Part shown: positions 1-40,279 of the stretch, piece by piece
Position numbering within the stretch: the first letter of the stretch is position 1
Layout: each line of letters begins with the position of its first letter
IMG/VR virus record: IMGVR_UViG_3300028653_000032
Coordinates: 1 to 40,279 of that record
Origin: a virus
Direction: 5' to 3' (one strand)
Length of the DNA: 40,279 bases
Position numbers and translations under genes: made by a program
Notes under the pieces: generated by a model
The model's database searches: none
Seen by the model: the letters and a program-made list of their open reading frames with translations, nothing else
Told to the model about the DNA's origin: nothing

Positions 1-96
1 CCGCATCCTCATTTATTTCCAGGGTTTCAAGAAGGCATTAAGAGCTTTGGTGCGATAGTGAGAGAAAAATTTCAGGAGATTAAGAATAATGAGTAG
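1..96 (+). CDS. HK97-gp10-like tail completion protein, C-terminal end (continues from 39839-40279)
   Basis: The frame is open from the first base and reads PHPHLFPGFQEG, ending at TAG 94-96. This is the expected C-terminal part of an HK97-gp10 family protein and follows in frame from the last codon of the window (…GGKKIQ). Joined, the protein is 178 residues. It belongs between the head-closure protein and the tail terminator, which is exactly where it falls if the window is a circle. The next gene starts at 89 inside its last codons. Confidence 0.85.
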   Translation, partial: PHPHLFPGFQEGIKSFGAIVREKFQEIKNNE

Positions 97-511
97 CATT
101 GAAGACGCTATTTACCAATATCTTAAAACAGATGCCGCGTTGCTTGCTTTAATAGGCGGCAATTCTTCTGACCCTAAAATATATCCTGATGGTCTTGCAA
201 GAACTGCCTCTCCTAGCATTACATATAATATTCACGGAGAAGGAAGTAATGACGAAATCACAGACGAAATAAGATTAACTTTTAAAATCACAACGCCAAA
301 TTATGATTACGACCTTTCAAAAAGTATACGAGATAGACTAAACGAATTACTTGATTTTAAACAATCTCAAGCTAATTTACAAATTTTTAGTCCTGATTTT
401 TATATTTATGATAGCGAAAAAAATGGCGGACATGATACAAGAGATGATGTTACTCGCGAAGTGATTAAGATAGTCGAATACGATATAAGATTTTTAAAAA
501 AATCTATATAA
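89..511 (+). CDS. Tail terminator / tail completion protein (DUF3168-like)
   Basis: This 140-residue protein has the DUF3168-like pattern: an N-terminal helix (IEDAIYQYLKTDAALLALIG), then IYPDG and a PSITYNIHGEG strand. Proteins of this kind cap the tail tube and bind the head connector. ATG 89 has CAGGAG at 74-79 upstream and overlaps the end of the gp10-like gene. The position between gp10 and the major tail protein fits the standard siphovirus order. The family assignment is from pattern and context and was not searched. Confidence 0.7.
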   Translation: MSSIEDAIYQYLKTDAALLALIGGNSSDPKIYPDGLARTASPSITYNIHGEGSNDEITDEIRLTFKITTPNYDYDLSKSIRDRLNELLDFKQSQANLQIFSPDFYIYDSEKNGGHDTRDDVTREVIKIVEYDIRFLKKSI

Positions 512-524
512 AAAGGAGAAGAAA

Positions 525-1247
525 ATGAAAAAAGTTCTAGCAATTGTTTTTACTTTACTTGCCATATCATGCTCTGCTTTTGCTGGTCAAGACCAGCACG
601 GAAAGATTGTTAATGGTGACCAGACTTTTAATGATAATGTGTACATGAAAAATCTTACAGTAACAGGAACGCTTGGTGTAAATACTTACACAGTGATATA
701 CGCAAGCGGTATTTCTTGTACTGCTCCTGTTGGTGCTACTATTACCTACGGAGTAACTGCTGGCTCTATAACTACTCCAATTGGAAACATTACAGCATTA
801 ACTACTGTAACAGGCACTGCAACTGATCTGGAAACAACAACTTTTAATGCTTCGGGTGCAGTAGCGACAGGCGCCTTAACGGTAACAGGTGCAATGTCTG
901 CAACTACCGGAATTACATCAAGTAATGGAAAATTTGGAACTGTTGACTTTCAGGCTAATACACATTATAGTTTAATTGTTTCCACGATTATGCCGAGTCT
1001 TGCAGATTTTGCTTTGACTCCTGCGGATGGAAAAGCGGGTAGCTTTATAATTATAGCTGGAACTTATACTGCAACAGGATCTTTTACTACTGCTGCGGCT
1101 GTTACGCTCGGACTATCAAGCGTAGACACGTCCACTTCGCAAGGAACGAATGGAATAAACGTGTACGACGGTGGAACTATTGCACATGTTGAAAATCATT
1201 CCGGCTCCTCCAAAGTTGTAACAATAAGATATGACTATGTTCAATAA
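525..1247 (+). CDS. Secreted Thr/Ser/Ala/Gly-rich protein of unknown function in the tail region
   Basis: The 240-residue protein begins with a clear Sec signal peptide, MKKVLAIVFTLLAISCSAFA, probably cut before GQDQ. The mature part is low in charge and rich in Thr, Ser, Ala and Gly, with repeated short beta-like segments (TVTGTLG, LTVTGAMSATTG), and ends in IRYDYVQ, as in fibre or surface proteins. AAAAGGAG at 511-518 serves ATG 525. It sits between the tail terminator and the major tail protein, where phages do not normally encode exported proteins. It could be an inserted moron, a host-surface-type protein or an unusual virion decoration. The function is unknown. Confidence 0.75.
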   Translation: MKKVLAIVFTLLAISCSAFAGQDQHGKIVNGDQTFNDNVYMKNLTVTGTLGVNTYTVIYASGISCTAPVGATITYGVTAGSITTPIGNITALTTVTGTATDLETTTFNASGAVATGALTVTGAMSATTGITSSNGKFGTVDFQANTHYSLIVSTIMPSLADFALTPADGKAGSFIIIAGTYTATGSFTTAAAVTLGLSSVDTSTSQGTNGINVYDGGTIAHVENHSGSSKVVTIRYDYVQ

Positions 1248-1274
1248 GTAAAATTTCATAAAAAGGAGAACAAA

Positions 1275-2156
1275 ATGGGAAGAGATAATATTATTTTAGG
1301 TTTCGGAAAAGTTACCAATATCGGTGTAGGTTTGATAACGGTTTCTGCTTCCGGGGCAAGTAAAGCCTCTGGATTAAACTTAGGTCTAAGCGATGGAGGG
1401 ATAGAAGTTTCTCCAAAAGTTGAAGTTTCCGAAATTGACGTTGATAATTCAACAGGTGTTATTAAAAGATATAAAACAAAAGAAACACTTGAAATTAAAG
1501 CAAGCATTGCAGAAGCTGATTTGGCAAAACTACAAATTGGAATGGGTTTGCCGGATTCTGCTTTAGTTGCTTCAACTTTAAAAGTTGGTGGAGATTGGAC
1601 GCTTCCAGAGCTTACAGTTTATATTGATACAAATGGAGTCAATGGTGGAACAAGACAATATACTGTGTATATAGCCAATATTTATGGGGACGTTAAACAT
1701 TCTTACAAAAAGAAAGAAAAAACCATGATACCTATAACTATTGCAGCTATAATGGACATTAGCAGAACTGTTGGTGACCAGTTTTGGACTGTAACAGACA
1801 GCAATGCAAATACAACCGCGCCGACAATTGTGCTTACTACTCCTGCTGCTGGCGGAACAGTTGTAAAAAATACTAAAGGAACAGTCTTGCTAACTATTAC
1901 TTCTCCAAACACTCTTGACCAGAGTTCTTTTGCTTATGGAAAAGGATTCATTATAGTTAATATTACTACACCTTCAACACCTGTTCTTGTAGCAGGCAGT
2001 ATTGTTTACGATAGTGTAGCAAAAACAATTACATTTACTCCTACCTCGAATTGGAATGCAAGCGATATATTAAATGTACATGTTTCGGGATTAAAAGATG
2101 TTTTAGGTAATGTGTTAGCAACTCCGTATCTTGCGGAGATTACAGTAACGGCATAA
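1275..2156 (+). CDS. Major tail tube protein with C-terminal bacterial Ig-like domain
   Basis: The 293-residue protein is placed directly before the tail chaperones, as major tail proteins are. Residues about 1-175 form the tube-like part (GISKA-type beta segments, ending …VGDQFWTVTDSNA). Residues about 180-293 look like an SbsA/Big_5-type Ig domain: TAPTIVLTTPAAGGTVV, then a VHVSGLKDVLGN signature typical of such domains. Ig-like decorations on tail tubes are known and may bind host surface sugars. AAAAGGAG at 1261-1268 supports ATG 1275. The tube role rests on context. Confidence 0.75.
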   Translation: MGRDNIILGFGKVTNIGVGLITVSASGASKASGLNLGLSDGGIEVSPKVEVSEIDVDNSTGVIKRYKTKETLEIKASIAEADLAKLQIGMGLPDSALVASTLKVGGDWTLPELTVYIDTNGVNGGTRQYTVYIANIYGDVKHSYKKKEKTMIPITIAAIMDISRTVGDQFWTVTDSNANTTAPTIVLTTPAAGGTVVKNTKGTVLLTITSPNTLDQSSFAYGKGFIIVNITTPSTPVLVAGSIVYDSVAKTITFTPTSNWNASDILNVHVSGLKDVLGNVLATPYLAEITVTA

Positions 2157-2160
2157 ATCG

Positions 2161-2222
2161 CCTCCCAGGTGACGGCAGGGTGTAAAAGCCTTGCCGCCAC
2201 TTCAGGGAGAAACCTGGGAGGG
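2161..2222 (+). promoter_or_regulatory. Nested RNA hairpin that buries the Shine-Dalgarno site of the tail chaperone gene
   Basis: CCTCCCAGGT (2161-2170) is perfectly complementary to ACCTGGGAGG (2212-2221). Inside, CGGCAGGG (2173-2180) pairs with CCTTGCCG (2189-2196) with one G-U pair. The 3' outer strand contains the ribosome site GGGAGG for ATG 2227. There is no U-run, so it is not an intrinsic terminator. It probably tunes chaperone translation. Confidence 0.7.
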
Positions 2223-2226
2223 TTAA

Positions 2227-2622
2227 ATGGAAGAAAATAAAGATAAAAATGAATTAGAAACAATAATTCCAAAGTATGAAGAAGTGAAAATTGTAAATAA
2301 AGTTTATAAAATAGGAAGGCTTGGTTTTAGACAGGTAGCAAATCTTGGAATGTTTTTTGATGCTGTTCTTCCTAAGATTAAAGATGCAATTAAGCCCGGA
2401 GTAAATAGTAATGAAAAAGATTTTCAATTACTTATGTCTACTATAAACGATGATGAACTATGCCAACTATTTTCTATTCTTTCAAACGAACAAGATAAAG
2501 ATTTTATCAAAGAAAACATTCTTACAGACGGCGTTCTTTGTACTGATATTATTGCCTTAATTTGTCAGCATAATAATTTTAAAAAGCTATTTGGAAATTT
2601 TCAAAAGGCGACAAGGATTTAG
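2227..2622 (+). CDS. Tail assembly chaperone, short form (gpG-like)
   Basis: The 131-residue acidic protein lies between the major tail protein and the tape measure gene, the fixed place of gpG-type tail chaperones. Its sequence is helix-rich (RLGFRQVANLGMFF, DELCQLFSILSNEQ), like the tail-assembly chaperones of many siphoviruses. It has a strong GGGAGG ribosome site, locked in a hairpin. Near its 3' end lies a canonical slippery heptamer (2595-2601), and the -1 frame stays open to 2912, so a longer fusion form is expected. Both forms would coat the tape measure protein during tail assembly. Confidence 0.8.
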   Translation: MEENKDKNELETIIPKYEEVKIVNKVYKIGRLGFRQVANLGMFFDAVLPKIKDAIKPGVNSNEKDFQLLMSTINDDELCQLFSILSNEQDKDFIKENILTDGVLCTDIIALICQHNNFKKLFGNFQKATRI

Positions 2623-2912
2623 AATCAGGCGGTTCCTTTGTTGCAGTGTTTGTCAAAATAGCAACTAGCACATCTTATAAGCTTGAAGAAATTGCTGAAT
2701 GGCCGCCAGAAAAAATAAACAGAGTTTATCTTGAAATAGTTAAACAGGAATTTTATAATAATAAACTTCAAGCAGTTTTGCATGGTGTAGAAGCTGATGC
2801 AATAGGCGAATTTGAAATAGTAGAAGAACAAAAAACAGAAAAAGCTATTGCTACTATGGAAGACTTACACGATTTAGGAAAGTTTGCACCGAGTGTAAAA
2901 AGAGGAGAGTAA
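2583..2912 (+). CDS. Tail assembly chaperone C-terminal extension (gpT-like), made by -1 frameshift
   Basis: This -1 frame is open from 2583. It would join the short chaperone at 2595-2601, giving …LFGNF-SKGDKDLESGG… and then LEEIAEWPPEKINRVYLEI, a motif like the Y-x-(L/I)-x-E-I-x-x-W segment of gpT-type extensions. The only independent start is GTG 2646, with no ribosome site before it, so separate translation is unlikely. The fused product is about 228 residues (2227-2912). It ends directly before the tape measure ATG at 2913. Confidence 0.75.
   Translation, partial: KAIWKFSKGDKDLESGGSFVAVFVKIATSTSYKLEEIAEWPPEKINRVYLEIVKQEFYNNKLQAVLHGVEADAIGEFEIVEEQKTEKAIATMEDLHDLGKFAPSVKRGE
2595..2601 (+). 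promoter_or_regulatory. Programmed -1 ribosomal frameshift site, A_AAT_TTT
   Basis: The heptamer AAATTTT fits X_XXY_YYZ with zero-frame codons AAT and TTT at 2596-2601. It lies seven codons before the stop of the short chaperone and inside the overlap with the open -1 frame (from 2583). A weak downstream stem is possible (AAAGG 2604-2608 with CCTTT 2635-2639). The gpG/gpGT arrangement of siphoviruses uses the same mechanism. Confidence 0.8.
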
Positions 2913-5117
2913 ATGTCAGATTTGGGTGATTTTCTTGGAACACTAAGAATAAATTTTGATAACTCTGGAACAGATGCAGCAAAAGCTGCAATTGATTCTG
3001 TTGGCAGTTCTTCTAAAGACACAGACGAACTAAGTAAAAGATTGGTTGTGACTTTGCAAGATGTCCAAAGTGCTCTTGGTGGCATTAAAAATGAAATGAT
3101 GTCTTTTATTACCGAGGCAGCAAACAATGAACTTTCTTGGACAAGATTACAAAAGGCCGTTGAAAATACTGGACTATCCTGGACTGATTCAAAAGTAAAA
3201 ATAGACGATTATGTTTCTTCTTTGAAAGAAACTACAAACTTAACAGACGACCAGCTAGTAGGCGCTTTACAGAGAACAATTCAATTTACCGGAAATTTGT
3301 CAGACGGGTTGAGAGCGGCAAAATTATCCGTTGACATGGCTGCTTCTGGCATGTTTGGATTAGATCAAGCAACTCGCTTGGTTTCAATGGCAACGGAGGG
3401 CAATGTTGCAATGCTTGGCAGATTTATTCCTGAATTAAAATCTGCAACAAATGAAGAGTTAAAAGGAATGGACGCCCATCAAAAAGCAGATTATGCACTT
3501 GGCTTATTACAAGCACGCTTTGGTGGCATGGCAGCAAATGAATTAAAAACAACCGCCGGACAAATGAAATTAATAAGTACAAATACGACTGAACTAAAAG
3601 AAGCTATTGGTACTCAATTGCTTCCAACTGTAAATGCAATTTTAACAGTTTTAAATTCTTGGGCTAAAGAAGCAATACAAATTATAAATAATCACAGAGA
3701 GTTGTTTGCAACTATATCAGCTTTAATTATGAGTCTTTCGGCTCTTGTTTTAGGCTTTGGAAGTCTTAGCTTTGCAATAGGTGTTGCAAAGGTAGCTTTC
3801 ACGAGCTTGTCTGCTGTAATAACATCTAACCCAATAGGCGCAATAGCAATCGCTTTTGCTGCATTAACTGCAACTGTATATGCTTATATGGACGCTACGC
3901 AAAAAACAGCTGATGCAAATACTCATATGGGCAAAACTCATCAAGATTTAATTAATATTCAAAAGGAAGAACTCAAGCAAACAAATATGAACATGGCTGC
4001 TGGAAAAATGTATAATGACCAGGGTCAGATTTTAGCTGAACGCAAACTATTACTTGAGAAATCTATACAATATCAAGAATTACAGCTTGAGAGAGAGAAA
4101 CAGTCTGCTATACAAGAAACAGTTAAAAAAAGAAGTGAAGCATCTATTAAAAATCAGCAAGATACTGAAAATTCGATAGTAAAAGAAATGGCAGCTTTAA
4201 AACAAAAACAAACCGACCATGACAAATATTATAAAGAACTTGAAAAAATGGGCATGGTTTCGTTACAGCAACAACGTGTCAATCTTGAAGCTGAAATAGC
4301 AACTGTAAAAGATGGAACAGCACGTAAGGCTGAATTGATGCACGAATTATTTTTATTAGAACAAAAAATGTCAGAGGCAAATAATTATACATTAGTTGGC
4401 GGCTTTAAAAATGCCATAGATAAAATGCTTCAAGCGCAGCATAATTGGGGAGACGATTTTACAAAAATGCTTGACAATATACAATCCGCAACAACTAGCG
4501 ACCTGGCTGATATATTGAAAGGCGGTATATCTCTAGCTGATGGATTAAAAAAAATATGGGAAGATTTAGAAAATGCAATAATAAATTCGCTTGTTAATGC
4601 TGTAGCTCAAGAAATTGTACAGCATACTATAATAGACGGTCTTAGAAAACTTTGGAAAGTCGCACAAATTACAGATGCAGCAGAAGTCGGCGCAGCAAAT
4701 GCTGCTGCTGCAACAGCTTGGAGTTTATGGGGAGCAATCGGCATTGGTATTGCTATAGGCGCAGCTATCATGGCTTTCTCTAATGCGAAGTTTGAGCAAG
4801 GAGGATTTGTTCCAGGAAATTCTTTTACAGGAGATAAGGTTGTAGCGTCTTTAAATAGCGGAGAGTTTGTTTCAAACACAGCACAACAGCAAAGACTTCT
4901 AGATTTAGCGAACGGAAAATCAAAACCAGATTCTAGTTCAGGTTCGCCTCAAGGCGGAGATACTTTCGTATTTAATATAGGAAATATAGATGAAAATAAT
5001 ATAAATGAATACTGTAGACAGATAGCAGAAGCTATTAAAAGCGATTCACCGGAAGGCAGAAGACTATCAAAAGTTATATATAAAAAAGGCAGCAGCCTTA
5101 ACGGAGAGACAGTATAA
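2913..5117 (+). CDS. Tail tape measure protein
   Basis: At 734 residues it is the long helical protein after the chaperones. Residues about 50-240 are helical with repeats typical of tape measures. Residues about 265-330 hold hydrophobic, membrane-spanning-like segments. About 385-490 is a Gln/Glu/Lys-rich coiled coil. Residues about 595-625 hold another Ala/Gly/Ile segment. The C-terminus has the conserved GGFVPG…GDKVVASLNSGEFVSN motif of tape measures. Family rule of thumb (about 0.15 nm per residue) would give a tail near 110 nm, which is an inference. GAGGAG precedes the ATG. Confidence 0.93.
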   Translation: MSDLGDFLGTLRINFDNSGTDAAKAAIDSVGSSSKDTDELSKRLVVTLQDVQSALGGIKNEMMSFITEAANNELSWTRLQKAVENTGLSWTDSKVKIDDYVSSLKETTNLTDDQLVGALQRTIQFTGNLSDGLRAAKLSVDMAASGMFGLDQATRLVSMATEGNVAMLGRFIPELKSATNEELKGMDAHQKADYALGLLQARFGGMAANELKTTAGQMKLISTNTTELKEAIGTQLLPTVNAILTVLNSWAKEAIQIINNHRELFATISALIMSLSALVLGFGSLSFAIGVAKVAFTSLSAVITSNPIGAIAIAFAALTATVYAYMDATQKTADANTHMGKTHQDLINIQKEELKQTNMNMAAGKMYNDQGQILAERKLLLEKSIQYQELQLEREKQSAIQETVKKRSEASIKNQQDTENSIVKEMAALKQKQTDHDKYYKELEKMGMVSLQQQRVNLEAEIATVKDGTARKAELMHELFLLEQKMSEANNYTLVGGFKNAIDKMLQAQHNWGDDFTKMLDNIQSATTSDLADILKGGISLADGLKKIWEDLENAIINSLVNAVAQEIVQHTIIDGLRKLWKVAQITDAAEVGAANAAAATAWSLWGAIGIGIAIGAAIMAFSNAKFEQGGFVPGNSFTGDKVVASLNSGEFVSNTAQQQRLLDLANGKSKPDSSSGSPQGGDTFVFNIGNIDENNINEYCRQIAEAIKSDSPEGRRLSKVIYKKGSSLNGETV

Positions 5118-5881
5118 TGCCAGCTAATTTTTACATATTATCAAAAAACTATGTTAATTCTAATAATACATTTAATGTTAGTTCTAATTCTGCTGATAGT
5201 TTTTTATTATACGACCAAAGCAAAGCTCCTCAATGGAAAAGCTCTGGAGAAACAGTTGAAAACGGAAGTTATTCAACATATATAGAAATTATATTTTATT
5301 CTGGTGCTTCTGCTGTAAATAGAAATATTGACACTATTGTTTTACAGAATATAAATTTAAAAGCATTTAAAATCCAGCAATTTAATGGAGTTTCGTATTC
5401 CGATATACCAGAAGCAATCTTTTCTAATAATTCTTTAAGCACCATTCGTATAAAATTAGCAACACCAATTAATACAGCTAAAATTAAAATAATTATGGAT
5501 TCAACTATAATTGCAAATCAAGAAAAAATGATTGGAGAGATATGGTGTATGCTTGAAAATTACAATTTAGCTTTTCGTTCAACAAGACCTAGAAATGATA
5601 ACCTTATAGGAGATAATTTTAGAACAGTTAATGGAAAATTAAATACATTTTATATTATAAGCAAAGTTGAATTTTTATGGACTTTAGATAATATAACCGA
5701 TTCAGTCAAAGACGACCTGGAAGCTATATACAACAACCATTCTTTGATTTGTGTTTATATAGACTATGACCGCGAACCAAATTCAATATATCAAGGACAA
5801 TGGGTGAATTCTTTTAGAGCAAATAAGAAAGAACCTAAAATACCTATAACAGCAGTAACTTTTGATTTTAAGGAAAATTGA
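5117..5881 (+). CDS. Distal tail / minor tail protein
   Basis: The 254-residue protein starts by TAATG overlap with the tape measure stop, so the two are translationally coupled. It is rich in beta-type segments and Asn/Ser, with no catalytic motif that I recognise. Its position directly after the tape measure and before the large tip protein is that of distal tail (Dit-like) or minor tail proteins. The C-terminal part contains aromatic strands (FYIISKVEFLWTL, ICVYIDYDRE). The function is from position only. Confidence 0.6.
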   Translation: MPANFYILSKNYVNSNNTFNVSSNSADSFLLYDQSKAPQWKSSGETVENGSYSTYIEIIFYSGASAVNRNIDTIVLQNINLKAFKIQQFNGVSYSDIPEAIFSNNSLSTIRIKLATPINTAKIKIIMDSTIIANQEKMIGEIWCMLENYNLAFRSTRPRNDNLIGDNFRTVNGKLNTFYIISKVEFLWTLDNITDSVKDDLEAIYNNHSLICVYIDYDREPNSIYQGQWVNSFRANKKEPKIPITAVTFDFKEN

Positions 5882-8817
5882 TGCAATCAATCTCAAGCGC
5901 AGTATCGGCAAAGCAAAAAGATGTGAGCATAAAATATTTTAAGCAGGTTAATATGCTTAGAAGATATTGGAATGGCTCTGCTTTTGTGTATGACGCAGTT
6001 CCTATAAATATAACAGACGATATAAAAGACGTGGGAAATCTTGCTTGGAATTTAGATACCGAACAATTAAATATTTGGAGAACAGCTGGAATAAATTTAA
6101 CAATAGATAATAGTAAGGGTAAATATCATATAAATTCTTTTGGTTATTTTCCTTCACCTTACACGAGAAAATATACACAATTTCAAATAATAATAGGTTA
6201 TATTTTAGACGATGGTTCAAAGGAAACAGTATATTGTTTTACAGGAGTTCTTGACTCAGACCCTGTTTTTCAAACAAAAACTTTTACAATAAACTTTCCT
6301 ATTTCAGGAACAGATATAATTTTAAATAAAACGAATGCTTCTATAGTAAGCGATTCACAAACCGATACAGGAACTTGGGGCGGCAGCTTATCTTTGTTTG
6401 ATATATATACAACAAATACAGGTGTTGTAGCTATTAGTAGCGTTGTGGTTGATGGAGTAACCCTAGACCCTCTTTATGATTACTCTGTTTCATCTTTAAA
6501 TGATTTTTATAATCCAGCAAAAATAACTTTAAATTATTCATCTTCGCCTATTGTTAGTTATTCAGTAATATATAGAATTTGGAAAAAGAATATTGCTGTA
6601 ATTGATGCTCTGGGTCAACTGCTTGATGCTGCTGGTTTTGATTCTTCAAAAAGAACAATAAGCTCTATAAGTCTTGATTCTGTTAAAGGTTATAGAAAGT
6701 ATCCTAGCTTTTTAAATATGAGTAGAAACGTAGACTCAAGCACTTCCGGTCAGTTAAAAATAAAGAGTGAAGACTTTGTAAATGATATAGATTCAATAGA
6801 AACTTCATACAGTGTCGCAGGCGGTGCTTTAATTCTCGGTACCTATCCTAATCAAAAAATAGCTATAGACCCTTTTTTATTTTATGAAAACAATAATGCC
6901 TTTACTGATGTTCCTGAAAATGTAGGTTGGTCAAAATATGTTACAGGGAACGCTTTGGCTTTAAATGAGATTGTATATATAGATAATAATGGAATTAAAA
7001 ATAATTTTCATTTTAAAACTTCTGGAACAAGCAATACTACAATAGAATATATTAAAACTCAGGCAACTAAAATAATTACATTTCCTTTAAAGATAACAGG
7101 AAATGGACAGTTTAATATAAAAATAGCAAGTGGAACTTACGAGTGTTACATGAATATAGATTATAATAAAATTTCAATATTTGACCAGTATGATACTTTG
7201 ATAGCTAGTACATATATTAACGAAACAAACAATTGGAACAATTATCATACATTTCAATTATTAACAACTTCGGCTGGCAATGTAAAAGCCTCTGTTGATA
7301 ATATAGTTTTTTGTAATTCGACTTTAGCTTTTACAAGCCCCAATCAATTTGTGCGTTTTGAAATTATAAAACTTGGTAATTCTGTTATTGAAGGATGGAT
7401 TCCTGGAGCAACTTCTGCGCAAGGTTTTGCAGTTGGCGACAATATATACTGGAGTTCTGCTTCTACGGGAACAATATATGTGACCTCTAAATCAATTGAT
7501 TTTGGACGCGGAATGACAAGTCCTTTTAGTTTAGCATCAAAATGGGGAGGCTGGCATAGTGGTTATCAAAGAATTGGAAACGTAATAACAAAATGGACAA
7601 ATTCCGGTACAAGCGCAAATGTTCAAATTGACCTGCAAACCTATCATACAGACCCTAAACCCGCAGGAATGTATGCTTTTCCATTTAGAACAGTTTCTTA
7701 TTCGGGAGATATTGGTACTCCATCCGTTGACCATGTTAATACTGATGAATCGCCGCGATACTGTATCTGGAAAGCGACAATAACAGGTGAATTCTATATA
7801 GGCGATTCACATACAGGTGTTTCGTTAGACTATATGCTTATGCCTGCACATTTAGTAACAGTTGTTGAAGATTGTACACAAAATGCAAGCAGTTATTTAC
7901 CTTTTATTTCTCATCATCTTGACAATAATGGCGCAATAACAGTTTATTCAAAAACATCACCAACGGGAAACGAAAATGCAATTTCTGGTTCATATCCATA
8001 TTGGGACTGGGAAACAGAACAATTAGTGTCTGGTGGAGCAATATCTTCAACTGTGCAAGAATTCATAAGGTTGTCCACTATAATTGAAATGAATGATAGC
8101 ACTTTTGATTATCCAATTCTTTTTAGTGAAATATTTAAATTTCAAACAAGCGGAATTGATGAAAATTACAAATTTCTTATGTCAAACTATTCTAGCCAAA
8201 CTTGCCAATCTGCAATAGAAGCAATTGCTCAAATGTTTGATTGTGAAATTGGAGTAAATGCTTTAGGAAAATATTTTGTAAGATCTAAAAATATAAGCAT
8301 AATACCAGTTATTAATTTTTCTGATAATGATATTATAATGCTTGATAATTTGACAGAAGGTTGGAACAATATTTTAAATTATATTTCGGTTACTTATGGA
8401 AATTTTCAATCTATAGTTAATCCTACAACAGAAGGAGATGTTTCTCCAAATTCAATAGAACAATATGGACAAATAAATTTAGATATTGCATTATCTAATG
8501 TTCTTTTTGATAATAGAATTGATTTAACGCTTGTTCTTGCTAAAAAATATTATAATACTTACAAGCTTCCAAAAAGAATGTTCAGAATACAAACAAAAAT
8601 ATTTCCACAAGTAGAGCTTGGAGATATAGCATCAATAACACTTAAATCAGAACCGTGGATGTGGTTTTGGGGAGACAAAAATATGAAATTTGGAATGGAA
8701 GGGAAATCTTACTTTTCAGATAGCGATATCACAATAAACAGTCTTGCAGTAAAAATAATAGGTATTGAAATATCATGGAAAGATTTAAAAACTTATTTAA
8801 AAGTTCGGGAGGTTTAA
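5881..8817 (+). CDS. Large tail tip / baseplate hub-like protein
   Basis: The 978-residue protein starts at ATG 5881 by TGATG overlap; a TTG one codon earlier is less likely. It is beta-rich with Asn, Ser, Tyr and Ile. Residues about 350-500 look like a lectin-type jelly roll (ITGNGQFNIKIASGTYECYM…, then INETNNWNNYHTFQLLTT), a possible carbohydrate-binding insert. The last about 250 residues (MFDCEIGVNALGKYFVRSKN … KIFPQVELGDIASI) recall the hub/tip proteins that close siphovirus tails. Size and location support a tip-attachment or Tal-like role. No cell-wall hydrolase motif was seen. Confidence 0.65.
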   Translation: MQSISSAVSAKQKDVSIKYFKQVNMLRRYWNGSAFVYDAVPINITDDIKDVGNLAWNLDTEQLNIWRTAGINLTIDNSKGKYHINSFGYFPSPYTRKYTQFQIIIGYILDDGSKETVYCFTGVLDSDPVFQTKTFTINFPISGTDIILNKTNASIVSDSQTDTGTWGGSLSLFDIYTTNTGVVAISSVVVDGVTLDPLYDYSVSSLNDFYNPAKITLNYSSSPIVSYSVIYRIWKKNIAVIDALGQLLDAAGFDSSKRTISSISLDSVKGYRKYPSFLNMSRNVDSSTSGQLKIKSEDFVNDIDSIETSYSVAGGALILGTYPNQKIAIDPFLFYENNNAFTDVPENVGWSKYVTGNALALNEIVYIDNNGIKNNFHFKTSGTSNTTIEYIKTQATKIITFPLKITGNGQFNIKIASGTYECYMNIDYNKISIFDQYDTLIASTYINETNNWNNYHTFQLLTTSAGNVKASVDNIVFCNSTLAFTSPNQFVRFEIIKLGNSVIEGWIPGATSAQGFAVGDNIYWSSASTGTIYVTSKSIDFGRGMTSPFSLASKWGGWHSGYQRIGNVITKWTNSGTSANVQIDLQTYHTDPKPAGMYAFPFRTVSYSGDIGTPSVDHVNTDESPRYCIWKATITGEFYIGDSHTGVSLDYMLMPAHLVTVVEDCTQNASSYLPFISHHLDNNGAITVYSKTSPTGNENAISGSYPYWDWETEQLVSGGAISSTVQEFIRLSTIIEMNDSTFDYPILFSEIFKFQTSGIDENYKFLMSNYSSQTCQSAIEAIAQMFDCEIGVNALGKYFVRSKNISIIPVINFSDNDIIMLDNLTEGWNNILNYISVTYGNFQSIVNPTTEGDVSPNSIEQYGQINLDIALSNVLFDNRIDLTLVLAKKYYNTYKLPKRMFRIQTKIFPQVELGDIASITLKSEPWMWFWGDKNMKFGMEGKSYFSDSDITINSLAVKIIGIEISWKDLKTYLKVREV

Positions 8818-9024
8818 ATGGTTATTAAAAATGGAGATACTCCAGACGCAGACGTTTTAATGATTTTATTGCTTTCATTGGCGTCAGTGGTTTCAGTAGG
8901 CACAGTTAGGCCAGTTGATCCTAATATAGTTATTTGGATTAAAACAGATGAAGCTCCTGGCATGCAGGTAGCAATAAAAAATACTGATGGTTTTAGAATT
9001 GTAATGACAGGAGGATTAATATGA
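8818..9024 (+). CDS. Small tail-region protein of unknown function
   Basis: This 68-residue protein follows the tip protein without a gap, and its TGA overlaps the ATG of the next gene (ATGA at 9021). GGGAGG at 8809-8814 is its ribosome site. It has a hydrophobic stretch (VLMILLLSLASVVSVG) around residues 13-28 and a beta-like C-terminus. I do not recognise it. Tight coupling to tail genes suggests a minor structural or assembly role. Confidence 0.6.
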   Translation: MVIKNGDTPDADVLMILLLSLASVVSVGTVRPVDPNIVIWIKTDEAPGMQVAIKNTDGFRIVMTGGLI

Positions 9025-10310
9025 AAAAAATATTACTATTGCTTAATATTATAATAAGCTGTTCTTCTATATGTTATGCTGTTCAACCTGTTCCTTATTC
9101 GTTTGACACTAGCACAACAACACGCACAGGCGATTTTCGTTTTGCTGGAAGAGTTCTTGTAGGTGCAACAACTGCACAGAATACTATAATCATCTCAAGC
9201 ACAACAGTAAATTTTGGGAGTGCTACAGTGTCGGGTTCAAATATTATAGCTTCATCTGCAACGTACTCTTTAAAATCAAGCACTGCAATATATGCCTTCA
9301 CTGCTAGCACTTCAACATATTCTGTTATTTCCGGAACAGCTTCTTACTCCACAATTTCAGCAGGAGTATTAGGTATGCCAGATATTGCAACTTTATCATC
9401 ATCTCAAACATTTTCAGGAACTAATACATTTAAAAAAATATCTTTTAGCACTGCAACAAGTGTTTCTCAAATCGTTTGGGCTGATGGAACAGTTAGTACA
9501 ACAGCAAGCTCTGGAGGCGGTTCATCTGCTGGTGCGGCATTTCTTGCAGCTAATCAGACATTTACGGGAAATAATAGTTTTTATGATTCTACAAGTGCTG
9601 CTTATCCATTAACAATGCAGGATACATATACCACAATACAATTTCATACAGGCGACTTATATCTATCAACTATTTTTGGAAATAATTTCAGAGTTGGATA
9701 CAATGGCTTAATTTACGGCGAAAGTGGAAAAGACAATGTTCTTTGCATTGCTATTGGCACAAGTGGTTTTATCGGAATGGGAACAAATCATCCTTCGCAA
9801 ACATTAGACGTTATAGGTAACATTGCCACCTCTGGAATGATTATATCTAGCGGAACGGGTAATAATTATTTTAAAGGTCTTATTAATGCCTCAAGTGCTA
9901 TATTTTCTGGTTATATAAATATATCCTCAATAACAGTATCAAATTTAAGCGGAACAGGATTAAGAGCTGTCATGGCTGATGCCTCCGGTACTCTATCGGC
10001 TCCAGTTTCAGACAAAAGACTGAAAATAAATATTAAACATCTTAATAGTGAGAATAAAATATTACAATTAAATCCAGTGTCGTTTAATTATAACACGCAA
10101 ATACAAAGAGTTTCCAGATTTGGGAATCAAAAAGAATATGGTTTAATTGCTCAAGAAGTAGAAAAAATACTTCCAGAACTTGTATTTGAAGACAAGGAAG
10201 GATGGAAAGGTGTAAAATATGAAAGCCTAATACCGATGCTTTTAAAATTAGCTCAAGAACAACAAAAAGAGATTGAACAACTAAAAAAAGAAATAAATAA
10301 GAGAAAATAA
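9021..10310 (+). CDS. Secreted fibre-like protein with C-terminal S74 intramolecular chaperone domain
   Basis: At 429 residues, it starts with a Sec signal peptide (MKKILLLLNIIISCSSICYA, cut before VQPVPY). The middle is a Ser/Thr/Ala/Tyr repeat region (TASTSTYSVISGTASYST) and a beta-helix-like part with SSQTFSGTNTF and ANQTFTGNNSF repeats. Residues about 330-429 are a Peptidase_S74 chaperone: SDKRLKINIKHL, NPVSFNY, YGLIAQEVEKILPELV and a C-terminal coiled coil. In this family the domain trimerises the fibre and then cuts itself off at the Ser of the SDxR motif. A signal peptide on a tail fibre is unexpected. Tail fibre and exported surface protein are both possible. Confidence 0.85.
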   Translation: MKKILLLLNIIISCSSICYAVQPVPYSFDTSTTTRTGDFRFAGRVLVGATTAQNTIIISSTTVNFGSATVSGSNIIASSATYSLKSSTAIYAFTASTSTYSVISGTASYSTISAGVLGMPDIATLSSSQTFSGTNTFKKISFSTATSVSQIVWADGTVSTTASSGGGSSAGAAFLAANQTFTGNNSFYDSTSAAYPLTMQDTYTTIQFHTGDLYLSTIFGNNFRVGYNGLIYGESGKDNVLCIAIGTSGFIGMGTNHPSQTLDVIGNIATSGMIISSGTGNNYFKGLINASSAIFSGYINISSITVSNLSGTGLRAVMADASGTLSAPVSDKRLKINIKHLNSENKILQLNPVSFNYNTQIQRVSRFGNQKEYGLIAQEVEKILPELVFEDKEGWKGVKYESLIPMLLKLAQEQQKEIEQLKKEINKRK

Positions 10311-10594
10311 TGAACAAATATCTAAAAGTCAATACGAGAAATTGGAAAAACATAAGACACAACTATTTTTATATGAGTATGGAAAAAATAGTTAAGCCTT
10401 TTCGCGGCCATAAAACTTGGATTCTTATTTTATTAATAAATTACTACATTAAACAGCATTGCCAATTTATTGATACATTTTATATAACATTGTTTTTCAG
10501 CGCAATGATTCTATTGATTAAAGAATGGGCTGATAGAAAAATAAGAGAATATATAATTAATTTGCATATTGCCGCCGCAAAAAAGGGGAAATAA
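10310..10594 (+). CDS. Small membrane protein, possible holin
   Basis: The 94-residue protein starts by TAATG overlap with the fibre gene (an internal ATG at 10373 is an alternative start). It has a basic N-terminus, then two likely membrane segments (TWILILLINYY and FYITLFFSAMILLI), and a basic C-terminus ending HIAAAKKGK. Two short membrane spans with charged ends fit a class II holin, but the location among fibre genes also allows another role. No family was recognised. Confidence 0.6.
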   Translation: MNKYLKVNTRNWKNIRHNYFYMSMEKIVKPFRGHKTWILILLINYYIKQHCQFIDTFYITLFFSAMILLIKEWADRKIREYIINLHIAAAKKGK

Positions 10595-10595
10595 T

Positions 10596-10868
10596 ATGCC
10601 ATATAAAACAATATATGATCTAAACGGAAATCCGGTTCAGCTTGTTTATATTGATAGTGAAGTTTGTTGCATGGTTTGCGATGCAGCTGACCCTTCAAGG
10701 GTTTTTTTTGGAGTAGCAGAAGCAGTACATGGAAAAAATATTCCTGCTTCTTTTGCTTTATCTGTTTGGGAGATATGGATTATAGATTCTATCGGAAATA
10801 AGTTCTTTGCAAATGGAGTTGGAGGATACATGGATTTGGTTTGGAACAACAGGGCTTCGTACTTTTAA
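10596..10868 (+). CDS. Small tail-region protein of unknown function
   Basis: I chose ATG 10596 (90 residues), which has AAGGGGAA just upstream, over an in-frame TTG at 10569 that would overlap the previous gene. The protein begins MPYKTIYDLNGNPVQ, contains a CCMVC motif around residue 24 and ends in WNNRASYF. It may be a small fibre accessory or chaperone. The next gene's ATG follows two bases after its stop. I do not recognise the family. Confidence 0.6.
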   Translation: MPYKTIYDLNGNPVQLVYIDSEVCCMVCDAADPSRVFFGVAEAVHGKNIPASFALSVWEIWIIDSIGNKFFANGVGGYMDLVWNNRASYF

Positions 10869-10869
10869 A

Positions 10870-13140
10870 ATGAAAAAAATACTGTTTCTATTATTATCTT
10901 TATACTCTATATGTTATGCAACTTTTCCAGAAGTTGATTATGATGGATATCATTATATTCTAGACCCTTTTGCTAAATCTTCTAATGGGATGTTAAATGG
11001 GGCATATGTTAATTATACAAATTCTTTTTCTCAGCTTAGAGACAGCAGCACTTTTGTGCCTGTATACACATTAACAGCAGGAAATGCCAATAATTCTTTA
11101 TTGTTAAATGGTTATCCGTCAAGCCACTTTATGACAGTTGGTTCTTCAGCTGGTATAACGGCTCTTTCTCAAGCAACAGATTCTATGACTTTTGTTATTC
11201 CAAATGCCAGCACTGCAACTTTTGCATATAATGCAAATAATTTAAACGGATTAACCTCATCATATATAATAGCTGTATCAACCAGCTTAATTTCTCCGCC
11301 AAATCTTTCTCCTTATCTTTTAATTACAAACGCAGCAACAACATATTTTACTATTTCGAGCGGCACAGTTAATCAAGTAAACATTTATAATTTACAGCAA
11401 GCAACTGGCTCAATTATATCTCTGTTATTAAATAGCACAAACACATTCACCGGAAGAAATACTTTTACGCAATATACCACTATTTATTCCACAATGTCAG
11501 TACAATATCAATTGGGGATAGGCTGTGCTCCCTTATATGCGCTTGATGTGCAATCTCCGAATACGAGTCTTTTCAGAACAGCACAATCAGGTATTTATGA
11601 CTCATTAAATTATATAATGAGCAGTTACACTCTTCCTGCTCCGAATGTTGTTAGTGCTTCAGGAGAAGTGAATGGTGCTAGGCTTGCATGGATGGCTTGG
11701 GATAACAATACCGGCACAGGCTGGATTTCAAACAACTCATGGCCTGTCTGGTTAAAATATGATTTTGGATCCGGTAATACTTATATAGTCATTCGATATA
11801 CAATGTATGGAGTCAATACGACTTCGCCAGAAACAAATCTCGCTCCCAAGTCTTGGGTTTTACAGGCTTCTAATGATAATAGCTTCTGGGTTAGTCTTGA
11901 CACCCAAACAAACGCTTCTGCTTGGAGTTCTGGCGAAATAAGAACATATGATTTTGTTAATACAACACCATATAGATATTACAGAATTTGGGGAACTGCT
12001 TCTCAGGGCGGTACTTATTTTTGCATTGCGGATATGACGTTACAGACAAATTTAGCCAATGCTTTAAATGTTACACCCGCATTAACAACTTTTGGGATGA
12101 GAACCAGCACAGGAACTTTAGCCTCCGGAAATGGTGTGATAACTATTGTCGGCGAAGCTTTAAGAGGAAGAATAACAGGTCTGAGACAAATATACTTTGA
12201 AACAATAAATGATGATTATGGTTCAGCGTGGATGAAAATTGTAAATAGAGCATATATGCTAGGTGTAGCTTTTGGTTGCAATTCTACTTTTGGATTAGAC
12301 ACATTTGACATGATGTTTTTCTGCCAAGACCAGATAACCTATCGAACGATACGACTTGAAAATAGGATTGGTCTTGCATTAACAGGAAGCAGACCTGAGT
12401 TTCAAATAGGTAATCAGACCGGCGGGGTACATCCCACGCTTTGCATTTCCGACACAGCAGGTCTCTTTTTACAACCTCTTAGTGTAATGACAACTGGTAG
12501 TGCAACATTTAATGTTAGTGGGACTGTTCACATGTCTTCAGACGCCGTCACAGGCCATGGAATGTATCTCATTAATGGCGGCAATATAGGCATAGGCACA
12601 TCAAGTCCTTTTTCCACATTGAATGTTAATGGTATAACATCTCTAGGTTCTGCAACAAACTACTTTCAGTCATCATCAACTGGTGTTATTTTTGTAGGAA
12701 GTAGTGCTTGCCTTCCTCATTCATCATTATATGCGGAAGACATATCTTCAACGGTTGTTATAGCTAGCACATATACATATTCAGGTCTTACTGGAGGCTT
12801 ATCAGACGGCAACTCTGTTGGTTTTACTATTTCTGGAAGTTCTTGCGCAATATGCGGAGTTAAAGGAGTATATATAGTGTCGTGGAGTGTTTCTGCTATG
12901 CTTGCCTCTGGTGCGAATCAACACATTGAAGGCAAAATATTGGTAAATCAAACTGCACAAGTGAACGGTTTATCCGTAACTCATATTCAAAACACTACCG
13001 ACGAACAATCTTTTTCTGGCTCAGGTATTGTCAGTTTAAATGTTGGAGACACTATTGGTCTATGTTTTCAAAATCAGACAGCTGTAAATAATATAATAGT
13101 GACCCATGTTAGCATGTCGGTTTTTCAAATAGGAGGATAA
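10870..13140 (+). CDS. Secreted receptor-binding-like protein with discoidin (F5/8 type C) domain
   Basis: ATG 10870 gives 756 residues starting with a signal peptide, MKKILFLLLSLYSICYA, close in sequence to that of the 9021 gene. An in-frame TTG at 10807 would overlap the previous gene and bury the signal. Residues about 255-400 look like a discoidin sugar-binding fold (WMAWDNNTGTGWISN, WVLQASNDNSFWVSL, YRYYRIWGT). Residues about 620-756 look like a C1q/TNF-type trimeric jelly roll (KGVYIVSWSVS, LNVGDTIGLCFQN). Such domains bind cell-surface glycans. It may be the main host-recognition protein, but export by the Sec system is odd for a virion part. Confidence 0.8.
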   Translation: MKKILFLLLSLYSICYATFPEVDYDGYHYILDPFAKSSNGMLNGAYVNYTNSFSQLRDSSTFVPVYTLTAGNANNSLLLNGYPSSHFMTVGSSAGITALSQATDSMTFVIPNASTATFAYNANNLNGLTSSYIIAVSTSLISPPNLSPYLLITNAATTYFTISSGTVNQVNIYNLQQATGSIISLLLNSTNTFTGRNTFTQYTTIYSTMSVQYQLGIGCAPLYALDVQSPNTSLFRTAQSGIYDSLNYIMSSYTLPAPNVVSASGEVNGARLAWMAWDNNTGTGWISNNSWPVWLKYDFGSGNTYIVIRYTMYGVNTTSPETNLAPKSWVLQASNDNSFWVSLDTQTNASAWSSGEIRTYDFVNTTPYRYYRIWGTASQGGTYFCIADMTLQTNLANALNVTPALTTFGMRTSTGTLASGNGVITIVGEALRGRITGLRQIYFETINDDYGSAWMKIVNRAYMLGVAFGCNSTFGLDTFDMMFFCQDQITYRTIRLENRIGLALTGSRPEFQIGNQTGGVHPTLCISDTAGLFLQPLSVMTTGSATFNVSGTVHMSSDAVTGHGMYLINGGNIGIGTSSPFSTLNVNGITSLGSATNYFQSSSTGVIFVGSSACLPHSSLYAEDISSTVVIASTYTYSGLTGGLSDGNSVGFTISGSSCAICGVKGVYIVSWSVSAMLASGANQHIEGKILVNQTAQVNGLSVTHIQNTTDEQSFSGSGIVSLNVGDTIGLCFQNQTAVNNIIVTHVSMSVFQIGG

Positions 13141-13181
13141 ACTAAATTTGGTATAAAAAATAAAAAAAGGAGGTGATTTCA

Positions 13182-13484
13182 ATGGATATTAATAAAATAC
13201 TCGCAATGATTCCGGGCAATAATTATAAAACAATAGTTGGAGTTTTGGGACTTATTGTTTGTTATTGTTTACAAGCAAAAGGTGTAATTGTTTCAGATTA
13301 TATTTTTAAAGCTTTTCAAGGTTTAGTTGCAATAGGTTTGATACATAAACTCGAAAAAGTTAAAGAAGATATTTCGCAGTTAAAAGGCGACATGACTGAT
13401 TCGATTGACAGTCTTACTGAATCAATAAAACCAGAGGAGAAAAAATGCGAACAATCACCTGTGCAATCTTCACAGCCTCAATAA
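13182..13484 (+). CDS. Small membrane protein of the lysis region, holin candidate
   Basis: ATG 13182 follows a perfect AAGGAGGTGAT ribosome site (13167-13177) and gives 100 residues; GTG 13173 lies inside that site and is less likely. One membrane segment (TIVGVLGLIVCYCL) is followed by an amphipathic region (FKAFQGLVAIGLIHKLEKV) and a charged coiled-coil-like tail. It resembles small phage holin-type proteins. It overlaps the next gene by 40 bases. Confidence 0.6.
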   Translation: MDINKILAMIPGNNYKTIVGVLGLIVCYCLQAKGVIVSDYIFKAFQGLVAIGLIHKLEKVKEDISQLKGDMTDSIDSLTESIKPEEKKCEQSPVQSSQPQ

Positions 13485-13876
13485 TGTTTTTAATTTCTGG
13501 TTGTTCTGGATTGGGTACTTCATTGCTGCATCCTGAATTTACAGCACTAAAAGCTAATGGGGACGCCAATGCTGTTAAAGTTCAGGGCGATATTGCTCCT
13601 ATAAAAGCGCCTATAAAAGCCGAAGCACAAGCTCAAGCGCAAGCCGTAATAGGAGACAACGAAGCCAATCATACAACCGTTGGCGGTAATATGAAAGTAA
13701 ATAACGATTCCGCTATAATGAAGGAGTATATTAACGGAATGAAAGAATGGCACGAAAACGACAACAGAAAAGACAGATATATAATTGGTGCGCTTGTTTT
13801 ATTGTATTTAAAAGTATTTGCTTTATTAACATGGGTTGTTCAACGCGATATTAGAAAAAAGGAGAGTTTATCATGA
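13445..13876 (+). CDS. Candidate unimolecular spanin (u-spanin) lipoprotein
   Basis: The 143-residue protein has an N-terminal lipoprotein signal with lipobox LISGC (Cys20), a periplasmic stretch rich in Ala, Gln and Lys (about 25-110), and a C-terminal membrane segment (YIIGALVLLYLKVFALLTWVV, about 113-133) followed by a basic tail. An outer-membrane lipid anchor plus an inner-membrane C-terminal span is the defining layout of u-spanins, which fuse the two membranes in the last step of lysis. It sits in the lysis block three genes before the endolysin. GAGGAG precedes the ATG. The sequence family itself was not recognised. Confidence 0.65.
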   Translation: MRTITCAIFTASIMFLISGCSGLGTSLLHPEFTALKANGDANAVKVQGDIAPIKAPIKAEAQAQAQAVIGDNEANHTTVGGNMKVNNDSAIMKEYINGMKEWHENDNRKDRYIIGALVLLYLKVFALLTWVVQRDIRKKESLS

Positions 13877-14280
13877 AAAAATTAGCTATTGCATTTTTAG
13901 TTGTAATGTTTTTAGGCGCATTAACTTCTATAGTATTAGCAGACGACACAGCGAGTGCATATTTTAAAATCGGACAAGCTGAGTTTGTTTATCCGCTTTC
14001 AAACGCTTCTGTAATTTCTCTATATGATTACTGGAAAGGAGAAGGACTTATAGGAGCAGAATCAAGCCTTGTAAAATACCAGCGTCTTAATCTTAATTTC
14101 GGCGCAGTAACTTCTTTTATTGCAAACGGGATGCCTTTTGTTTCTTTAGACTTTGACTGGTGTGGCCTTATCACTAATTCTTCACAAACAAAACTGGCAA
14201 GAGTTGGAATATGGTTTGGTAAAGATTTTAAAAATAACGATAACAGAGCCGGAATAAAAGCATCTATACCTGTTTGGTAA
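13873..14280 (+). CDS. Exported small protein, possibly outer-membrane associated
   Basis: The 135-residue protein starts by ATGA overlap with the spanin candidate. It has a Sec signal peptide (MKKLAIAFLVVMFLGALTSIVLA, cut before DDTAS). The mature part alternates polar and aromatic residues (YQRLNLNFGAVTSF, FVSLDFDWCGLI, ARVGIWFGKDF) and ends in a C-terminal Trp (IPVW), like short outer-membrane beta strands. It may help lysis or modify the host surface, for example in superinfection exclusion. This is inference; no family was recognised. Confidence 0.7.
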   Translation: MKKLAIAFLVVMFLGALTSIVLADDTASAYFKIGQAEFVYPLSNASVISLYDYWKGEGLIGAESSLVKYQRLNLNFGAVTSFIANGMPFVSLDFDWCGLITNSSQTKLARVGIWFGKDFKNNDNRAGIKASIPVW

Positions 14281-14302
14281 AATCTAACAAAAGGGGATTT
14301 CG

Positions 14303-14632
14303 ATGGGAGAACTACTAGCAGCAGTGGCGCCAAAAATAGCAAGTGAATGGGGAATTGTAGCAGCAATTGCGGTTGTGCTGGTTACAGGGATGATGATTAT
14401 GTTCTTCTTTGTAATTAGATGGATCTTGAATCAGCAAGTAAGAATTCTTGATATGGCAGATAAGCAAAATGAGAAATGGCAAAATGTTCTTGATAAACAT
14501 ACTGAGCAAGCTGCCTTGTTTCACACAACTGTTTTGCAAGCACAAACATATCAAAGAGACGAGCATAAAGAGCATAAAGAAATACTTATTGAAATCAACA
14601 GAGCAGCAACAACTCTAATTGCAAAAATCTAG
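14303..14632 (+). CDS. Holin-like protein with one membrane span and coiled coil
   Basis: The 109-residue protein has one strong membrane span (WGIVAAIAVVLVTGMMIMFFFVI, about 16-38) and then a charged coiled coil to the C-terminus. Single-span proteins with a cytoplasmic coiled coil directly before an endolysin often act as holins or holin partners (BhlA-like). AAGGGG precedes ATG 14303, and the endolysin starts eight bases after its stop. Confidence 0.65.
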   Translation: MGELLAAVAPKIASEWGIVAAIAVVLVTGMMIMFFFVIRWILNQQVRILDMADKQNEKWQNVLDKHTEQAALFHTTVLQAQTYQRDEHKEHKEILIEINRAATTLIAKI

Positions 14633-14640
14633 GAGAAAAT

Positions 14641-15138
14641 ATGTCGATGATAGATCATATCAGAAATGTACTGCCTCAATTAAAATTTAATTATCCAGGA
14701 GACAAAAGCTGGAGAATTTCGCAGCCATACGGTGCAAAAAATACTTGGGATAAGTGGCATATTGATACCGAAGGAATGTGGCAACCTGGACAAATCAACG
14801 GTTTTGGTTGTCATAAAGGTATTGATTTTGCTATTCCAGAAGGAACACCTATTCAAGCAATATGCGAAGGCTCTTGTTTTAAATCAGACTTGCAAAATCC
14901 AAATGATATAAAAGATGGTTTTGGAATGCGGATTTGGCAGCAGTTTACTTTTGACAATTTAACTTTCAGTATTTTTTATGCACACCTCTCTCTTGTGCAA
15001 ATTTTACCTGGTAATAAAATATCTGCAAAACAAGAAATTGCTTTAAGTGGAAACACAGGACACTCAACCGGCGCTCATTTACATTTGGAACTAAGAGACC
15101 CTTTAGGGCAATCTCATCCAATAATTTTTATCGATTAA
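14641..15138 (+). CDS. M23-family peptidase endolysin
   Basis: The 165-residue protein is a single LytM/M23 zinc endopeptidase domain. It shows HKGIDFAIPEGTPI (zinc ligands His58 and Asp62), FYAHLS, and SGNTGHSTGAHLHLEL with the HxH ligand and catalytic His. It would cut peptide cross-bridges of the cell wall. There is no signal peptide, so it needs a holin. It is the last gene of the late block and is followed by a strong terminator. GGAGAA precedes the ATG. Confidence 0.92.
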   Translation: MSMIDHIRNVLPQLKFNYPGDKSWRISQPYGAKNTWDKWHIDTEGMWQPGQINGFGCHKGIDFAIPEGTPIQAICEGSCFKSDLQNPNDIKDGFGMRIWQQFTFDNLTFSIFYAHLSLVQILPGNKISAKQEIALSGNTGHSTGAHLHLELRDPLGQSHPIIFID

Positions 15139-15143
15139 AAACC

Positions 15144-15210
15144 AACGTCGCAAGGTGAAGAAAGCCTCCTCATGCTTTATCTTCTGCCCGCCCTTGCGGC
15201 GTTCTTTTTT
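15144..15210 (+). terminator. Strong intrinsic terminator after the endolysin gene
   Basis: AACGTCGCAAGG (15144-15155) pairs with CCTTGCGGCGTT (15192-15203) with one G-U pair. An inner stem GAAGA/TCTTC with AAGC/GCTT lies inside. A run of six T follows at 15205-15210. It ends the late transcript just before the first early promoter. Confidence 0.85.
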
Positions 15211-15236
15211 GTCTAAAAACTATTTCTTAGAAAGAC

Positions 15237-15265
15237 TTGACATCACCAATAAAATGTATTATACT
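15237..15265 (+). promoter_or_regulatory. Near-consensus sigma70-type promoter (early)
   Basis: TTGACA at 15237-15242, a spacer of exactly 17 bases, then TATACT at 15260-15265. Transcription would start near 15272 and read into the first early genes. It lies directly after the late terminator. Confidence 0.85.
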
Positions 15266-15312
15266 ATTATTAAGGAGGAAGGAATTTATAAAAAATGAAA
15301 AAGGGAGCAGTT

Positions 15313-15513
15313 ATGTTAAAGGTTAAAAATGATATTTGGTGTCCAGTAAAAGTATATGTTAATAATTGTTATACTTCAACAATACAAGTTTGCGGAACAG
15401 CTATATCTTGCAAGCAAGTAGTGGAAAGTATTAAAAGAAAAGGATTCACGTTCAGTAATCATAAAGTGATTCCTGTAAAAGGTTGCACAGTTACAGCGAA
15501 ATTCAAATATTAA
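15313..15513 (+). CDS. Small early protein of unknown function
   Basis: This is the first gene after the early promoter. ATG 15313 (66 residues, MLKVKNDIWCPVKV) has GGAG at a 5-base spacing. An ATG at 15295 (72 residues) is in frame, but its AAGGAGG lies 16 bases away. It is small, basic and beta-rich with four Cys (WCPVKV, NNCYTS, QVCGTAISCKQ). No family was recognised. First-position early genes of phages often act on host functions, which is inference only. Confidence 0.65.
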   Translation: MLKVKNDIWCPVKVYVNNCYTSTIQVCGTAISCKQVVESIKRKGFTFSNHKVIPVKGCTVTAKFKY

Positions 15514-15522
15514 AGAGGATAT

Positions 15523-15750
15523 ATGAATATAATATTTTGTGGTTCGGCTTGCATTGGTAATCTTAAAACACACTATCAAGCGCAGCGAATTAATTTAACA
15601 GGGAATCTTATTATTAAAGATTTAGAAAATCCAATTAATAATATTATTATTCCTAAAAAATATGTACTTACATTTAATCCTGAATTTTGCTATTATGCTA
15701 TTGATGATGCAGCAGACCTGGGAAAGCTAAAATTTATAAGAATAGGATAA
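15523..15750 (+). CDS. Small early protein of unknown function
   Basis: The 75-residue protein begins MNIIFCGSACIGN and ends LGKLKFIRIG. AGAGGA lies just before ATG 15523. It contains an NLIIKDLENPINNIIIPKKY stretch of alternating hydrophobic residues, suggesting beta structure. It is co-transcribed with its neighbours from the 15237 promoter. I do not recognise it. Confidence 0.6.
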   Translation: MNIIFCGSACIGNLKTHYQAQRINLTGNLIIKDLENPINNIIIPKKYVLTFNPEFCYYAIDDAADLGKLKFIRIG

Positions 15751-15753
15751 ACA

Positions 15754-15909
15754 ATGCTTATAATATATGTTATATCAACAATAATTATCATTATCCTAAC
15801 AACAATAGTTGTTATGCTTGTAGATATAGCATATATTAAAATTTCAAATAAGCCATTGACAATGTCGCAAAAAAGAAATATAATTATCAGGAAGCAGGGC
15901 AGAAGTTAA
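15754..15909 (+). CDS. 51-residue single-span membrane protein
   Basis: ATG 15754 opens four bases after the previous stop. The N-terminal half is one long membrane span (VISTIIIIILTTIVVMLVDI), followed by a basic tail (SQKRNIIIRKQGRS). No good ribosome site is visible, so it probably relies on coupling to the upstream gene. The function is unknown. Confidence 0.55.
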   Translation: MLIIYVISTIIIIILTTIVVMLVDIAYIKISNKPLTMSQKRNIIIRKQGRS

Positions 15910-15931
15910 AGGGGAAACAGGAGGTACTTAA

Positions 15932-16279
15932 ATGAGTACAAAGAAAGAAGCAAAAGTAAAAAAGGAAACGATATTTGATATCGACCTTTTAAAAATCTCA
16001 ACAGAAGAGTTGAGAATGCTTAGGCATCAGTTTTATGCAAGGCGCACAAACGCTAGCGATGAAACAAGAGTTTTGTGTAATAAAAGAATAGCTGAGTTGA
16101 AAAAGATTCTTCTTTCTCGCAAAGAAAAAGAGCCTAAGAAAGTTACAAAGAAAGTTACAAAGAAAGTTACAAAGAAAGTTACAAAGAAAGTTACAAAGAA
16201 AGTTACAAAGAAAGTCGCTCAAGAGGCAGCACAAGAAACTATTTCTAATGCGCCAGACACAGATAAACCAAACGCATAA
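15932..16279 (+). CDS. Basic protein with KKVT repeats, paralogous in part to the 16523 gene
   Basis: The 115-residue protein has two parts. Residues about 18-66 form a helical motif (EELRMLRHQFYARR … KRIAELKKILLSRK) that matches a segment of the neighbour at 16523 (ETLRMFRHRLYATK … GKIEELRQELIRRK), so the two are related. Residues about 69-95 are six KKVT repeats plus KKV, very like histone-H1-type or HMG-type tails that bind nucleic acid. GGAGG at 15920-15924 serves the ATG. A DNA- or RNA-binding role is inferred from charge only. Confidence 0.75.
   Translation: MSTKKEAKVKKETIFDIDLLKISTEELRMLRHQFYARRTNASDETRVLCNKRIAELKKILLSRKEKEPKKVTKKVTKKVTKKVTKKVTKKVTKKVAQEAAQETISNAPDTDKPNA
16136..16207 (+). 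repeat. Six tandem copies of a 12-base unit (AAGAAAGTTACA)
   Basis: The unit AAGAAAGTTACA is repeated six times without a mismatch and encodes (KKVT)6. Perfect identity at the DNA level suggests recent slippage expansion, so copy number probably varies between relatives. Confidence 0.97.
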
Positions 16280-16302
16280 GCGTTAATAAAATAAAATAAA
16301 AA

Positions 16303-16339
16303 GCACCTATCATTAAACCCCTTGTGATAGGTGTTTTTT
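16303..16339 (+). terminator. Intrinsic terminator
   Basis: CACCTATCA (16304-16312) pairs with TGATAGGTG (16325-16333), followed by six T (16334-16339). It ends the first early transcript only five bases before the next promoter's -35 box. Confidence 0.88.
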
Positions 16340-16344
16340 ATTGC

Positions 16345-16373
16345 TTGACATTATAAAAACAATTTGGTAAAAT
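16345..16373 (+). promoter_or_regulatory. Near-consensus sigma70-type promoter (second early)
   Basis: TTGACA at 16345-16350, 17-base spacer, TAAAAT at 16368-16373. The start would be near 16380. It drives the block that begins with the 16523 gene and queC, unless stopped in the leader at 16443-16497. Confidence 0.85.
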
Positions 16374-16395
16374 ATATACATAATAATAAAACTTC

Positions 16396-16497
16396 GTTAT
16401 ACAGGAAACAATGCTTAACAACTTGTATCAACTTAAAAAATCAAGACATTGCAAACAGCACTTTTTAAAATGCTGCTTTTTTGATGTCTTTTTTTAT
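16396..16497 (+). terminator. Leader hairpin plus nested terminator: candidate attenuator or short leader RNA
   Basis: After the promoter the leader can fold GTTATACA (16396-16403) with TGTATCAAC (16424-16432, one bulge). A nested structure follows: AAGACAT (16443-16449) with ATGTCTT (16484-16490), enclosing CAGCA (16456-16460) with TGCTG (16471-16475). A T-run follows the last stem. A terminator between promoter and first gene suggests attenuation, antitermination or a small RNA of about 110 bases. I found no match to a preQ1 riboswitch core. Confidence 0.6.
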
Positions 16498-16522
16498 TTT
16501 TAAATAACAAGGGAGGATTTGT

Positions 16523-17020
16523 ATGATTGCCCAGGAACAAGTTTTAGAAAGAAGAGGTCTTTACTGCACGAACTGCGGTAATAAAGTTGAATCTGCAAGA
16601 ATGTTTACCGGGCCAGATTTGTTTAATAATCCAAACGAGATAAAACTTCATGAGCTATGTGCTTTCTGTGTAGCAGTATTTAAGAGTCTTATTCCTTCCA
16701 AAAAAACCGAAACAATAATCGAAAATGGAAAACCTATACTAAAAACAAAACAAAGAAAGCCGCGCAACAATCAAGGTACAACGTATTTGCTTGATATTAT
16801 TTTCAAAGAAGAAAAAAGCGAAACCTTGAGAATGTTTCGGCATAGACTCTATGCCACTAAGTCTAACACGGAAAACCCTAAGCTCAAAGAGGCGCTTATG
16901 GGAAAAATTGAGGAATTGCGTCAAGAGCTTATAAGACGCAAAGATTATTTCAAAGGAGGAATAGCGGGCAAGAAATGGCAAGACAAAAAAGAAAAATTAA
17001 AAGGAGAAGATAATGAATAA
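16523..17020 (+). CDS. Zinc-finger protein with LRMFRH helical motif
   Basis: The 165-residue protein has an N-terminal zinc-ribbon-like site (YCTNCGNKVE … HELCAFCVAV; CxxC…CxxC) and a basic stretch (KTKQRKPRNNQG). A C-terminal helical motif (LRMFRHRLYATK … IEELRQELIRRK) is shared with the 15932 gene. GGGAGG at 16511-16516 is the ribosome site. It overlaps queC by eight bases. A regulatory or nucleic-acid-binding role is plausible but unproven. Confidence 0.75.
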   Translation: MIAQEQVLERRGLYCTNCGNKVESARMFTGPDLFNNPNEIKLHELCAFCVAVFKSLIPSKKTETIIENGKPILKTKQRKPRNNQGTTYLLDIIFKEEKSETLRMFRHRLYATKSNTENPKLKEALMGKIEELRQELIRRKDYFKGGIAGKKWQDKKEKLKGEDNE

Positions 17021-17687
17021 AAGAGCATTGGTTTTATTGTCAGGCGGACTTGACTCAACAACGTGTCTATTTTGGGCGAAAGAAAGATTTGATCATGTAA
17101 CAGCTTTGACTATAAACTATGGACAAAAACATGCCATAGAACTTGAGTGTGCGGCAAGATCCGCCTCTGATTATGCAGATGCTGCCATTACACTTAATCT
17201 TGATATTTTAAAACAAATAGGAGATTCGGGGCTTGTTGATTCAAATATAAATGTCAACGATAGACACCGTGGAAATAAGAATCTTCCTGCTTCTTTTGTT
17301 CCAGGGCGTAACATTTTTTTCTTAACAACAGCAGCAGCAGTTGCATACAAAAGAGATATTGATAATATAGTAATTGGTGCCAATCAGGTTGATTATTCAG
17401 GATACCCTGATTGTCGAATTGAATTTTTAAATAGTATGCAGGAAACAATAAACCAAGGCCTGGAAAAACATATACAAATACTAGCACCTCTTCTATTTTT
17501 AAACAAAGTTGAAATTATTAAAGAAGGTGAAAGGTTAGGAAAATTTTCCTACATTATGAACGAAACGCATTCGTGCTATAATGGTTCGCGTTGTAAAATG
17601 GAATTTGGTGGACACGGATGCGGTATTTGTGACTCTTGTCGTATAAGGCAAGAAGCATATAAAGAATACCATAAGGGGATAAAATAA
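17013..17687 (+). CDS. queC: 7-cyano-7-deazaguanine (preQ0) synthase QueC
   Basis: The 224-residue, full-length QueC converts 7-carboxy-7-deazaguanine to preQ0 using ATP and ammonia. Seen: the PP-loop SGGLDSTTC (residues 10-18), INYGQKH, FVPGRN, the substrate motif DYSGYPDCR, and the zinc site with Cys in THSCYNG and HGCGICDSC. It is plain QueC without the amidotransferase fusion (Gat-QueC) some phages use to make archaeosine-like bases. It lies about 5 kb from queD, queE and folE but in the same early transcript direction. Confidence 0.96.
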   Translation: MNKRALVLLSGGLDSTTCLFWAKERFDHVTALTINYGQKHAIELECAARSASDYADAAITLNLDILKQIGDSGLVDSNINVNDRHRGNKNLPASFVPGRNIFFLTTAAAVAYKRDIDNIVIGANQVDYSGYPDCRIEFLNSMQETINQGLEKHIQILAPLLFLNKVEIIKEGERLGKFSYIMNETHSCYNGSRCKMEFGGHGCGICDSCRIRQEAYKEYHKGIK

Positions 17688-18721
17688 TGGCAAAAAGAGA
17701 ATTTACAAATTCAGAATTAAGCTGCTATCAGCAATGTCCTAAAAAGTGGCAGTTTAATTATATTGATAGATTACAGCCAATCAAAACAAAAACAGCTCTA
17801 CAGCTTGGTGATTTGTTTCATCAAGCAATGGCAGATTATTACATGCACAATAGAAGTTCTGCATATTCATTAAATAAGTTTTACGAAAAAATAATCGAAC
17901 TTAAAAAAGACGTTGTTGACGAGTTGCGTCTTGTTGAAATAAATGAAATGTATGAGCTTGGTACCAGCATGCTTTCACGTTATTTTGACTATGCTGCAAT
18001 TAAGGACGATTTTGAAGTAATTGAAATTGAAAAACCTTTCATTGTTCCTATTCTTACCGATAAAAATAAAAAATCAAATAAGTTTATGTATAGGTTTAAA
18101 TGCGATATGCTTATTTTGCGCCGTGGAAAACTTTGGATAAAAGAGTTTAAAACAGCAGTTGCAATAAATACGGATTATCTTTTAAATCTTACACTTGACG
18201 ACCAGGTAAGCCGCTATTGTTTAGGCGTATCAATGGAGCCTTCTTTATTTAAGAAATATGGAAAAGTTGAAGGAGTGCTTTATACAGTAGTAAAAAAATC
18301 AATTCCTTCTATTCCTGAAATCCTTAAAAATGGAGAGCTTTCAAAGAATAAAGCAATAAATACAACGTACGAGATATATTTAAACACAATTAAAAAACAT
18401 GGCCTGAACGAAAGCAATTACACAGAAATACTTGAAATACTTAAACAAAAAGGGAATACTTTTGTTTTTCGTGATGAAGTGTTGCGCACACAGAAAGACT
18501 TACTTGAAACAAAACAGCATTTGTACAATCTTTGTATTACAATAGCAACAAATCCACCTATATGGAAAAGTCCTTCGCACGATTGTTCTTGGAAATGTTC
18601 TTATCGAAATTTGTGTATTGAAGACTCAGAGTCTTTGCGTAAAGCAGAATATACAATAAGGGATGCGTATCATGCGGAATATGCAGAACCTAAAAAGGAG
18701 GAAAAAATTACCGCAAAATAA
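17687..18721 (+). CDS. PD-(D/E)XK nuclease of the RecB/Cas4-like family with Fe-S Cys cluster
   Basis: The 344-residue protein starts by TAATG coupling to queC. The N-terminus has LSCYQQCPKKWQFNYIDRL and GDLFHQAM, the usual opening of PDDEXK_1 nucleases. The catalytic Asp and ExK are in KCDMLILRRGKLWIKEFKT (about 139-157). The C-terminus has DCSWKCSYRNLC, which with the N-terminal Cys would hold a 4Fe-4S cluster as in Cas4/AddB. Beside the Sak4-like ATPase it probably acts as the exonuclease of a phage recombination module. Confidence 0.88.
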   Translation: MAKREFTNSELSCYQQCPKKWQFNYIDRLQPIKTKTALQLGDLFHQAMADYYMHNRSSAYSLNKFYEKIIELKKDVVDELRLVEINEMYELGTSMLSRYFDYAAIKDDFEVIEIEKPFIVPILTDKNKKSNKFMYRFKCDMLILRRGKLWIKEFKTAVAINTDYLLNLTLDDQVSRYCLGVSMEPSLFKKYGKVEGVLYTVVKKSIPSIPEILKNGELSKNKAINTTYEIYLNTIKKHGLNESNYTEILEILKQKGNTFVFRDEVLRTQKDLLETKQHLYNLCITIATNPPIWKSPSHDCSWKCSYRNLCIEDSESLRKAEYTIRDAYHAEYAEPKKEEKITAK

Positions 18722-18735
18722 ACCTGGGAGGTAAA

Positions 18736-19509
18736 ATGAAAATAGTAAACACATCAGAAGAAAAACCATTTATCAAAATGCTGATATATGGTCAAGCAGG
18801 CGTAGGAAAAACAGTATTTGCTTCAACGGCACCGAAACCATTGTTTGTTGTATGCGATACAGGAACTTTATCTATAAAAGATAAAAAAATAGACAAAGTA
18901 AATGTTGAAACATTTGATGATGTAATGGACGTTTATAGCCAGCTAAAGTCTGGAGCGTTTCCTCAGTATCAAACAGTCGTTCTCGACACTCTTGGAAATA
19001 TACAAAAAAAATCAATGGATGCGATACTTGCAAAAAATAGTCATTCTCAGGCAACTATTGCTGACTGGCAGTTAAACATTGAACAGATAAGAAAGTTAGT
19101 TCGTGTGTTTCGCGAACTTCCAATGAATGTAATTATTATCTGTCATGAAATGTTTGTTTCCGACGAATCAACAGGGGAAATAATTCGTATCTCTCCTATG
19201 CTACAAGGAAAGTCTCTTCCAAACGAAGTTAGCGCCTACATGGATATTGTGGGCTATATCGTTGCAAAAGAAAAAGGAAGCGAAGAGGCAAAAAAGGGAG
19301 TTGAAGTTCAACAAAACATGAACAATGTTGAAATACAGAGAATGATTCGCGTTCAACCTAGCGCAAGAATTCCTGTTAAAGACCATTCTGGAAAACTTGG
19401 AACCTGGATAGAGCCAAACTTTGGTTTGATATATCAAAAAGTTTTTGGCGAAACACAAGTAGTAGAAAATAAAAAAGTCGAAATAGAAAGTACAAAAAAG
19501 AAAGGTTAA
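18736..19509 (+). CDS. Sak4-like RecA-fold ATPase (AAA_24), recombination
   Basis: The 257-residue protein has Walker A GQAGVGKT (19-26), DTGTLS after strand 2, Walker B TVVLDTLGNI (about 80), and IICHEMF (about 137) as the sensor strand. This is the AAA_24/Sak4 pattern of phage single-strand annealing ATPases. Its ribosome site, CCTGGGAGG, is the same sequence as that of the tail chaperone gene. It lies between an exonuclease and a DUF669 protein, the usual recombination trio. Confidence 0.87.
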   Translation: MKIVNTSEEKPFIKMLIYGQAGVGKTVFASTAPKPLFVVCDTGTLSIKDKKIDKVNVETFDDVMDVYSQLKSGAFPQYQTVVLDTLGNIQKKSMDAILAKNSHSQATIADWQLNIEQIRKLVRVFRELPMNVIIICHEMFVSDESTGEIIRISPMLQGKSLPNEVSAYMDIVGYIVAKEKGSEEAKKGVEVQQNMNNVEIQRMIRVQPSARIPVKDHSGKLGTWIEPNFGLIYQKVFGETQVVENKKVEIESTKKKG

Positions 19510-19521
19510 ATAGGAGAAAAC

Positions 19522-19965
19522 GTGAAAGCAAACATTGGAGAATTACCTGATTATTCAGACAGCAGTCCTCTTCCGGTTGGGAAGTATCATGTTTCAGTTC
19601 TTACAGCGCATCTTGTTGAATCTGACATGAAAGCACCTTACATAAAAACTGTTTTTGTTGTAAGGGAAGGCCAGCATGAAGGTCGTAAGATTTTTAAAAA
19701 CTTTATCTTTACACAAAAAGCATTACCTTTTATGAAAGGGTTTCTTGTGGCTCTCAATTACGATACAACAGCAGAAGTAAACATTGACCCTAAAGACTGG
19801 ATTGATGAAGAGCTTGCTGTTCGTGTTGTGCATGAAATGGGAACAGGAGAATATGCTGGTAAAATTAAAGTTGAAATTGCTCAATACACAACTTTAAAAG
19901 AAGCAGGATTTACAGTAGCAGGAAAGTTGAACGATATAGATTTCCCAGGCCCTGACGCAAGATAA
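19522..19965 (+). CDS. DUF669-like protein, probable single-strand DNA-binding partner
   Basis: The 147-residue protein starts at GTG 19522 with AGGAG nine bases upstream. The pattern (LPVGKYHVSVLTAHLVES…, VVREGQHEGRKIFKNFIF, FLVALNYD, IDPKDWIDEELAVRVVHE) matches DUF669, found beside Sak4-type ATPases in many phages and thought to bind DNA during recombination or replication. A structured noncoding region follows at once. Confidence 0.78.
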   Translation: MKANIGELPDYSDSSPLPVGKYHVSVLTAHLVESDMKAPYIKTVFVVREGQHEGRKIFKNFIFTQKALPFMKGFLVALNYDTTAEVNIDPKDWIDEELAVRVVHEMGTGEYAGKIKVEIAQYTTLKEAGFTVAGKLNDIDFPGPDAR

Positions 19966-20065
19966 AACAGTTCTTTAATGGCACGGTGGCGTAGTAGCCT
20001 GACAGGTAACTGGCGTAATTTTTAGGCGGGTCCGATTCCCTTAATGCGTGAGTCCTAAAACTGTT
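19966..20065 (+). ncRNA. Candidate structured noncoding RNA, tRNA-like closing geometry
   Basis: AACAGTT (19966-19972) pairs perfectly with AACTGTT (20059-20065), closing about 100 bases. Directly inside the 3' strand, TTAGG (20022-20026) pairs with CCTAA (20054-20058), so the two helices abut as acceptor and T stems do. GGGTCCGATTCCC (20028-20040) forms a T-arm-like loop. TGGCGTA occurs twice (19987 and 20011). No anticodon arm can be drawn, so it is not a normal tRNA. The remaining bases to 20140 hold the ribosome site of the next gene and nothing else I can identify. Confidence 0.5.
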
Positions 20066-20140
20066 ACAATACTAATTGTCCGTGTCTTTAAAGATGTTTA
20101 GAAAAAAAGCAAATAAAAAACAAACTGTAAGGAGCTTAAA

Positions 20141-20476
20141 ATGAGTGACAAACGCTGGAAACAGGTGGAAAGACAGCTTGCAAAGGAGTTCGCGACACAA
20201 CGAACAGCATTAAGCGGTTCAAACTCAAAAATTACACATAGCGACACTCTGCACGATAGTTTATTTTTTGAGGTAAAGTTTCGTAAAAGACACGCAGTCT
20301 TACAGCTATTTGAAGCAACAGAGATTCTTGCAAAAAAAGAGAATAAAATTCCTGTCGTATGTTTAAAACAATCTAAAACACAGGGATTTTTTATTCTATG
20401 CAGACTGGAGCATTTGGCGCAGTTAGGAATAATTAAACGAACCGCAGAAGTTCAAAATAATGAAATAGTAAAATAG
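20141..20476 (+). CDS. Small PD-(D/E)XK endonuclease, Holliday-junction-resolvase-like
   Basis: The 111-residue protein opens KQVERQLAKEFATQRTALSG and has HSDTLHDSLFFEVKFRKRHA, the Asp and ExK of a PD-(D/E)XK core, then IPVVCLKQ. Archaeal-type resolvases and related phage nucleases share this layout. It probably resolves branched phage DNA before packaging. AAGGAG precedes the ATG. Exact specificity is not clear. Confidence 0.78.
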   Translation: MSDKRWKQVERQLAKEFATQRTALSGSNSKITHSDTLHDSLFFEVKFRKRHAVLQLFEATEILAKKENKIPVVCLKQSKTQGFFILCRLEHLAQLGIIKRTAEVQNNEIVK

Positions 20477-20486
20477 GAGCATTAAA

Positions 20487-20837
20487 ATGGAATCTTTTTC
20501 ATTACAAGAAAAACAAGAACTTGAAAAATTAAAAAACCAGGTTAAGTATTGTTTAAAAAACTATCCTGGAACAAGGGATTGCGACAAGCAACTAGTTTGG
20601 ACAGTATGGAAAAAATTTTACAATATTCCTGATGAAATACATTATCTTCAATATTATGGATTGCCAAAAGAAACAAGCATAACACGCTTACGCAGAGCAA
20701 TTCAAAATCATCCGCTTTTTCCTCTTTATTTACCAACAAGAGAAGAAGTGGCTCGCTATCGCAAAATAAACATGATAAAATGGAAAGAATATATGCAATA
20801 CTCTCCAGTTCTTCCAGGCACCAAAGGGAGCAATTAA
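20487..20837 (+). CDS. Conserved phage protein of unknown function
   Basis: The 116-residue helical protein has the pattern LEKLKNQVKYCLKNYPGTRDCDKQL … SITRLRRAIQN … YLPTREEVARYRKINMIKWKEY, common in phage replication regions next to small nucleases, with no known function that I can name. It ends in a TAATG overlap with the replication initiator gene, so the two are translationally coupled. Confidence 0.7.
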   Translation: MESFSLQEKQELEKLKNQVKYCLKNYPGTRDCDKQLVWTVWKKFYNIPDEIHYLQYYGLPKETSITRLRRAIQNHPLFPLYLPTREEVARYRKINMIKWKEYMQYSPVLPGTKGSN

Positions 20838-21568
20838 TGGAAAAGTTTTTCGGTATTACAAATTTTACAAGCTACCAACATTACAAGGAAAGAGATATTA
20901 CAAGTTGGATAAAATTATATTTTAAAATTCTTGATGATTATAAAGTTATTCAACTTGAAGACAATGAAAGATGGATATTTGTGGGCCTTCTTTTGTTAGC
21001 TGGTAAAAACGGCAATAATATACCTGCGGATTATATGTACATAGCGGAACAGATTTGTCACAGAAACAGCAGAAACAGTATAGAAAAAACAATTCAAAAA
21101 CTCATTCAGTTTAACTTGCTTTATGAGAAAAGTCTAGATGTTGTCAAGAGTGTGTCTACTCCTATAAGAGTAGATAAGAGTAGATTAGATAAGAAAGATA
21201 TATATATACTTGTTTTAGAACACTGGAACGCACAGGGCTTAGTTAAGCATATAAAGATAAACGATAGAATAGTAAAAAAAATTGATGCAAGATTAAACGA
21301 CGGATATTCAATTGAAAAAATTAAAGAAGTAATTCAAAATTATTCAACTATTGTAAAAGGAGAACAATATTATTTCAATTACAAATGGACTCTTTGGGAT
21401 TTTCTTCAAAGAGGTTTCGAGAAATTTAAAGATATCGATATTGCGAAAAACAATTTTGCAAAATTTGGTTTAAAAACTCAACTCGCTGCAACAAAAGGAA
21501 AATATAGTGACATTGGAAAAATCTCAAACGATAACACAAAGGACAATAAAGATGATGCAAAGCAATAA
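20837..21568 (+). CDS. Replication initiator / replisome-organiser-like protein
   Basis: ATG 20837 (243 residues) has AAGGGAG upstream and overlaps the previous stop; an upstream in-frame ATG at 20780 would lie inside that gene. The N-terminal half (about 15-110) looks like a winged helix. The C-terminal half has the phage pattern GYSIEKIKEVIQNYSTIVKGEQYYFNYKWTL split around WDFLQRGFEKF, seen in replisome organisers. The linker codes TPIRVDKSRLDKK, and its DNA is an iteron cluster (21155-21193). Origins inside initiator genes are common. The next gene encodes a DnaC-like loader. Confidence 0.78.
   Translation: MEKFFGITNFTSYQHYKERDITSWIKLYFKILDDYKVIQLEDNERWIFVGLLLLAGKNGNNIPADYMYIAEQICHRNSRNSIEKTIQKLIQFNLLYEKSLDVVKSVSTPIRVDKSRLDKKDIYILVLEHWNAQGLVKHIKINDRIVKKIDARLNDGYSIEKIKEVIQNYSTIVKGEQYYFNYKWTLWDFLQRGFEKFKDIDIAKNNFAKFGLKTQLAATKGKYSDIGKISNDNTKDNKDDAKQ
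21155..21193 (+). repeat. Iteron cluster inside the initiator gene, probable origin of replication
   Basis: TCTACTC (21155-21161) and GAGTAGA (21168-21174) form an inverted repeat around CTATAA. Two copies of AGAGTAGAT(A/T) follow at 21167-21176 and 21177-21186. The 25 bases at 21161-21185 are identical to 30980-31004 in the noncoding region before the late promoter. Confidence 0.65.
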
Positions 21569-22226
21569 TAATCCTCACGACCCATATAGGCTCTGTGCTG
21601 TTTGTAAAGAAAGACATCTCTTTGACGGCCAGTTGTGCAATAGGTGTGCAAAAGTGTTTTCTTTGGAAATTGTAATTCCTTTCGGATGCAGAAATTTTAA
21701 TTTTGAGAATTTTAAAATAACACCTGCAAATCAAAACGCTTATCAAAAAGCAAAAGCATTTACTTCTATAAATAAATCTCTTTTTATATTTGGGAAAGAA
21801 ACAGGCTGCGGAAAAACACATCTTCAAATTTCAAGTCTAAGAGAAAGTTTAAAACAATTTAAAAAAAGTAAATATATAAATTATACTGAACTTGTATTAC
21901 TTGAAAGAAAACAATATCAAACAAAAGAAGACGCAGCAGCAGAAACAATAGATGAATGCTTAAACTGTAAAAGATTGTATATAGACGATTTATTTGCTGA
22001 AAGAATAACAGAACAATCATTGCAAGTTTTATATTCGATTTTAGATAATGCAATACTAAACGCAAAACCGCAAATATTTTTGACAAGTAATTTTACACTT
22101 GAGCAAATAGGAGATAAAGCAGATAGAATTGCAAGTAGAATTGTTCGTCTTTGCGGAACAGAAAACATTATTGCAAATATGGAAAACGATTGGAGTTTGA
22201 AAAATAAGGGAGGAAAAATTGGATAA
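21552..22226 (+). CDS. DnaC-like helicase loader with N-terminal zinc finger
   Basis: I chose ATG 21552 (224 residues), which has AAAGGA eight bases upstream; an earlier in-frame ATG lies inside the initiator gene. It has a zinc site (LCAVCKERHL…LCNRCAKVF), Walker A IFGKETGCGKTHL, Walker B RLYIDDLFAE and the sensor FLTSNFT. This is the DnaC/IstB AAA+ pattern. It would load the DnaB-like helicase encoded at 26806. Its end overlaps queD. Confidence 0.88.
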   Translation: MMQSNNNPHDPYRLCAVCKERHLFDGQLCNRCAKVFSLEIVIPFGCRNFNFENFKITPANQNAYQKAKAFTSINKSLFIFGKETGCGKTHLQISSLRESLKQFKKSKYINYTELVLLERKQYQTKEDAAAETIDECLNCKRLYIDDLFAERITEQSLQVLYSILDNAILNAKPQIFLTSNFTLEQIGDKADRIASRIVRLCGTENIIANMENDWSLKNKGGKIG

Positions 22227-22578
22227 AGATATTGTAACATTAAGCGTTAAACATCACTTTGACGCTGCACATTTTTTAAGGGACTACAAGGGAGCTTGTT
22301 CGAATTTGCATGGCCATAGATGGACAGTCAATATTTCAGTTATTGGAAAAGTAGACCCAAAAACTGGCATGCTAATTGATTTTAAAAAAGTAAAAGAAGT
22401 GATTGATGTGCTTGACCATAAATGTCTCAACGAAATTATTCCAGAAAATCCTACGGCAGAAAATATTGCAAAGAGAATATTGTTTGCAGTAAAAGATTTA
22501 ATACCAGGAACTCAGCAGGGTTTTGTTAGAGTAAAACTGTTTGAAACACCTGAAACTTCAGTGGAGGTACAATGTTAA
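22219..22578 (+). CDS. queD: 6-carboxy-5,6,7,8-tetrahydropterin synthase QueD
   Basis: The 119-residue protein starts at TTG 22219 with AGGGAGG five bases upstream. It makes 6-carboxytetrahydropterin from dihydroneopterin triphosphate. Zinc ligands are His18 (FDAAHF) and His31 and His33 (HGH). The catalytic Cys27 is in CSNLHGH, the CxxxHGH form that marks QueD rather than classic PTPS. LDHKCLN and ETPETSVEV supply the catalytic His and Glu. It overlaps genes on both sides. Confidence 0.95.
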   Translation: MDKDIVTLSVKHHFDAAHFLRDYKGACSNLHGHRWTVNISVIGKVDPKTGMLIDFKKVKEVIDVLDHKCLNEIIPENPTAENIAKRILFAVKDLIPGTQQGFVRVKLFETPETSVEVQC

Positions 22579-23183
22579 AAATTCAAGAAATTTTTGTAAG
22601 CGTACAGGGAGAGGGATTAAATATAGGTATTCCAATGACATTTATTCGTTTGCATGGATGCTCTATGGGTTGTAATTTTTGTGATACAAAAGAGACATGG
22701 AAAAGTGATATTTACAAAGAAATGCCAATACATGAAATAATGACCGCAGTTCTTGCACACAAAGTGCGCTGGGCTTGCATAACAGGCGGAGAACCAATGG
22801 AACAAGATATAATGGAGCTTATCTTAGCATTAAAGGCCGCAGGAATAGCTGTAGCTTTAGAAACCAACGGCTCTATTTTTAATCAAGAAATAATAGAAGA
22901 ATGCAATTGGGTAGCAGTAAGTCCAAAAGGAGTAATTCCTGAACAATGGAAAGATTTTAGCTATATCGATGAAATGAAAATTGTTATTCAAAAAGGAAAC
23001 GTGAACGAATTTATTCAAGTCTGGAGCTTTTTAAGAGAAAACGAAGTTTTGCTTTCAACTCCATTATTTTTACAGCCTTGCAATAATGATAAAGATATAG
23101 CTTCTCGTATTTGCGATTTTGTAATTGGAAATCCGTGGTTTCGTTTAGGTTATCAGATGCACAAAAGCTATCAATTAAGATAA
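22572..23183 (+). CDS. queE: 7-carboxy-7-deazaguanine synthase QueE (radical SAM)
   Basis: The 203-residue protein has the radical-SAM site CSMGCNFC (Cys30, 34, 37; CxxxCxxC), VQGEGLNIG at the N-terminus, ITGGEPMEQ and ALETNGS. It rearranges carboxytetrahydropterin to 7-carboxy-7-deazaguanine. TGGAGG is at 22561-22566 within queD, and the ATG lies in the last codons of queD, so translation is coupled. Confidence 0.95.
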   Translation: MLKIQEIFVSVQGEGLNIGIPMTFIRLHGCSMGCNFCDTKETWKSDIYKEMPIHEIMTAVLAHKVRWACITGGEPMEQDIMELILALKAAGIAVALETNGSIFNQEIIEECNWVAVSPKGVIPEQWKDFSYIDEMKIVIQKGNVNEFIQVWSFLRENEVLLSTPLFLQPCNNDKDIASRICDFVIGNPWFRLGYQMHKSYQLR

Positions 23184-23192
23184 GGAGAAATA

Positions 23193-24041
23193 ATGGAAAT
23201 TAAAAATCTTACATTTGAAGATGTTCGTTTGCAGATTATAAAAAAGGGCCTGCTGGATATAGTAAAAAACAAAAAGATATATGGAGTTCCCCGCGGCGGT
23301 TCTTGTGTAGCATTAATGCTGCACAGTGCAACACTTGTAAATATTCCAGAAGAAGCAGATATTATTGTTGATGATATAATTGATTCTGGAAAAACAAGAG
23401 ATAAATATTTTCTTTTATATCCCCATATTCCTTTTTATTCTTTATATGAAAAATCAAGCGCATGGTTACATTTTCCTTGGGAGCATAATGCTGAATGCGA
23501 CATACAAGATACAGTCATAAGACAACTTGAGTTTTTAGGAGAAAATGCCGCGAGAGAAGGCCTTGTAGAAACACCAAGCAGAGTTGTTAGAAGTTGGGAA
23601 AAACTATATGGAGGATATAACGAGAAGCCTGAAGAAATACTTTCAAAAACATTTACACAGCAATATGACGAAGTTGTTCTTTTGAAAGATATTGAATTGT
23701 ATTCGACCTGCGAGCATCATATGCTTCCATTTTTTGGAAAATGTCATATTGCTTATTTGCCTAATGATAAAATTGTAGGTATTTCAAAACTGGCCAGATT
23801 GATGGAATGTTTTGCAAGACGCCTGCAAATACAGGAAAGGCTTGTAAATCAAATTGCCGATGCTTTACAGGAACATCTTAAACCAAAAGGTGTTGCTGTG
23901 ATTGTAGAAGCACAGCATTTCTGTATGACTAGCAGGGGTGTTGAAAAACAGCGCAGCAAAATGGTTACATCTGCCTTAAGAGGTGTATTTCTTGAAAATT
24001 CAACTGCCAGAAAAGAATTACTTGATTTAATAAAATCATAG
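23193..24041 (+). CDS. folE: Phosphoribosyltransferase-like domain fused to GTP cyclohydrolase I (FolE)
   Basis: The 282-residue protein has two domains. Residues about 1-100 look like a compact purine phosphoribosyltransferase: IYGVPRGGSC (pyrophosphate loop), IIVDDIIDSGKTRD (PRPP loop, about 57-70) and LHFPWE, as in Gpt-type enzymes. Residues about 101-282 are GTP cyclohydrolase I with LVETPSRV, STCEHHMLPF and AQHFCMTSRG (zinc Cys, His, Cys) and QRSKMVTSA. FolE makes dihydroneopterin triphosphate, the QueD substrate. The first domain may feed guanine nucleotide to FolE or act on a deazapurine; this is inference. Confidence 0.9.
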   Translation: MEIKNLTFEDVRLQIIKKGLLDIVKNKKIYGVPRGGSCVALMLHSATLVNIPEEADIIVDDIIDSGKTRDKYFLLYPHIPFYSLYEKSSAWLHFPWEHNAECDIQDTVIRQLEFLGENAAREGLVETPSRVVRSWEKLYGGYNEKPEEILSKTFTQQYDEVVLLKDIELYSTCEHHMLPFFGKCHIAYLPNDKIVGISKLARLMECFARRLQIQERLVNQIADALQEHLKPKGVAVIVEAQHFCMTSRGVEKQRSKMVTSALRGVFLENSTARKELLDLIKS

Positions 24042-24050
24042 GAGATAAAA

Positions 24051-24365
24051 ATGAAAGTAATAGCAATTGATATTGATGGAATACTTACAGTTAAAGATGA
24101 AATATCAGCAAAAGAGTACGATAAAATGACAACACTTGATTTAGAAAAAAAGTACAGGCAATGTGTTCCAAATAAAGAAGCCATAAAGAACTGTAATAAA
24201 TTTTATCAGCATAACACTGTATTTCTTTATACTTGTCGTGATTATAGATTTTTTGATATTACTGTTCAATGGTTAAATGAGAACAATGTAGCATACCATT
24301 CTTTAATAATGAATAAACCTTATTATGATATAATTTTTGATGATAAGGCGGTTAATGTTCTATGA
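24051..24365 (+). CDS. Small HAD-like phosphatase
   Basis: The 104-residue protein has HAD motif I at IDIDGILTV (Asp7, Asp9), FLYTCRDYRF in the motif II region, and DIIFDDKAVNVL as motif IV. There is no cap domain, so it resembles T4-PNK-type phosphatase or nucleotidase folds. It lies between folE and the dpdA-like gene and overlaps the latter (ATGA), suggesting work on a nucleotide or DNA end tied to the modification pathway. Substrate unknown. Confidence 0.75.
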   Translation: MKVIAIDIDGILTVKDEISAKEYDKMTTLDLEKKYRQCVPNKEAIKNCNKFYQHNTVFLYTCRDYRFFDITVQWLNENNVAYHSLIMNKPYYDIIFDDKAVNVL

Positions 24366-25216
24366 AAATAAAAGTTTTTTTTGTAAGCGGTGCAGCAAGA
24401 CAATTATTTGGAACGCTTGATTATAATATCAGAAAAATACTTTGTTCGTATTGGTATTATAAAACAGCCCCGGTAAAGAAAATGATTTTTGCAGTTAAGG
24501 AAAAAATGAAGAATGATAAAGAGTTTGAGCTGTTTATAGACTCTGGAGCATTTTCGGCATTTACAAAAGGAATCAAAATAAGTGTTGATGGATATTGTAA
24601 ATATATTCAAGAAATTAATCCAACGCAATATGCGGCCCTGGATGTTATTGGCGACCCTGAAGCATCTGAAAAAAATACTTTAATAATGGAAGACAAGTAT
24701 GGTTTAAAACCTATTCCTGCTTATCATTTATGCGAAGACTATAAATATTTGCATCGAATGATAAAGAAATATGACTACATAGCTTTTGGAGGAATGGTTG
24801 GTGCTTCAAAAGAAAAGCTTGTTTCTTGGCTTGATAATGCTTGGCATATTGTTTTAAAAGAAAAACCACAGTTAAAAGTACATGGATTTGGAATGACTAA
24901 CCTTGAAATACTTAAAATGTATCCATGGTATTCTGTTGATAGTTCGTCTATTACTTCCTCTGTAAGATATGGAAATATTGCATTTATCTCTGAAAACGGT
25001 AATATAAAAAAACAACGTACATCAAAATTTGTGTATGAGTACGGCTTAAATAACGATCAGTCTATTTTTTCTGATAATAATAAAAAACAAGTGGTATGTC
25101 TTGTCCAGGCAGCAAATGTTTTTATGAAACAAATAGAAACGTTAGAGGAGGAACGCAAAAAAATAAATTACAATAGTATGGGAGGAAAATTAAGCCTTCC
25201 TGGGTTTGAAATTTGA
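24362..25216 (+). CDS. dpdA: DpdA-like DNA transglycosylase (phage TGT-family)
   Basis: The 284-residue protein has the signature of phage DpdA, a relative of tRNA-guanine transglycosylase: FIDSGAFSAFTKG, YAALDVIGDPEAS, PIPAYHLCED, YIAFGGMVG, VHGFGMTN and YSVDSSSITSSVRYG. Such enzymes swap guanine in DNA for preQ0 or a related 7-deazaguanine. With FolE, QueD, QueE and QueC in the same genome the donor pathway is complete. No QueF-like reductase or amidotransferase was recognised, so dPreQ0 is the simplest predicted base. ATGA overlap couples it to the HAD gene. Confidence 0.87.
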   Translation: MKIKVFFVSGAARQLFGTLDYNIRKILCSYWYYKTAPVKKMIFAVKEKMKNDKEFELFIDSGAFSAFTKGIKISVDGYCKYIQEINPTQYAALDVIGDPEASEKNTLIMEDKYGLKPIPAYHLCEDYKYLHRMIKKYDYIAFGGMVGASKEKLVSWLDNAWHIVLKEKPQLKVHGFGMTNLEILKMYPWYSVDSSSITSSVRYGNIAFISENGNIKKQRTSKFVYEYGLNNDQSIFSDNNKKQVVCLVQAANVFMKQIETLEEERKKINYNSMGGKLSLPGFEI

Positions 25217-25259
25217 AATAGAGATTCAAGTAACAAATAAATTTTTACAGGAGAAAAAA

Positions 25260-25706
25260 ATGCTTTTTTATTTTTCGTTGATGCCTTTGATAATTGTATT
25301 AATTGTACTTGCTTGTCTTGTTGACAGCATGAGAGATAATGCGAAAATTCTTAATAATAATCCTGAACTTCTTGCAATAAAAGCTACTATTGATTATTGG
25401 AAAGATACATTGCGTAATCTTAAAAGATGTAAAAGTTTTAATACTTTTAAAGGCGGCTGGGCGCTACAGTTTAAAACTATTACTATTTTGGTTCCTTTAA
25501 TTTCAAATGTTTCGGCAATATGTATTTTTTATGCGGGATGTAGAGGTTGTATAATAGGCCACAGAACGCCCTGTCATAATAGTTTTGTTTTCTTTCGCGC
25601 TTTTAATATTAAAACAAGAAGCGAAGCAATTAAATCGGCGAAACAAATTATTAAATTTTATCAACAAGGATTACAAGAAGCAAAAAATAATTTAATACAA
25701 TGCTAA
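25260..25706 (+). CDS. Membrane protein of unknown function
   Basis: ATG 25260 (148 residues) has CAGGAG directly upstream; a TTG at 25206 would overlap dpdA. It opens with a membrane span (LMPLIIVLIVLACLV) and has a second hydrophobic part (TITILVPLISNVSAICIFYAG). A Cys/His cluster follows (GCRGCIIGHRTPCH), and a helical C-terminus is encoded to the stop. No family was recognised. It overlaps the next ORF. Confidence 0.65.
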   Translation: MLFYFSLMPLIIVLIVLACLVDSMRDNAKILNNNPELLAIKATIDYWKDTLRNLKRCKSFNTFKGGWALQFKTITILVPLISNVSAICIFYAGCRGCIIGHRTPCHNSFVFFRAFNIKTRSEAIKSAKQIIKFYQQGLQEAKNNLIQC

Positions 25707-25999
25707 AAGTAAAAATTGATAATATTCCATCTTTAAAAAGTCATTGTTTAAATGAAAATAGACCAATGGCAGTCTATGTAATGAATATGCTATTAAACGA
25801 ACGATTAAAATATTATCGCATCTGGGAGAATCAAAGTTATACAGATAAACAGTGGTTTGATATGATTAAAGAGAAAATTAATCAATTTAAAAAAGGCAGA
25901 CCGCTTAATGAAAAAACATCAAAAGAATTGCTTGAATGCACAGCTATAATGTTTGCATGGTTTGAAGATGTAATATTAAACAGAGAGAGTGATAAATGA
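25700..25999 (+). CDS. Unknown early protein
   Basis: The 99-residue protein begins MLKVKIDNIPSLKSHC and is mostly helical (QWFDMIKEKINQFKKG, ELLECTAIMFAWFEDVIL). It overlaps the upstream gene by seven bases and ends in an ATGA overlap with the next small gene, so it is part of a tightly coupled chain. I do not recognise it. Confidence 0.65.
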   Translation: MLKVKIDNIPSLKSHCLNENRPMAVYVMNMLLNERLKYYRIWENQSYTDKQWFDMIKEKINQFKKGRPLNEKTSKELLECTAIMFAWFEDVILNRESDK

Positions 26000-26154
26000 T
26001 ATATTATTGTGCAAAGAAAAAATCAAGAATACATAAAGCAAAAGTATTTCAATATTGCTTATTAAAATCCTGCCCCTATTTGACTAAGAGATATAAGATT
26101 AGAAATAGCAATAGTGAAAAAGTAGTAAATATAAATATAGGAGATAATAAATGA
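25996..26154 (+). CDS. 52-residue basic protein with Cys pairs
   Basis: ATG 25996 overlaps the preceding TGA, and its own TGA overlaps the next ATG at 26151. The product starts MIYYCAKKKSRIHKAK, with further Cys at YCLLKSCPY and a basic middle. The clean overlaps at both ends support a real gene. The function is unknown. Confidence 0.6.
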   Translation: MIYYCAKKKSRIHKAKVFQYCLLKSCPYLTKRYKIRNSNSEKVVNINIGDNK

Positions 26155-26552
26155 ATGGAATGAAATGTCTTTATTGTGGTTCAGATGTAGTATTAGCAGA
26201 TTCAAAAGTTATTTACGGCAAGCATTTCGGAAAAGTTTACATGTGTTCAAAGTATCCAAAGTGTGATTCTTTTGTAGGAGCACACACAGGAACAGATAAG
26301 CCGTTAGGGACTTTGGCAAATGCAGAGCTAAGAGAACTACGCAAAATATGCCATTCTTTGTTTGATGGTTGGTGGAAAGCTAATAAGAAAACAAGGAAAG
26401 ATGCTTATGCTATCCTGAGACACACCTTCAATATTCCTGAACAGAAATGTCATATAGCAATGTTTGATGTTAAACAATGCAAAAAATTAATTTCTTTATT
26501 TAACGATAGGCATATTCAGACAATAGGTTCTTTAAACGAGGAAAAGAAATGA
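26151..26552 (+). CDS. DUF3268-type zinc-finger protein
   Basis: The 133-residue protein has the pattern of DUF3268: MKCLYCGSDVVLADSK, IYGKHFGKVYMCSKYPKCD (zinc ribbon CxxC…CxxxxxC), VGAHTGTDKPLGTLAN, ELRELRKICHSLFDGWW, and CHIAMFD near the end. This family is common in phages, and its function is not known to me. GGAG lies just upstream, and its stop overlaps the lipoprotein start. Confidence 0.85.
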   Translation: MNGMKCLYCGSDVVLADSKVIYGKHFGKVYMCSKYPKCDSFVGAHTGTDKPLGTLANAELRELRKICHSLFDGWWKANKKTRKDAYAILRHTFNIPEQKCHIAMFDVKQCKKLISLFNDRHIQTIGSLNEEKK

Positions 26553-26788
26553 ATATAAGAACTATTTTATGTATTTTGTTTTGTCTTTTATTATCAAGCT
26601 GTTGTTCTATAAATGAAATGAAAAAACAATGTACCTTAACATTGATTGATCAAAACTCTTAATGTTATGCTATTGTTCACGACGAGTCAAAAACAGATAC
26701 AGAAAAACTTAAACGCATCAAAGAGTATACGGAGGCCTGGAAATCTCTTTGTGATTTATATATAAAAACCTTTAAACATAAAGAATAA
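26549..26788 (+). pseudogene. Small lipoprotein gene interrupted by an in-frame TAA
   Basis: ATG 26549 overlaps the previous stop. The first 37 codons encode a lipoprotein signal (MNIRTILCILFCLLLSSCC, lipobox LSSC) and then …LTLIDQNS. TAA 26660-26662 stops it, yet the same frame stays open for 41 more codons (CYAIVHDESKTDTEKLKRIK … ) to TAA 26786. The downstream part is soluble and helical like a lipoprotein body, so the stop looks like a nonsense mutation, a sequencing error or a readthrough site. The short 37-residue lipopeptide could still be made. Confidence 0.6.
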
Positions 26789-26805
26789 GATTAAAAGGAA
26801 AACAA

Positions 26806-27626
26806 ATGCAAAATAAAATACTTGAACAAAATTATATGGAAGTATTTAAAAAGTGTAACGAAATGGAAGCAGAATTATTTAAAAGAGAGGCTTCCCCTAT
26901 CCAACAGGCCTGCCGACACTTGACGACTACCTGGGCGGATGTCACAAAAGAGAAATTATAACTGTTTGCGGAGCTTCCTCGATAGGAAAGACAGCACTAA
27001 TGACTCAACTAGGAGTAGAGCTTGCCAGAAAAGGCGCAAAGGTTATTGAGTTCCAGCTCGAAATGGACCCAGAACACATTGTTGACAGAATAATAAGCTA
27101 TGAGACAGGAATAGAAAACTACAAGATCCAATATGCGAAGGCAGAGGACAAAGATCTTTCAAGGATAGGACAATCTCTTGGAGAAAACGATTTTTACAAA
27201 ATACCTTTTTTTATTTGTGATTCTCCAAATGTGTCACTGCCGGGCATAAAAGAAGTAGTAAGACAGTATACTCCTGACTTCATAATAGTCGACTATATAC
27301 AAATTATGAGATTCAATGAAGGAGAAAACCAAGAACGAAAAATAGCTCATTTTATGACAAGCTTAAAAAGTTTTGTTAGAGAACGGAACATAGGGGCAAT
27401 CATTGGATCTCAGGTAACTGCTCAAATGGATGGCAGTTGGGATGCTAAGGGCGCAAAAGCGATAAAAGAAACATCAGACCGAATGATAATCTTGAATGTT
27501 AAAAAAAAGGATAGAGAAGACAAAATATGGCCAATGGAGTTGATCATTGACAAGAATCGACATGGCCCGGTAGGAACAATGACAATAAAGTTTTACAGAC
27601 AAAAACTCACATTTTCAGAAACGTAA
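26806..27626 (+). pseudogene. DnaB-like replicative helicase (RecA-fold) split by an apparent frameshift
   Basis: ATG 26806, with AAAAGG upstream, opens a frame encoding MQNKILEQNYMEVFKK… that stops at 26959. The helicase core is in the -1 frame, open only from 26883: YPTGLPTLDDYLGG, Walker A GASSIGKT (26970-26993), FQLEMD, Walker B DFIIVDYIQI, IGAIIGSQV and the C-terminal GPVGTMTIKFYRQ. The only ATG in that frame (27000) is past Walker A, so it cannot be the true start. One added base in AAAA (26881-26884) or CCCC (26894-26897) would restore a protein of about 273 residues. Sequencing error, real mutation and recoding are all possible. Confidence 0.8.
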
Positions 27627-27640
27627 CAAATAATCTCTTT

Positions 27641-27778
27641 CAGGTGTTAGTGGCGGAATTATCGCTCGGTCACGCAAGAATAGCGGTTACAATCGTGAGA
27701 CAGAATTGTCAAAAGCTATCGCCGGATATGGTGTTTTGAATCATTTGCAGGTATTCTAGAAATCCTGCCTAACACTTG
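27641..27778 (+). ncRNA. Candidate structured noncoding RNA of about 138 bases
   Basis: CAGGTGTTAG (27641-27650) pairs with CTAACACTTG (27769-27778) over 10 bp with one G-U. GCAGG (27747-27751) pairs with CCTGC (27764-27768) and directly abuts the outer helix, as T and acceptor stems do in tRNA. Other possible stems are GGCG 27652 with CGCC 27720, ATAGC 27680 with GCTAT 27715, TCACG 27670 with CGTGA 27694, and GACA/TGTC around 27703. Not all can coexist. It lies between the helicase and the 27813 gene and has no long ORF. The T-loop is 12 bases, so it is not a normal tRNA. Confidence 0.55.
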
Positions 27779-27812
27779 GAAGACGTTTTAAAATAAAGAG
27801 AGAGGAGAAATA

Positions 27813-28393
<581 letters not shown>

Positions 28394-28397
<4 letters not shown>

Positions 28398-28669
28398 GCG
28401 ATAAACTTAGAGAGATAATATACAAAACATGGTGTACTAAAGAAGGTCTTGTTCTTCCACGCATTTCAGATTTGGAAAAAACAATTTCCGAGATCTCCCA
28501 GCACTACATTTCAAGAGAGGAAGTAAAAACTATCATTGAAAGGTGGACAGAAGAAGGTCTAGTAGATTGTAACAATAGCATATCTGTTTTCGACAAGCGA
28601 AGATATATCCCATTAGAAAAAGTAAAAGAACTCATCTCAAAGATTGAGAAAAGCGAGGTGAAGGGATGA
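28394..28669 (+). CDS. Unknown small protein
   Basis: The 91-residue protein is helical and charged (LPRISDLEKTISEISQHYIS, EEVKTIIERWTEEGLVD), with the look of a winged-helix-type DNA-binding domain (helix, turn, helix, then ISVFDKRRYIPL as a wing). GAGGAG precedes the ATG and it overlaps the genes on both sides. A regulator role is a guess. Confidence 0.65.
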
Positions 28670-28905
28670 ACATTGAATTATCGTTAATTGAAGCAAAAAC
28701 AGTGTTGTCAAAAGTGCAATCCGCATTGAAAAGTTTTAGAGGTAATGGAAGATATGAGTTTAATGAAAGTGAGTGCCAGTTAAGATATGCTGCTATTGAA
28801 ATGCTTTTGATTATGGCTGAAAACGACATACAAGATATGGTTAATTCGTGGCATAAAGATTATATTTCTGAGTTAAAGAAGAAAAGCGAGGCAGAAAATG
28901 AGTAA
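28666..28905 (+). CDS. Unknown small helical protein
   Basis: The 79-residue protein starts by ATGA overlap. It is helix-rich: IEAKTVLSKVQSALKSF, RYAAIEMLLIMAENDIQDMV and KDYISELKKKSEAENE. No motif was recognised. It is part of the coupled accessory gene chain. Confidence 0.62.
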   Translation: MNIELSLIEAKTVLSKVQSALKSFRGNGRYEFNESECQLRYAAIEMLLIMAENDIQDMVNSWHKDYISELKKKSEAENE

Positions 28906-28967
28906 GGGAAGAGGAATGTTTGGGAAAGCTGGAGCAGATAGTTTCCGAGATAGTTGAAAGTAAATAA
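28898..28967 (+). other. Possible broken micro-ORF
   Basis: ATG 28898 overlaps the previous stop but its frame ends after 19 codons. Removing one G from GGG at 28906-28908 would give MSKEEECLGKLEQIVSEIV…, an amphipathic helix ending at TAA 28965. This could be a third small indel in the region or chance. No product is claimed. Confidence 0.2.
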
Positions 28968-28979
28968 TAACGGAGGGGT

Positions 28980-29192
28980 ATGTATATAAATAAAGATGTT
29001 ACAGCCGGTGTTCACAAGTTAAGCCCAAATGGAACGAATAGTACACATTTCACAGAATGTTGCGATGTCGCAATATGCTCTGATGAATCAAAATGTCCAA
29101 AATGTAAAAGAAATATTATTGGTTATGATATGAATGAAAACGAAAGAGCAAAGATTCGCTGGAAATCCGCAACAAGCCATTGGACTAAATAA
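28980..29192 (+). CDS. Small Cys-rich, probable zinc-binding protein
   Basis: The 70-residue protein has GAGGGG before ATG 28980. It contains HFTECCDVAICSDESKCPKCKRNIIGYD, a zinc-ribbon-like arrangement (shown here only by its key Cys at about 28, 29, 33, 39 and 42), and a C-terminal basic part (KIRWKSATSHWTK). Small zinc proteins are frequent in phage accessory regions. The function is unknown. Confidence 0.65.
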   Translation: MYINKDVTAGVHKLSPNGTNSTHFTECCDVAICSDESKCPKCKRNIIGYDMNENERAKIRWKSATSHWTK

Positions 29193-29206
29193 CGGAGGAA
29201 GGGAAG

Positions 29207-29653
29207 ATGACGCTGACTGTTGATAGGCAGGTAACGAGTTTGGAGATAAGTAAGAAGCTTGAAGAGTTGGGAGTGAAGCAGGAGAGTTTGTTTTATTGGG
29301 TGCATGACCATGTAAATGATATTTGGGAAATAGTGATAGATTTTAATTGTAACGGAATGGGAAGGAATTACGATTGGAATGGTAAAATTTCAGCCTTCAC
29401 AGTTTCAGAGCTTGGGGAGATGCTTTTCAAATCAAAAGTAAATTGCAGAAGTAGGTCTATCCAAGATCTTCTTCCTCAATATTGGTCAAACCACAACAAA
29501 TGGGAAATACATTGTACTCACTATTACAATGAAAAAGGGAACCAAGTAGTTGATCTGAAAATAGATATTATAGCTAATACCGAAGCCGATGCTCGTGGCA
29601 AAATGTTAATCTATTTAATCGAGAACGGACTGTTAAAAAAGGAGAACGTATGA
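29207..29653 (+). CDS. Conserved phage protein of unknown function
   Basis: The 148-residue protein has QVTSLEISKKLEELGVKQESLFYWV, then FTVSELGEMLF and the C-terminal ANTEADARGKMLIYLIENGLL, a combination I know from hypothetical proteins of many phages and prophages. No biochemical role is known to me. GGAGGAAGGGA precedes the ATG. It overlaps the next gene by four bases. Confidence 0.7.
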   Translation: MTLTVDRQVTSLEISKKLEELGVKQESLFYWVHDHVNDIWEIVIDFNCNGMGRNYDWNGKISAFTVSELGEMLFKSKVNCRSRSIQDLLPQYWSNHNKWEIHCTHYYNEKGNQVVDLKIDIIANTEADARGKMLIYLIENGLLKKENV

Positions 29654-30051
29654 ACGCACAGGAAGCTTTGGAATCTAGTGAAGGTGTATTTTCTGCTATT
29701 GAATTAGAGTTGAGAGATATTTTATGTCAAACAAATAACTGCGAAAACTCTCCTAATTGTCCAGAGGGAACGGACGGTTGTGCTGTTATGGATATTGCAA
29801 AGATTATTAACAGGGAGAAGGTTGAGGCTGTTGAGGGAATGGTTAAAGTTGTTAATGAACTTAAAAATCCCTACCCCGAAAGCATATTTTCCGAACCGAC
29901 AAAAGAAGAATATAAAATGTTTCATGAATACCTTGTAAGTAAAGGATTGACATTGGATAAGTTTAGCGGTTCAATCGGTCGGATAATCTGGGTAAGCTTG
30001 AAGAAAAATATTGAGTTGAAGCTCGCAGAACTCAAAGGGGAGGGGAAATGA
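29650..30051 (+). CDS. Unknown accessory protein with Cys cluster
   Basis: The 133-residue protein starts by ATGA overlap. It has a Cys-rich section (DILCQTNNCENSPNCPEGTDGC) near residues 25-45, and then helices (EEYKMFHEYLVSKGLTLDKF). The Cys spacing suggests metal binding. The function is not recognised. Confidence 0.65.
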   Translation: MNAQEALESSEGVFSAIELELRDILCQTNNCENSPNCPEGTDGCAVMDIAKIINREKVEAVEGMVKVVNELKNPYPESIFSEPTKEEYKMFHEYLVSKGLTLDKFSGSIGRIIWVSLKKNIELKLAELKGEGK

Positions 30052-30662
30052 TTAAGATAAAAGGTAACTGTGAAAGCTCACCTACAGGTAGAAATACAGT
30101 TAAATTAGACCCATCCGACTTGCAGGAACAGCTTAAAGAGCAGGGGTATAGGTTAATTGATAATAGCAAAAACCGGATTATAGAACAGATCGACTGGTTA
30201 AAAATTAAACCAGATGAAACATTCTTTGAAATGAAAAAAAAGGATAGTATTGACCAGTACGGATGCTATAGATATTATAAATTAATAGAAGATAATTCGG
30301 AAAAACCGAATTTGCAGGAAAAGAAGGAAGAACCGAAAGAGTATAAGAGCTGTGCAGATTGTTTATTAAATGTTACTGGAAAAGAACCTTGTATATACAA
30401 TAAACGCAATGAAGAAAGATTGTCTGATAAAATAAACCCAATGTTATGCATATACTGGAACCCAAAATCAAAAGAACCAAAACAATCCGACTACTTGAGT
30501 GAGATGAAGAAGTTGAAGTACAGCCCAGAACAAATAGCCTGCGCAGGGCGACAGAGTGATAATTTTCAATACAAGACAGTTTTTAAAATAAATAAAATAA
30601 TAGAAATTTTATTAAAGGAGAAAAAAAATGCGCAAATTCCCATTAATAAGGAGGAAAAATGA
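30048..30662 (+). CDS. Unknown accessory protein, possible metal-binding Cys motif
   Basis: The 204-residue charged protein begins MIKIKGNCESSPTG and overlaps the previous stop. It has a KSCADCLLNVTGKEPCIYN … LCIYW motif around residues 100-145 that could bind zinc or iron-sulfur. Lys-rich helices make up the rest. GGGGAGGGG precedes the ATG. No function is recognised. Confidence 0.65.
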   Translation: MIKIKGNCESSPTGRNTVKLDPSDLQEQLKEQGYRLIDNSKNRIIEQIDWLKIKPDETFFEMKKKDSIDQYGCYRYYKLIEDNSEKPNLQEKKEEPKEYKSCADCLLNVTGKEPCIYNKRNEERLSDKINPMLCIYWNPKSKEPKQSDYLSEMKKLKYSPEQIACAGRQSDNFQYKTVFKINKIIEILLKEKKNAQIPINKEEK

Positions 30663-30847
30663 AAGGAATTAAATTTAGAAATATGTATTATGCGAGATGT
30701 GTTGTATGCGACGAGCTGTTTACGAATGAATCCGAGGGAAATTATTTTTTATCAGAAGAAAATGTAGTAAGGAGTTTAGAGAATAATAAATGGAAAAATT
30801 CCAAAGAAGGTGTGCTTTGTCCTAGCTGCATATTTCCTAAAGAATAG
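30659..30847 (+). CDS. Small zinc-ribbon-like protein
   Basis: The 62-residue protein starts by ATGA overlap, with AAGGAGG upstream. It has YARCVVCDELF and VLCPSCIFPKE, two CxxC pairs at about 12-15 and 54-57, which fit a zinc ribbon. It is the last coding gene before the noncoding region 30848-31358. Confidence 0.65.
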   Translation: MKGIKFRNMYYARCVVCDELFTNESEGNYFLSEENVVRSLENNKWKNSKEGVLCPSCIFPKE

Positions 30848-30863
30848 ACATGGTATAGATTAA

Positions 30864-30958
30864 CTCTAGACTTGCCTGACGTTTTCCATGACTTTTTGAG
30901 TTTTTAAAAATAGCACAACAAAAAGCATTGAAAAACGTGTAAGAATTAACGTCTAGAG
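30864..30958. repeat. Nested inverted repeats in the noncoding region
   Basis: CTCTAGAC (30864-30871) is mirrored by GTCTAGAG (30951-30958), and inside it ACGTTTT (30879-30885) is mirrored by AAAACGT (30932-30938). Together they can form a long cruciform or RNA hairpin next to the iterons. No ORF of note covers it. Confidence 0.6.
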
Positions 30959-30979
30959 CAAGTATAGATACAGTCTAAC

Positions 30980-31032
30980 CCTATAAGAGTAGATAAGAGT
31001 AGATAAGAGTAGAGTAGATAAGAGTATACTCT
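30980..31032. repeat. Iterons matching those of the initiator gene; possible second origin or control site
   Basis: Copies of AGAGTAGATA lie at 30986-30995 and 30996-31005, then AGAGTAG 31006-31012 and AGTAGATA 31013-31020. The block ends in the 12-base palindrome AGAGTATACTCT (31021-31032). Bases 30980-31004 are identical to 21161-21185. It lies in the 511-base gene-free stretch 30848-31358, which also holds nested inverted repeats, a possible Cys-rich ORF and the late promoter. Confidence 0.65.
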
Positions 31033-31096
31033 AAACTCCAAAAAACGGTAAAACAATAAAAAGGGAGAGAAAATAAAGAAACAGAAAGGAGTAAGA

Positions 31097-31225
31097 TGTG
31101 TTTTAGCAAAGAATAAAAAATGTAAAAATAAAGACTGCGGACATTTTCTTTCTAAACATATTTATGATTTTCGTTGTAACAATTCTTTATGCGCGACAAG
31201 AGGGATGTATTGCTTCTGTAAATAA
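31097..31225 (+). other. Possible Cys-rich mini-protein without a usable start
   Basis: The frame reads CVLAKNKKCKNKDCGHF … RCNNSLC … YCFCK and stops at 31223-31225. The eight Cys are spaced as in small zinc proteins. AAGGAG at 31086-31091 is followed by ATG 31096 in another frame, which stops after six codons. A one-base change would join the two. It may be a decayed or misread gene. Confidence 0.3.
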
Positions 31226-31239
31226 TTTTTAAAAAACAC

Positions 31240-31268
31240 TTGACAAAACAAAATTAATTTGTTATAGT
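31240..31268 (+). promoter_or_regulatory. Near-consensus sigma70-type promoter (late block)
   Basis: TTGACA at 31240-31245, 17-base spacer, TATAGT at 31263-31268. It lies upstream of the terminase genes and would start the long late transcript near 31275, just before the leader hairpin. Confidence 0.85.
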
Positions 31269-31278
31269 TTTTATAAAT

Positions 31279-31339
31279 AACCCTAACACTTCTCAAAGCT
31301 ATGACGTACAATAGACTTTTTGACGTGTTGGGGTTTTTT
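31279..31339 (+). terminator. Leader terminator-like nested hairpin before the terminase genes
   Basis: AACCCTAACAC (31279-31289) pairs with GTGTTGGGGTT (31325-31335, one G-U). The inner stem AAAGCTAT (31295-31302) pairs with ATAG-A-CTTT (31311-31319). Six T follow (31334-31339). It begins within about five bases of the predicted start of transcription, so it may act as an attenuator or antitermination target. Confidence 0.7.
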
Positions 31340-31358
31340 ATTTTAAACAAGGAAACCA

Positions 31359-31904
31359 ATGGCAAAGAAAGCAGACACACAACTTACCGCAGAAGAAAGC
31401 AAAAGACTCGAAAAGAAAAAAGAGTTGCAGGCTAAACTTACCTTAAAACAAATCAAGTTTTGTGAAGAATATATCACTCCTGGAGAATTTTTTGGAAATG
31501 GATTTCATTCTTATGTAATTTCATATAACGTGAATTTAAATGAACCAGGAGCAAATACTAGAGCAAGAACAGGTGCATCAACTCTTCTCACAAAGCATCA
31601 CATTTTGGATTATGTTTCCTTTTTAATGGAAGATGTGGGGTTTAATGATGCCAATATGGATAAAGAACTTTTCTTTGTTTCAAAACAGAATGCAGATCTT
31701 ACAGCGAAAGTGAATGCAATAAAAGAATATAATAAACTTAAAGGCCGCATAGAAGAAAAGGTTCGCTTGTCTGTTGACGAAGTTCCTGACTTATCAAAAA
31801 TGACAGACGAGGAACTAAAGCAGCTTATAAAATCCGCAGAGAAAGCAGCAGAGGCTGCAAGCTTAAAGCCTGTTGATGATAACAAAGAAGATAATGATGA
31901 ATAG
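31359..31904 (+). CDS. Terminase small subunit
   Basis: The 181-residue protein lies directly upstream of the large terminase. It has LTLKQIKFCEEYITPGEFFGNGFHSYVISY at the N-terminus, the helix-turn-helix layout typical of small terminases (KQ-x-x-F…Y). The C-terminus has an acidic, coiled-coil-like region (LSKMTDEELKQLIKSAEKAA). It would bind the packaging site. AAGGA precedes ATG 31359. Confidence 0.85.
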   Translation: MAKKADTQLTAEESKRLEKKKELQAKLTLKQIKFCEEYITPGEFFGNGFHSYVISYNVNLNEPGANTRARTGASTLLTKHHILDYVSFLMEDVGFNDANMDKELFFVSKQNADLTAKVNAIKEYNKLKGRIEEKVRLSVDEVPDLSKMTDEELKQLIKSAEKAAEAASLKPVDDNKEDNDE

Positions 31905-31912
31905 GATAATTA

Positions 31913-33355
31913 ATGAACTGGAAGAAAATAGCGGAAATAGCGAAGGTAAATCTAGCACGCAGACATCTTCTTGATTTCATTTTGCAGACCCACTTTAATT
32001 TTAAAGCTGGGTGGTTTCATAAAGTTCTTTGTGATGAATTAGAGCAGTTCTATAAAAACGTTATGGAAGGCAAAGACCCACATCTAATGATATGGGCGCC
32101 TCCTAGACACGGTAAAACAGAAATCATCACAAGGCGTTTTGCAGCCTGGCTCTTTGGAAAAGATCCGCATTTACAAATCATCTCTTGTTCTTATTCGGCA
32201 GACTTATCTGCAAGGAATAACCGCGATGCTCAACGTATTATAGAAGACGATGTTTACAGGAAAATATTTCCTAAAACAAAATTAAAGTCTGGAAAGAAAG
32301 ACGAAGAGAGCGCAGTAAAGAACACAGAGATATTTGAAATAGTGCATCACAGAGGAGCTTATAGAGCAGCAGGTGTTGACGGCGGTATTACTGGAATGGG
32401 TTTTCATATAGGAATCATCGACGACCCTTACAAGAACGCAGAAGAAGCAAATAGCGAAACAATACGCTCAAAGATTCTTGAATGGTATAAGACAACCTTC
32501 TACACTCGCAAAGAACCACAGTCCGGAGTGATTGTTATAATGACTCGTTGGCATCCAGACGATCTTTGTTCAAGGCTACTCGAAGAAGAACCAGAAAAAT
32601 GGAAAGTGTTAAAGTTTGAAGCAATAGCTGAAAAAGACAGTGTATACAGAAAAGCAGGAGAGGCTTTAGATTCTTTAAGATATCCTCTAGATAAATTGCA
32701 GAGTATATTAAAGACTTTAGGTTCGCGGCTCTTTGAAGCGTTGTTTCAACAGCATCCAATTGAAACAGGTGGAAACATTATAAAAGGTGCATGGTTTAAA
32801 ACATACACGGTTTTACCTGAATTAGATTATAGATTCATAACAGCAGATACAGCACAGAAAACAAAAGAGAAGGATGACTTTTCTGTATTTGTTTGTTGGG
32901 GAGTATCTGGAGGAAAGCTTTATTTGCTTGATATGATTAGAGGCAAATGGGAAGCTCCAGATCTTAAAAAAAGAGCTGTTGCTTTTTGGAATAAGCATAA
33001 AACATATTCTGTTTCAGTTGGTGTTCTTCGAAAAATGTATGTTGAAGATAAATCAAGTGGAACAGGACTAATTCAAGAAATCAAACTAGATGCAGATATT
33101 CCAATAGAAGCAATACAAAGAGGAAAGGATAAGTATACAAGATGTTTAGATGTTTTGGGAACAATAGAAGCAGGATATGTTTACTTACCAGCAGAAGAAG
33201 TTTTTATAAGTGATTTTTTAACAGAGTGTGAAGCGTTTACAGCAGATGATTCTCATAAGCATGACGATATAGTTGACAATCTTTTTGATGCAATAGATAA
33301 AGGACTTCCTAAAAAAGAAGTTGACTGGAATGCGGTTGCGGAGGCTATGCAGTGA
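31913..33355 (+). CDS. terL: Terminase large subunit
   Basis: The 480-residue protein has the packaging ATPase Walker A WAPPRHGKTEI (61-71), Walker B FHIGIIDDPY (about 163-172) and MTRWHPDDL. The C-terminal RNase-H-like nuclease has FITADTAQKTKEKDDF, YVEDKSSGTGL and KHDDIVDNLFDAI. It cuts and pumps DNA into the prohead. Headful-type packaging would fit a circularly permuted genome but was not shown. The start overlaps no gene, and AGGAT lies upstream. Confidence 0.95.
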   Translation: MNWKKIAEIAKVNLARRHLLDFILQTHFNFKAGWFHKVLCDELEQFYKNVMEGKDPHLMIWAPPRHGKTEIITRRFAAWLFGKDPHLQIISCSYSADLSARNNRDAQRIIEDDVYRKIFPKTKLKSGKKDEESAVKNTEIFEIVHHRGAYRAAGVDGGITGMGFHIGIIDDPYKNAEEANSETIRSKILEWYKTTFYTRKEPQSGVIVIMTRWHPDDLCSRLLEEEPEKWKVLKFEAIAEKDSVYRKAGEALDSLRYPLDKLQSILKTLGSRLFEALFQQHPIETGGNIIKGAWFKTYTVLPELDYRFITADTAQKTKEKDDFSVFVCWGVSGGKLYLLDMIRGKWEAPDLKKRAVAFWNKHKTYSVSVGVLRKMYVEDKSSGTGLIQEIKLDADIPIEAIQRGKDKYTRCLDVLGTIEAGYVYLPAEEVFISDFLTECEAFTADDSHKHDDIVDNLFDAIDKGLPKKEVDWNAVAEAMQ

Positions 33356-34728
33356 AACTATTTGGATTACAGATTGGAAAAGAAAAAATAATAGAAGTTA
33401 AAGGACAGCAAGATACTTTGCAAAATCCAGAATTAAGGCTTGGTGATAATTCTCAAGCTGGCCAAGGTTATTATACGCATGATTTATATTTTACTCGTAA
33501 TTGGATACAGCTGAATGCGCTTTACCGTTCAAATTGGCTTGTTAAAAGAATAATAAACCTTATTGCAAACGACATGACTCGCGAATGGACAGAGTTTCAA
33601 AGCGAAATATCTCCTGTTGAAATAGAAAAGATTCAGAAGTATGAAAAGAAATTAAATGTTCAATCAAAAGTAAACCTTGCTTTAAAATGGGCAAGACTTT
33701 ACGGTGGTTCAATAATATATCTTGATTTTGGAAACACTTCTGATACTTCTAGGCCTGTTAATGCAGAACAAGTAAGAATTGGCGGGCTTAAAGCGTTACA
33801 CGTGATTGATAGATGGCGTTTAATTCCTTCAGCGCAGCTTGTGACAGATACTACAGACCCTGATTTTGGATTGCCTGAAAGTTATATCATAAACGTAGGT
33901 AACGAACAAACCAAAGCAGGTCCAGTTTTACATCATAGCAGAGTTATTCGTTTTATTCCAAATCAACTGCCTTGGCTTGAAAGTATGCGCGAGATGCACT
34001 GGTCAGATTCGGTAATGGAATCTGTTTTAAACGAAGTGCGCAAATACGATACTGTTTCTGATTCAATTGTAGAGCTTGTTATAAAAGCGGTATTGAGATT
34101 TATTAAAATTCCTGATTTAATGAGCAAGATTGCAAGCAAGCAATGGAAAAGCTTGCTATCAGCATTTAATAAATTATCAGAAGCAGCAAATATAAACAAT
34201 TTCTCTTTGATTGATAAAGAACATGATCTTGAAACACAAACATATACTTTTACAGGAATACCTGATACTATACAGCAATTTATGACCAGCGTTTCAGGAG
34301 CTACAGAAATTCCCCTTGTTAAACTTTGGGGAGAAACATTTAAAGGTTTAAACAGCACAGGTGACGGCGAAATAAGGATGTATTATGATAATATTAAAAC
34401 AAAACAAGAAGAACAGATGCGCGATGCTTTGGAGAAACTATACTCGTTCCTTGTTCCCTCTGCTTTGGGGGATATGCCCTCTGATTTCTCTTTTGACTTT
34501 AAAAACCTATGGCAGCTTTCAGATAAAGATGTATCAGAAATAGTTTATAGGCTTGCACAGTCCGATCAAATATATGAAGGAATGGGTATTCTTGATAGAA
34601 AAACAATTGCTAAAGAGTTAAGAGAAAGAGGACATTATAAAAATGTAACCGAAGAGGATTTGATTGAAGAAATACCAGAACCAAAACAGCCGCCATTGAA
34701 GGAGAAAGAAAATGCTTCAGCTGTTTAA
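33352..34728 (+). CDS. Portal protein (DUF1073-like)
   Basis: The 458-residue protein starts at GTG 33352 overlapping the terL stop. The segment TRNWIQLNALYRSNWLVKRI, followed by NLIANDMTREW, matches the DUF1073 portal family. The C-terminus includes SGATEIPLVKLWGE and FKGLNSTGDGEIRMYYDNI, conserved in that family. It forms the DNA channel at one capsid vertex. The C-terminal tail is charged (PPLKEKENASAV). Confidence 0.92.
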   Translation: MKLFGLQIGKEKIIEVKGQQDTLQNPELRLGDNSQAGQGYYTHDLYFTRNWIQLNALYRSNWLVKRIINLIANDMTREWTEFQSEISPVEIEKIQKYEKKLNVQSKVNLALKWARLYGGSIIYLDFGNTSDTSRPVNAEQVRIGGLKALHVIDRWRLIPSAQLVTDTTDPDFGLPESYIINVGNEQTKAGPVLHHSRVIRFIPNQLPWLESMREMHWSDSVMESVLNEVRKYDTVSDSIVELVIKAVLRFIKIPDLMSKIASKQWKSLLSAFNKLSEAANINNFSLIDKEHDLETQTYTFTGIPDTIQQFMTSVSGATEIPLVKLWGETFKGLNSTGDGEIRMYYDNIKTKQEEQMRDALEKLYSFLVPSALGDMPSDFSFDFKNLWQLSDKDVSEIVYRLAQSDQIYEGMGILDRKTIAKELRERGHYKNVTEEDLIEEIPEPKQPPLKEKENASAV

Positions 34729-35332
34729 TAGTAAAAAAGAATACTATCTTCAAATACAACCGTTTAAAGATAAAGGAATTTTTATTAAACGTAGAGGTGA
34801 TAGATATATTATTGTAGGCAACACAAGAGACATTGCGGCACGTTTAATTAAGAAAGGCTATAAATTCGATACAACGATTAAGGCGTGGTTATTTCCTGCA
34901 AGAAAACAAGAGCAGTATATATACACAAAGCTTGCAGAAGATATTGGTGTGCAATTAGATATGCGCAAATATAAACATTTAATTGGAACTGAAAAAAGAA
35001 GAGCATTAAGACCAATGAAAGCCGACAGAAGCACAGTTCTTAATTACAGAGTATCTTTGCAGGCAATACTGGATAAGCTTAAACAGCAGATTGAAATAAA
35101 AGTAATTCCTATATTATTGAAGCATGACAAGCAATACGGTAATACTAGACAGGAATCATTTTTAAAAGAAGCTCTTGCTGCAATAGAAGATATAAAAAAG
35201 AAATATAATTTTGATAAAACATCAAAACAGATAGCTCTTTATGTGGTAAATAAATGCGACAAGATTAACAAGAGTCGCTTTGCTTTAAGAATACAAGAAG
35301 CTACAGGAATAGATGTTGCAGGCAAAATATGA
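34712..35332 (+). CDS. Head morphogenesis protein, N-terminal half of a split Mu-F-like protein
   Basis: The 206-residue protein starts inside the end of the portal gene, with AAGGAG upstream. Residues about 1-75 (IFIKRRGDRYIIVGN … KAWLFPARKQEQY) form a small domain I do not usually see on head proteins. The rest (RVSLQAILDKLKQQIEIKVIP … RFALRIQEATGID) is the N-terminal helical part of Mu gpF/SPP1 gp7-type proteins. Its stop overlaps the ATG of the next gene, which encodes the second half. One extra A in AAAA at 35324-35327 would fuse them. Confidence 0.75.
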   Translation: MLQLFNSKKEYYLQIQPFKDKGIFIKRRGDRYIIVGNTRDIAARLIKKGYKFDTTIKAWLFPARKQEQYIYTKLAEDIGVQLDMRKYKHLIGTEKRRALRPMKADRSTVLNYRVSLQAILDKLKQQIEIKVIPILLKHDKQYGNTRQESFLKEALAAIEDIKKKYNFDKTSKQIALYVVNKCDKINKSRFALRIQEATGIDVAGKI

Positions 35333-35877
35333 ACTTTAAACAGCTTCTCGAAAAGAAGATGATTGAAAATCAACATTATATAAAAAGCGTACCTGTTGAT
35401 TATTTAGATGAAATCACAGATGTAATAGTTAAAGGAGCTGCTTCTGAAAAAGGTTTAAAAGATATTATAGACAATATAAAAGATGTTTATGATATGAGCA
35501 ACACAAAAGCAAAAGATATCGCAAGAAATGGAATAGGAAAACTTAATTCAGCATTAACAGAGGCAAGGTCTCGTTCTTTGGGTTTAAGCAGCTATGAATG
35601 GCATTGTATGTTTCGTGATAACTCGCGCGACACACACGAAGAGCTAGATGGAATGATTATTGATTACGACAATCCTCCACAGCCTGACGATTGGGAAGAC
35701 CCTGGGCACGCAGGTGAATTAAAATGGTGTTATTGCTGGCAAAATCCAGTTGTTTTGAAAGAAAGTGAAGACCCCATAATTAACGATAGCGAGCTTGACG
35801 ATGGCCCGGACGATAGAACAGACGATGGCGGAGTAGGAATAGAAGCAGCAAGCAAACTAAGACAAGAGACTAAATAA
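35329..35877 (+). CDS. Mu-F-like minor head protein, C-terminal half
   Basis: The 182-residue protein has KMIENQHYIKSVPVDYLDEI, KAKDIARNGIGKLNSALT, and the gpF core YEWHCMFRDNSRDTHEELDG and DPGHAGELKWCYCWQNP with Cys and His of the Mu-F domain. In most phages this domain is in one protein with the previous helices. ATG 35329 overlaps the stop of the first half. The acidic C-terminus is Asp-rich (ELDDGPDDRTDDGG). It takes part in capsid assembly. Confidence 0.85.
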   Translation: MNFKQLLEKKMIENQHYIKSVPVDYLDEITDVIVKGAASEKGLKDIIDNIKDVYDMSNTKAKDIARNGIGKLNSALTEARSRSLGLSSYEWHCMFRDNSRDTHEELDGMIIDYDNPPQPDDWEDPGHAGELKWCYCWQNPVVLKESEDPIINDSELDDGPDDRTDDGGVGIEAASKLRQETK

Positions 35878-35903
35878 TGGATTTTAATTAAAGGAGAAAA
35901 GAA

Positions 35904-37346
35904 ATGCCCTTTCCAAATTTTCATTCAGCGAGAATGAAGCAACCGAGCAAGTACAAGAAATTTGCTTATAAAAACATTGCGCCAGGCATTGATATTGTTT
36001 TAGGAATAACAGACGATGAAAGTTTTAAAGAACAGAGCATAGTGACAGCCTTATCGGATAATGCTATTTCAATTGAAGGACATGACGGTTCTGAAGTGCA
36101 AGCATATAGGTTTGATAAATCAAAGTTTACAACACAGCAAGCGAAAGAGTGGCTCAAAAAACACAAGAAACATTATTTGAGTTTTCATGCTGCAAAAGAA
36201 ACAGATTCAAAACCAAAGTTTACATATGACAAAGCAAGACTTGTTGTAGAAGTTCCTGACAAGAAAGAGTATACACCTGAAGGATATTTAATAGTACCTG
36301 CAAAACTTTCTAAGCCAGGCATATTTGATTATTATGGGTATGAATTAAGCGGAATTCCAAATTTAGATTCGTTAAAGTTGTATAAGATATATCAGGATGC
36401 GTCGGTTTTGTTCGACCAAGAAACGATTGTGAGTTTTGAAAACAAGCCTCTTGTTGATGAACATAAAGAGGTTAATTCAGACACCTGGACTAGTCGGGCT
36501 GTAGGTTTTGTTAGAGACGTTCATCGCAGCGAAGATGGATATCTTGCTTGTACGCTGGTTATTACAGACGCTCTAGCAATTCAGGATGTTGAAGAAGGGA
36601 AAAAGGAATTGTCTCTCGGTTATGACGCTCTTTATGTTCCACGAGAAGACATAGAGGACAAGCCTATCCCTTTAGACGCAAACTTTGTAAGAGTTAAAAT
36701 TAAGGGCAATCATGTCGCTATTGTTGAAGAAGGCAGAGCGGGTCATGATTGCAGAATTCAAGACACAAAGGAGAAAGGTATGGAACAAGTAATGTTAGCG
36801 CTTCAGCAAATTACTGCAATGCTCAAAGACCTTATCGAAATGGAAAAAGCAGAGCAGGAAGGAAAGGAAGAGCAGGACAGCAAAGAAAAGCTTAATGTTT
36901 TACAGAAAGAACATGATGACCTCAAGTCCAAACATGAGGCACTTGTAAAAGAAAATGATTCGTTTAAGAGTCAGCCTGCTCCAAAACCAGCAGCAGAAGA
37001 AGTTGAGGCTGCCGCGGAAGACAGAGCAGCAGTTACCACGGATGCAAAGGCTTTAATGCCAACCATTGATTGTAAAGGAAAAAGCAATAAAAAAATAATG
37101 GTTGAAGTATTACAGTCTGTTCATCAAGATGCAGCTCCTTTAATAGACGGCATTCTTGCAGGTGCTGACCTAACTCAGGATGCAGTTGATGAAACGAAAG
37201 TAAAAGCAGCGTTTGCAGCAGTTGTTTCTCTTGCAAAAGAAAATGGACTTGGTGTCGCTCTCACTACGGACGCTAAACCAGGAAGCGAAACGGTCGATTA
37301 TGATAAAATGTTCGCAAAACAAAATATTCACAATAAGCAGAAGTAA
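35904..37346 (+). CDS. Prohead protease and scaffold fusion (DUF2213/XkdF-like)
   Basis: The 480-residue protein has an XkdF-like N-terminus (YRFDKSKFTTQQAKEWLKKH), then a DUF2213 protease domain at about 110-285 with ENKPLVDEHKEV (probable catalytic His) and KKELSLGYDAL (probable Ser). Residues about 290-360 are a coiled coil (LKDLIEMEKAEQEGKEEQDS…) and the remaining about 120 residues may be scaffold. Protease and scaffold in one chain is common in this family. AAAGGAG precedes the ATG. Confidence 0.88.
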   Translation: MPFPNFHSARMKQPSKYKKFAYKNIAPGIDIVLGITDDESFKEQSIVTALSDNAISIEGHDGSEVQAYRFDKSKFTTQQAKEWLKKHKKHYLSFHAAKETDSKPKFTYDKARLVVEVPDKKEYTPEGYLIVPAKLSKPGIFDYYGYELSGIPNLDSLKLYKIYQDASVLFDQETIVSFENKPLVDEHKEVNSDTWTSRAVGFVRDVHRSEDGYLACTLVITDALAIQDVEEGKKELSLGYDALYVPREDIEDKPIPLDANFVRVKIKGNHVAIVEEGRAGHDCRIQDTKEKGMEQVMLALQQITAMLKDLIEMEKAEQEGKEEQDSKEKLNVLQKEHDDLKSKHEALVKENDSFKSQPAPKPAAEEVEAAAEDRAAVTTDAKALMPTIDCKGKSNKKIMVEVLQSVHQDAAPLIDGILAGADLTQDAVDETKVKAAFAAVVSLAKENGLGVALTTDAKPGSETVDYDKMFAKQNIHNKQK

Positions 37347-37378
37347 TTTTAAAAATAAAAAGTAAAACGGAGGAAACA

Positions 37379-37864
37379 ATGACAGTTGTAAACAACATTT
37401 TAAAAAGACTTGCTGGAGAAATATCCAGAATTGTTGAAGGGATGTTTATAGAGCCTTTTAGGAATAGCGAAAGTTCAGCAGCAATTCCTTTTGGTTACGT
37501 TATAGCGAAGGATGCAACCGCTCCTGGTGCTGGAAAGCTACCAGCTGCTTCAACAAACGTTATCTTTGGAGTATGTGTTCGTGAAATAAGACAAGGCGGA
37601 ATAACAGGTGCAGCAGATGTAGAAGCAGGGAAAATGGGTTCACTTATGCGCAAAGGGTACATAACAATGAAATGCGTTAATGGAACACCTACTGTTGGTG
37701 GTAATGTATTTTTCAGATATGCTCTTGGTGAAACTGGTTCAGCAACTCGCGCAATAGGAACCATTGAAACAGCAGCAATCACAAACGAAGTTATTCAGCT
37801 GAACGGTGCTACATTTGAATCATTAATAGATGGCGATGGCTTGGTCGACGTTTTACTGAGCTAA
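37379..37864 (+). CDS. Capsid decoration / structural cement protein
   Basis: The 161-residue beta-rich protein lies between the scaffold and the major capsid genes. It has PFGYVIAKDATAPGAGKLPA, IFGVCVREIRQGG, MRKGYITMKCVNGTPTVGG and VFFRYALGE, as in head-decoration or cement proteins of DUF2184-type phages. ACGGAGG precedes the ATG. It would stabilise the expanded capsid. Confidence 0.78.
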   Translation: MTVVNNILKRLAGEISRIVEGMFIEPFRNSESSAAIPFGYVIAKDATAPGAGKLPAASTNVIFGVCVREIRQGGITGAADVEAGKMGSLMRKGYITMKCVNGTPTVGGNVFFRYALGETGSATRAIGTIETAAITNEVIQLNGATFESLIDGDGLVDVLLS

Positions 37865-37890
37865 AAAATAAAACAAAAAAGGAGCAGAAA

Positions 37891-38874
37891 ATGAAAAATA
37901 GAGTATATACTTCCAAAACATTCGATTCAGCAATGACGTTTCTTCTTGGGCAGCTTGAATTTCTTGATCCAATAATTCATGACCCATTACATATTGAAAA
38001 ATATGCAAAATGTCTTCCCATTAAAACCGGAGCAGGTGCAGTAGAAAGCACTTCGTTTATTAACTCTTCGCCTATTAAGGGTGGGTCAGATAAAATGGCT
38101 TCCGCGAGAAGCAATGTTGTAAAAAGAATTTCGGCAGATATTGATAAGACAAATACTCCTGTATACAAATACAAGGCCGGAACGTCTTATGATGTTCTTG
38201 AACTTGCAGAGCTTGCAAAAGCTGGAGTAAATCTTGATACAATTCAGACCCTTGCTTTAAGGCTTGATTATGAAAAGACAGTTGACCGTCTTGCTTTTGT
38301 AGGCGATTCACAGCTTGGTCTTCCTGGTCTTATTAACGGAAGAAGCACAGTTGTTCCTTATACCTACAATGCGGCTTTGAACGGTGCAACAACTTCTAGA
38401 TTGTGGGCAAATAAAACGGCCGATGAAATCCTTGAAGATCTTGATAGCATAGTAAGAGTTTTCTGGGCAAACACAGGCTTTACTCGTATGCCAAACATGA
38501 TTCTAATAGACCCTGTCAATTTTACATTGTTGACCAAGAAAGTCAATTCACTTGGTAATCGTTCTATCTGGGATTACTGGATGGAAAGCAATGCAGCAAA
38601 ACATGAAGGAGTAGACCTACAGCTCATGTCCTCGAAATGGTGTTCTCCTCAATCAGCAATAGATGGAATCATTTACGGTGGAAATGGTTCTTCTTTAAAT
38701 AGGATGGTTGCATATATAAATGATGCAACTTATACAAGATTTCATCTTCCTTTACCTCTTACTCAGGAAGGTGTTACTAAAATAGACTTTGAACTTCGTA
38801 CCAATTATTTTGGTTATATAGGCGGAGTCGAAATAATACACGCCGAAACAATAGTTTACCAGGATGGAATTTAA
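37891..38874 (+). CDS. Major capsid protein (HK97 fold, DUF2184-like)
   Basis: The 327-residue protein has ISADIDKTNTPVYKYKAGTS, YDVLELAELAKAGVNLDTI, GLPGLING, IDPVNFTLLTK and the C-terminal YFGYIGGVEIIHAETIVY, the DUF2184 major capsid pattern. It follows the decoration gene. AAAGGAGC precedes the ATG. No extra delta domain is needed because the scaffold part is in the 35904 gene. Confidence 0.92.
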   Translation: MKNRVYTSKTFDSAMTFLLGQLEFLDPIIHDPLHIEKYAKCLPIKTGAGAVESTSFINSSPIKGGSDKMASARSNVVKRISADIDKTNTPVYKYKAGTSYDVLELAELAKAGVNLDTIQTLALRLDYEKTVDRLAFVGDSQLGLPGLINGRSTVVPYTYNAALNGATTSRLWANKTADEILEDLDSIVRVFWANTGFTRMPNMILIDPVNFTLLTKKVNSLGNRSIWDYWMESNAAKHEGVDLQLMSSKWCSPQSAIDGIIYGGNGSSLNRMVAYINDATYTRFHLPLPLTQEGVTKIDFELRTNYFGYIGGVEIIHAETIVYQDGI

Positions 38875-38892
38875 AACACAGGGAGGCGCATC

Positions 38893-39129
38893 ATGGCAAC
38901 AATAAAGAAATTAAAATCTTTAAAGAAACACAATTATGCTCTAAATTATAAAGGGAAACACTATCCACTCGATGGCTCGGTTGAAATATCTGAAAGTATT
39001 TTAAGCGCAAACAAAGATTGGATTGATACCCTTATAAAGCAGGGCTGGCTGATGTTTGTTGCAGAAGAAGTTGAAGATAAAAATAACGACAGCGATAAGA
39101 ATGACGACAAAAACAAAGGTAAAAAATAA
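38893..39129 (+). CDS. Small head protein of unknown function
   Basis: The 78-residue protein has IKKLKSLKKHNYALNYKGKHY, YPLDGSVEIS and DWIDTLIKQGW, and a Lys/Asp/Asn tail. It lies between capsid and connector genes, where small head or head-tail joining accessory proteins are found. GGGAGG precedes the ATG. No precise role can be given. Confidence 0.7.
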   Translation: MATIKKLKSLKKHNYALNYKGKHYPLDGSVEISESILSANKDWIDTLIKQGWLMFVAEEVEDKNNDSDKNDDKNKGKK

Positions 39130-39138
39130 GAGGATAAA

Positions 39139-39501
39139 ATGGAATATACTCTAGCAATGTTTAAAGCAAGATTTCCAGAATTTTCAGACCAAGGAGACGC
39201 TCTTGTTCAAGCAATGATTGATGAGTCTGTTTCTATTGTTAATGAAAATGCCTGGTTAGATTTATGGGCAACAGGAGTTGGATATCTTACTGCTCATGGA
39301 GTTGCAATAAGCAAGAAGCAAGCTAGTGGTGATGACTTATCCGTTATGCCTGTTCGTTCAATGAGAGCTGGAAGCACAATGATTGGTTACGATGCTATTA
39401 AAGAAGGTACTTTTTCACAAAACTATTTACAATCAACAAGTTACGGTCAGCAATATTTGAGACTTATACATACTATTGGAACAGGAGTGGCTATAGCATG
39501 A
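39139..39501 (+). CDS. Head-tail connector (DUF4054-like)
   Basis: The 120-residue protein has FKARFPEFSDQGDALVQAMIDES and WATGVGYLTAHGVAIS, the DUF4054 pattern of adaptor proteins that sit under the portal. The middle (VRSMRAGSTMIGYD) and C-terminus (YGQQYLRLIHTIG) are also typical. AGAGGA precedes the ATG; its stop overlaps the next gene. Confidence 0.85.
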   Translation: MEYTLAMFKARFPEFSDQGDALVQAMIDESVSIVNENAWLDLWATGVGYLTAHGVAISKKQASGDDLSVMPVRSMRAGSTMIGYDAIKEGTFSQNYLQSTSYGQQYLRLIHTIGTGVAIA

Positions 39502-39839
39502 TTCCTGTAAGATTATTAAATTCAACTTGTTCTATATTAACAAAAACTACTGTATCAAGCAGCAAGTCCGGGCAAATAAATGAAACCTGGACTGTTGCTT
39601 ATACAGCAATTAGATGCAAGTTGGATATAAACAAACAGGAAAGATATATTTCAAATACCACTGAATATGAAAAAGGTACACACATTTTAATGGTAAATAA
39701 ATTTCCAGTTTCTTTAAATACTAAAGATCATAGAATACAAGTTGAAGGAAACGAATATAAGATTATAACTGTCAACCCTGTAAATCTTTTAAGTTCAACT
39801 CCAGATCATTTTGAAGTTGAATTATTGAGGGTAAGTTAA
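39498..39839 (+). CDS. Head closure / head-tail joining protein
   Basis: The 113-residue beta-rich protein starts by ATGA overlap and ends by TAATG overlap with the gp10-like gene. It has STCSILTKTTVSSSKSGQIN and WTVAYTAIRCKLDINKQER, and then EYKIITVNPVN, the short beta-barrel pattern of stopper (gp16-like) proteins. The role follows from pattern and position. Confidence 0.75.
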   Translation: MIPVRLLNSTCSILTKTTVSSSKSGQINETWTVAYTAIRCKLDINKQERYISNTTEYEKGTHILMVNKFPVSLNTKDHRIQVEGNEYKIITVNPVNLLSSTPDHFEVELLRVS

Positions 39840-40279
39840 TGTCTTTTATTTTTAGCTATGATGCAGGAGCGTTTAAGAATCTTAATGTGAAGATGGCAAA
39901 AGCTCTCGCAGATTCTCTTGCATTAACAGCTGAAGAAATTGTTTCCGAAACAAAAAATAGATGTCCTGTAGCAGCAAATATTTTAAAAAATAGCTACACT
40001 TATTCAATGTCGGCAAATGGAGAATCAACAGTTGCAAACTTTAAAGGAAGAACTGTCGCTCGTATAAAAACACCAGACACGGAAGAGGGAGAGTACGCTG
40101 TTAATATTGGAACACCTCTTTCTTATGGAGCTGACGTTGAATGGGGAACAAAGCCACATTTTCCTCCAGTTGAAGCAATAAAAGAATGGATACGCCAGAA
40201 AGGACTAAGCGCAGATACTGCACTAGCTGGAACCTATTCAATTAAAACGCACAGAAGAACTGGCGGAAAAAAAATTCAA
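39839..40279 (+). CDS. HK97-gp10-like tail completion protein, N-terminal part (continues at base 1)
   Basis: The first 147 codons run to the window edge with no stop. It has TAEEIVSETKNRCPVAANILKNSY, VNIGTPLSYGADVEWGTKPHFPP and IKEWIRQKG, a clear HK97-gp10 pattern. The last codon is complete, and reading continues in frame at 1-96 with PHPHLFPGFQEG, giving 178 residues, the usual family length. It lies between the stopper and tail terminator. Confidence 0.88.
   Translation, partial: MSFIFSYDAGAFKNLNVKMAKALADSLALTAEEIVSETKNRCPVAANILKNSYTYSMSANGESTVANFKGRTVARIKTPDTEEGEYAVNIGTPLSYGADVEWGTKPHFPPVEAIKEWIRQKGLSADTALAGTYSIKTHRRTGGKKIQ

Follow-up and report, generated by a model that had tools for sequence, protein, structure and literature searches.

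Fibre-like proteins with predicted signal peptides in the tail region of a tailed phage as candidate exported adhesins

Three genes in the tail block of a tailed phage encode fibre-like proteins that begin with predicted signal peptides, and judging from their sequences all three products are probably exported. The reading that we favour as a whole, with a probability of roughly 0.45, takes them as surface adhesins that would mask receptors on the infected cell. The DNA is virus record IMGVR_UViG_3300028653_000032, and its 40,279 bases (34.6% G+C) make up the whole stretch analysed, here called the window. The window shows a tailed-phage gene layout, with head genes (terminase at 31913, portal at 33352, protease at 35904 and capsid at 37891) and an M23 endolysin gene at 14641. 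Among the window genes examined none was recognised as a tail sheath gene, and a long non-contractile tail is therefore likely. Searches with the S74, tape-measure or terminase protein alone retrieved no close relatives of the window, and no tail-tip relatives were present in 12 related records. The best terminase relative (L007), considered as a parallel, has a different tail and offered nothing parallel.

The genes of the tail and lysis regions described below lie on the plus strand. The first of the three (525–1247), encoding a repeat-rich beta protein of 240 residues, is placed between a tail completion gene (89–511; PF11367, 1.9e-4, slightly below the curated cut-off) and the gene of a probable major tail protein with an Ig domain (1275–2156; phrog_2175, 1.3e-17; Big_5, 3e-6). 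The tape measure gene (2913–5117; phrog_24676, 1.2e-14) and the gene of a probable tail-tip protein of 979 residues (5878–8817) follow, the latter being so named from its position, as neither a family match nor a structure match was obtained for it. The second and third genes (9021–10310, 429 residues; 10870–13140, 756 residues) come next. Two further exported-type genes, absent from the list of an earlier note on this DNA, adjoin the three in the lysis region. The product of 13445–13876 combines a lipoprotein signal (lipobox Cys20) at one end with a membrane segment, read off the sequence, at the C-terminal end, comparable to unimolecular spanins; 13873–14280 encodes a protein of 135 residues with a strong signal peptide by rule-based score and no family match. 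Elsewhere in the window, positions 17013–25216 hold QueC, PTPS/QueD-like, radical SAM/QueE-like, GTP cyclohydrolase and tRNA-ribosyltransferase-like genes, a set that probably serves 7-deazaguanine DNA modification; its GTP cyclohydrolase carries a phosphoribosyltransferase-like N-terminus. A DnaB helicase match (27000–27626) begins at profile position 46, and what should precede this is either missing or encoded upstream in a different frame. The protein encoded at 27813–28397 contains a long alanine-rich stretch of the AAAYAADA type in low-complexity DNA.

Signal peptides were scored with a home-made rule-based predictor, which applies the same rule to all loci and yields some false positives. 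It called a signal peptide in 525 (score 14.6), 9021 (9.2) and 10870 (11.7). The earlier note had claimed signal peptides for these three genes and had named such a prediction as a check; the genes are at the places it gave, and all three score. The N-terminus of the 525 protein reads MKKVLAIVFTLLAISCSAFA up to the predicted cleavage site and GQD after it (signal at 525–584, cleavage after residue 20 or at lipobox Cys16), that of 9021 reads MKKILLLLNIIISCSSICYA followed by VQP (signal at 9021–9080), and that of 10870 reads MKKILFLLLSLYSICYA followed by TFP (signal at 10870–10920). Each start combines positive charge, a strong hydrophobic stretch and a good signal-peptidase site at its end. A PROSITE-type lipobox also fits 525 (Cys16) and 9021 (Cys14), and these two proteins may be cleaved by type I or type II processing, with lipid anchoring possible. 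Strong ribosome sites stand exactly before the starts of 525 (GGAG) and 9021 (AGGAGG); 10870 has none, and its start lies one base past the stop of the preceding gene. The next in-frame ATG is about 40 codons downstream in both 525 and 10870. The signal peptides of 9021 and 10870, which the earlier note had called nearly the same, are indeed alike, but at the DNA level the likeness is within synonymous expectation (p 0.16) and does not point to a recent duplication. Under criteria matched for window and reference ORFs, 3 of the 22 window ORFs of at least 200 residues scored as signal-bearing. In comparison, viral terminase/S74 loci gave 14 of 1084 (p 0.004), and capsid-related loci gave 22 of 678 (p 0.04). 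When a ribosome-site filter was added, the window count became 2/22, against 8/1084 (p 0.015) and 15/678 (p 0.10), respectively. The excess of signal-type ORFs in the window over other viral loci is modest.

Behind its signal peptide the 9021 protein consists of repeats and a C-terminal S74 chaperone domain (10008–10184), which matched PF13884 at 1.2e-15 and 58 bits, above the curated cut-off of 22, and in which the SDxxxK motif is intact (SDKRLK at residue 330 of 429). Profile and motif place the protein in the S74 chaperone family, for which self-cleavage and trimer formation are predicted. The N-terminal part of fibres is the usual docking part; virus fibre profiles aligned to 9021 from residue 43–69 onward only, and they recognised no virion-docking domain at its N-terminus. 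In the 10870 protein, repeats are accompanied by a discoidin (F5/8 type C) domain (11671–12024; PF22633, 7.3e-7; PF00754, 9.6e-6), which also matched the sugar-binding domain of a mannosidase (7nsn, 6.4e-11), and by a probable C1q/TNF-like tip (12820–13128). The matches of this tip to BclA_C (2.6e-4) and C1q (0.004) are both below the Pfam cut-offs, and Foldseek returned ExsFA/BxpB, the receptor-binding protein of phage 1358 and C1q heads for a low-confidence model (pLDDT 46). The S74 and discoidin domains named in the earlier note were thus borne out by profile matches, while the C1q-like tip gave weak signals in both sequence and model. For the 525 protein, no relatives were found in Pfam or phage records, PHROGs matched weakly and at the N-terminus only, and the structure model was uninformative.

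A signal peptide joined to an S74 domain is unusual in a virus gene. We gathered S74 loci, 80 of viral and 80 of cellular origin, and scored those in which the gene start lay inside the locus: a signal peptide was called in 1 of 56 viral loci, the single case (L128) being doubtful, as opposed to 42 of 59 cellular loci. The 9021 gene is therefore built in the manner of the S74 proteins that cells export. One viral locus with a match apparently reaching residue 1 (L162) turned out to hold an ordinary fibre gene with no signal peptide. Omnitrophota, considered as a host, were set aside as well, for S74 matches occurred in 20 of 145 genomes, mostly through the shared domain, and the N-termini read differ.

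The window is not alone, as signal-bearing fibre-like genes form a recurrent pattern of which we found no description in the literature searched. Within the terminase set, L064 has three consecutive signal-type genes between the head morphogenesis and protease genes; the same slot is occupied by signal-type genes in L343 and L359 of the capsid set, and L346 shows a run of such genes after head morphogenesis. This run (13981–18915) comprises about five genes immediately past head morphogenesis, of which two are cysteine-rich. In L368–L370, too, the head module contains fibre or jelly-roll genes with a signal peptide, and all the phages named here, L064, L343, L359 and L346 included, have a related capsid protein. 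One L343 protein combines a signal peptide, fibre repeats and an S74 domain (HMM E-value 1e-8) and is, by its predicted architecture, a direct parallel to 9021. A further family, putatively of jelly-roll type by our reading of its sequence, is common to L064, L343 and L359 at 37–39% identity. Searching for it across all viral contigs gave 11 loci, or seven phage types after removal of duplicates; a signal peptide is present in six of the seven, all six with the morphogenesis–protease slot, and the seventh (L374) has no signal peptide and a different, virion-like gene setting. This comparison covers relatives, separate from the three window genes. Since the signal peptide is kept while the rest of these proteins diverges to 31–46% identity, the pattern points to a signal peptide that is in use in this family, though by the one home-made rule used for every locus.

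Several known systems share parts of this arrangement. The mosaic adhesive trimeric (MAT) fibres of Bdellovibrio carry a signal peptide, a phage-fibre-like trimeric shaft and an S74 or other adhesive tip at the cell surface (PMC10769870), and signal peptide, fibre shaft and adhesive tip are common to the window proteins by prediction. MAT fibres, however, are products of cellular genes used in prey recognition (PMC10769870), encoded on the chromosome of a predatory bacterium, whereas the window genes lie in a phage tail block of a virus record in which terminase, portal and capsid genes are present. The conserved beta-rich domain of about 130 residues that follows the MAT signal peptide was not recognised in the window proteins, and the window N-termini showed no similarity to those of the cellular S74 proteins of our survey, a set outside which the reference MAT proteins lie. 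The Llp proteins of T5 and BF23 are receptor-blocking lipoproteins, that of T5 being exported and encoded beside the receptor-binding gene (PMC9586334, PMC4728585). Like Llp, the window proteins would be made by the phage-infected cell from genes of the host-recognition region, with export predicted in their case; unlike the window proteins of 240, 429 and 756 residues, Llp is small, a periplasmic lipoprotein that has neither a fibre domain nor an S74 domain, and a lipobox is possible in 525 and 9021 only. The lom gene of lambda, flanked by tail spike and tail fibre genes, encodes a signal-bearing membrane protein (PMC12309495); the signal-bearing product of a tail-region gene is the common feature, while Lom is an outer-membrane beta-barrel and in this differs from the window proteins. 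The tail fibres of T5 and K1F carry, as does 9021, a C-terminal S74 domain on a beta-rich shaft, yet S74 virion fibres have no signal peptide (55 of 56 viral loci) and 9021 does. The CsgGF curli pores of a lytic phage (PMC9004378) are exported to the envelope, as is predicted for the window proteins, but they form a secretion pore from proteins unrelated to those of the window. No curlin subunits belong to the phages described in that study (PMC9004378). On the viral contig L152, genes at 10419–15160 specify CsgF and CsgG along with a weak curlin-repeat protein, and FecR-like and cyclase-like genes come next. This curli block has an S74 fibre gene on one side and Rz/Rz1-like genes on the other. 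If the reading of exported adhesins is true, the window proteins would be Llp-like in action and MAT-like in build, and we claim membership of neither system.

Against export stands the placement of the three genes, which occupy the usual place of virion fibre genes, next to tail completion, tail-tip and tape-measure genes; there are also matches to virion fibre families. The three proteins may quite possibly be true fibres of the virion. In that case the signal-like N-terminus would be unused or would help assembly at the inner membrane, or the fibres would be exported first and join the particle at lysis. The morphogenesis–protease slot was empty in most phages surveyed and contained signal-less fibre-like genes in some and signal-bearing ones in others; L315 has an S74 fibre without a signal peptide in the slot where L343 has its signal-bearing one. 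Signal-bearing slot genes may thus stand in for virion fibres, and the signal-less jelly-roll family member of L374 likewise lies in a different, virion-like setting. In addition, the major capsid proteins (phrog_264) of L077 (15499–16653), L080 (15468–16622) and L363 begin with signal-like N-termini of textbook type, which two phages keep at 88% identity, and weaker ones were seen on the capsid proteins of L304, L327 and L332. Capsid assembly is cytoplasmic, and for a phage protein a signal-like N-terminus is therefore no proof of export; the literature searched held nothing direct on signal peptides of tail fibre or capsid proteins. The assumption in the earlier note that signal-bearing proteins have no place in the virion is accordingly unsafe, given L315, L374 and these capsid proteins. 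On the other hand, good cleavage sites come after the hydrophobic cores of the three proteins, 55 of 56 viral S74 genes have no signal peptide, and a docking domain was not recognised.

Two other explanations appear less probable. That N-termini hydrophobic by chance, or wrong starts, account for the signal peptides is very unlikely in our estimate: the genome is AT-rich, the predictor gives false positives, 10870 has no ribosome site and the enrichment over capsid-related loci is modest, but strong ribosome sites precede 525 and 9021, a restart in 525 or 10870 would cost about 40 codons, three such genes lie within one tail block, and the arrangement recurs in other phages. Proteins that are exported and yet serve as adhesins between cells or to surfaces, in clumping or the capture of new hosts, instead of blocking receptors, would agree with discoidin and C1q-like tips as general sugar- or protein-binding modules, and 'sibling capture' has been proposed for phage-encoded curli (PMC9004378). 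We consider this unlikely, as the curli-pore phage studied gave no sign of clumping (PMC9004378) and late surface display would be of little gain to a lytic phage. Of the two readings in the earlier note, surface proteins or an unusual route of fibre attachment, the former gained from the signal evidence and the cellular S74 and MAT analogues, and the data fit either.

The favoured reading of exported, receptor-masking adhesins draws on signal-type N-termini, ribosome sites, the absence of a recognised docking part in 9021, and recurrence in the structural modules of L064, L343, L359 and L346 and in six of seven types of the jelly-roll-like family. According to it, three fibre-like adhesins would be made late, together with the tail genes, and the infected cell would export the 525, 9021 and 10870 proteins via Sec to the periplasm or the host outer surface, 525 and 9021 possibly with a lipid anchor. 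There the S74 domain of 9021 and the C1q-like tip of 10870 would drive trimerisation outside the cytoplasm, as in the MAT fibres. Because their domains are of the same kinds as those of virion fibres, what the adhesins would occupy is most likely the receptors of the phage itself or surface sugars, those that the virion fibres use, and such masking would keep sister phages out and prevent progeny from sticking to debris. If the three are not virion fibres, the receptor binder of the particle must be another protein, for which the 5878 product is a candidate.

More generally, we tentatively propose that in tailed phages scattered through one capsid lineage, look-alikes of fibres and decoration proteins are exported via Sec from head and tail operons, MAT-like and trimeric, as a general receptor-masking or cell-contact layer, for which the literature searched held no description. 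Should the three proteins belong to the virion, the signal-like N-termini of virion proteins would call for explanation, and predicted signal peptides would be an unsafe basis for sorting phage genes. If they are exported, tailed phages would present their own adhesins of the fibre type on the cells they infect; receptor blocking would extend past small lipoproteins, and MAT fibres would have a phage-side counterpart.

Follow-up and report, generated by a model that had tools for sequence, protein, structure and literature searches.

A predicted preQ0-DpdA DNA modification cluster in a virus whose FolE is fused to an XGPRT-like phosphoribosyltransferase domain

Altered guanine in phage DNA is a known defence against host restriction enzymes. 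According to the available sections of Hutinet et al. 2019, the phages placed in group 2 combine a complete preQ0 pathway with a DpdA-type protein and are without QueF/QueF-L, ArcS, or Gat-QueC (PMC6884629). Its measured members, Escherichia phage CAjan and Mycobacterium phage Rosebush, share DpdA, FolE, QueD, QueE, and QueC, have no amidotransferase, and, as given in the same sections, carry dPreQ0 at ~32% and ~28% of G, respectively, as almost the sole modified base, while CAjan without dpdA shows no modification above the detection limit (PMC6884629). Enterobacteria phage 9g, whose product is given as dG+ in the accessible portion of the source, likewise has preQ0 genes and a DpdA of the type found here (40.8% identical to the query, 65% of which is aligned), but differs in having a plain FolE and a long QueC gene in which the QueC match is confined to the C-terminal part.

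The window analysed here, which is the entire linear virus record G000 (40,279 bases), encodes DpdA together with FolE, QueD, QueE, and QueC, all as intact open reading frames (ORFs) on the + strand, and thus has the DpdA and preQ0 genes of group 2. The five genes named in an initial annotation of this DNA were recovered by profile matching, and its statement that such a set is known to modify phage DNA agrees with the dPreQ0 found in two members of that group, as far as the available text goes (PMC6884629). The expected motifs, which the initial annotation had described as catalytic residues, were located by script in all five proteins. QueC (17013..17687, +; 224 aa), a 7-cyano-7-deazaguanine (preQ0) synthase without a fused amidotransferase, matches PF06508 (1.2e-71), passes the NCBIfam equivalog TIGR00364 (219.8 bits, cut-off 150.3), and contains SGGLDS and a four-Cys cluster. 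QueD (22219..22578, +), a 6-carboxytetrahydropterin synthase with the CxxxHGH motif, matches PF01242 (4.9e-31) and passes TIGR03367 (95.4 bits, cut-off 89.25); it starts with a TTG codon, upstream of which lies a GGGAGG site. QueE (22572..23183, +) scores 97.8 bits against the best NCBIfam QueE equivalog, below the cut-off of 200, and is assigned through phrog_2076 (8.8e-33) and its CxxxCxxC motif, with GGEP also present. The FolE domain, a GTP cyclohydrolase I (23502..24041, +), matches PF01227 (1.2e-73, on residues 105-280 of its ORF), passes TIGR00063 (235.1 bits, cut-off 181.6), carries CEHH and HxC, and has the fold of Thermus thermophilus and human GCH1 (Z 25.5). The functional roles of the motif residues in QueC, QueD, QueE, FolE, and DpdA are taken here to be those generally ascribed to these families. 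GGAG-like ribosome sites were found by script at most gene starts of the set, and the start of DpdA overlaps the preceding gene by 4 bases.

Two features set this locus apart from the group 2 phages: a gap of about 4.5 kb separates QueC from the other genes, and the FolE ORF also encodes an XGPRT-like domain. The gene set placed by the initial annotation at 17013-25216 stands as to its five members, with two corrections: QueC is not contiguous with the others, seven replication/recombination ORFs separating its end (17687) from the start of QueD (22219), and the FolE ORF has a second domain, which that annotation missed. No direct relatives of the phage were detected by megablast of 17013-25216 or by single-protein scans with DpdA or TerL. 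TerL shows 52% identity to that of Aggregatibacter phage S1249, which is not enough to name a host.

Given this content, it is very probable that the phage encodes the synthesis of preQ0 and its insertion into its own DNA. The phage FolE, QueD, QueE, and QueC would convert GTP to preQ0, DpdA would exchange guanine in phage DNA for preQ0 to yield 2'-deoxy-preQ0 (dPreQ0), and the modified base would shield the DNA from host restriction. By analogy with the measured group 2 phages, dPreQ0 is the predicted modified base, and its presence in the virion, along with protection from restriction, may be expected.

Whether preQ0 would be processed further depends on later-step enzymes, of which the initial annotation had recognised none. 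Profile searches for DpdA and such enzymes, proposed alongside it, agree: DpdA matched phrog_887, the QueF profile PF14489 found no separate gene in the window and matched only within FolE (23727-23903), and neither GATase_6 (PF13522, class II amidotransferase) nor Vut_1 (PF02592, preQ0 transporter) had a match in the window, whereas the controls matched. QueF activity of the FolE ORF itself was considered and rejected, as the PF14489 match falls within the FolE domain itself and structures of QueF score much lower than those of GCH1 (Z 13-14 versus 25), a pattern taken to reflect shared T-fold ancestry. A final base other than preQ0, with host QueF or an unrecognised phage ORF turning preQ0 into preQ1, ADG, or some other derivative either ahead of insertion or once it is in the DNA, appears unlikely. 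Precedents exist in the available text of Hutinet et al., where Dp-1 contains dPreQ1, Rosebush has trace amounts of dADG, and 7-11 carries dADG through an enzyme then not known (PMC6884629), and several small ORFs near DpdA matched no family above the cut-off in the profile search; however, the window has no QueF or GATase_6 gene, and the two measured group 2 phages contain nearly dPreQ0 alone in that text (PMC6884629).

The DpdA-type transglycosylase (24362..25216, +) matches phrog_887 (9.1e-58), and its structure model (pLDDT 82.5) adopts a TGT-type barrel with the DNA preQ0 insertase DpdA 7ui4 as the top solved match (Z 18.6 over 248 residues), although TGT rows are tied with it (Z 18.1-18.5). 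The protein thus matches DpdA/TGT profiles, on which the initial annotation had made its prediction depend. D60 (in DSGAF) and D193 (in DSSS) were located by script, and these two residues and H174 are invariant across 54 rows. A CxCxxC zinc motif is a feature of TGT and bacterial DpdA. It is absent from the window DpdA and from all 140 of the 140 phage DpdA ORFs examined, and the window protein scores 24.7 bits against the bacterial DpdA equivalog NF041059 (cut-off 200), falling instead in the phage family phrog_887. Proteins of this family are named queuine tRNA-ribosyltransferase in PHROG and GenBank, which would suggest a role in making queuosine for host tRNA rather than in modifying phage DNA. 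This is scarcely credible, because the top-ranked solved match is a DNA insertase, tied in Z with TGT rows as it is, the 40,279-base window contains no tRNA genes, DNA insertion has been demonstrated for homologues, and 9g dpdA apparently failed to complement an E. coli tgt mutant, the last being implied in the accessible sections of the paper (PMC6884629).

The FolE ORF (23193-24041) is a two-domain fusion, in which approximately residues 1-103 (23193..23501, +) form a compact XGPRT-type phosphoribosyltransferase (PRT) domain, as judged from its fold, PPi loop, and PRPP loop. It stays under the Pfam cut-off in the window (E 0.15), but the family profile A1 matches XGPRT chains with E 1.9e-9, and the AlphaFold2 model (pLDDT 95.3) superimposes on XGPRT 4jls with Z 11.2 across 103 residues. 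Compared with the Gpt proteins of E. coli and Yersinia pestis, the domain shares the profile, the fold, the PPi and PRPP motifs (PRGG 33-36 and DDIIDSGKT 60-68), and the aligned base-site residues K and W (K87 and W91, followed by FPWE 94-97), but it is compact, fused to FolE, and shortened in the flexible loop. Across 105 distinct viral fusions, D60, D61, G66, and T68 are present in 105/105, D64 and W91 in 103 each, R34 in 100, and K87 in 98. Since the PRPP motif is retained in 103-105 of these 105 sequences, the possibility that the domain is a decayed remnant was ruled out for the viral set. The loop between RGG and DD is 48 residues in E. coli Gpt. It spans 20-33 residues in 98 of the 105 fusions, and PRT activity is accordingly not assured.

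The PRT domain appears to be an overlooked annotation on many phage FolE proteins. The fusion occurs inside a DpdA cluster, as here, in PaMx25, VpKK5 (Vibrio), MMDA13 (Sphingomonas), and Vibrio 1.207.B, and the Pseudomonas phages PaMx25, NP1, and their kin are counted among its carriers; PaMx25 differs from the window in that its QueC has a GATase_6 domain. Annotations of these phages call the fusion protein GTP cyclohydrolase, except that the PaMx25 record divides it between a hypothetical protein and folE. In contrast, E. coli phages such as SeppeHuegi match the window ORF over the FolE part only. In total, the PRT domain has matches in 25 of 50,697 phage records, and no description of a PRT fused to phage FolE was found in the available parts of the literature searched, a set that subscription papers mostly fall outside (PMC11097641, PMC9025141, PMC7472734, PMC8306585, PMC8310023, PMC6266253).

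Surveys of viral loci, in all of which near-copies occur among the rows, covered sets selected by DpdA, by PRT, and by FolE. Among 80 loci selected by DpdA, 37 carry the PRT-FolE fusion, two have an XGPRT gene adjoining FolE, and 39 have FolE with no PRT detected; as about half of the DpdA clusters do without it, the PRT must be dispensable for modification. When relatives were ordered by their similarity to the fused domain in a PRT-only pattern scan, 79 of the best 80 (of at least 287) were fused to FolE, a proportion that overstates the exclusivity of the fusion because of this ranking, and the remaining one is cut by a contig end. DpdA is in the locus for 71 of these 80, and the nine PRT loci without it locally have none in their whole records either (4.3-29 kb, perhaps partial), so that DpdA may still be encoded elsewhere in those viruses. 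Among 80 loci selected by FolE, DpdA accompanies 28 of the 33 with PRT versus 33 of the 47 without, a difference that is not significant (Fisher p 0.18). Separate PRT genes also occur: those of loci L100 and L138 adjoin FolE and encode an XGPRT whose loop is of normal length, and that of L246 is compact and overlaps dpdA.

Modification by base exchange releases a guanine at every site that is modified, and the available parts of the literature examined do not discuss what becomes of this base. The fused PRT would most likely make GMP from free guanine and PRPP. Phosphorylation of this GMP by host kinases would give GTP, and FolE would then consume it, so that guanine displaced by DpdA would pay for the next preQ0. 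That the PRT recycles guanine, including the displaced base, toward GTP as the FolE substrate is put forward tentatively; activity on guanine, and recycling as the purpose of the domain, are inferred. If true, salvage by a domain attached to FolE would explain how phages deal with displaced guanine. The PRT could also act on a 7-deazaguanine base to form a preQ0 nucleotide, as its neighbourhood is one of preQ0 synthesis and preQ0 has the 2-amino-6-oxo face of guanine. Purine PRTs, however, contact N7, which preQ0 lacks. Insertion is moreover DpdA-dependent, and the lack of modification above the detection limit in CAjan without dpdA in the available text (PMC6884629) indicates that a nucleotide route is not needed, making this reading quite improbable.

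Guanine recycling must further be weighed against evidence from bacteria. Twelve bacterial genomes of about 1 Mb carry the PRT-FolE fusion with no DpdA match, and a role of the fusion strictly confined to DpdA is rejected in view of this clade. In seven genomes whose surroundings were read, the fusion adjoins two QueD-like genes, with an SDR gene downstream in six, and R-G-G of the PPi loop is replaced by K-N-G in 12/12. The occurrence without a DpdA match and the K-N-G change, together with the short flexible loop of 98 of the 105 viral fusions, would suit a PRT that is a regulator rather than a salvage enzyme and modulates FolE activity by binding PRPP or a purine. Such a role is nevertheless somewhat doubtful for the viral proteins, in which the PRPP motif is whole and the PPi-loop R is kept in 100/105, and loci L100 and L138 have normal-length XGPRT genes at the corresponding position.

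In a quick FolE tree, of which 51 of 96 inner branches are open, the two bacterial rows that remained once the set had been thinned are nested in a group of viral fusions (SH-aLRT of 95 for this group and 91 for the inner node), making it plausible that the bacterial fusion was acquired by transfer from phage. The tree requires 16 changes among the fused, separate, and alone states, with which a single origin followed by losses and repeated gain are each compatible. Taken as a whole, it is conceivable, though less than probable, that guanine released by DpdA passes through GMP, GTP, and preQ0 back into DNA, that the fusion serving this loop is widespread in viral DpdA clusters under the sole annotation of GTP cyclohydrolase, and that it has been passed to small-genome bacteria, where it would belong to another pterin pathway with a changed PPi loop.

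Two further ORFs lie within or near the cluster. The ORF that separates FolE from DpdA (24051..24365, +; phrog_1238, 5.9e-16; phrog_415, 6.4e-10), a small HAD-like phosphatase with DxDG, TCR, and DD located by script, has a single weak counterpart (L114) among the compared loci. Beyond DpdA, a DUF3268 zinc-finger protein (26151..26552, +; PF11672, 2.8e-42) is a possible companion of the modification cluster; in Shewanella phage S0112, a DUF3268 homologue sits between FolE and DpdA.

The window, linear and 40,279 bases long, is an entire IMG/VR virus record; it carries replication genes and a structural module of the tailed-phage type (TerL, portal, head protease, major head protein and tape measure), and no tRNA genes were found in it. 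With 52% identity, its TerL (31913-33355) resembles the TerL of Aggregatibacter phage S1249 rather than those of the Queuovirinae, which hold many of the nearest DpdA genes. The genes assigned by the initial annotation to QueC (17013-17687), QueD (22219-22578), QueE (22572-23183), FolE (23193-24041) and DpdA (24362-25216) are indeed located there on the + strand, and each encodes the expected catalytic motifs. Seven replication and recombination ORFs separate QueC from the remaining genes, among which a small HAD-like phosphatase ORF (24051-24365) lies between FolE and DpdA. A DUF3268 zinc-finger protein is encoded at 26151-26552; in Shewanella phage S0112 its homolog lies between FolE and DpdA, and in another compared locus (L172) one follows DpdA. 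Additionally, KVTK is repeated in tandem in the C-terminal half of the ORF at 15932-16279, and the ORF at 27813-28397 bears a below-threshold likeness to an Imm5-like immunity protein family (E 0.00013).

In profile searches, QueC, QueD and FolE meet curated cut-offs, and QueE clearly matches its PHROG family (8.8e-33) while remaining below the NCBIfam cut-off (97.8 vs 200). The protein proposed to be a DpdA-like transglycosylase is borne out by its PHROG family match (9.1e-58), with an NCBIfam score of 24.7 against a cut-off of 200. Its AlphaFold2 model has a pLDDT of 82.5, with weak stretches at 223-236 and 269-284, and the best solved match is the DNA preQ0 insertase DpdA (7ui4, Z 18.6, 248 residues), tied with the tRNA-guanine transglycosylases (TGTs) that come next (Z 18.1-18.5). 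D60, H174 and D193 are invariant in an alignment of 54 phage DpdA proteins. TGT and bacterial DpdA carry a CxCxxC zinc motif, which is absent from all 140 phage DpdA ORFs examined. By tblastn, DpdA matches 228 of 50,697 phage records, and the nearest named relatives among the 50 matches listed are of the 9g type (~33-42% identity).

The reported absence of later-step genes also holds for the profiles run on the window: PF14489 (QueF) matches only within FolE, and neither the amidotransferase family GATase_6 nor Vut_1, the family of preQ0 transporters, has a match, although both match their controls. According to Hutinet et al. 2019 (PMC6884629), this gene content is that of group 2, dPreQ0 replaces ~32% of G in CAjan and ~28% in Rosebush, and CAjan without dpdA has no dPreQ0 above the limit. 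Given this gene content and these measurements, dPreQ0 is predicted as the product by analogy, and protection against restriction may be taken over from the abstract of the same paper. The core reading, preQ0 synthesis and insertion into DNA, is considered probable, and the cluster itself belongs to an already known kind of system.

What is new is a fusion with a testable role. GTP cyclohydrolase I covers only residues 105-280 of the 282-residue FolE, and residues 1-103 contain the motifs PRGG, DDIIDSGKT, K87, W91 and FPWE of a phosphoribosyltransferase (PRT) domain. A profile built from nine such domains matches xanthine-guanine phosphoribosyltransferase (XGPRT) in the PDB along nearly its whole length (E 1.9e-9). 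The PRT annotation is missing because Pfam's own model scores the window domain below its cut-off (E 0.15; best among the nine domains, 0.0013). In the model of the fused protein (mean pLDDT 95.3), the FolE part matches GCH1 with Z 25.5, and the N-terminal part matches E. coli XGPRT 4jls (Z 11.2, 103 residues) and 1a95 (Z 11.1), though the rmsd is high in both cases (6-8 angstrom). The literature searched, outside which subscription papers mostly fall, yielded no account of the fusion, and the deposited annotations examined label it GTP cyclohydrolase. In PaMx25 (L008:6862-7792), one open PRT-FolE ORF is divided by the deposited annotation into a hypothetical protein and folE.

The fusion recurs in viral DpdA clusters. 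When viral contigs were scanned with a PRT-only pattern and the best 80 of 287 relatives kept, 79 loci proved to be fusions and the 80th was cut by a contig end, with DpdA within the fetched stretch in 71. Among 80 loci from a DpdA scan, 37 are fused, 2 have a PRT gene adjoining FolE, 39 have FolE but no PRT, and 2 lack FolE in the stretch. In a third scan of 80 loci, seeded with PRT-free FolE, DpdA accompanies 26 of the 30 fused loci, 2 of the 3 whose PRT is separate and 33 of the 47 that lack PRT; the association of PRT with DpdA is not significant there (p 0.18). The PRT domain has tblastn matches in 25 of 50,697 phage records. The separate PRT genes of L100 and L138 encode XGPRT with a loop of normal length, and a compact stand-alone PRT gene, not fused to FolE, overlaps dpdA in L246 (2271-2627).

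One DpdA exchange frees one guanine and uses one preQ0, and each preQ0 costs one GTP. An XGPRT domain attached to FolE would turn guanine into GMP, which host kinases would raise to GTP; that the domain returns freed guanine towards GTP in this manner is tentatively proposed, and a regulatory PRT domain, the main rival, is considered rather unlikely. Several features bear on activity. Across 105 distinct viral fusions (from 125 ORFs), D60, D61, G66, T68 and G36 are kept in all, D64 and W91 in 103 each, R34 in 100 and K87 in 98. The loop that joins the PPi motif to the PRPP motif spans 20-33 residues in 98 of the 105 and 42 in one (the script gave no value for six), which is shorter than that of Gpt. 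A compact XGPRT-like protein of 128 aa is separately encoded in a Parcubacteria MAG (L176:1613-1999); the short form is therefore able to stand alone.

Among 100 genomes around one MAG (G010 included), 12 bacterial ones of ~1 Mb, which form a clade, carry the fusion as ORFs of ~285 residues (L175:7154-9556; L179-L189), and a thirteenth match (G107) is weak. DpdA has no match in any of the 12, while two control records match; therefore, the fusion is not tied to DpdA. In the seven loci first read, it always adjoins two QueD-like genes, followed downstream by an SDR gene in six (L184 stops too early to show it), an operon that looks like one for biopterin synthesis. The PPi loop reads K-N-G in all 12 vs R-G-G in viruses, and the PRPP motif is intact, one unread residue aside. 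A tree of FolE places these bacteria, with modest support, inside a group of viral fusions.

The compared viral clusters display other peculiarities. In L108 (7233-8975), the FolE half of the fusion is broken at the CEHH zinc site by ~277 residues, intein-like in appearance and bearing an HNH-type motif. Three of the four first-found loci encode, within their preQ0 clusters, a small protein that bears an HRHxFHV-like motif (L002:7236-7610; L004:9440-9781; L005:10855-11217). Within the preQ0/DpdA cluster, two of these loci also carry a gene that by eye is glycosyltransferase-like (L004:8454-9425; L005:11221-12249), perhaps for further decoration of the base.

Follow-up and report, generated by a model that had tools for sequence, protein, structure and literature searches.

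A Gpt-family phosphoribosyltransferase domain lacking the catalytic loop is fused to GTP cyclohydrolase I in phages with 7-deazaguanine genes

7-Deazaguanine is a protective DNA base, and GTP cyclohydrolase I (FolE) is the first enzyme of its synthesis. The base reaches DNA through DpdA, which exchanges guanine for preQ0-type bases, probably in the manner of TGT, and the FolE of Enterobacteria phage 9g, a member of the Queuovirinae, complements an E. coli folE mutant (PMC6884629). In phosphoribosyltransferases (PRTases) related to those considered here, a flexible loop covers the active site during catalysis (PMC6783271). The locus described below joins the two kinds of enzyme: a FolE preceded by a PRTase domain from which this loop is missing.

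The window analysed is a stretch of viral DNA of 40,279 nucleotides; all five pathway genes looked for lie in it, and the 7-deazaguanine pathway is predicted for this phage. The fusion ORF is preceded by queE and followed by a short HAD-like ORF, after which comes dpdA. The features are as follows.

17013-17687, plus strand: ORF matching TIGR00364 above cut-off.
22219-22578, plus strand: queD (6-carboxytetrahydropterin synthase), matching TIGR03367 above cut-off, and PF01242.
22572-23183, plus strand: queE, matching phrog_2076 (E = 9e-33); the QueE NCBIfam models all score below their cut-offs.
23193-24041, plus strand: PRTase-FolE fusion protein, 282 aa, ATG start; AlphaFold2 full-length model, mean pLDDT 96.2.
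23193-23492, plus strand: Gpt/XPRT-family PRTase domain, loopless, residues 1-100, assigned by profile, AlphaFold2 and Foldseek.
23283-23300, plus strand: GVPRGG, residues 31-36, pyrophosphate loop (Gpt R37, G38, G39); G36 in 95/95 relatives, R34 in 89/95, G35 in 91/95.
23367-23396, plus strand: VDDIIDSGKT, residues 59-68, PRPP motif (Gpt D88, D89, D92, G94, T96), assigned by conservation.
23451-23483, plus strand: K87 and W91-LHFPWE97, purine-base pocket (Gpt K115, W134, W139, D140), assigned by conservation and alignment.
23505-24035, plus strand: FolE domain, residues 105-281, PF01227 and TIGR00063 above cut-off.
24051-24365, plus strand: small HAD-phosphatase-like protein, 104 aa (phrog_1238, E = 6e-16; phrog_415, E = 6e-10).
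24362-25216, plus strand: dpdA-type DNA guanine transglycosylase (phrog_887, E = 9e-58); the match to the DpdA model NF041059 is weak and below cut-off.

The first-pass annotation had read this ORF as about 100 PRTase-like residues in front of a full FolE, and the motifs on which it relied were all located (GVPRGG at residues 31-36, VDDIIDSGKTR at 59-69 and FPWE at 94-97). The FolE half is a full type IA domain (PF01227, E = 1.2e-73; TIGR00063, score 235 bits, cut-off 181.6), in which C173, H176 and C244 correspond to the zinc ligands and are invariant in 94 relatives. The HAD-phosphatase-like ORF sits between the fusion gene and dpdA, and its link to the pathway is putative. Two further observations were made elsewhere in the window. 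The ORF at 27000-27626 encodes a DnaB-type helicase C-terminal domain whose match begins at profile position 46; the preceding part, which would hold the Walker A region, is apparently missing or encoded upstream in another frame (26553-26999). The ORF at 27813-28397 is extremely Ala-rich and repetitive, with repeats of the AYADVAAD type, a Leu/Met-rich overlapping frame and a weak, below-cut-off Imm5-like match.

As a single sequence, residues 1-100 match PRTases weakly (phrog_8995, E = 2e-6; XPRT model NF006613, E = 7e-4), and a Pfam scan gave no PRTase match above cut-off; PF00156 was rejected as a detector of the domain because the fused domain scores below its cut-off. A profile built from 98 relatives, compared with the E. 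coli and Yersinia XGPRT, gave an end-to-end match (E = 8e-12). The AlphaFold2 model of the domain has a pLDDT of 92.3, and the best PDB matches of the predicted fold in Foldseek were XGPRT (E = 9e-6, probability 1.00), including the Mg:cPRPP-guanine complex. The domain search and structure prediction that had been proposed for these residues thus return a PRTase fold, and residues 1-100 are assigned, by homology and predicted fold, to the Gpt/XPRT family.

Conservation was measured over 104 domain positions in 95 fused relatives that were less than 85% identical to one another. In the PRPP motif, D60, D61, D64 and G66 were each found in 95/95 sequences and T68 in 94/95; in the base pocket, W91 and P95 were found in 95/95, K87 in 92/94, E97 in 93/95 and W96 in 91/95. 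Together with P33 and G36, six of these positions (D60, D61, D64, G66, W91 and P95) are invariant. Among the 14 positions that we take to contact ligands in Gpt, on the basis of XPRT structures, 12 fall within the 20 most conserved of the 104 (p = 6e-9), and elsewhere the domain is divergent (mean column identity 31%). On sequence evidence, the N-terminal domain is thus a conserved member of a large phage family and no chance match to motifs.

The domain had been noted as much shorter than usual Gpt-type enzymes, and it is short because two segments are reduced relative to E. coli Gpt. The spacer between RGG and DD has 23 residues here and 20-42 in the family, against 48 in Gpt; the spacer between the base-binding Lys and Trp, which holds the hood insert, has 3 residues here and 3-16 in the family, against 18 in Gpt. 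None of the 95 fused relatives has the flexible catalytic loop. Most of the hood insert is absent as well, and the AlphaFold2 model has no hairpin between the RGG and PRPP motifs.

FolE is uncommon among phages, with 392 of 50,697 records carrying it. The fusion is present in Pseudomonas phages NP1, PaMx25 and Baskent_P4_1, in Vibrio phages VpKK5 and 1.207.B, in Sphingomonas phage MMDA13 and in others, and the annotated records examined label the protein solely as GTP cyclohydrolase. One scan of viral contigs yielded 311 relatives of the domain, which, contig ends and probable chimeras aside, was always fused to FolE in the loci examined. The search for the same fusion in other preQ0 phages, suggested at the outset, gave 132 non-redundant fused phage loci, nearly always inside queC/D/E-dpdA operons; DpdA lay within 6.5 kb of the fusion in 119 of them, many of the others being cut by contig ends. 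An independent sample of 80 contigs seeded with FolE contained 30 fused loci (DpdA in 30/30) and 50 unfused ones (DpdA in 47/50). A family-specific HMM for the domain found no match within 8 kb of the 50 unfused folE loci, and PF00156, whose silence excludes conventional PRTases only, was silent in 31 unfused phage records; many DpdA phages carry no recognised PRTase. Since fused and unfused DpdA loci are both common, the domain is an optional extra in the 7-deazaguanine pathway. The phages that carry it fall into two or more dissimilar lineages, one Queuovirinae-like with adjoining clamp and polymerase genes, another with adjoining terminase and ParB-like genes.

Other candidates examined in this survey were not retained. 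A conserved operon guanylate kinase was rejected, as no such gene recurs in the neighbourhoods of the fused loci. The Listeria phage fragment OR849546 is not a fusion: its folE follows an HU gene and encodes an ordinary FolE. A Lewinella MAG (L096) was considered for a further kind of fusion partner, but its reading frame enters unrelated sequence, on a probably chimeric contig. In Pseudomonas phage Baskent_P4_1, an unannotated DpdA ORF lies directly downstream of the fused folE (L004 7801-8724, PP992516.1).

Three bacterial MAG loci also carry the fusion, one from Candidatus Peribacteria and two from marine genomes. In the Peribacteria MAG (L094 5857-6828, MFXT01000023.1) the fusion adjoins folA and thyA on a bacterial chromosome; 75 other genomes of the Peribacteria class that have FolE matched over the FolE part only. 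The two marine MAGs (L097 5084-7473 and L095), which are small bacterial genomes of 0.8-1.0 Mb, have in a row two PTPS genes, the PRTase-FolE gene and a short-chain dehydrogenase, a cluster that resembles one of the tetrahydrobiopterin pterin type. A search of the three cellular genomes for DpdA detected none. K[N/S]G replaces RGG in these three members and in no others of the 95; that loss of RGG tracks the absence of DpdA is suggestive only, as these sequences represent at most two independent cellular lineages.

The phylogenies do not favour one founding event. Mapped onto the FolE tree, the fusion is gained or lost as many as 21 times, and well-supported branches require at least 6 of these changes. 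The FolE of the Peribacteria MAG lies inside the bacterial FolEs with full support; a single fusion origin, with FolE inherited as a unit, was rejected on these grounds. The fused PRTase domains cluster together on their own tree (SH-aLRT 94), which rests on few columns, in which most forks are weak, and with which one loss of the loop and two losses are both compatible. Because the fused FolEs are scattered and the PRTase domains group, the domain has probably moved between FolE genes, being gained and lost; because the Peribacteria FolE groups with other bacterial FolEs, the domain was probably grafted onto a second FolE at least once.

PRTases of the same family also occur in phages as separate genes. 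Flavobacterium phage immuto has the order queD-queE-PRT-folE-dpdA, with a PRTase that is loopless and keeps the hood insert. Brevundimonas phage MaInes has the order dNMP kinase-folE-XPRT, with the loop present and queE/D/C elsewhere. A MaInes hypothetical protein adjoining queE (L272 862-1662, minus strand, ON529866.1) has a weak transglycosylase match (E = 4e-5) and is possibly a divergent DpdA2. In a set of 126 distinct separate PRTases, with nearby genes counted only for those away from contig ends, que or folE genes were found near 61/62 loopless and 7/21 loop-bearing proteins (p = 6e-10, a value that overstates independence, the samples being related and found with loopless seeds). Seventy separate PRTases lay within 150 nt of folE, and 38 of these overlapped it. 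Seventeen records with a PRTase mostly not adjoining folE were searched over their full length, 11 of them at least 40 kb long; 10 of these 11 had FolE and/or a transglycosylase, against the frequency of FolE in all phage records given above, and therefore phage Gpt-family PRTases largely belong to 7-deazaguanine phages. Two of the 11, phage contigs of 58 and 44 kb (G204:C1:41083-41919 and G211:C1:6826-7644), have a loop-bearing XPRT and a DpdA-like transglycosylase and no FolE, a pattern that fits a salvage enzyme tied to the transglycosylase itself.

Any account of function has to accommodate the homology, fold, conservation of ligand motifs, loop loss and co-occurrence with FolE, QueC/D/E and DpdA, all of which were read from sequence and models. 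The explanation that we prefer, and to which we give an even chance of being right, is that the domain converts the guanine released by DpdA to GMP, and hence to GTP for FolE. Carried by a decameric FolE, the PRPP- and guanine-binding core of Gpt/XPRT would meet one free guanine for each guanine of phage DNA that DpdA swaps for a 7-deazaguanine base, while each preQ0 would cost one GTP at FolE. The N-terminal domain would combine guanine and PRPP into GMP, and host (or phage) kinases would raise GMP to GTP, feeding FolE and closing the cycle one for one; removal of guanine would also pull the DpdA exchange forward. Catalytic activity, guanine as the substrate and recycling as the purpose are what we infer.

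Guanine salvage is favoured by the XGPRT profile and fold with conserved Gpt ligand residues, by the co-occurrence with DpdA, and by the restriction of K[N/S]G to the cellular members that lack DpdA; the separate Gpt-family genes of other 7-deazaguanine phages (immuto, MaInes, G204 and G211) point the same way. Against it stand the absence of the catalytic loop throughout the fused family, the lack of a recurrent guanylate kinase, the many DpdA phages that are PRTase-free, the two cellular lineages that retain the fusion without DpdA, and the fact that most hosts possess their own guanine salvage. The first-pass annotation had the domain channel salvaged guanine to GTP for FolE; its salvage part stands on the evidence just given, and direct channelling is unsupported, because a PRTase yields GMP and the substrate of FolE is GTP.

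The loop loss that weakens recycling is also an argument for a regulatory sensor, a possibility that we rate well below recycling: the loopless domain, without turnover, would bind PRPP, guanine, GMP or (p)ppGpp and tune the activity or assembly of FolE. The loop is gone in 95/95 fused relatives, and among separate PRTases it is the loopless ones that keep to que and folE genes, often overlapping them, a close linkage to be expected of a FolE partner rather than of a free enzyme; these loop statistics come from related, non-independent sequences collected with loopless seeds. In HPRT, a close relative, ppGpp occupies the same pocket, and an HPRT with a partial deletion of loop II binds it as well as the wild type does (PMC6783271). 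The enzyme that carries the domain is, moreover, the first committed one, and the domain is retained in cellular folate or pterin settings without DpdA. However, phages keep RGG and the general-base Asp almost invariant, although a pure sensor could dispense with both, and full-length XPRTs, which are surely enzymes, are found in the same pathway. A neighbouring proposal, equally tentative, is that a Gpt has turned into a dedicated FolE subunit, either as a guanine-nucleotide/PRPP sensor or with an active site completed by FolE, which would couple FolE flux to the guanine released by DpdA.

It is improbable that the domain is a degenerate or structural remnant that aids the folding or assembly of FolE with no ligand function. 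Loss of the loop and hood insertions would agree with this, as would the 9g FolE, which works without the domain (PMC6884629), so that FolE catalysis is independent of it; here one half of an earlier refuting scenario is found, relatives without the first 100 residues that retain activity. However, a remnant would not be expected to keep its ligand-binding positions as the most conserved of the domain. Least probable is action on preQ0 or another 7-deazapurine base to yield a nucleotide, also raised in the first-pass annotation and now disfavoured: the domain does sit in preQ0 operons and its base pocket could in principle be relaxed, but the pocket residues are those that Gpt uses for guanine and xanthine, the invariant D64 corresponds to Gpt D92, at which position the Asp of type I PRTases contacts purine N7, an atom that deazapurines do not have, DpdA inserts the free base, which makes a nucleotide unnecessary, and most of the other preQ0 phages in the sample do not have the domain.

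In many phages, among them cultured ones of Pseudomonas, Vibrio and Sphingomonas, hypermodification of DNA bases begins with FolE, and the N-terminal third of its fused form had been unannotated until now. If recycling is correct, it would balance base exchange in both carbon and energy; the guanine by-product problem is undiscussed in the 7-deazaguanine papers examined. If instead the domain is a sensor, these phages would have a regulated bacterial-type FolE and a PRTase turned regulator by loss of its catalytic loop. No description of a PRTase-FolE fusion was found in the open-access literature searched; the Gpt family is known, and there seems to be no earlier report of a loopless member fused to FolE in phages that modify their DNA.

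Compared with known systems, the phage domain is homologous end to end to XGPRT (Gpt; PDB 1A95, 6KP5 and 5XTK; E. coli and Yersinia pestis) and has the RGG, DDxxD[S/T]GxT, Lys, Trp and PW[D/E] motifs in identical order. It differs from XGPRT in that the flexible-loop hairpin is deleted, the hood is shortened, FolE is fused to it and its occurrence is almost confined to phages. The FolE of phage 9g has the same operon and FolE domain as the fusion protein but, at 204 aa, is without the PRTase domain. The phrog_8995 'phosphoribosyl transferase' and the phage XPRTs of Cellulophaga phiST, immuto and MaInes are of the same family but are encoded by separate genes; those of the three named phages adjoin, or share a genome with, FolE, que genes and a transglycosylase, and the loop is kept in the phiST and MaInes proteins, unlike in the fused domain and the immuto PRTase. 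In animals, GTP cyclohydrolase I is regulated by feedback through GFRP, a small FolE partner; should the sensor reading be right, the phage domain would be a small FolE partner of the same kind, a likeness of function for which homology is not claimed.

Follow-up and report, generated by a model that had tools for sequence, protein, structure and literature searches.

The window, i.e. the whole stretch of DNA that was analysed, comprises the 40,279 bases of an IMG/VR virus record from an unclassified phage with an otherwise compact genome of plus-strand genes. A 186-nt intergenic gap, the third longest in the gene list, extends from the stop codon of a dnaB-like helicase gene (27626) to the ATG of an Imm5-like gene (27813), and most of it is occupied by a folded RNA of 138 nt, termed R2 here (Table 1). 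The longest gap in the list (511 nt, 30848-31358) lies just upstream of the gene preceding the terminase, and further gaps are found at 16280-16522 and 15751-15931.

Table 1. Coordinates of R2, its structural elements and the flanking genes in the window
Feature	Positions	Strand	Basis or remark
dnaB-like helicase gene, upstream of R2	26806-27626	+	PF03796, E 1.8e-28 for 27000-27626
R2, manA-like folded RNA with tRNA outline	27641-27778	+	cmscan RF01745 and own covariance model
R2 closing (acceptor-like) helix, 5' arm CAGGTGTTAG	27641-27650	+	ten standard pairs
R2 conserved 5' block AGTGGCGGAATTA	27649-27661	+	manA version AGTGACTGAATAA; 10/13 letters agree
R2 hairpin CGCC-GGATAT-GGTG, positioned like a variable arm	27720-27733	+	pair probabilities 0.68-0.78
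R2 conserved 3' block TTTGnnGGTATnnnAGnAATCCnnCCT, with T-arm-like hairpin GCAGG/CCTGC and 12-nt loop	27744-27770	+	
R2 closing helix, 3' arm CTAACACTTG	27769-27778	+	pairs with 27641-27650
Imm5-like / DUF6931-like gene, Ala-rich, downstream of R2	27813-28397	+	PF21805, 22.3 bits; PF22011, 20.6 bits

The dnaB-like gene is apparently frameshifted near 26880. Its helicase frame (KRGFPYPTGLPTLDDYLGG...) possesses a stop but no ATG, GTG or TTG before 27000, and the ATG at 26806 opens the neighbouring frame; an indel, an assembly error or recoding may be responsible. The initial annotation had placed R2 beside an immunity-type gene and a DNA-modification block. The former description holds only at the level of an Imm5-like product with sub-threshold scores for both PF21805 (cut-off 25) and PF22011. 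As to the latter, the genes for DNA modification, a radical SAM gene and a GTP cyclohydrolase I gene, end ~3.6 kb upstream of R2. These two genes lie at 22572-24041, which we take to be consistent with a 7-deazaguanine DNA-modification block.

Predicted Structure of R2 and Comparison with tRNA

All ten positions of the R2 closing helix are paired, including one G-U, and the 5-bp hairpin GCAGG/CCTGC (27747-27751/27764-27768) directly abuts it. Predicted pairing probabilities amount to 0.93-1.0 for nine of the ten closing-helix pairs, 0.60 for the innermost pair and 0.98-0.99 for the hairpin; the 10-bp helix adjoining GCAGG/CCTGC proposed in the initial annotation is borne out in every pair. The folding energy of -37.6 kcal/mol corresponds to a modest z-score of -1.70 relative to shuffled sequences, 10 of 200 of which fold equally well; stability by itself is therefore an insufficient case. 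A near-optimal alternative fold with several small hairpins reaches -36.8 kcal/mol, indicating that the middle of R2 has no single settled predicted structure.

With class II tRNAs (RF00005), R2 shares an acceptor-like helix stacked on a T-arm-like stem, a UG following the 5' strand and a variable-arm-like hairpin. It differs from tRNA in its 12-nt loop and in having no recognisable anticodon arm and no CCA. ARAGORN reported no tRNA or tmRNA in the window, nor in R2 at relaxed thresholds, and the Rfam tRNA model gave no match on R2 even at E<=10. The start GTGTTAG-TG-GCGG, noted earlier as tRNA-like, is present, but it is no specific sign of a tRNA: the 14-mer of the TG-GCGG start occurs at 121 places in 120 viral loci, only 3 of which overlap a relaxed ARAGORN tRNA call.

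R2 had also been likened to an RNA at 19966-20066. Both occupy an intergenic gap and both close with a long helix, but 366 of 1000 shuffles attained the local alignment score of the pair, 309 of 1000 attained the global score, and the RNA at 19966 folds no better than shuffles (z +0.05). A single family of the two was dropped on these grounds, and their common closing geometry is no family signal. The RNA at 19966 has no RF01745 match at E<=10. It contains a T-loop-like GGGTCCGATTCCC, and ARAGORN with the threshold set to 85% reports a weak tRNA-Val (gac) spanning about 19970-20050; the Rfam tRNA model finds none there. This RNA is possibly a decayed tRNA.

Similarity of R2 to manA RNAs

At Rfam gathering thresholds, no match was found anywhere in the window. 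The best Rfam match of R2 is manA (RF01745), which cmscan aligned to 27616-27778 with 25.9 bits. The E-value is 7.4e-5 against all 4227 families for a 401-nt stretch, equivalent to about 0.007 when rescaled by our own arithmetic to the whole window, and 1.8e-6 when RF01745 by itself is run over the whole record, in which R2 is the sole match at E<=10. As the score lies far under the gathering score of 55.2, R2 is not a member by Rfam's own criterion and is therefore treated as a candidate distant relative. The aligned letters fall into a 5' block, AGTGnCnGAATnA, and a 3' block, TTTGnnGGTATn(2-3)AGnAATCCnnCCT, which rank among the most conserved stretches of marine manA. With the same model, chance matches were found in none of 50 IMG/VR records at E<=10 and in 0/369, 0/398 and 0/395 genomes at E<=0.001, the latter three sets under stricter filters and with at most six candidates scored per genome. 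Among eleven manA records used as positive controls, ten were detected (141.7-186.7 bits), and the eleventh carries only a cut manA 3' end.

An independent model was built from a collection of at least 120 manA-bearing stretches gathered by sequence pattern, of which 17 marine manA remained after an 88% similarity filter (alignment A1, with the window not included). With filters off, this model ranks R2 top in the window (27643-27776, 18.9 bits, E 3.8e-4), the second-best match having an E-value of 0.17; R2 was not detected by the same model with default filters, nor by nhmmer with marine manA profiles. A two-block score, framed after R2 had been seen, gives 29/32 for R2; other loci (1.2 Mb) reach at most 27 and shuffled sequences (4 Mb) at most 24. 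Globally, R2 aligns to the 17 marine manA better than 500 of 500 shuffles, and its middle is no closer to them than shuffles are (107/500; 64/1000 for the first interior part).

When R2 is added to A1 (alignment A2, not fitted to structure, the structure itself having been picked with both R2 and manA known), closing helix and hairpin are paired in 180/180 cells. Six double changes occur in these helices, four of them contributed by R2, namely two GC-to-UA exchanges in the closing helix and, within the hairpin, one UA-to-CG and one UA-to-AU exchange. Pairing is thus kept although 4 of the 10 helix pairs of R2 differ from marine manA on both sides. The exact stem GCAGG/CCTGC of R2 recurs in L264, in the 3' end of a genuine manA that is truncated by the contig border.

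Sequence searches of viral data yielded no homologue bridging R2 and marine manA; one such search led to two loci of marine manA and to a coding region unrelated to it. Several candidate relatives were rejected: L125 and L126 represent the same region twice, which looks coding by eye and has no Rfam match, the eight matches L135-L142 include no manA match, and L262 and L263 are unrelated sequence. Blast matches of the R2 3' part to Listeria phages cover a partial block only, with the unannotated record L127 reading as coding by eye, and a match in Bacillus phage SPR is located within an annotated CDS. No close relatives of the phage itself were found by TerL among the viral contigs searched, and the nearest named-phage TerL, that of Aggregatibacter phage S1249, is at 52%, leaving no sister phage at hand for a covariation analysis. 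The records of three DnaB relatives (L002-L004, 26-28% identity) contain no manA match.

R2 and manA have in common a closing helix followed, on its 3' strand, by a stacked 5-bp hairpin with the loop UAU-nn(n)-AGnAAU (GGUAU..AGnAAUCC with its flanking letters), as well as a similar overall order of elements. The 5' block AGUGnCnGAAUnA (AGUGACUGAAUAA in manA) corresponds in part, with 10 of 13 letters in agreement. The 3' block of R2 carries all 19 fixed manA letters, its loop being one base longer than in marine manA; the counterpart of the closing helix in marine manA is GGGAG/CUCCC. R2 measures 138 nt versus about 190 nt, and it is devoid of the manA 5' hairpin and of the three-hairpin central junction, including the GGUGGUG and ACCA loops. 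Its phage is not placed among marine cyanophages by our analysis. Unlike marine manA, R2 has no strong promoter of its own at the RNA start: no sigma-70 promoter with >=10/12 letters was found just upstream, and a 9/12 match (CTCACA-17-AATAAT, 27606-27634) is spaced as in manA but remains within background. The earlier idea that R2 belongs to a family of phage RNAs resembling tRNA in outline is plausible in view of the manA match and of the published cloverleaf link described below, with manA and not the RNA at 19966 as the partner, and with R2 failing the tests for tRNA itself.

Genomic Arrangement of Marine manA RNAs

Weinberg et al. 2010 locate manA in possible 5' UTRs and treat it alongside riboswitch candidates (PMC2864571), a view repeated in passages of PMC9964418 and PMC10665884, and Rfam types the family (RF01745) as Cis-reg. 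Its listing as a riboswitch candidate dates back to 2010, and the passages on manA in that literature name no ligand. The CMCompare paper reports a cloverleaf link of low score that connects manA with tRNA and states, citing Rfam, that manA frequently adjoins tRNAs (PMC3692125); the adjacency is repeated in PMC10832533. A description of manA as a free tRNA-like RNA was not found in the literature searched.

The genomic arrangement of marine manA is solid. A sigma-70 promoter positioned to start transcription at the RNA (>=10/12 letters, with the -10 element ending 23-35 nt before AGTG, where the 5' hairpin starts) is present in 87 of 92 distinct upstream flanks, versus an average of 2.25 in shuffles. 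The tRNA count covers 97 manA records; it excludes the named phages L131-L134 and roughly one in five of the retrieved manA loci, these being mainly fragments of longer contigs, and retains L264 despite its cut manA. In these 97 records, Infernal detected 15 tRNA genes over the cut-off in 12 records. Nine of the 15, spread over 8 records, adjoin manA directly, where roughly 0.04 would be expected by chance; the other 89 records have no tRNA beside manA. In seven cases a tRNA-Gly (named by relaxed ARAGORN) begins 3-6 nt past the manA closing helix, although these genes are highly similar in sequence and may come from few lineages, and in one case a tRNA-Thr ends at the manA 5' hairpin. L168 has manA between two tRNAs, and L157, judged by eye, shows the order tRNA-Thr, manA, terminator and a new promoter-like site. 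An apparent absence of the tRNA link, suggested by default ARAGORN (a tRNA or tmRNA within 1 kb in 2 of 125 pattern matches, one of them a tmRNA), was overturned by these Infernal results.

Downstream of marine manA, the genes vary. The next ORF lies on the opposite strand at 13 of 105 places among the matches listed (15 of 120 listed places, having no downstream ORF, are left out) and in 16 of 93 in a second count. Terminators follow manA in 19 of 97 distinct flanks versus 1.3 in shuffles when loops of up to 45 nt are allowed, and short-loop terminators in 10 of 98 flanks versus 0.4; where the next ORF runs in the opposite direction, none of the 16 flanks contained one. Just 3' of manA, L129, L144, L147, L151, L172, L175 and L177 share the recurring element GACCTAAGATGCAACTC....GAGT.GGGCAGA.GGTCTT, in many cases together with a T-run. 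It corresponds to no Rfam family at gathering score and may be a terminator or a structured RNA of another kind. In L166 (311-404(-)), a divergent manA of 141.7 bits is accompanied by a PhotoRC-II RNA and a tRNA.

Given the tRNA-manA-tRNA and tRNA-manA-terminator units and the opposite-strand next ORFs, marine manA units cannot all lead protein genes and instead resemble small operons of non-coding RNAs. If RNase P cut at the tRNA that follows, manA would retain a 3' tail like that of a tRNA. Promoters and tRNA abutment fit a free-standing tRNA-like RNA better than the published 5'-UTR switch.

Possible Explanations for R2

We consider R2 to be a divergent manA-type tRNA-like RNA, with a probability of about one half. 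R2 would then descend with manA from a common ancestor as a minimal, highly divergent relative that keeps the outer tRNA-like shell, i.e. the closing helix stacked on the T-arm-like hairpin with the family loop, plus the 5' UG-nC-nGAAU block, the manA 5' hairpin and multi-hairpin centre having been lost or replaced. Having no identifiable anticodon, R2 is probably not a decoder. By analogy with marine manA, it most likely acts in trans as a free RNA imitating the acceptor/T-arm half of a tRNA, and host tRNA-handling machinery (RNase P, tRNase Z, modification or decay enzymes) would recognise it. This functional picture is an analogy because R2 has no promoter match above 9/12 letters and no tRNA neighbour.

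Alternatively, R2 could be a cis-acting, riboswitch-like leader controlling translation of the Imm5-like gene. Both are encoded on one strand, the ATG of the gene follows R2 after 34 nt and is preceded by a good Shine-Dalgarno sequence, and in the fold of 27621-27830 AUAAUC (27630-27635) pairs with GAUUAU (27815-27820) over the start-codon end, in keeping with the Cis-reg typing of manA and its portrayal as a 5'-UTR motif in the relevant part of PMC2864571. However, this six-base flank pairing is A+T-rich and could easily arise by chance, and the marine loci speak against a leader with their opposite-strand next ORFs, their varied downstream genes and the units in L168 and L157. Overall, we regard a leader as unlikely, with roughly one chance in a few.

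Somewhat doubtful too, and placed slightly lower, is the view that R2 has no relation to manA and resembles it by chance, being a structured spacer RNA or an mRNA hairpin, e.g. a stabiliser or a processing site between the dnaB-like and Imm5-like transcripts. The weak fold z-score, the sub-gathering RF01745 score, the unconserved middle and the negative nhmmer search would all suit such a spacer. A chance resemblance is at odds with the E-values of RF01745 and of our own model, with the empirical nulls and the two-block score, and with the pairing kept through four double changes. A decayed or insertion-bearing tRNA-Leu gene is very improbable. The R2 segment TGGCGGAATT resembles what we take to be the 5' part of a class II tRNA-Leu, and TCAAAA and a variable-arm-like hairpin can be read by eye in the middle; yet the 12-nt loop is that of manA and not a tRNA T-loop, and a degenerate tRNA-Leu assembled from TGGCGGAATT, TCAAAA and the GCAGG/CCTGC arm was dropped on the Rfam and relaxed ARAGORN results.

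Conclusions

For the family as a whole, we tentatively propose, at rather less than even odds, that manA RNAs are phage-borne, non-decoding tRNA mimics with their own promoters, cut out by host tRNA-processing enzymes, and not riboswitches; R2 would be a stripped-down version in another kind of phage, showing that the acceptor/T-arm half is indispensable. The marine manA data lead to a proposal that differs from the riboswitch listing and is directly testable, namely that manA is a tRNA-like RNA released by processing. Should R2 truly be related to manA, it would define the minimal core of the family and extend it to another kind of phage.
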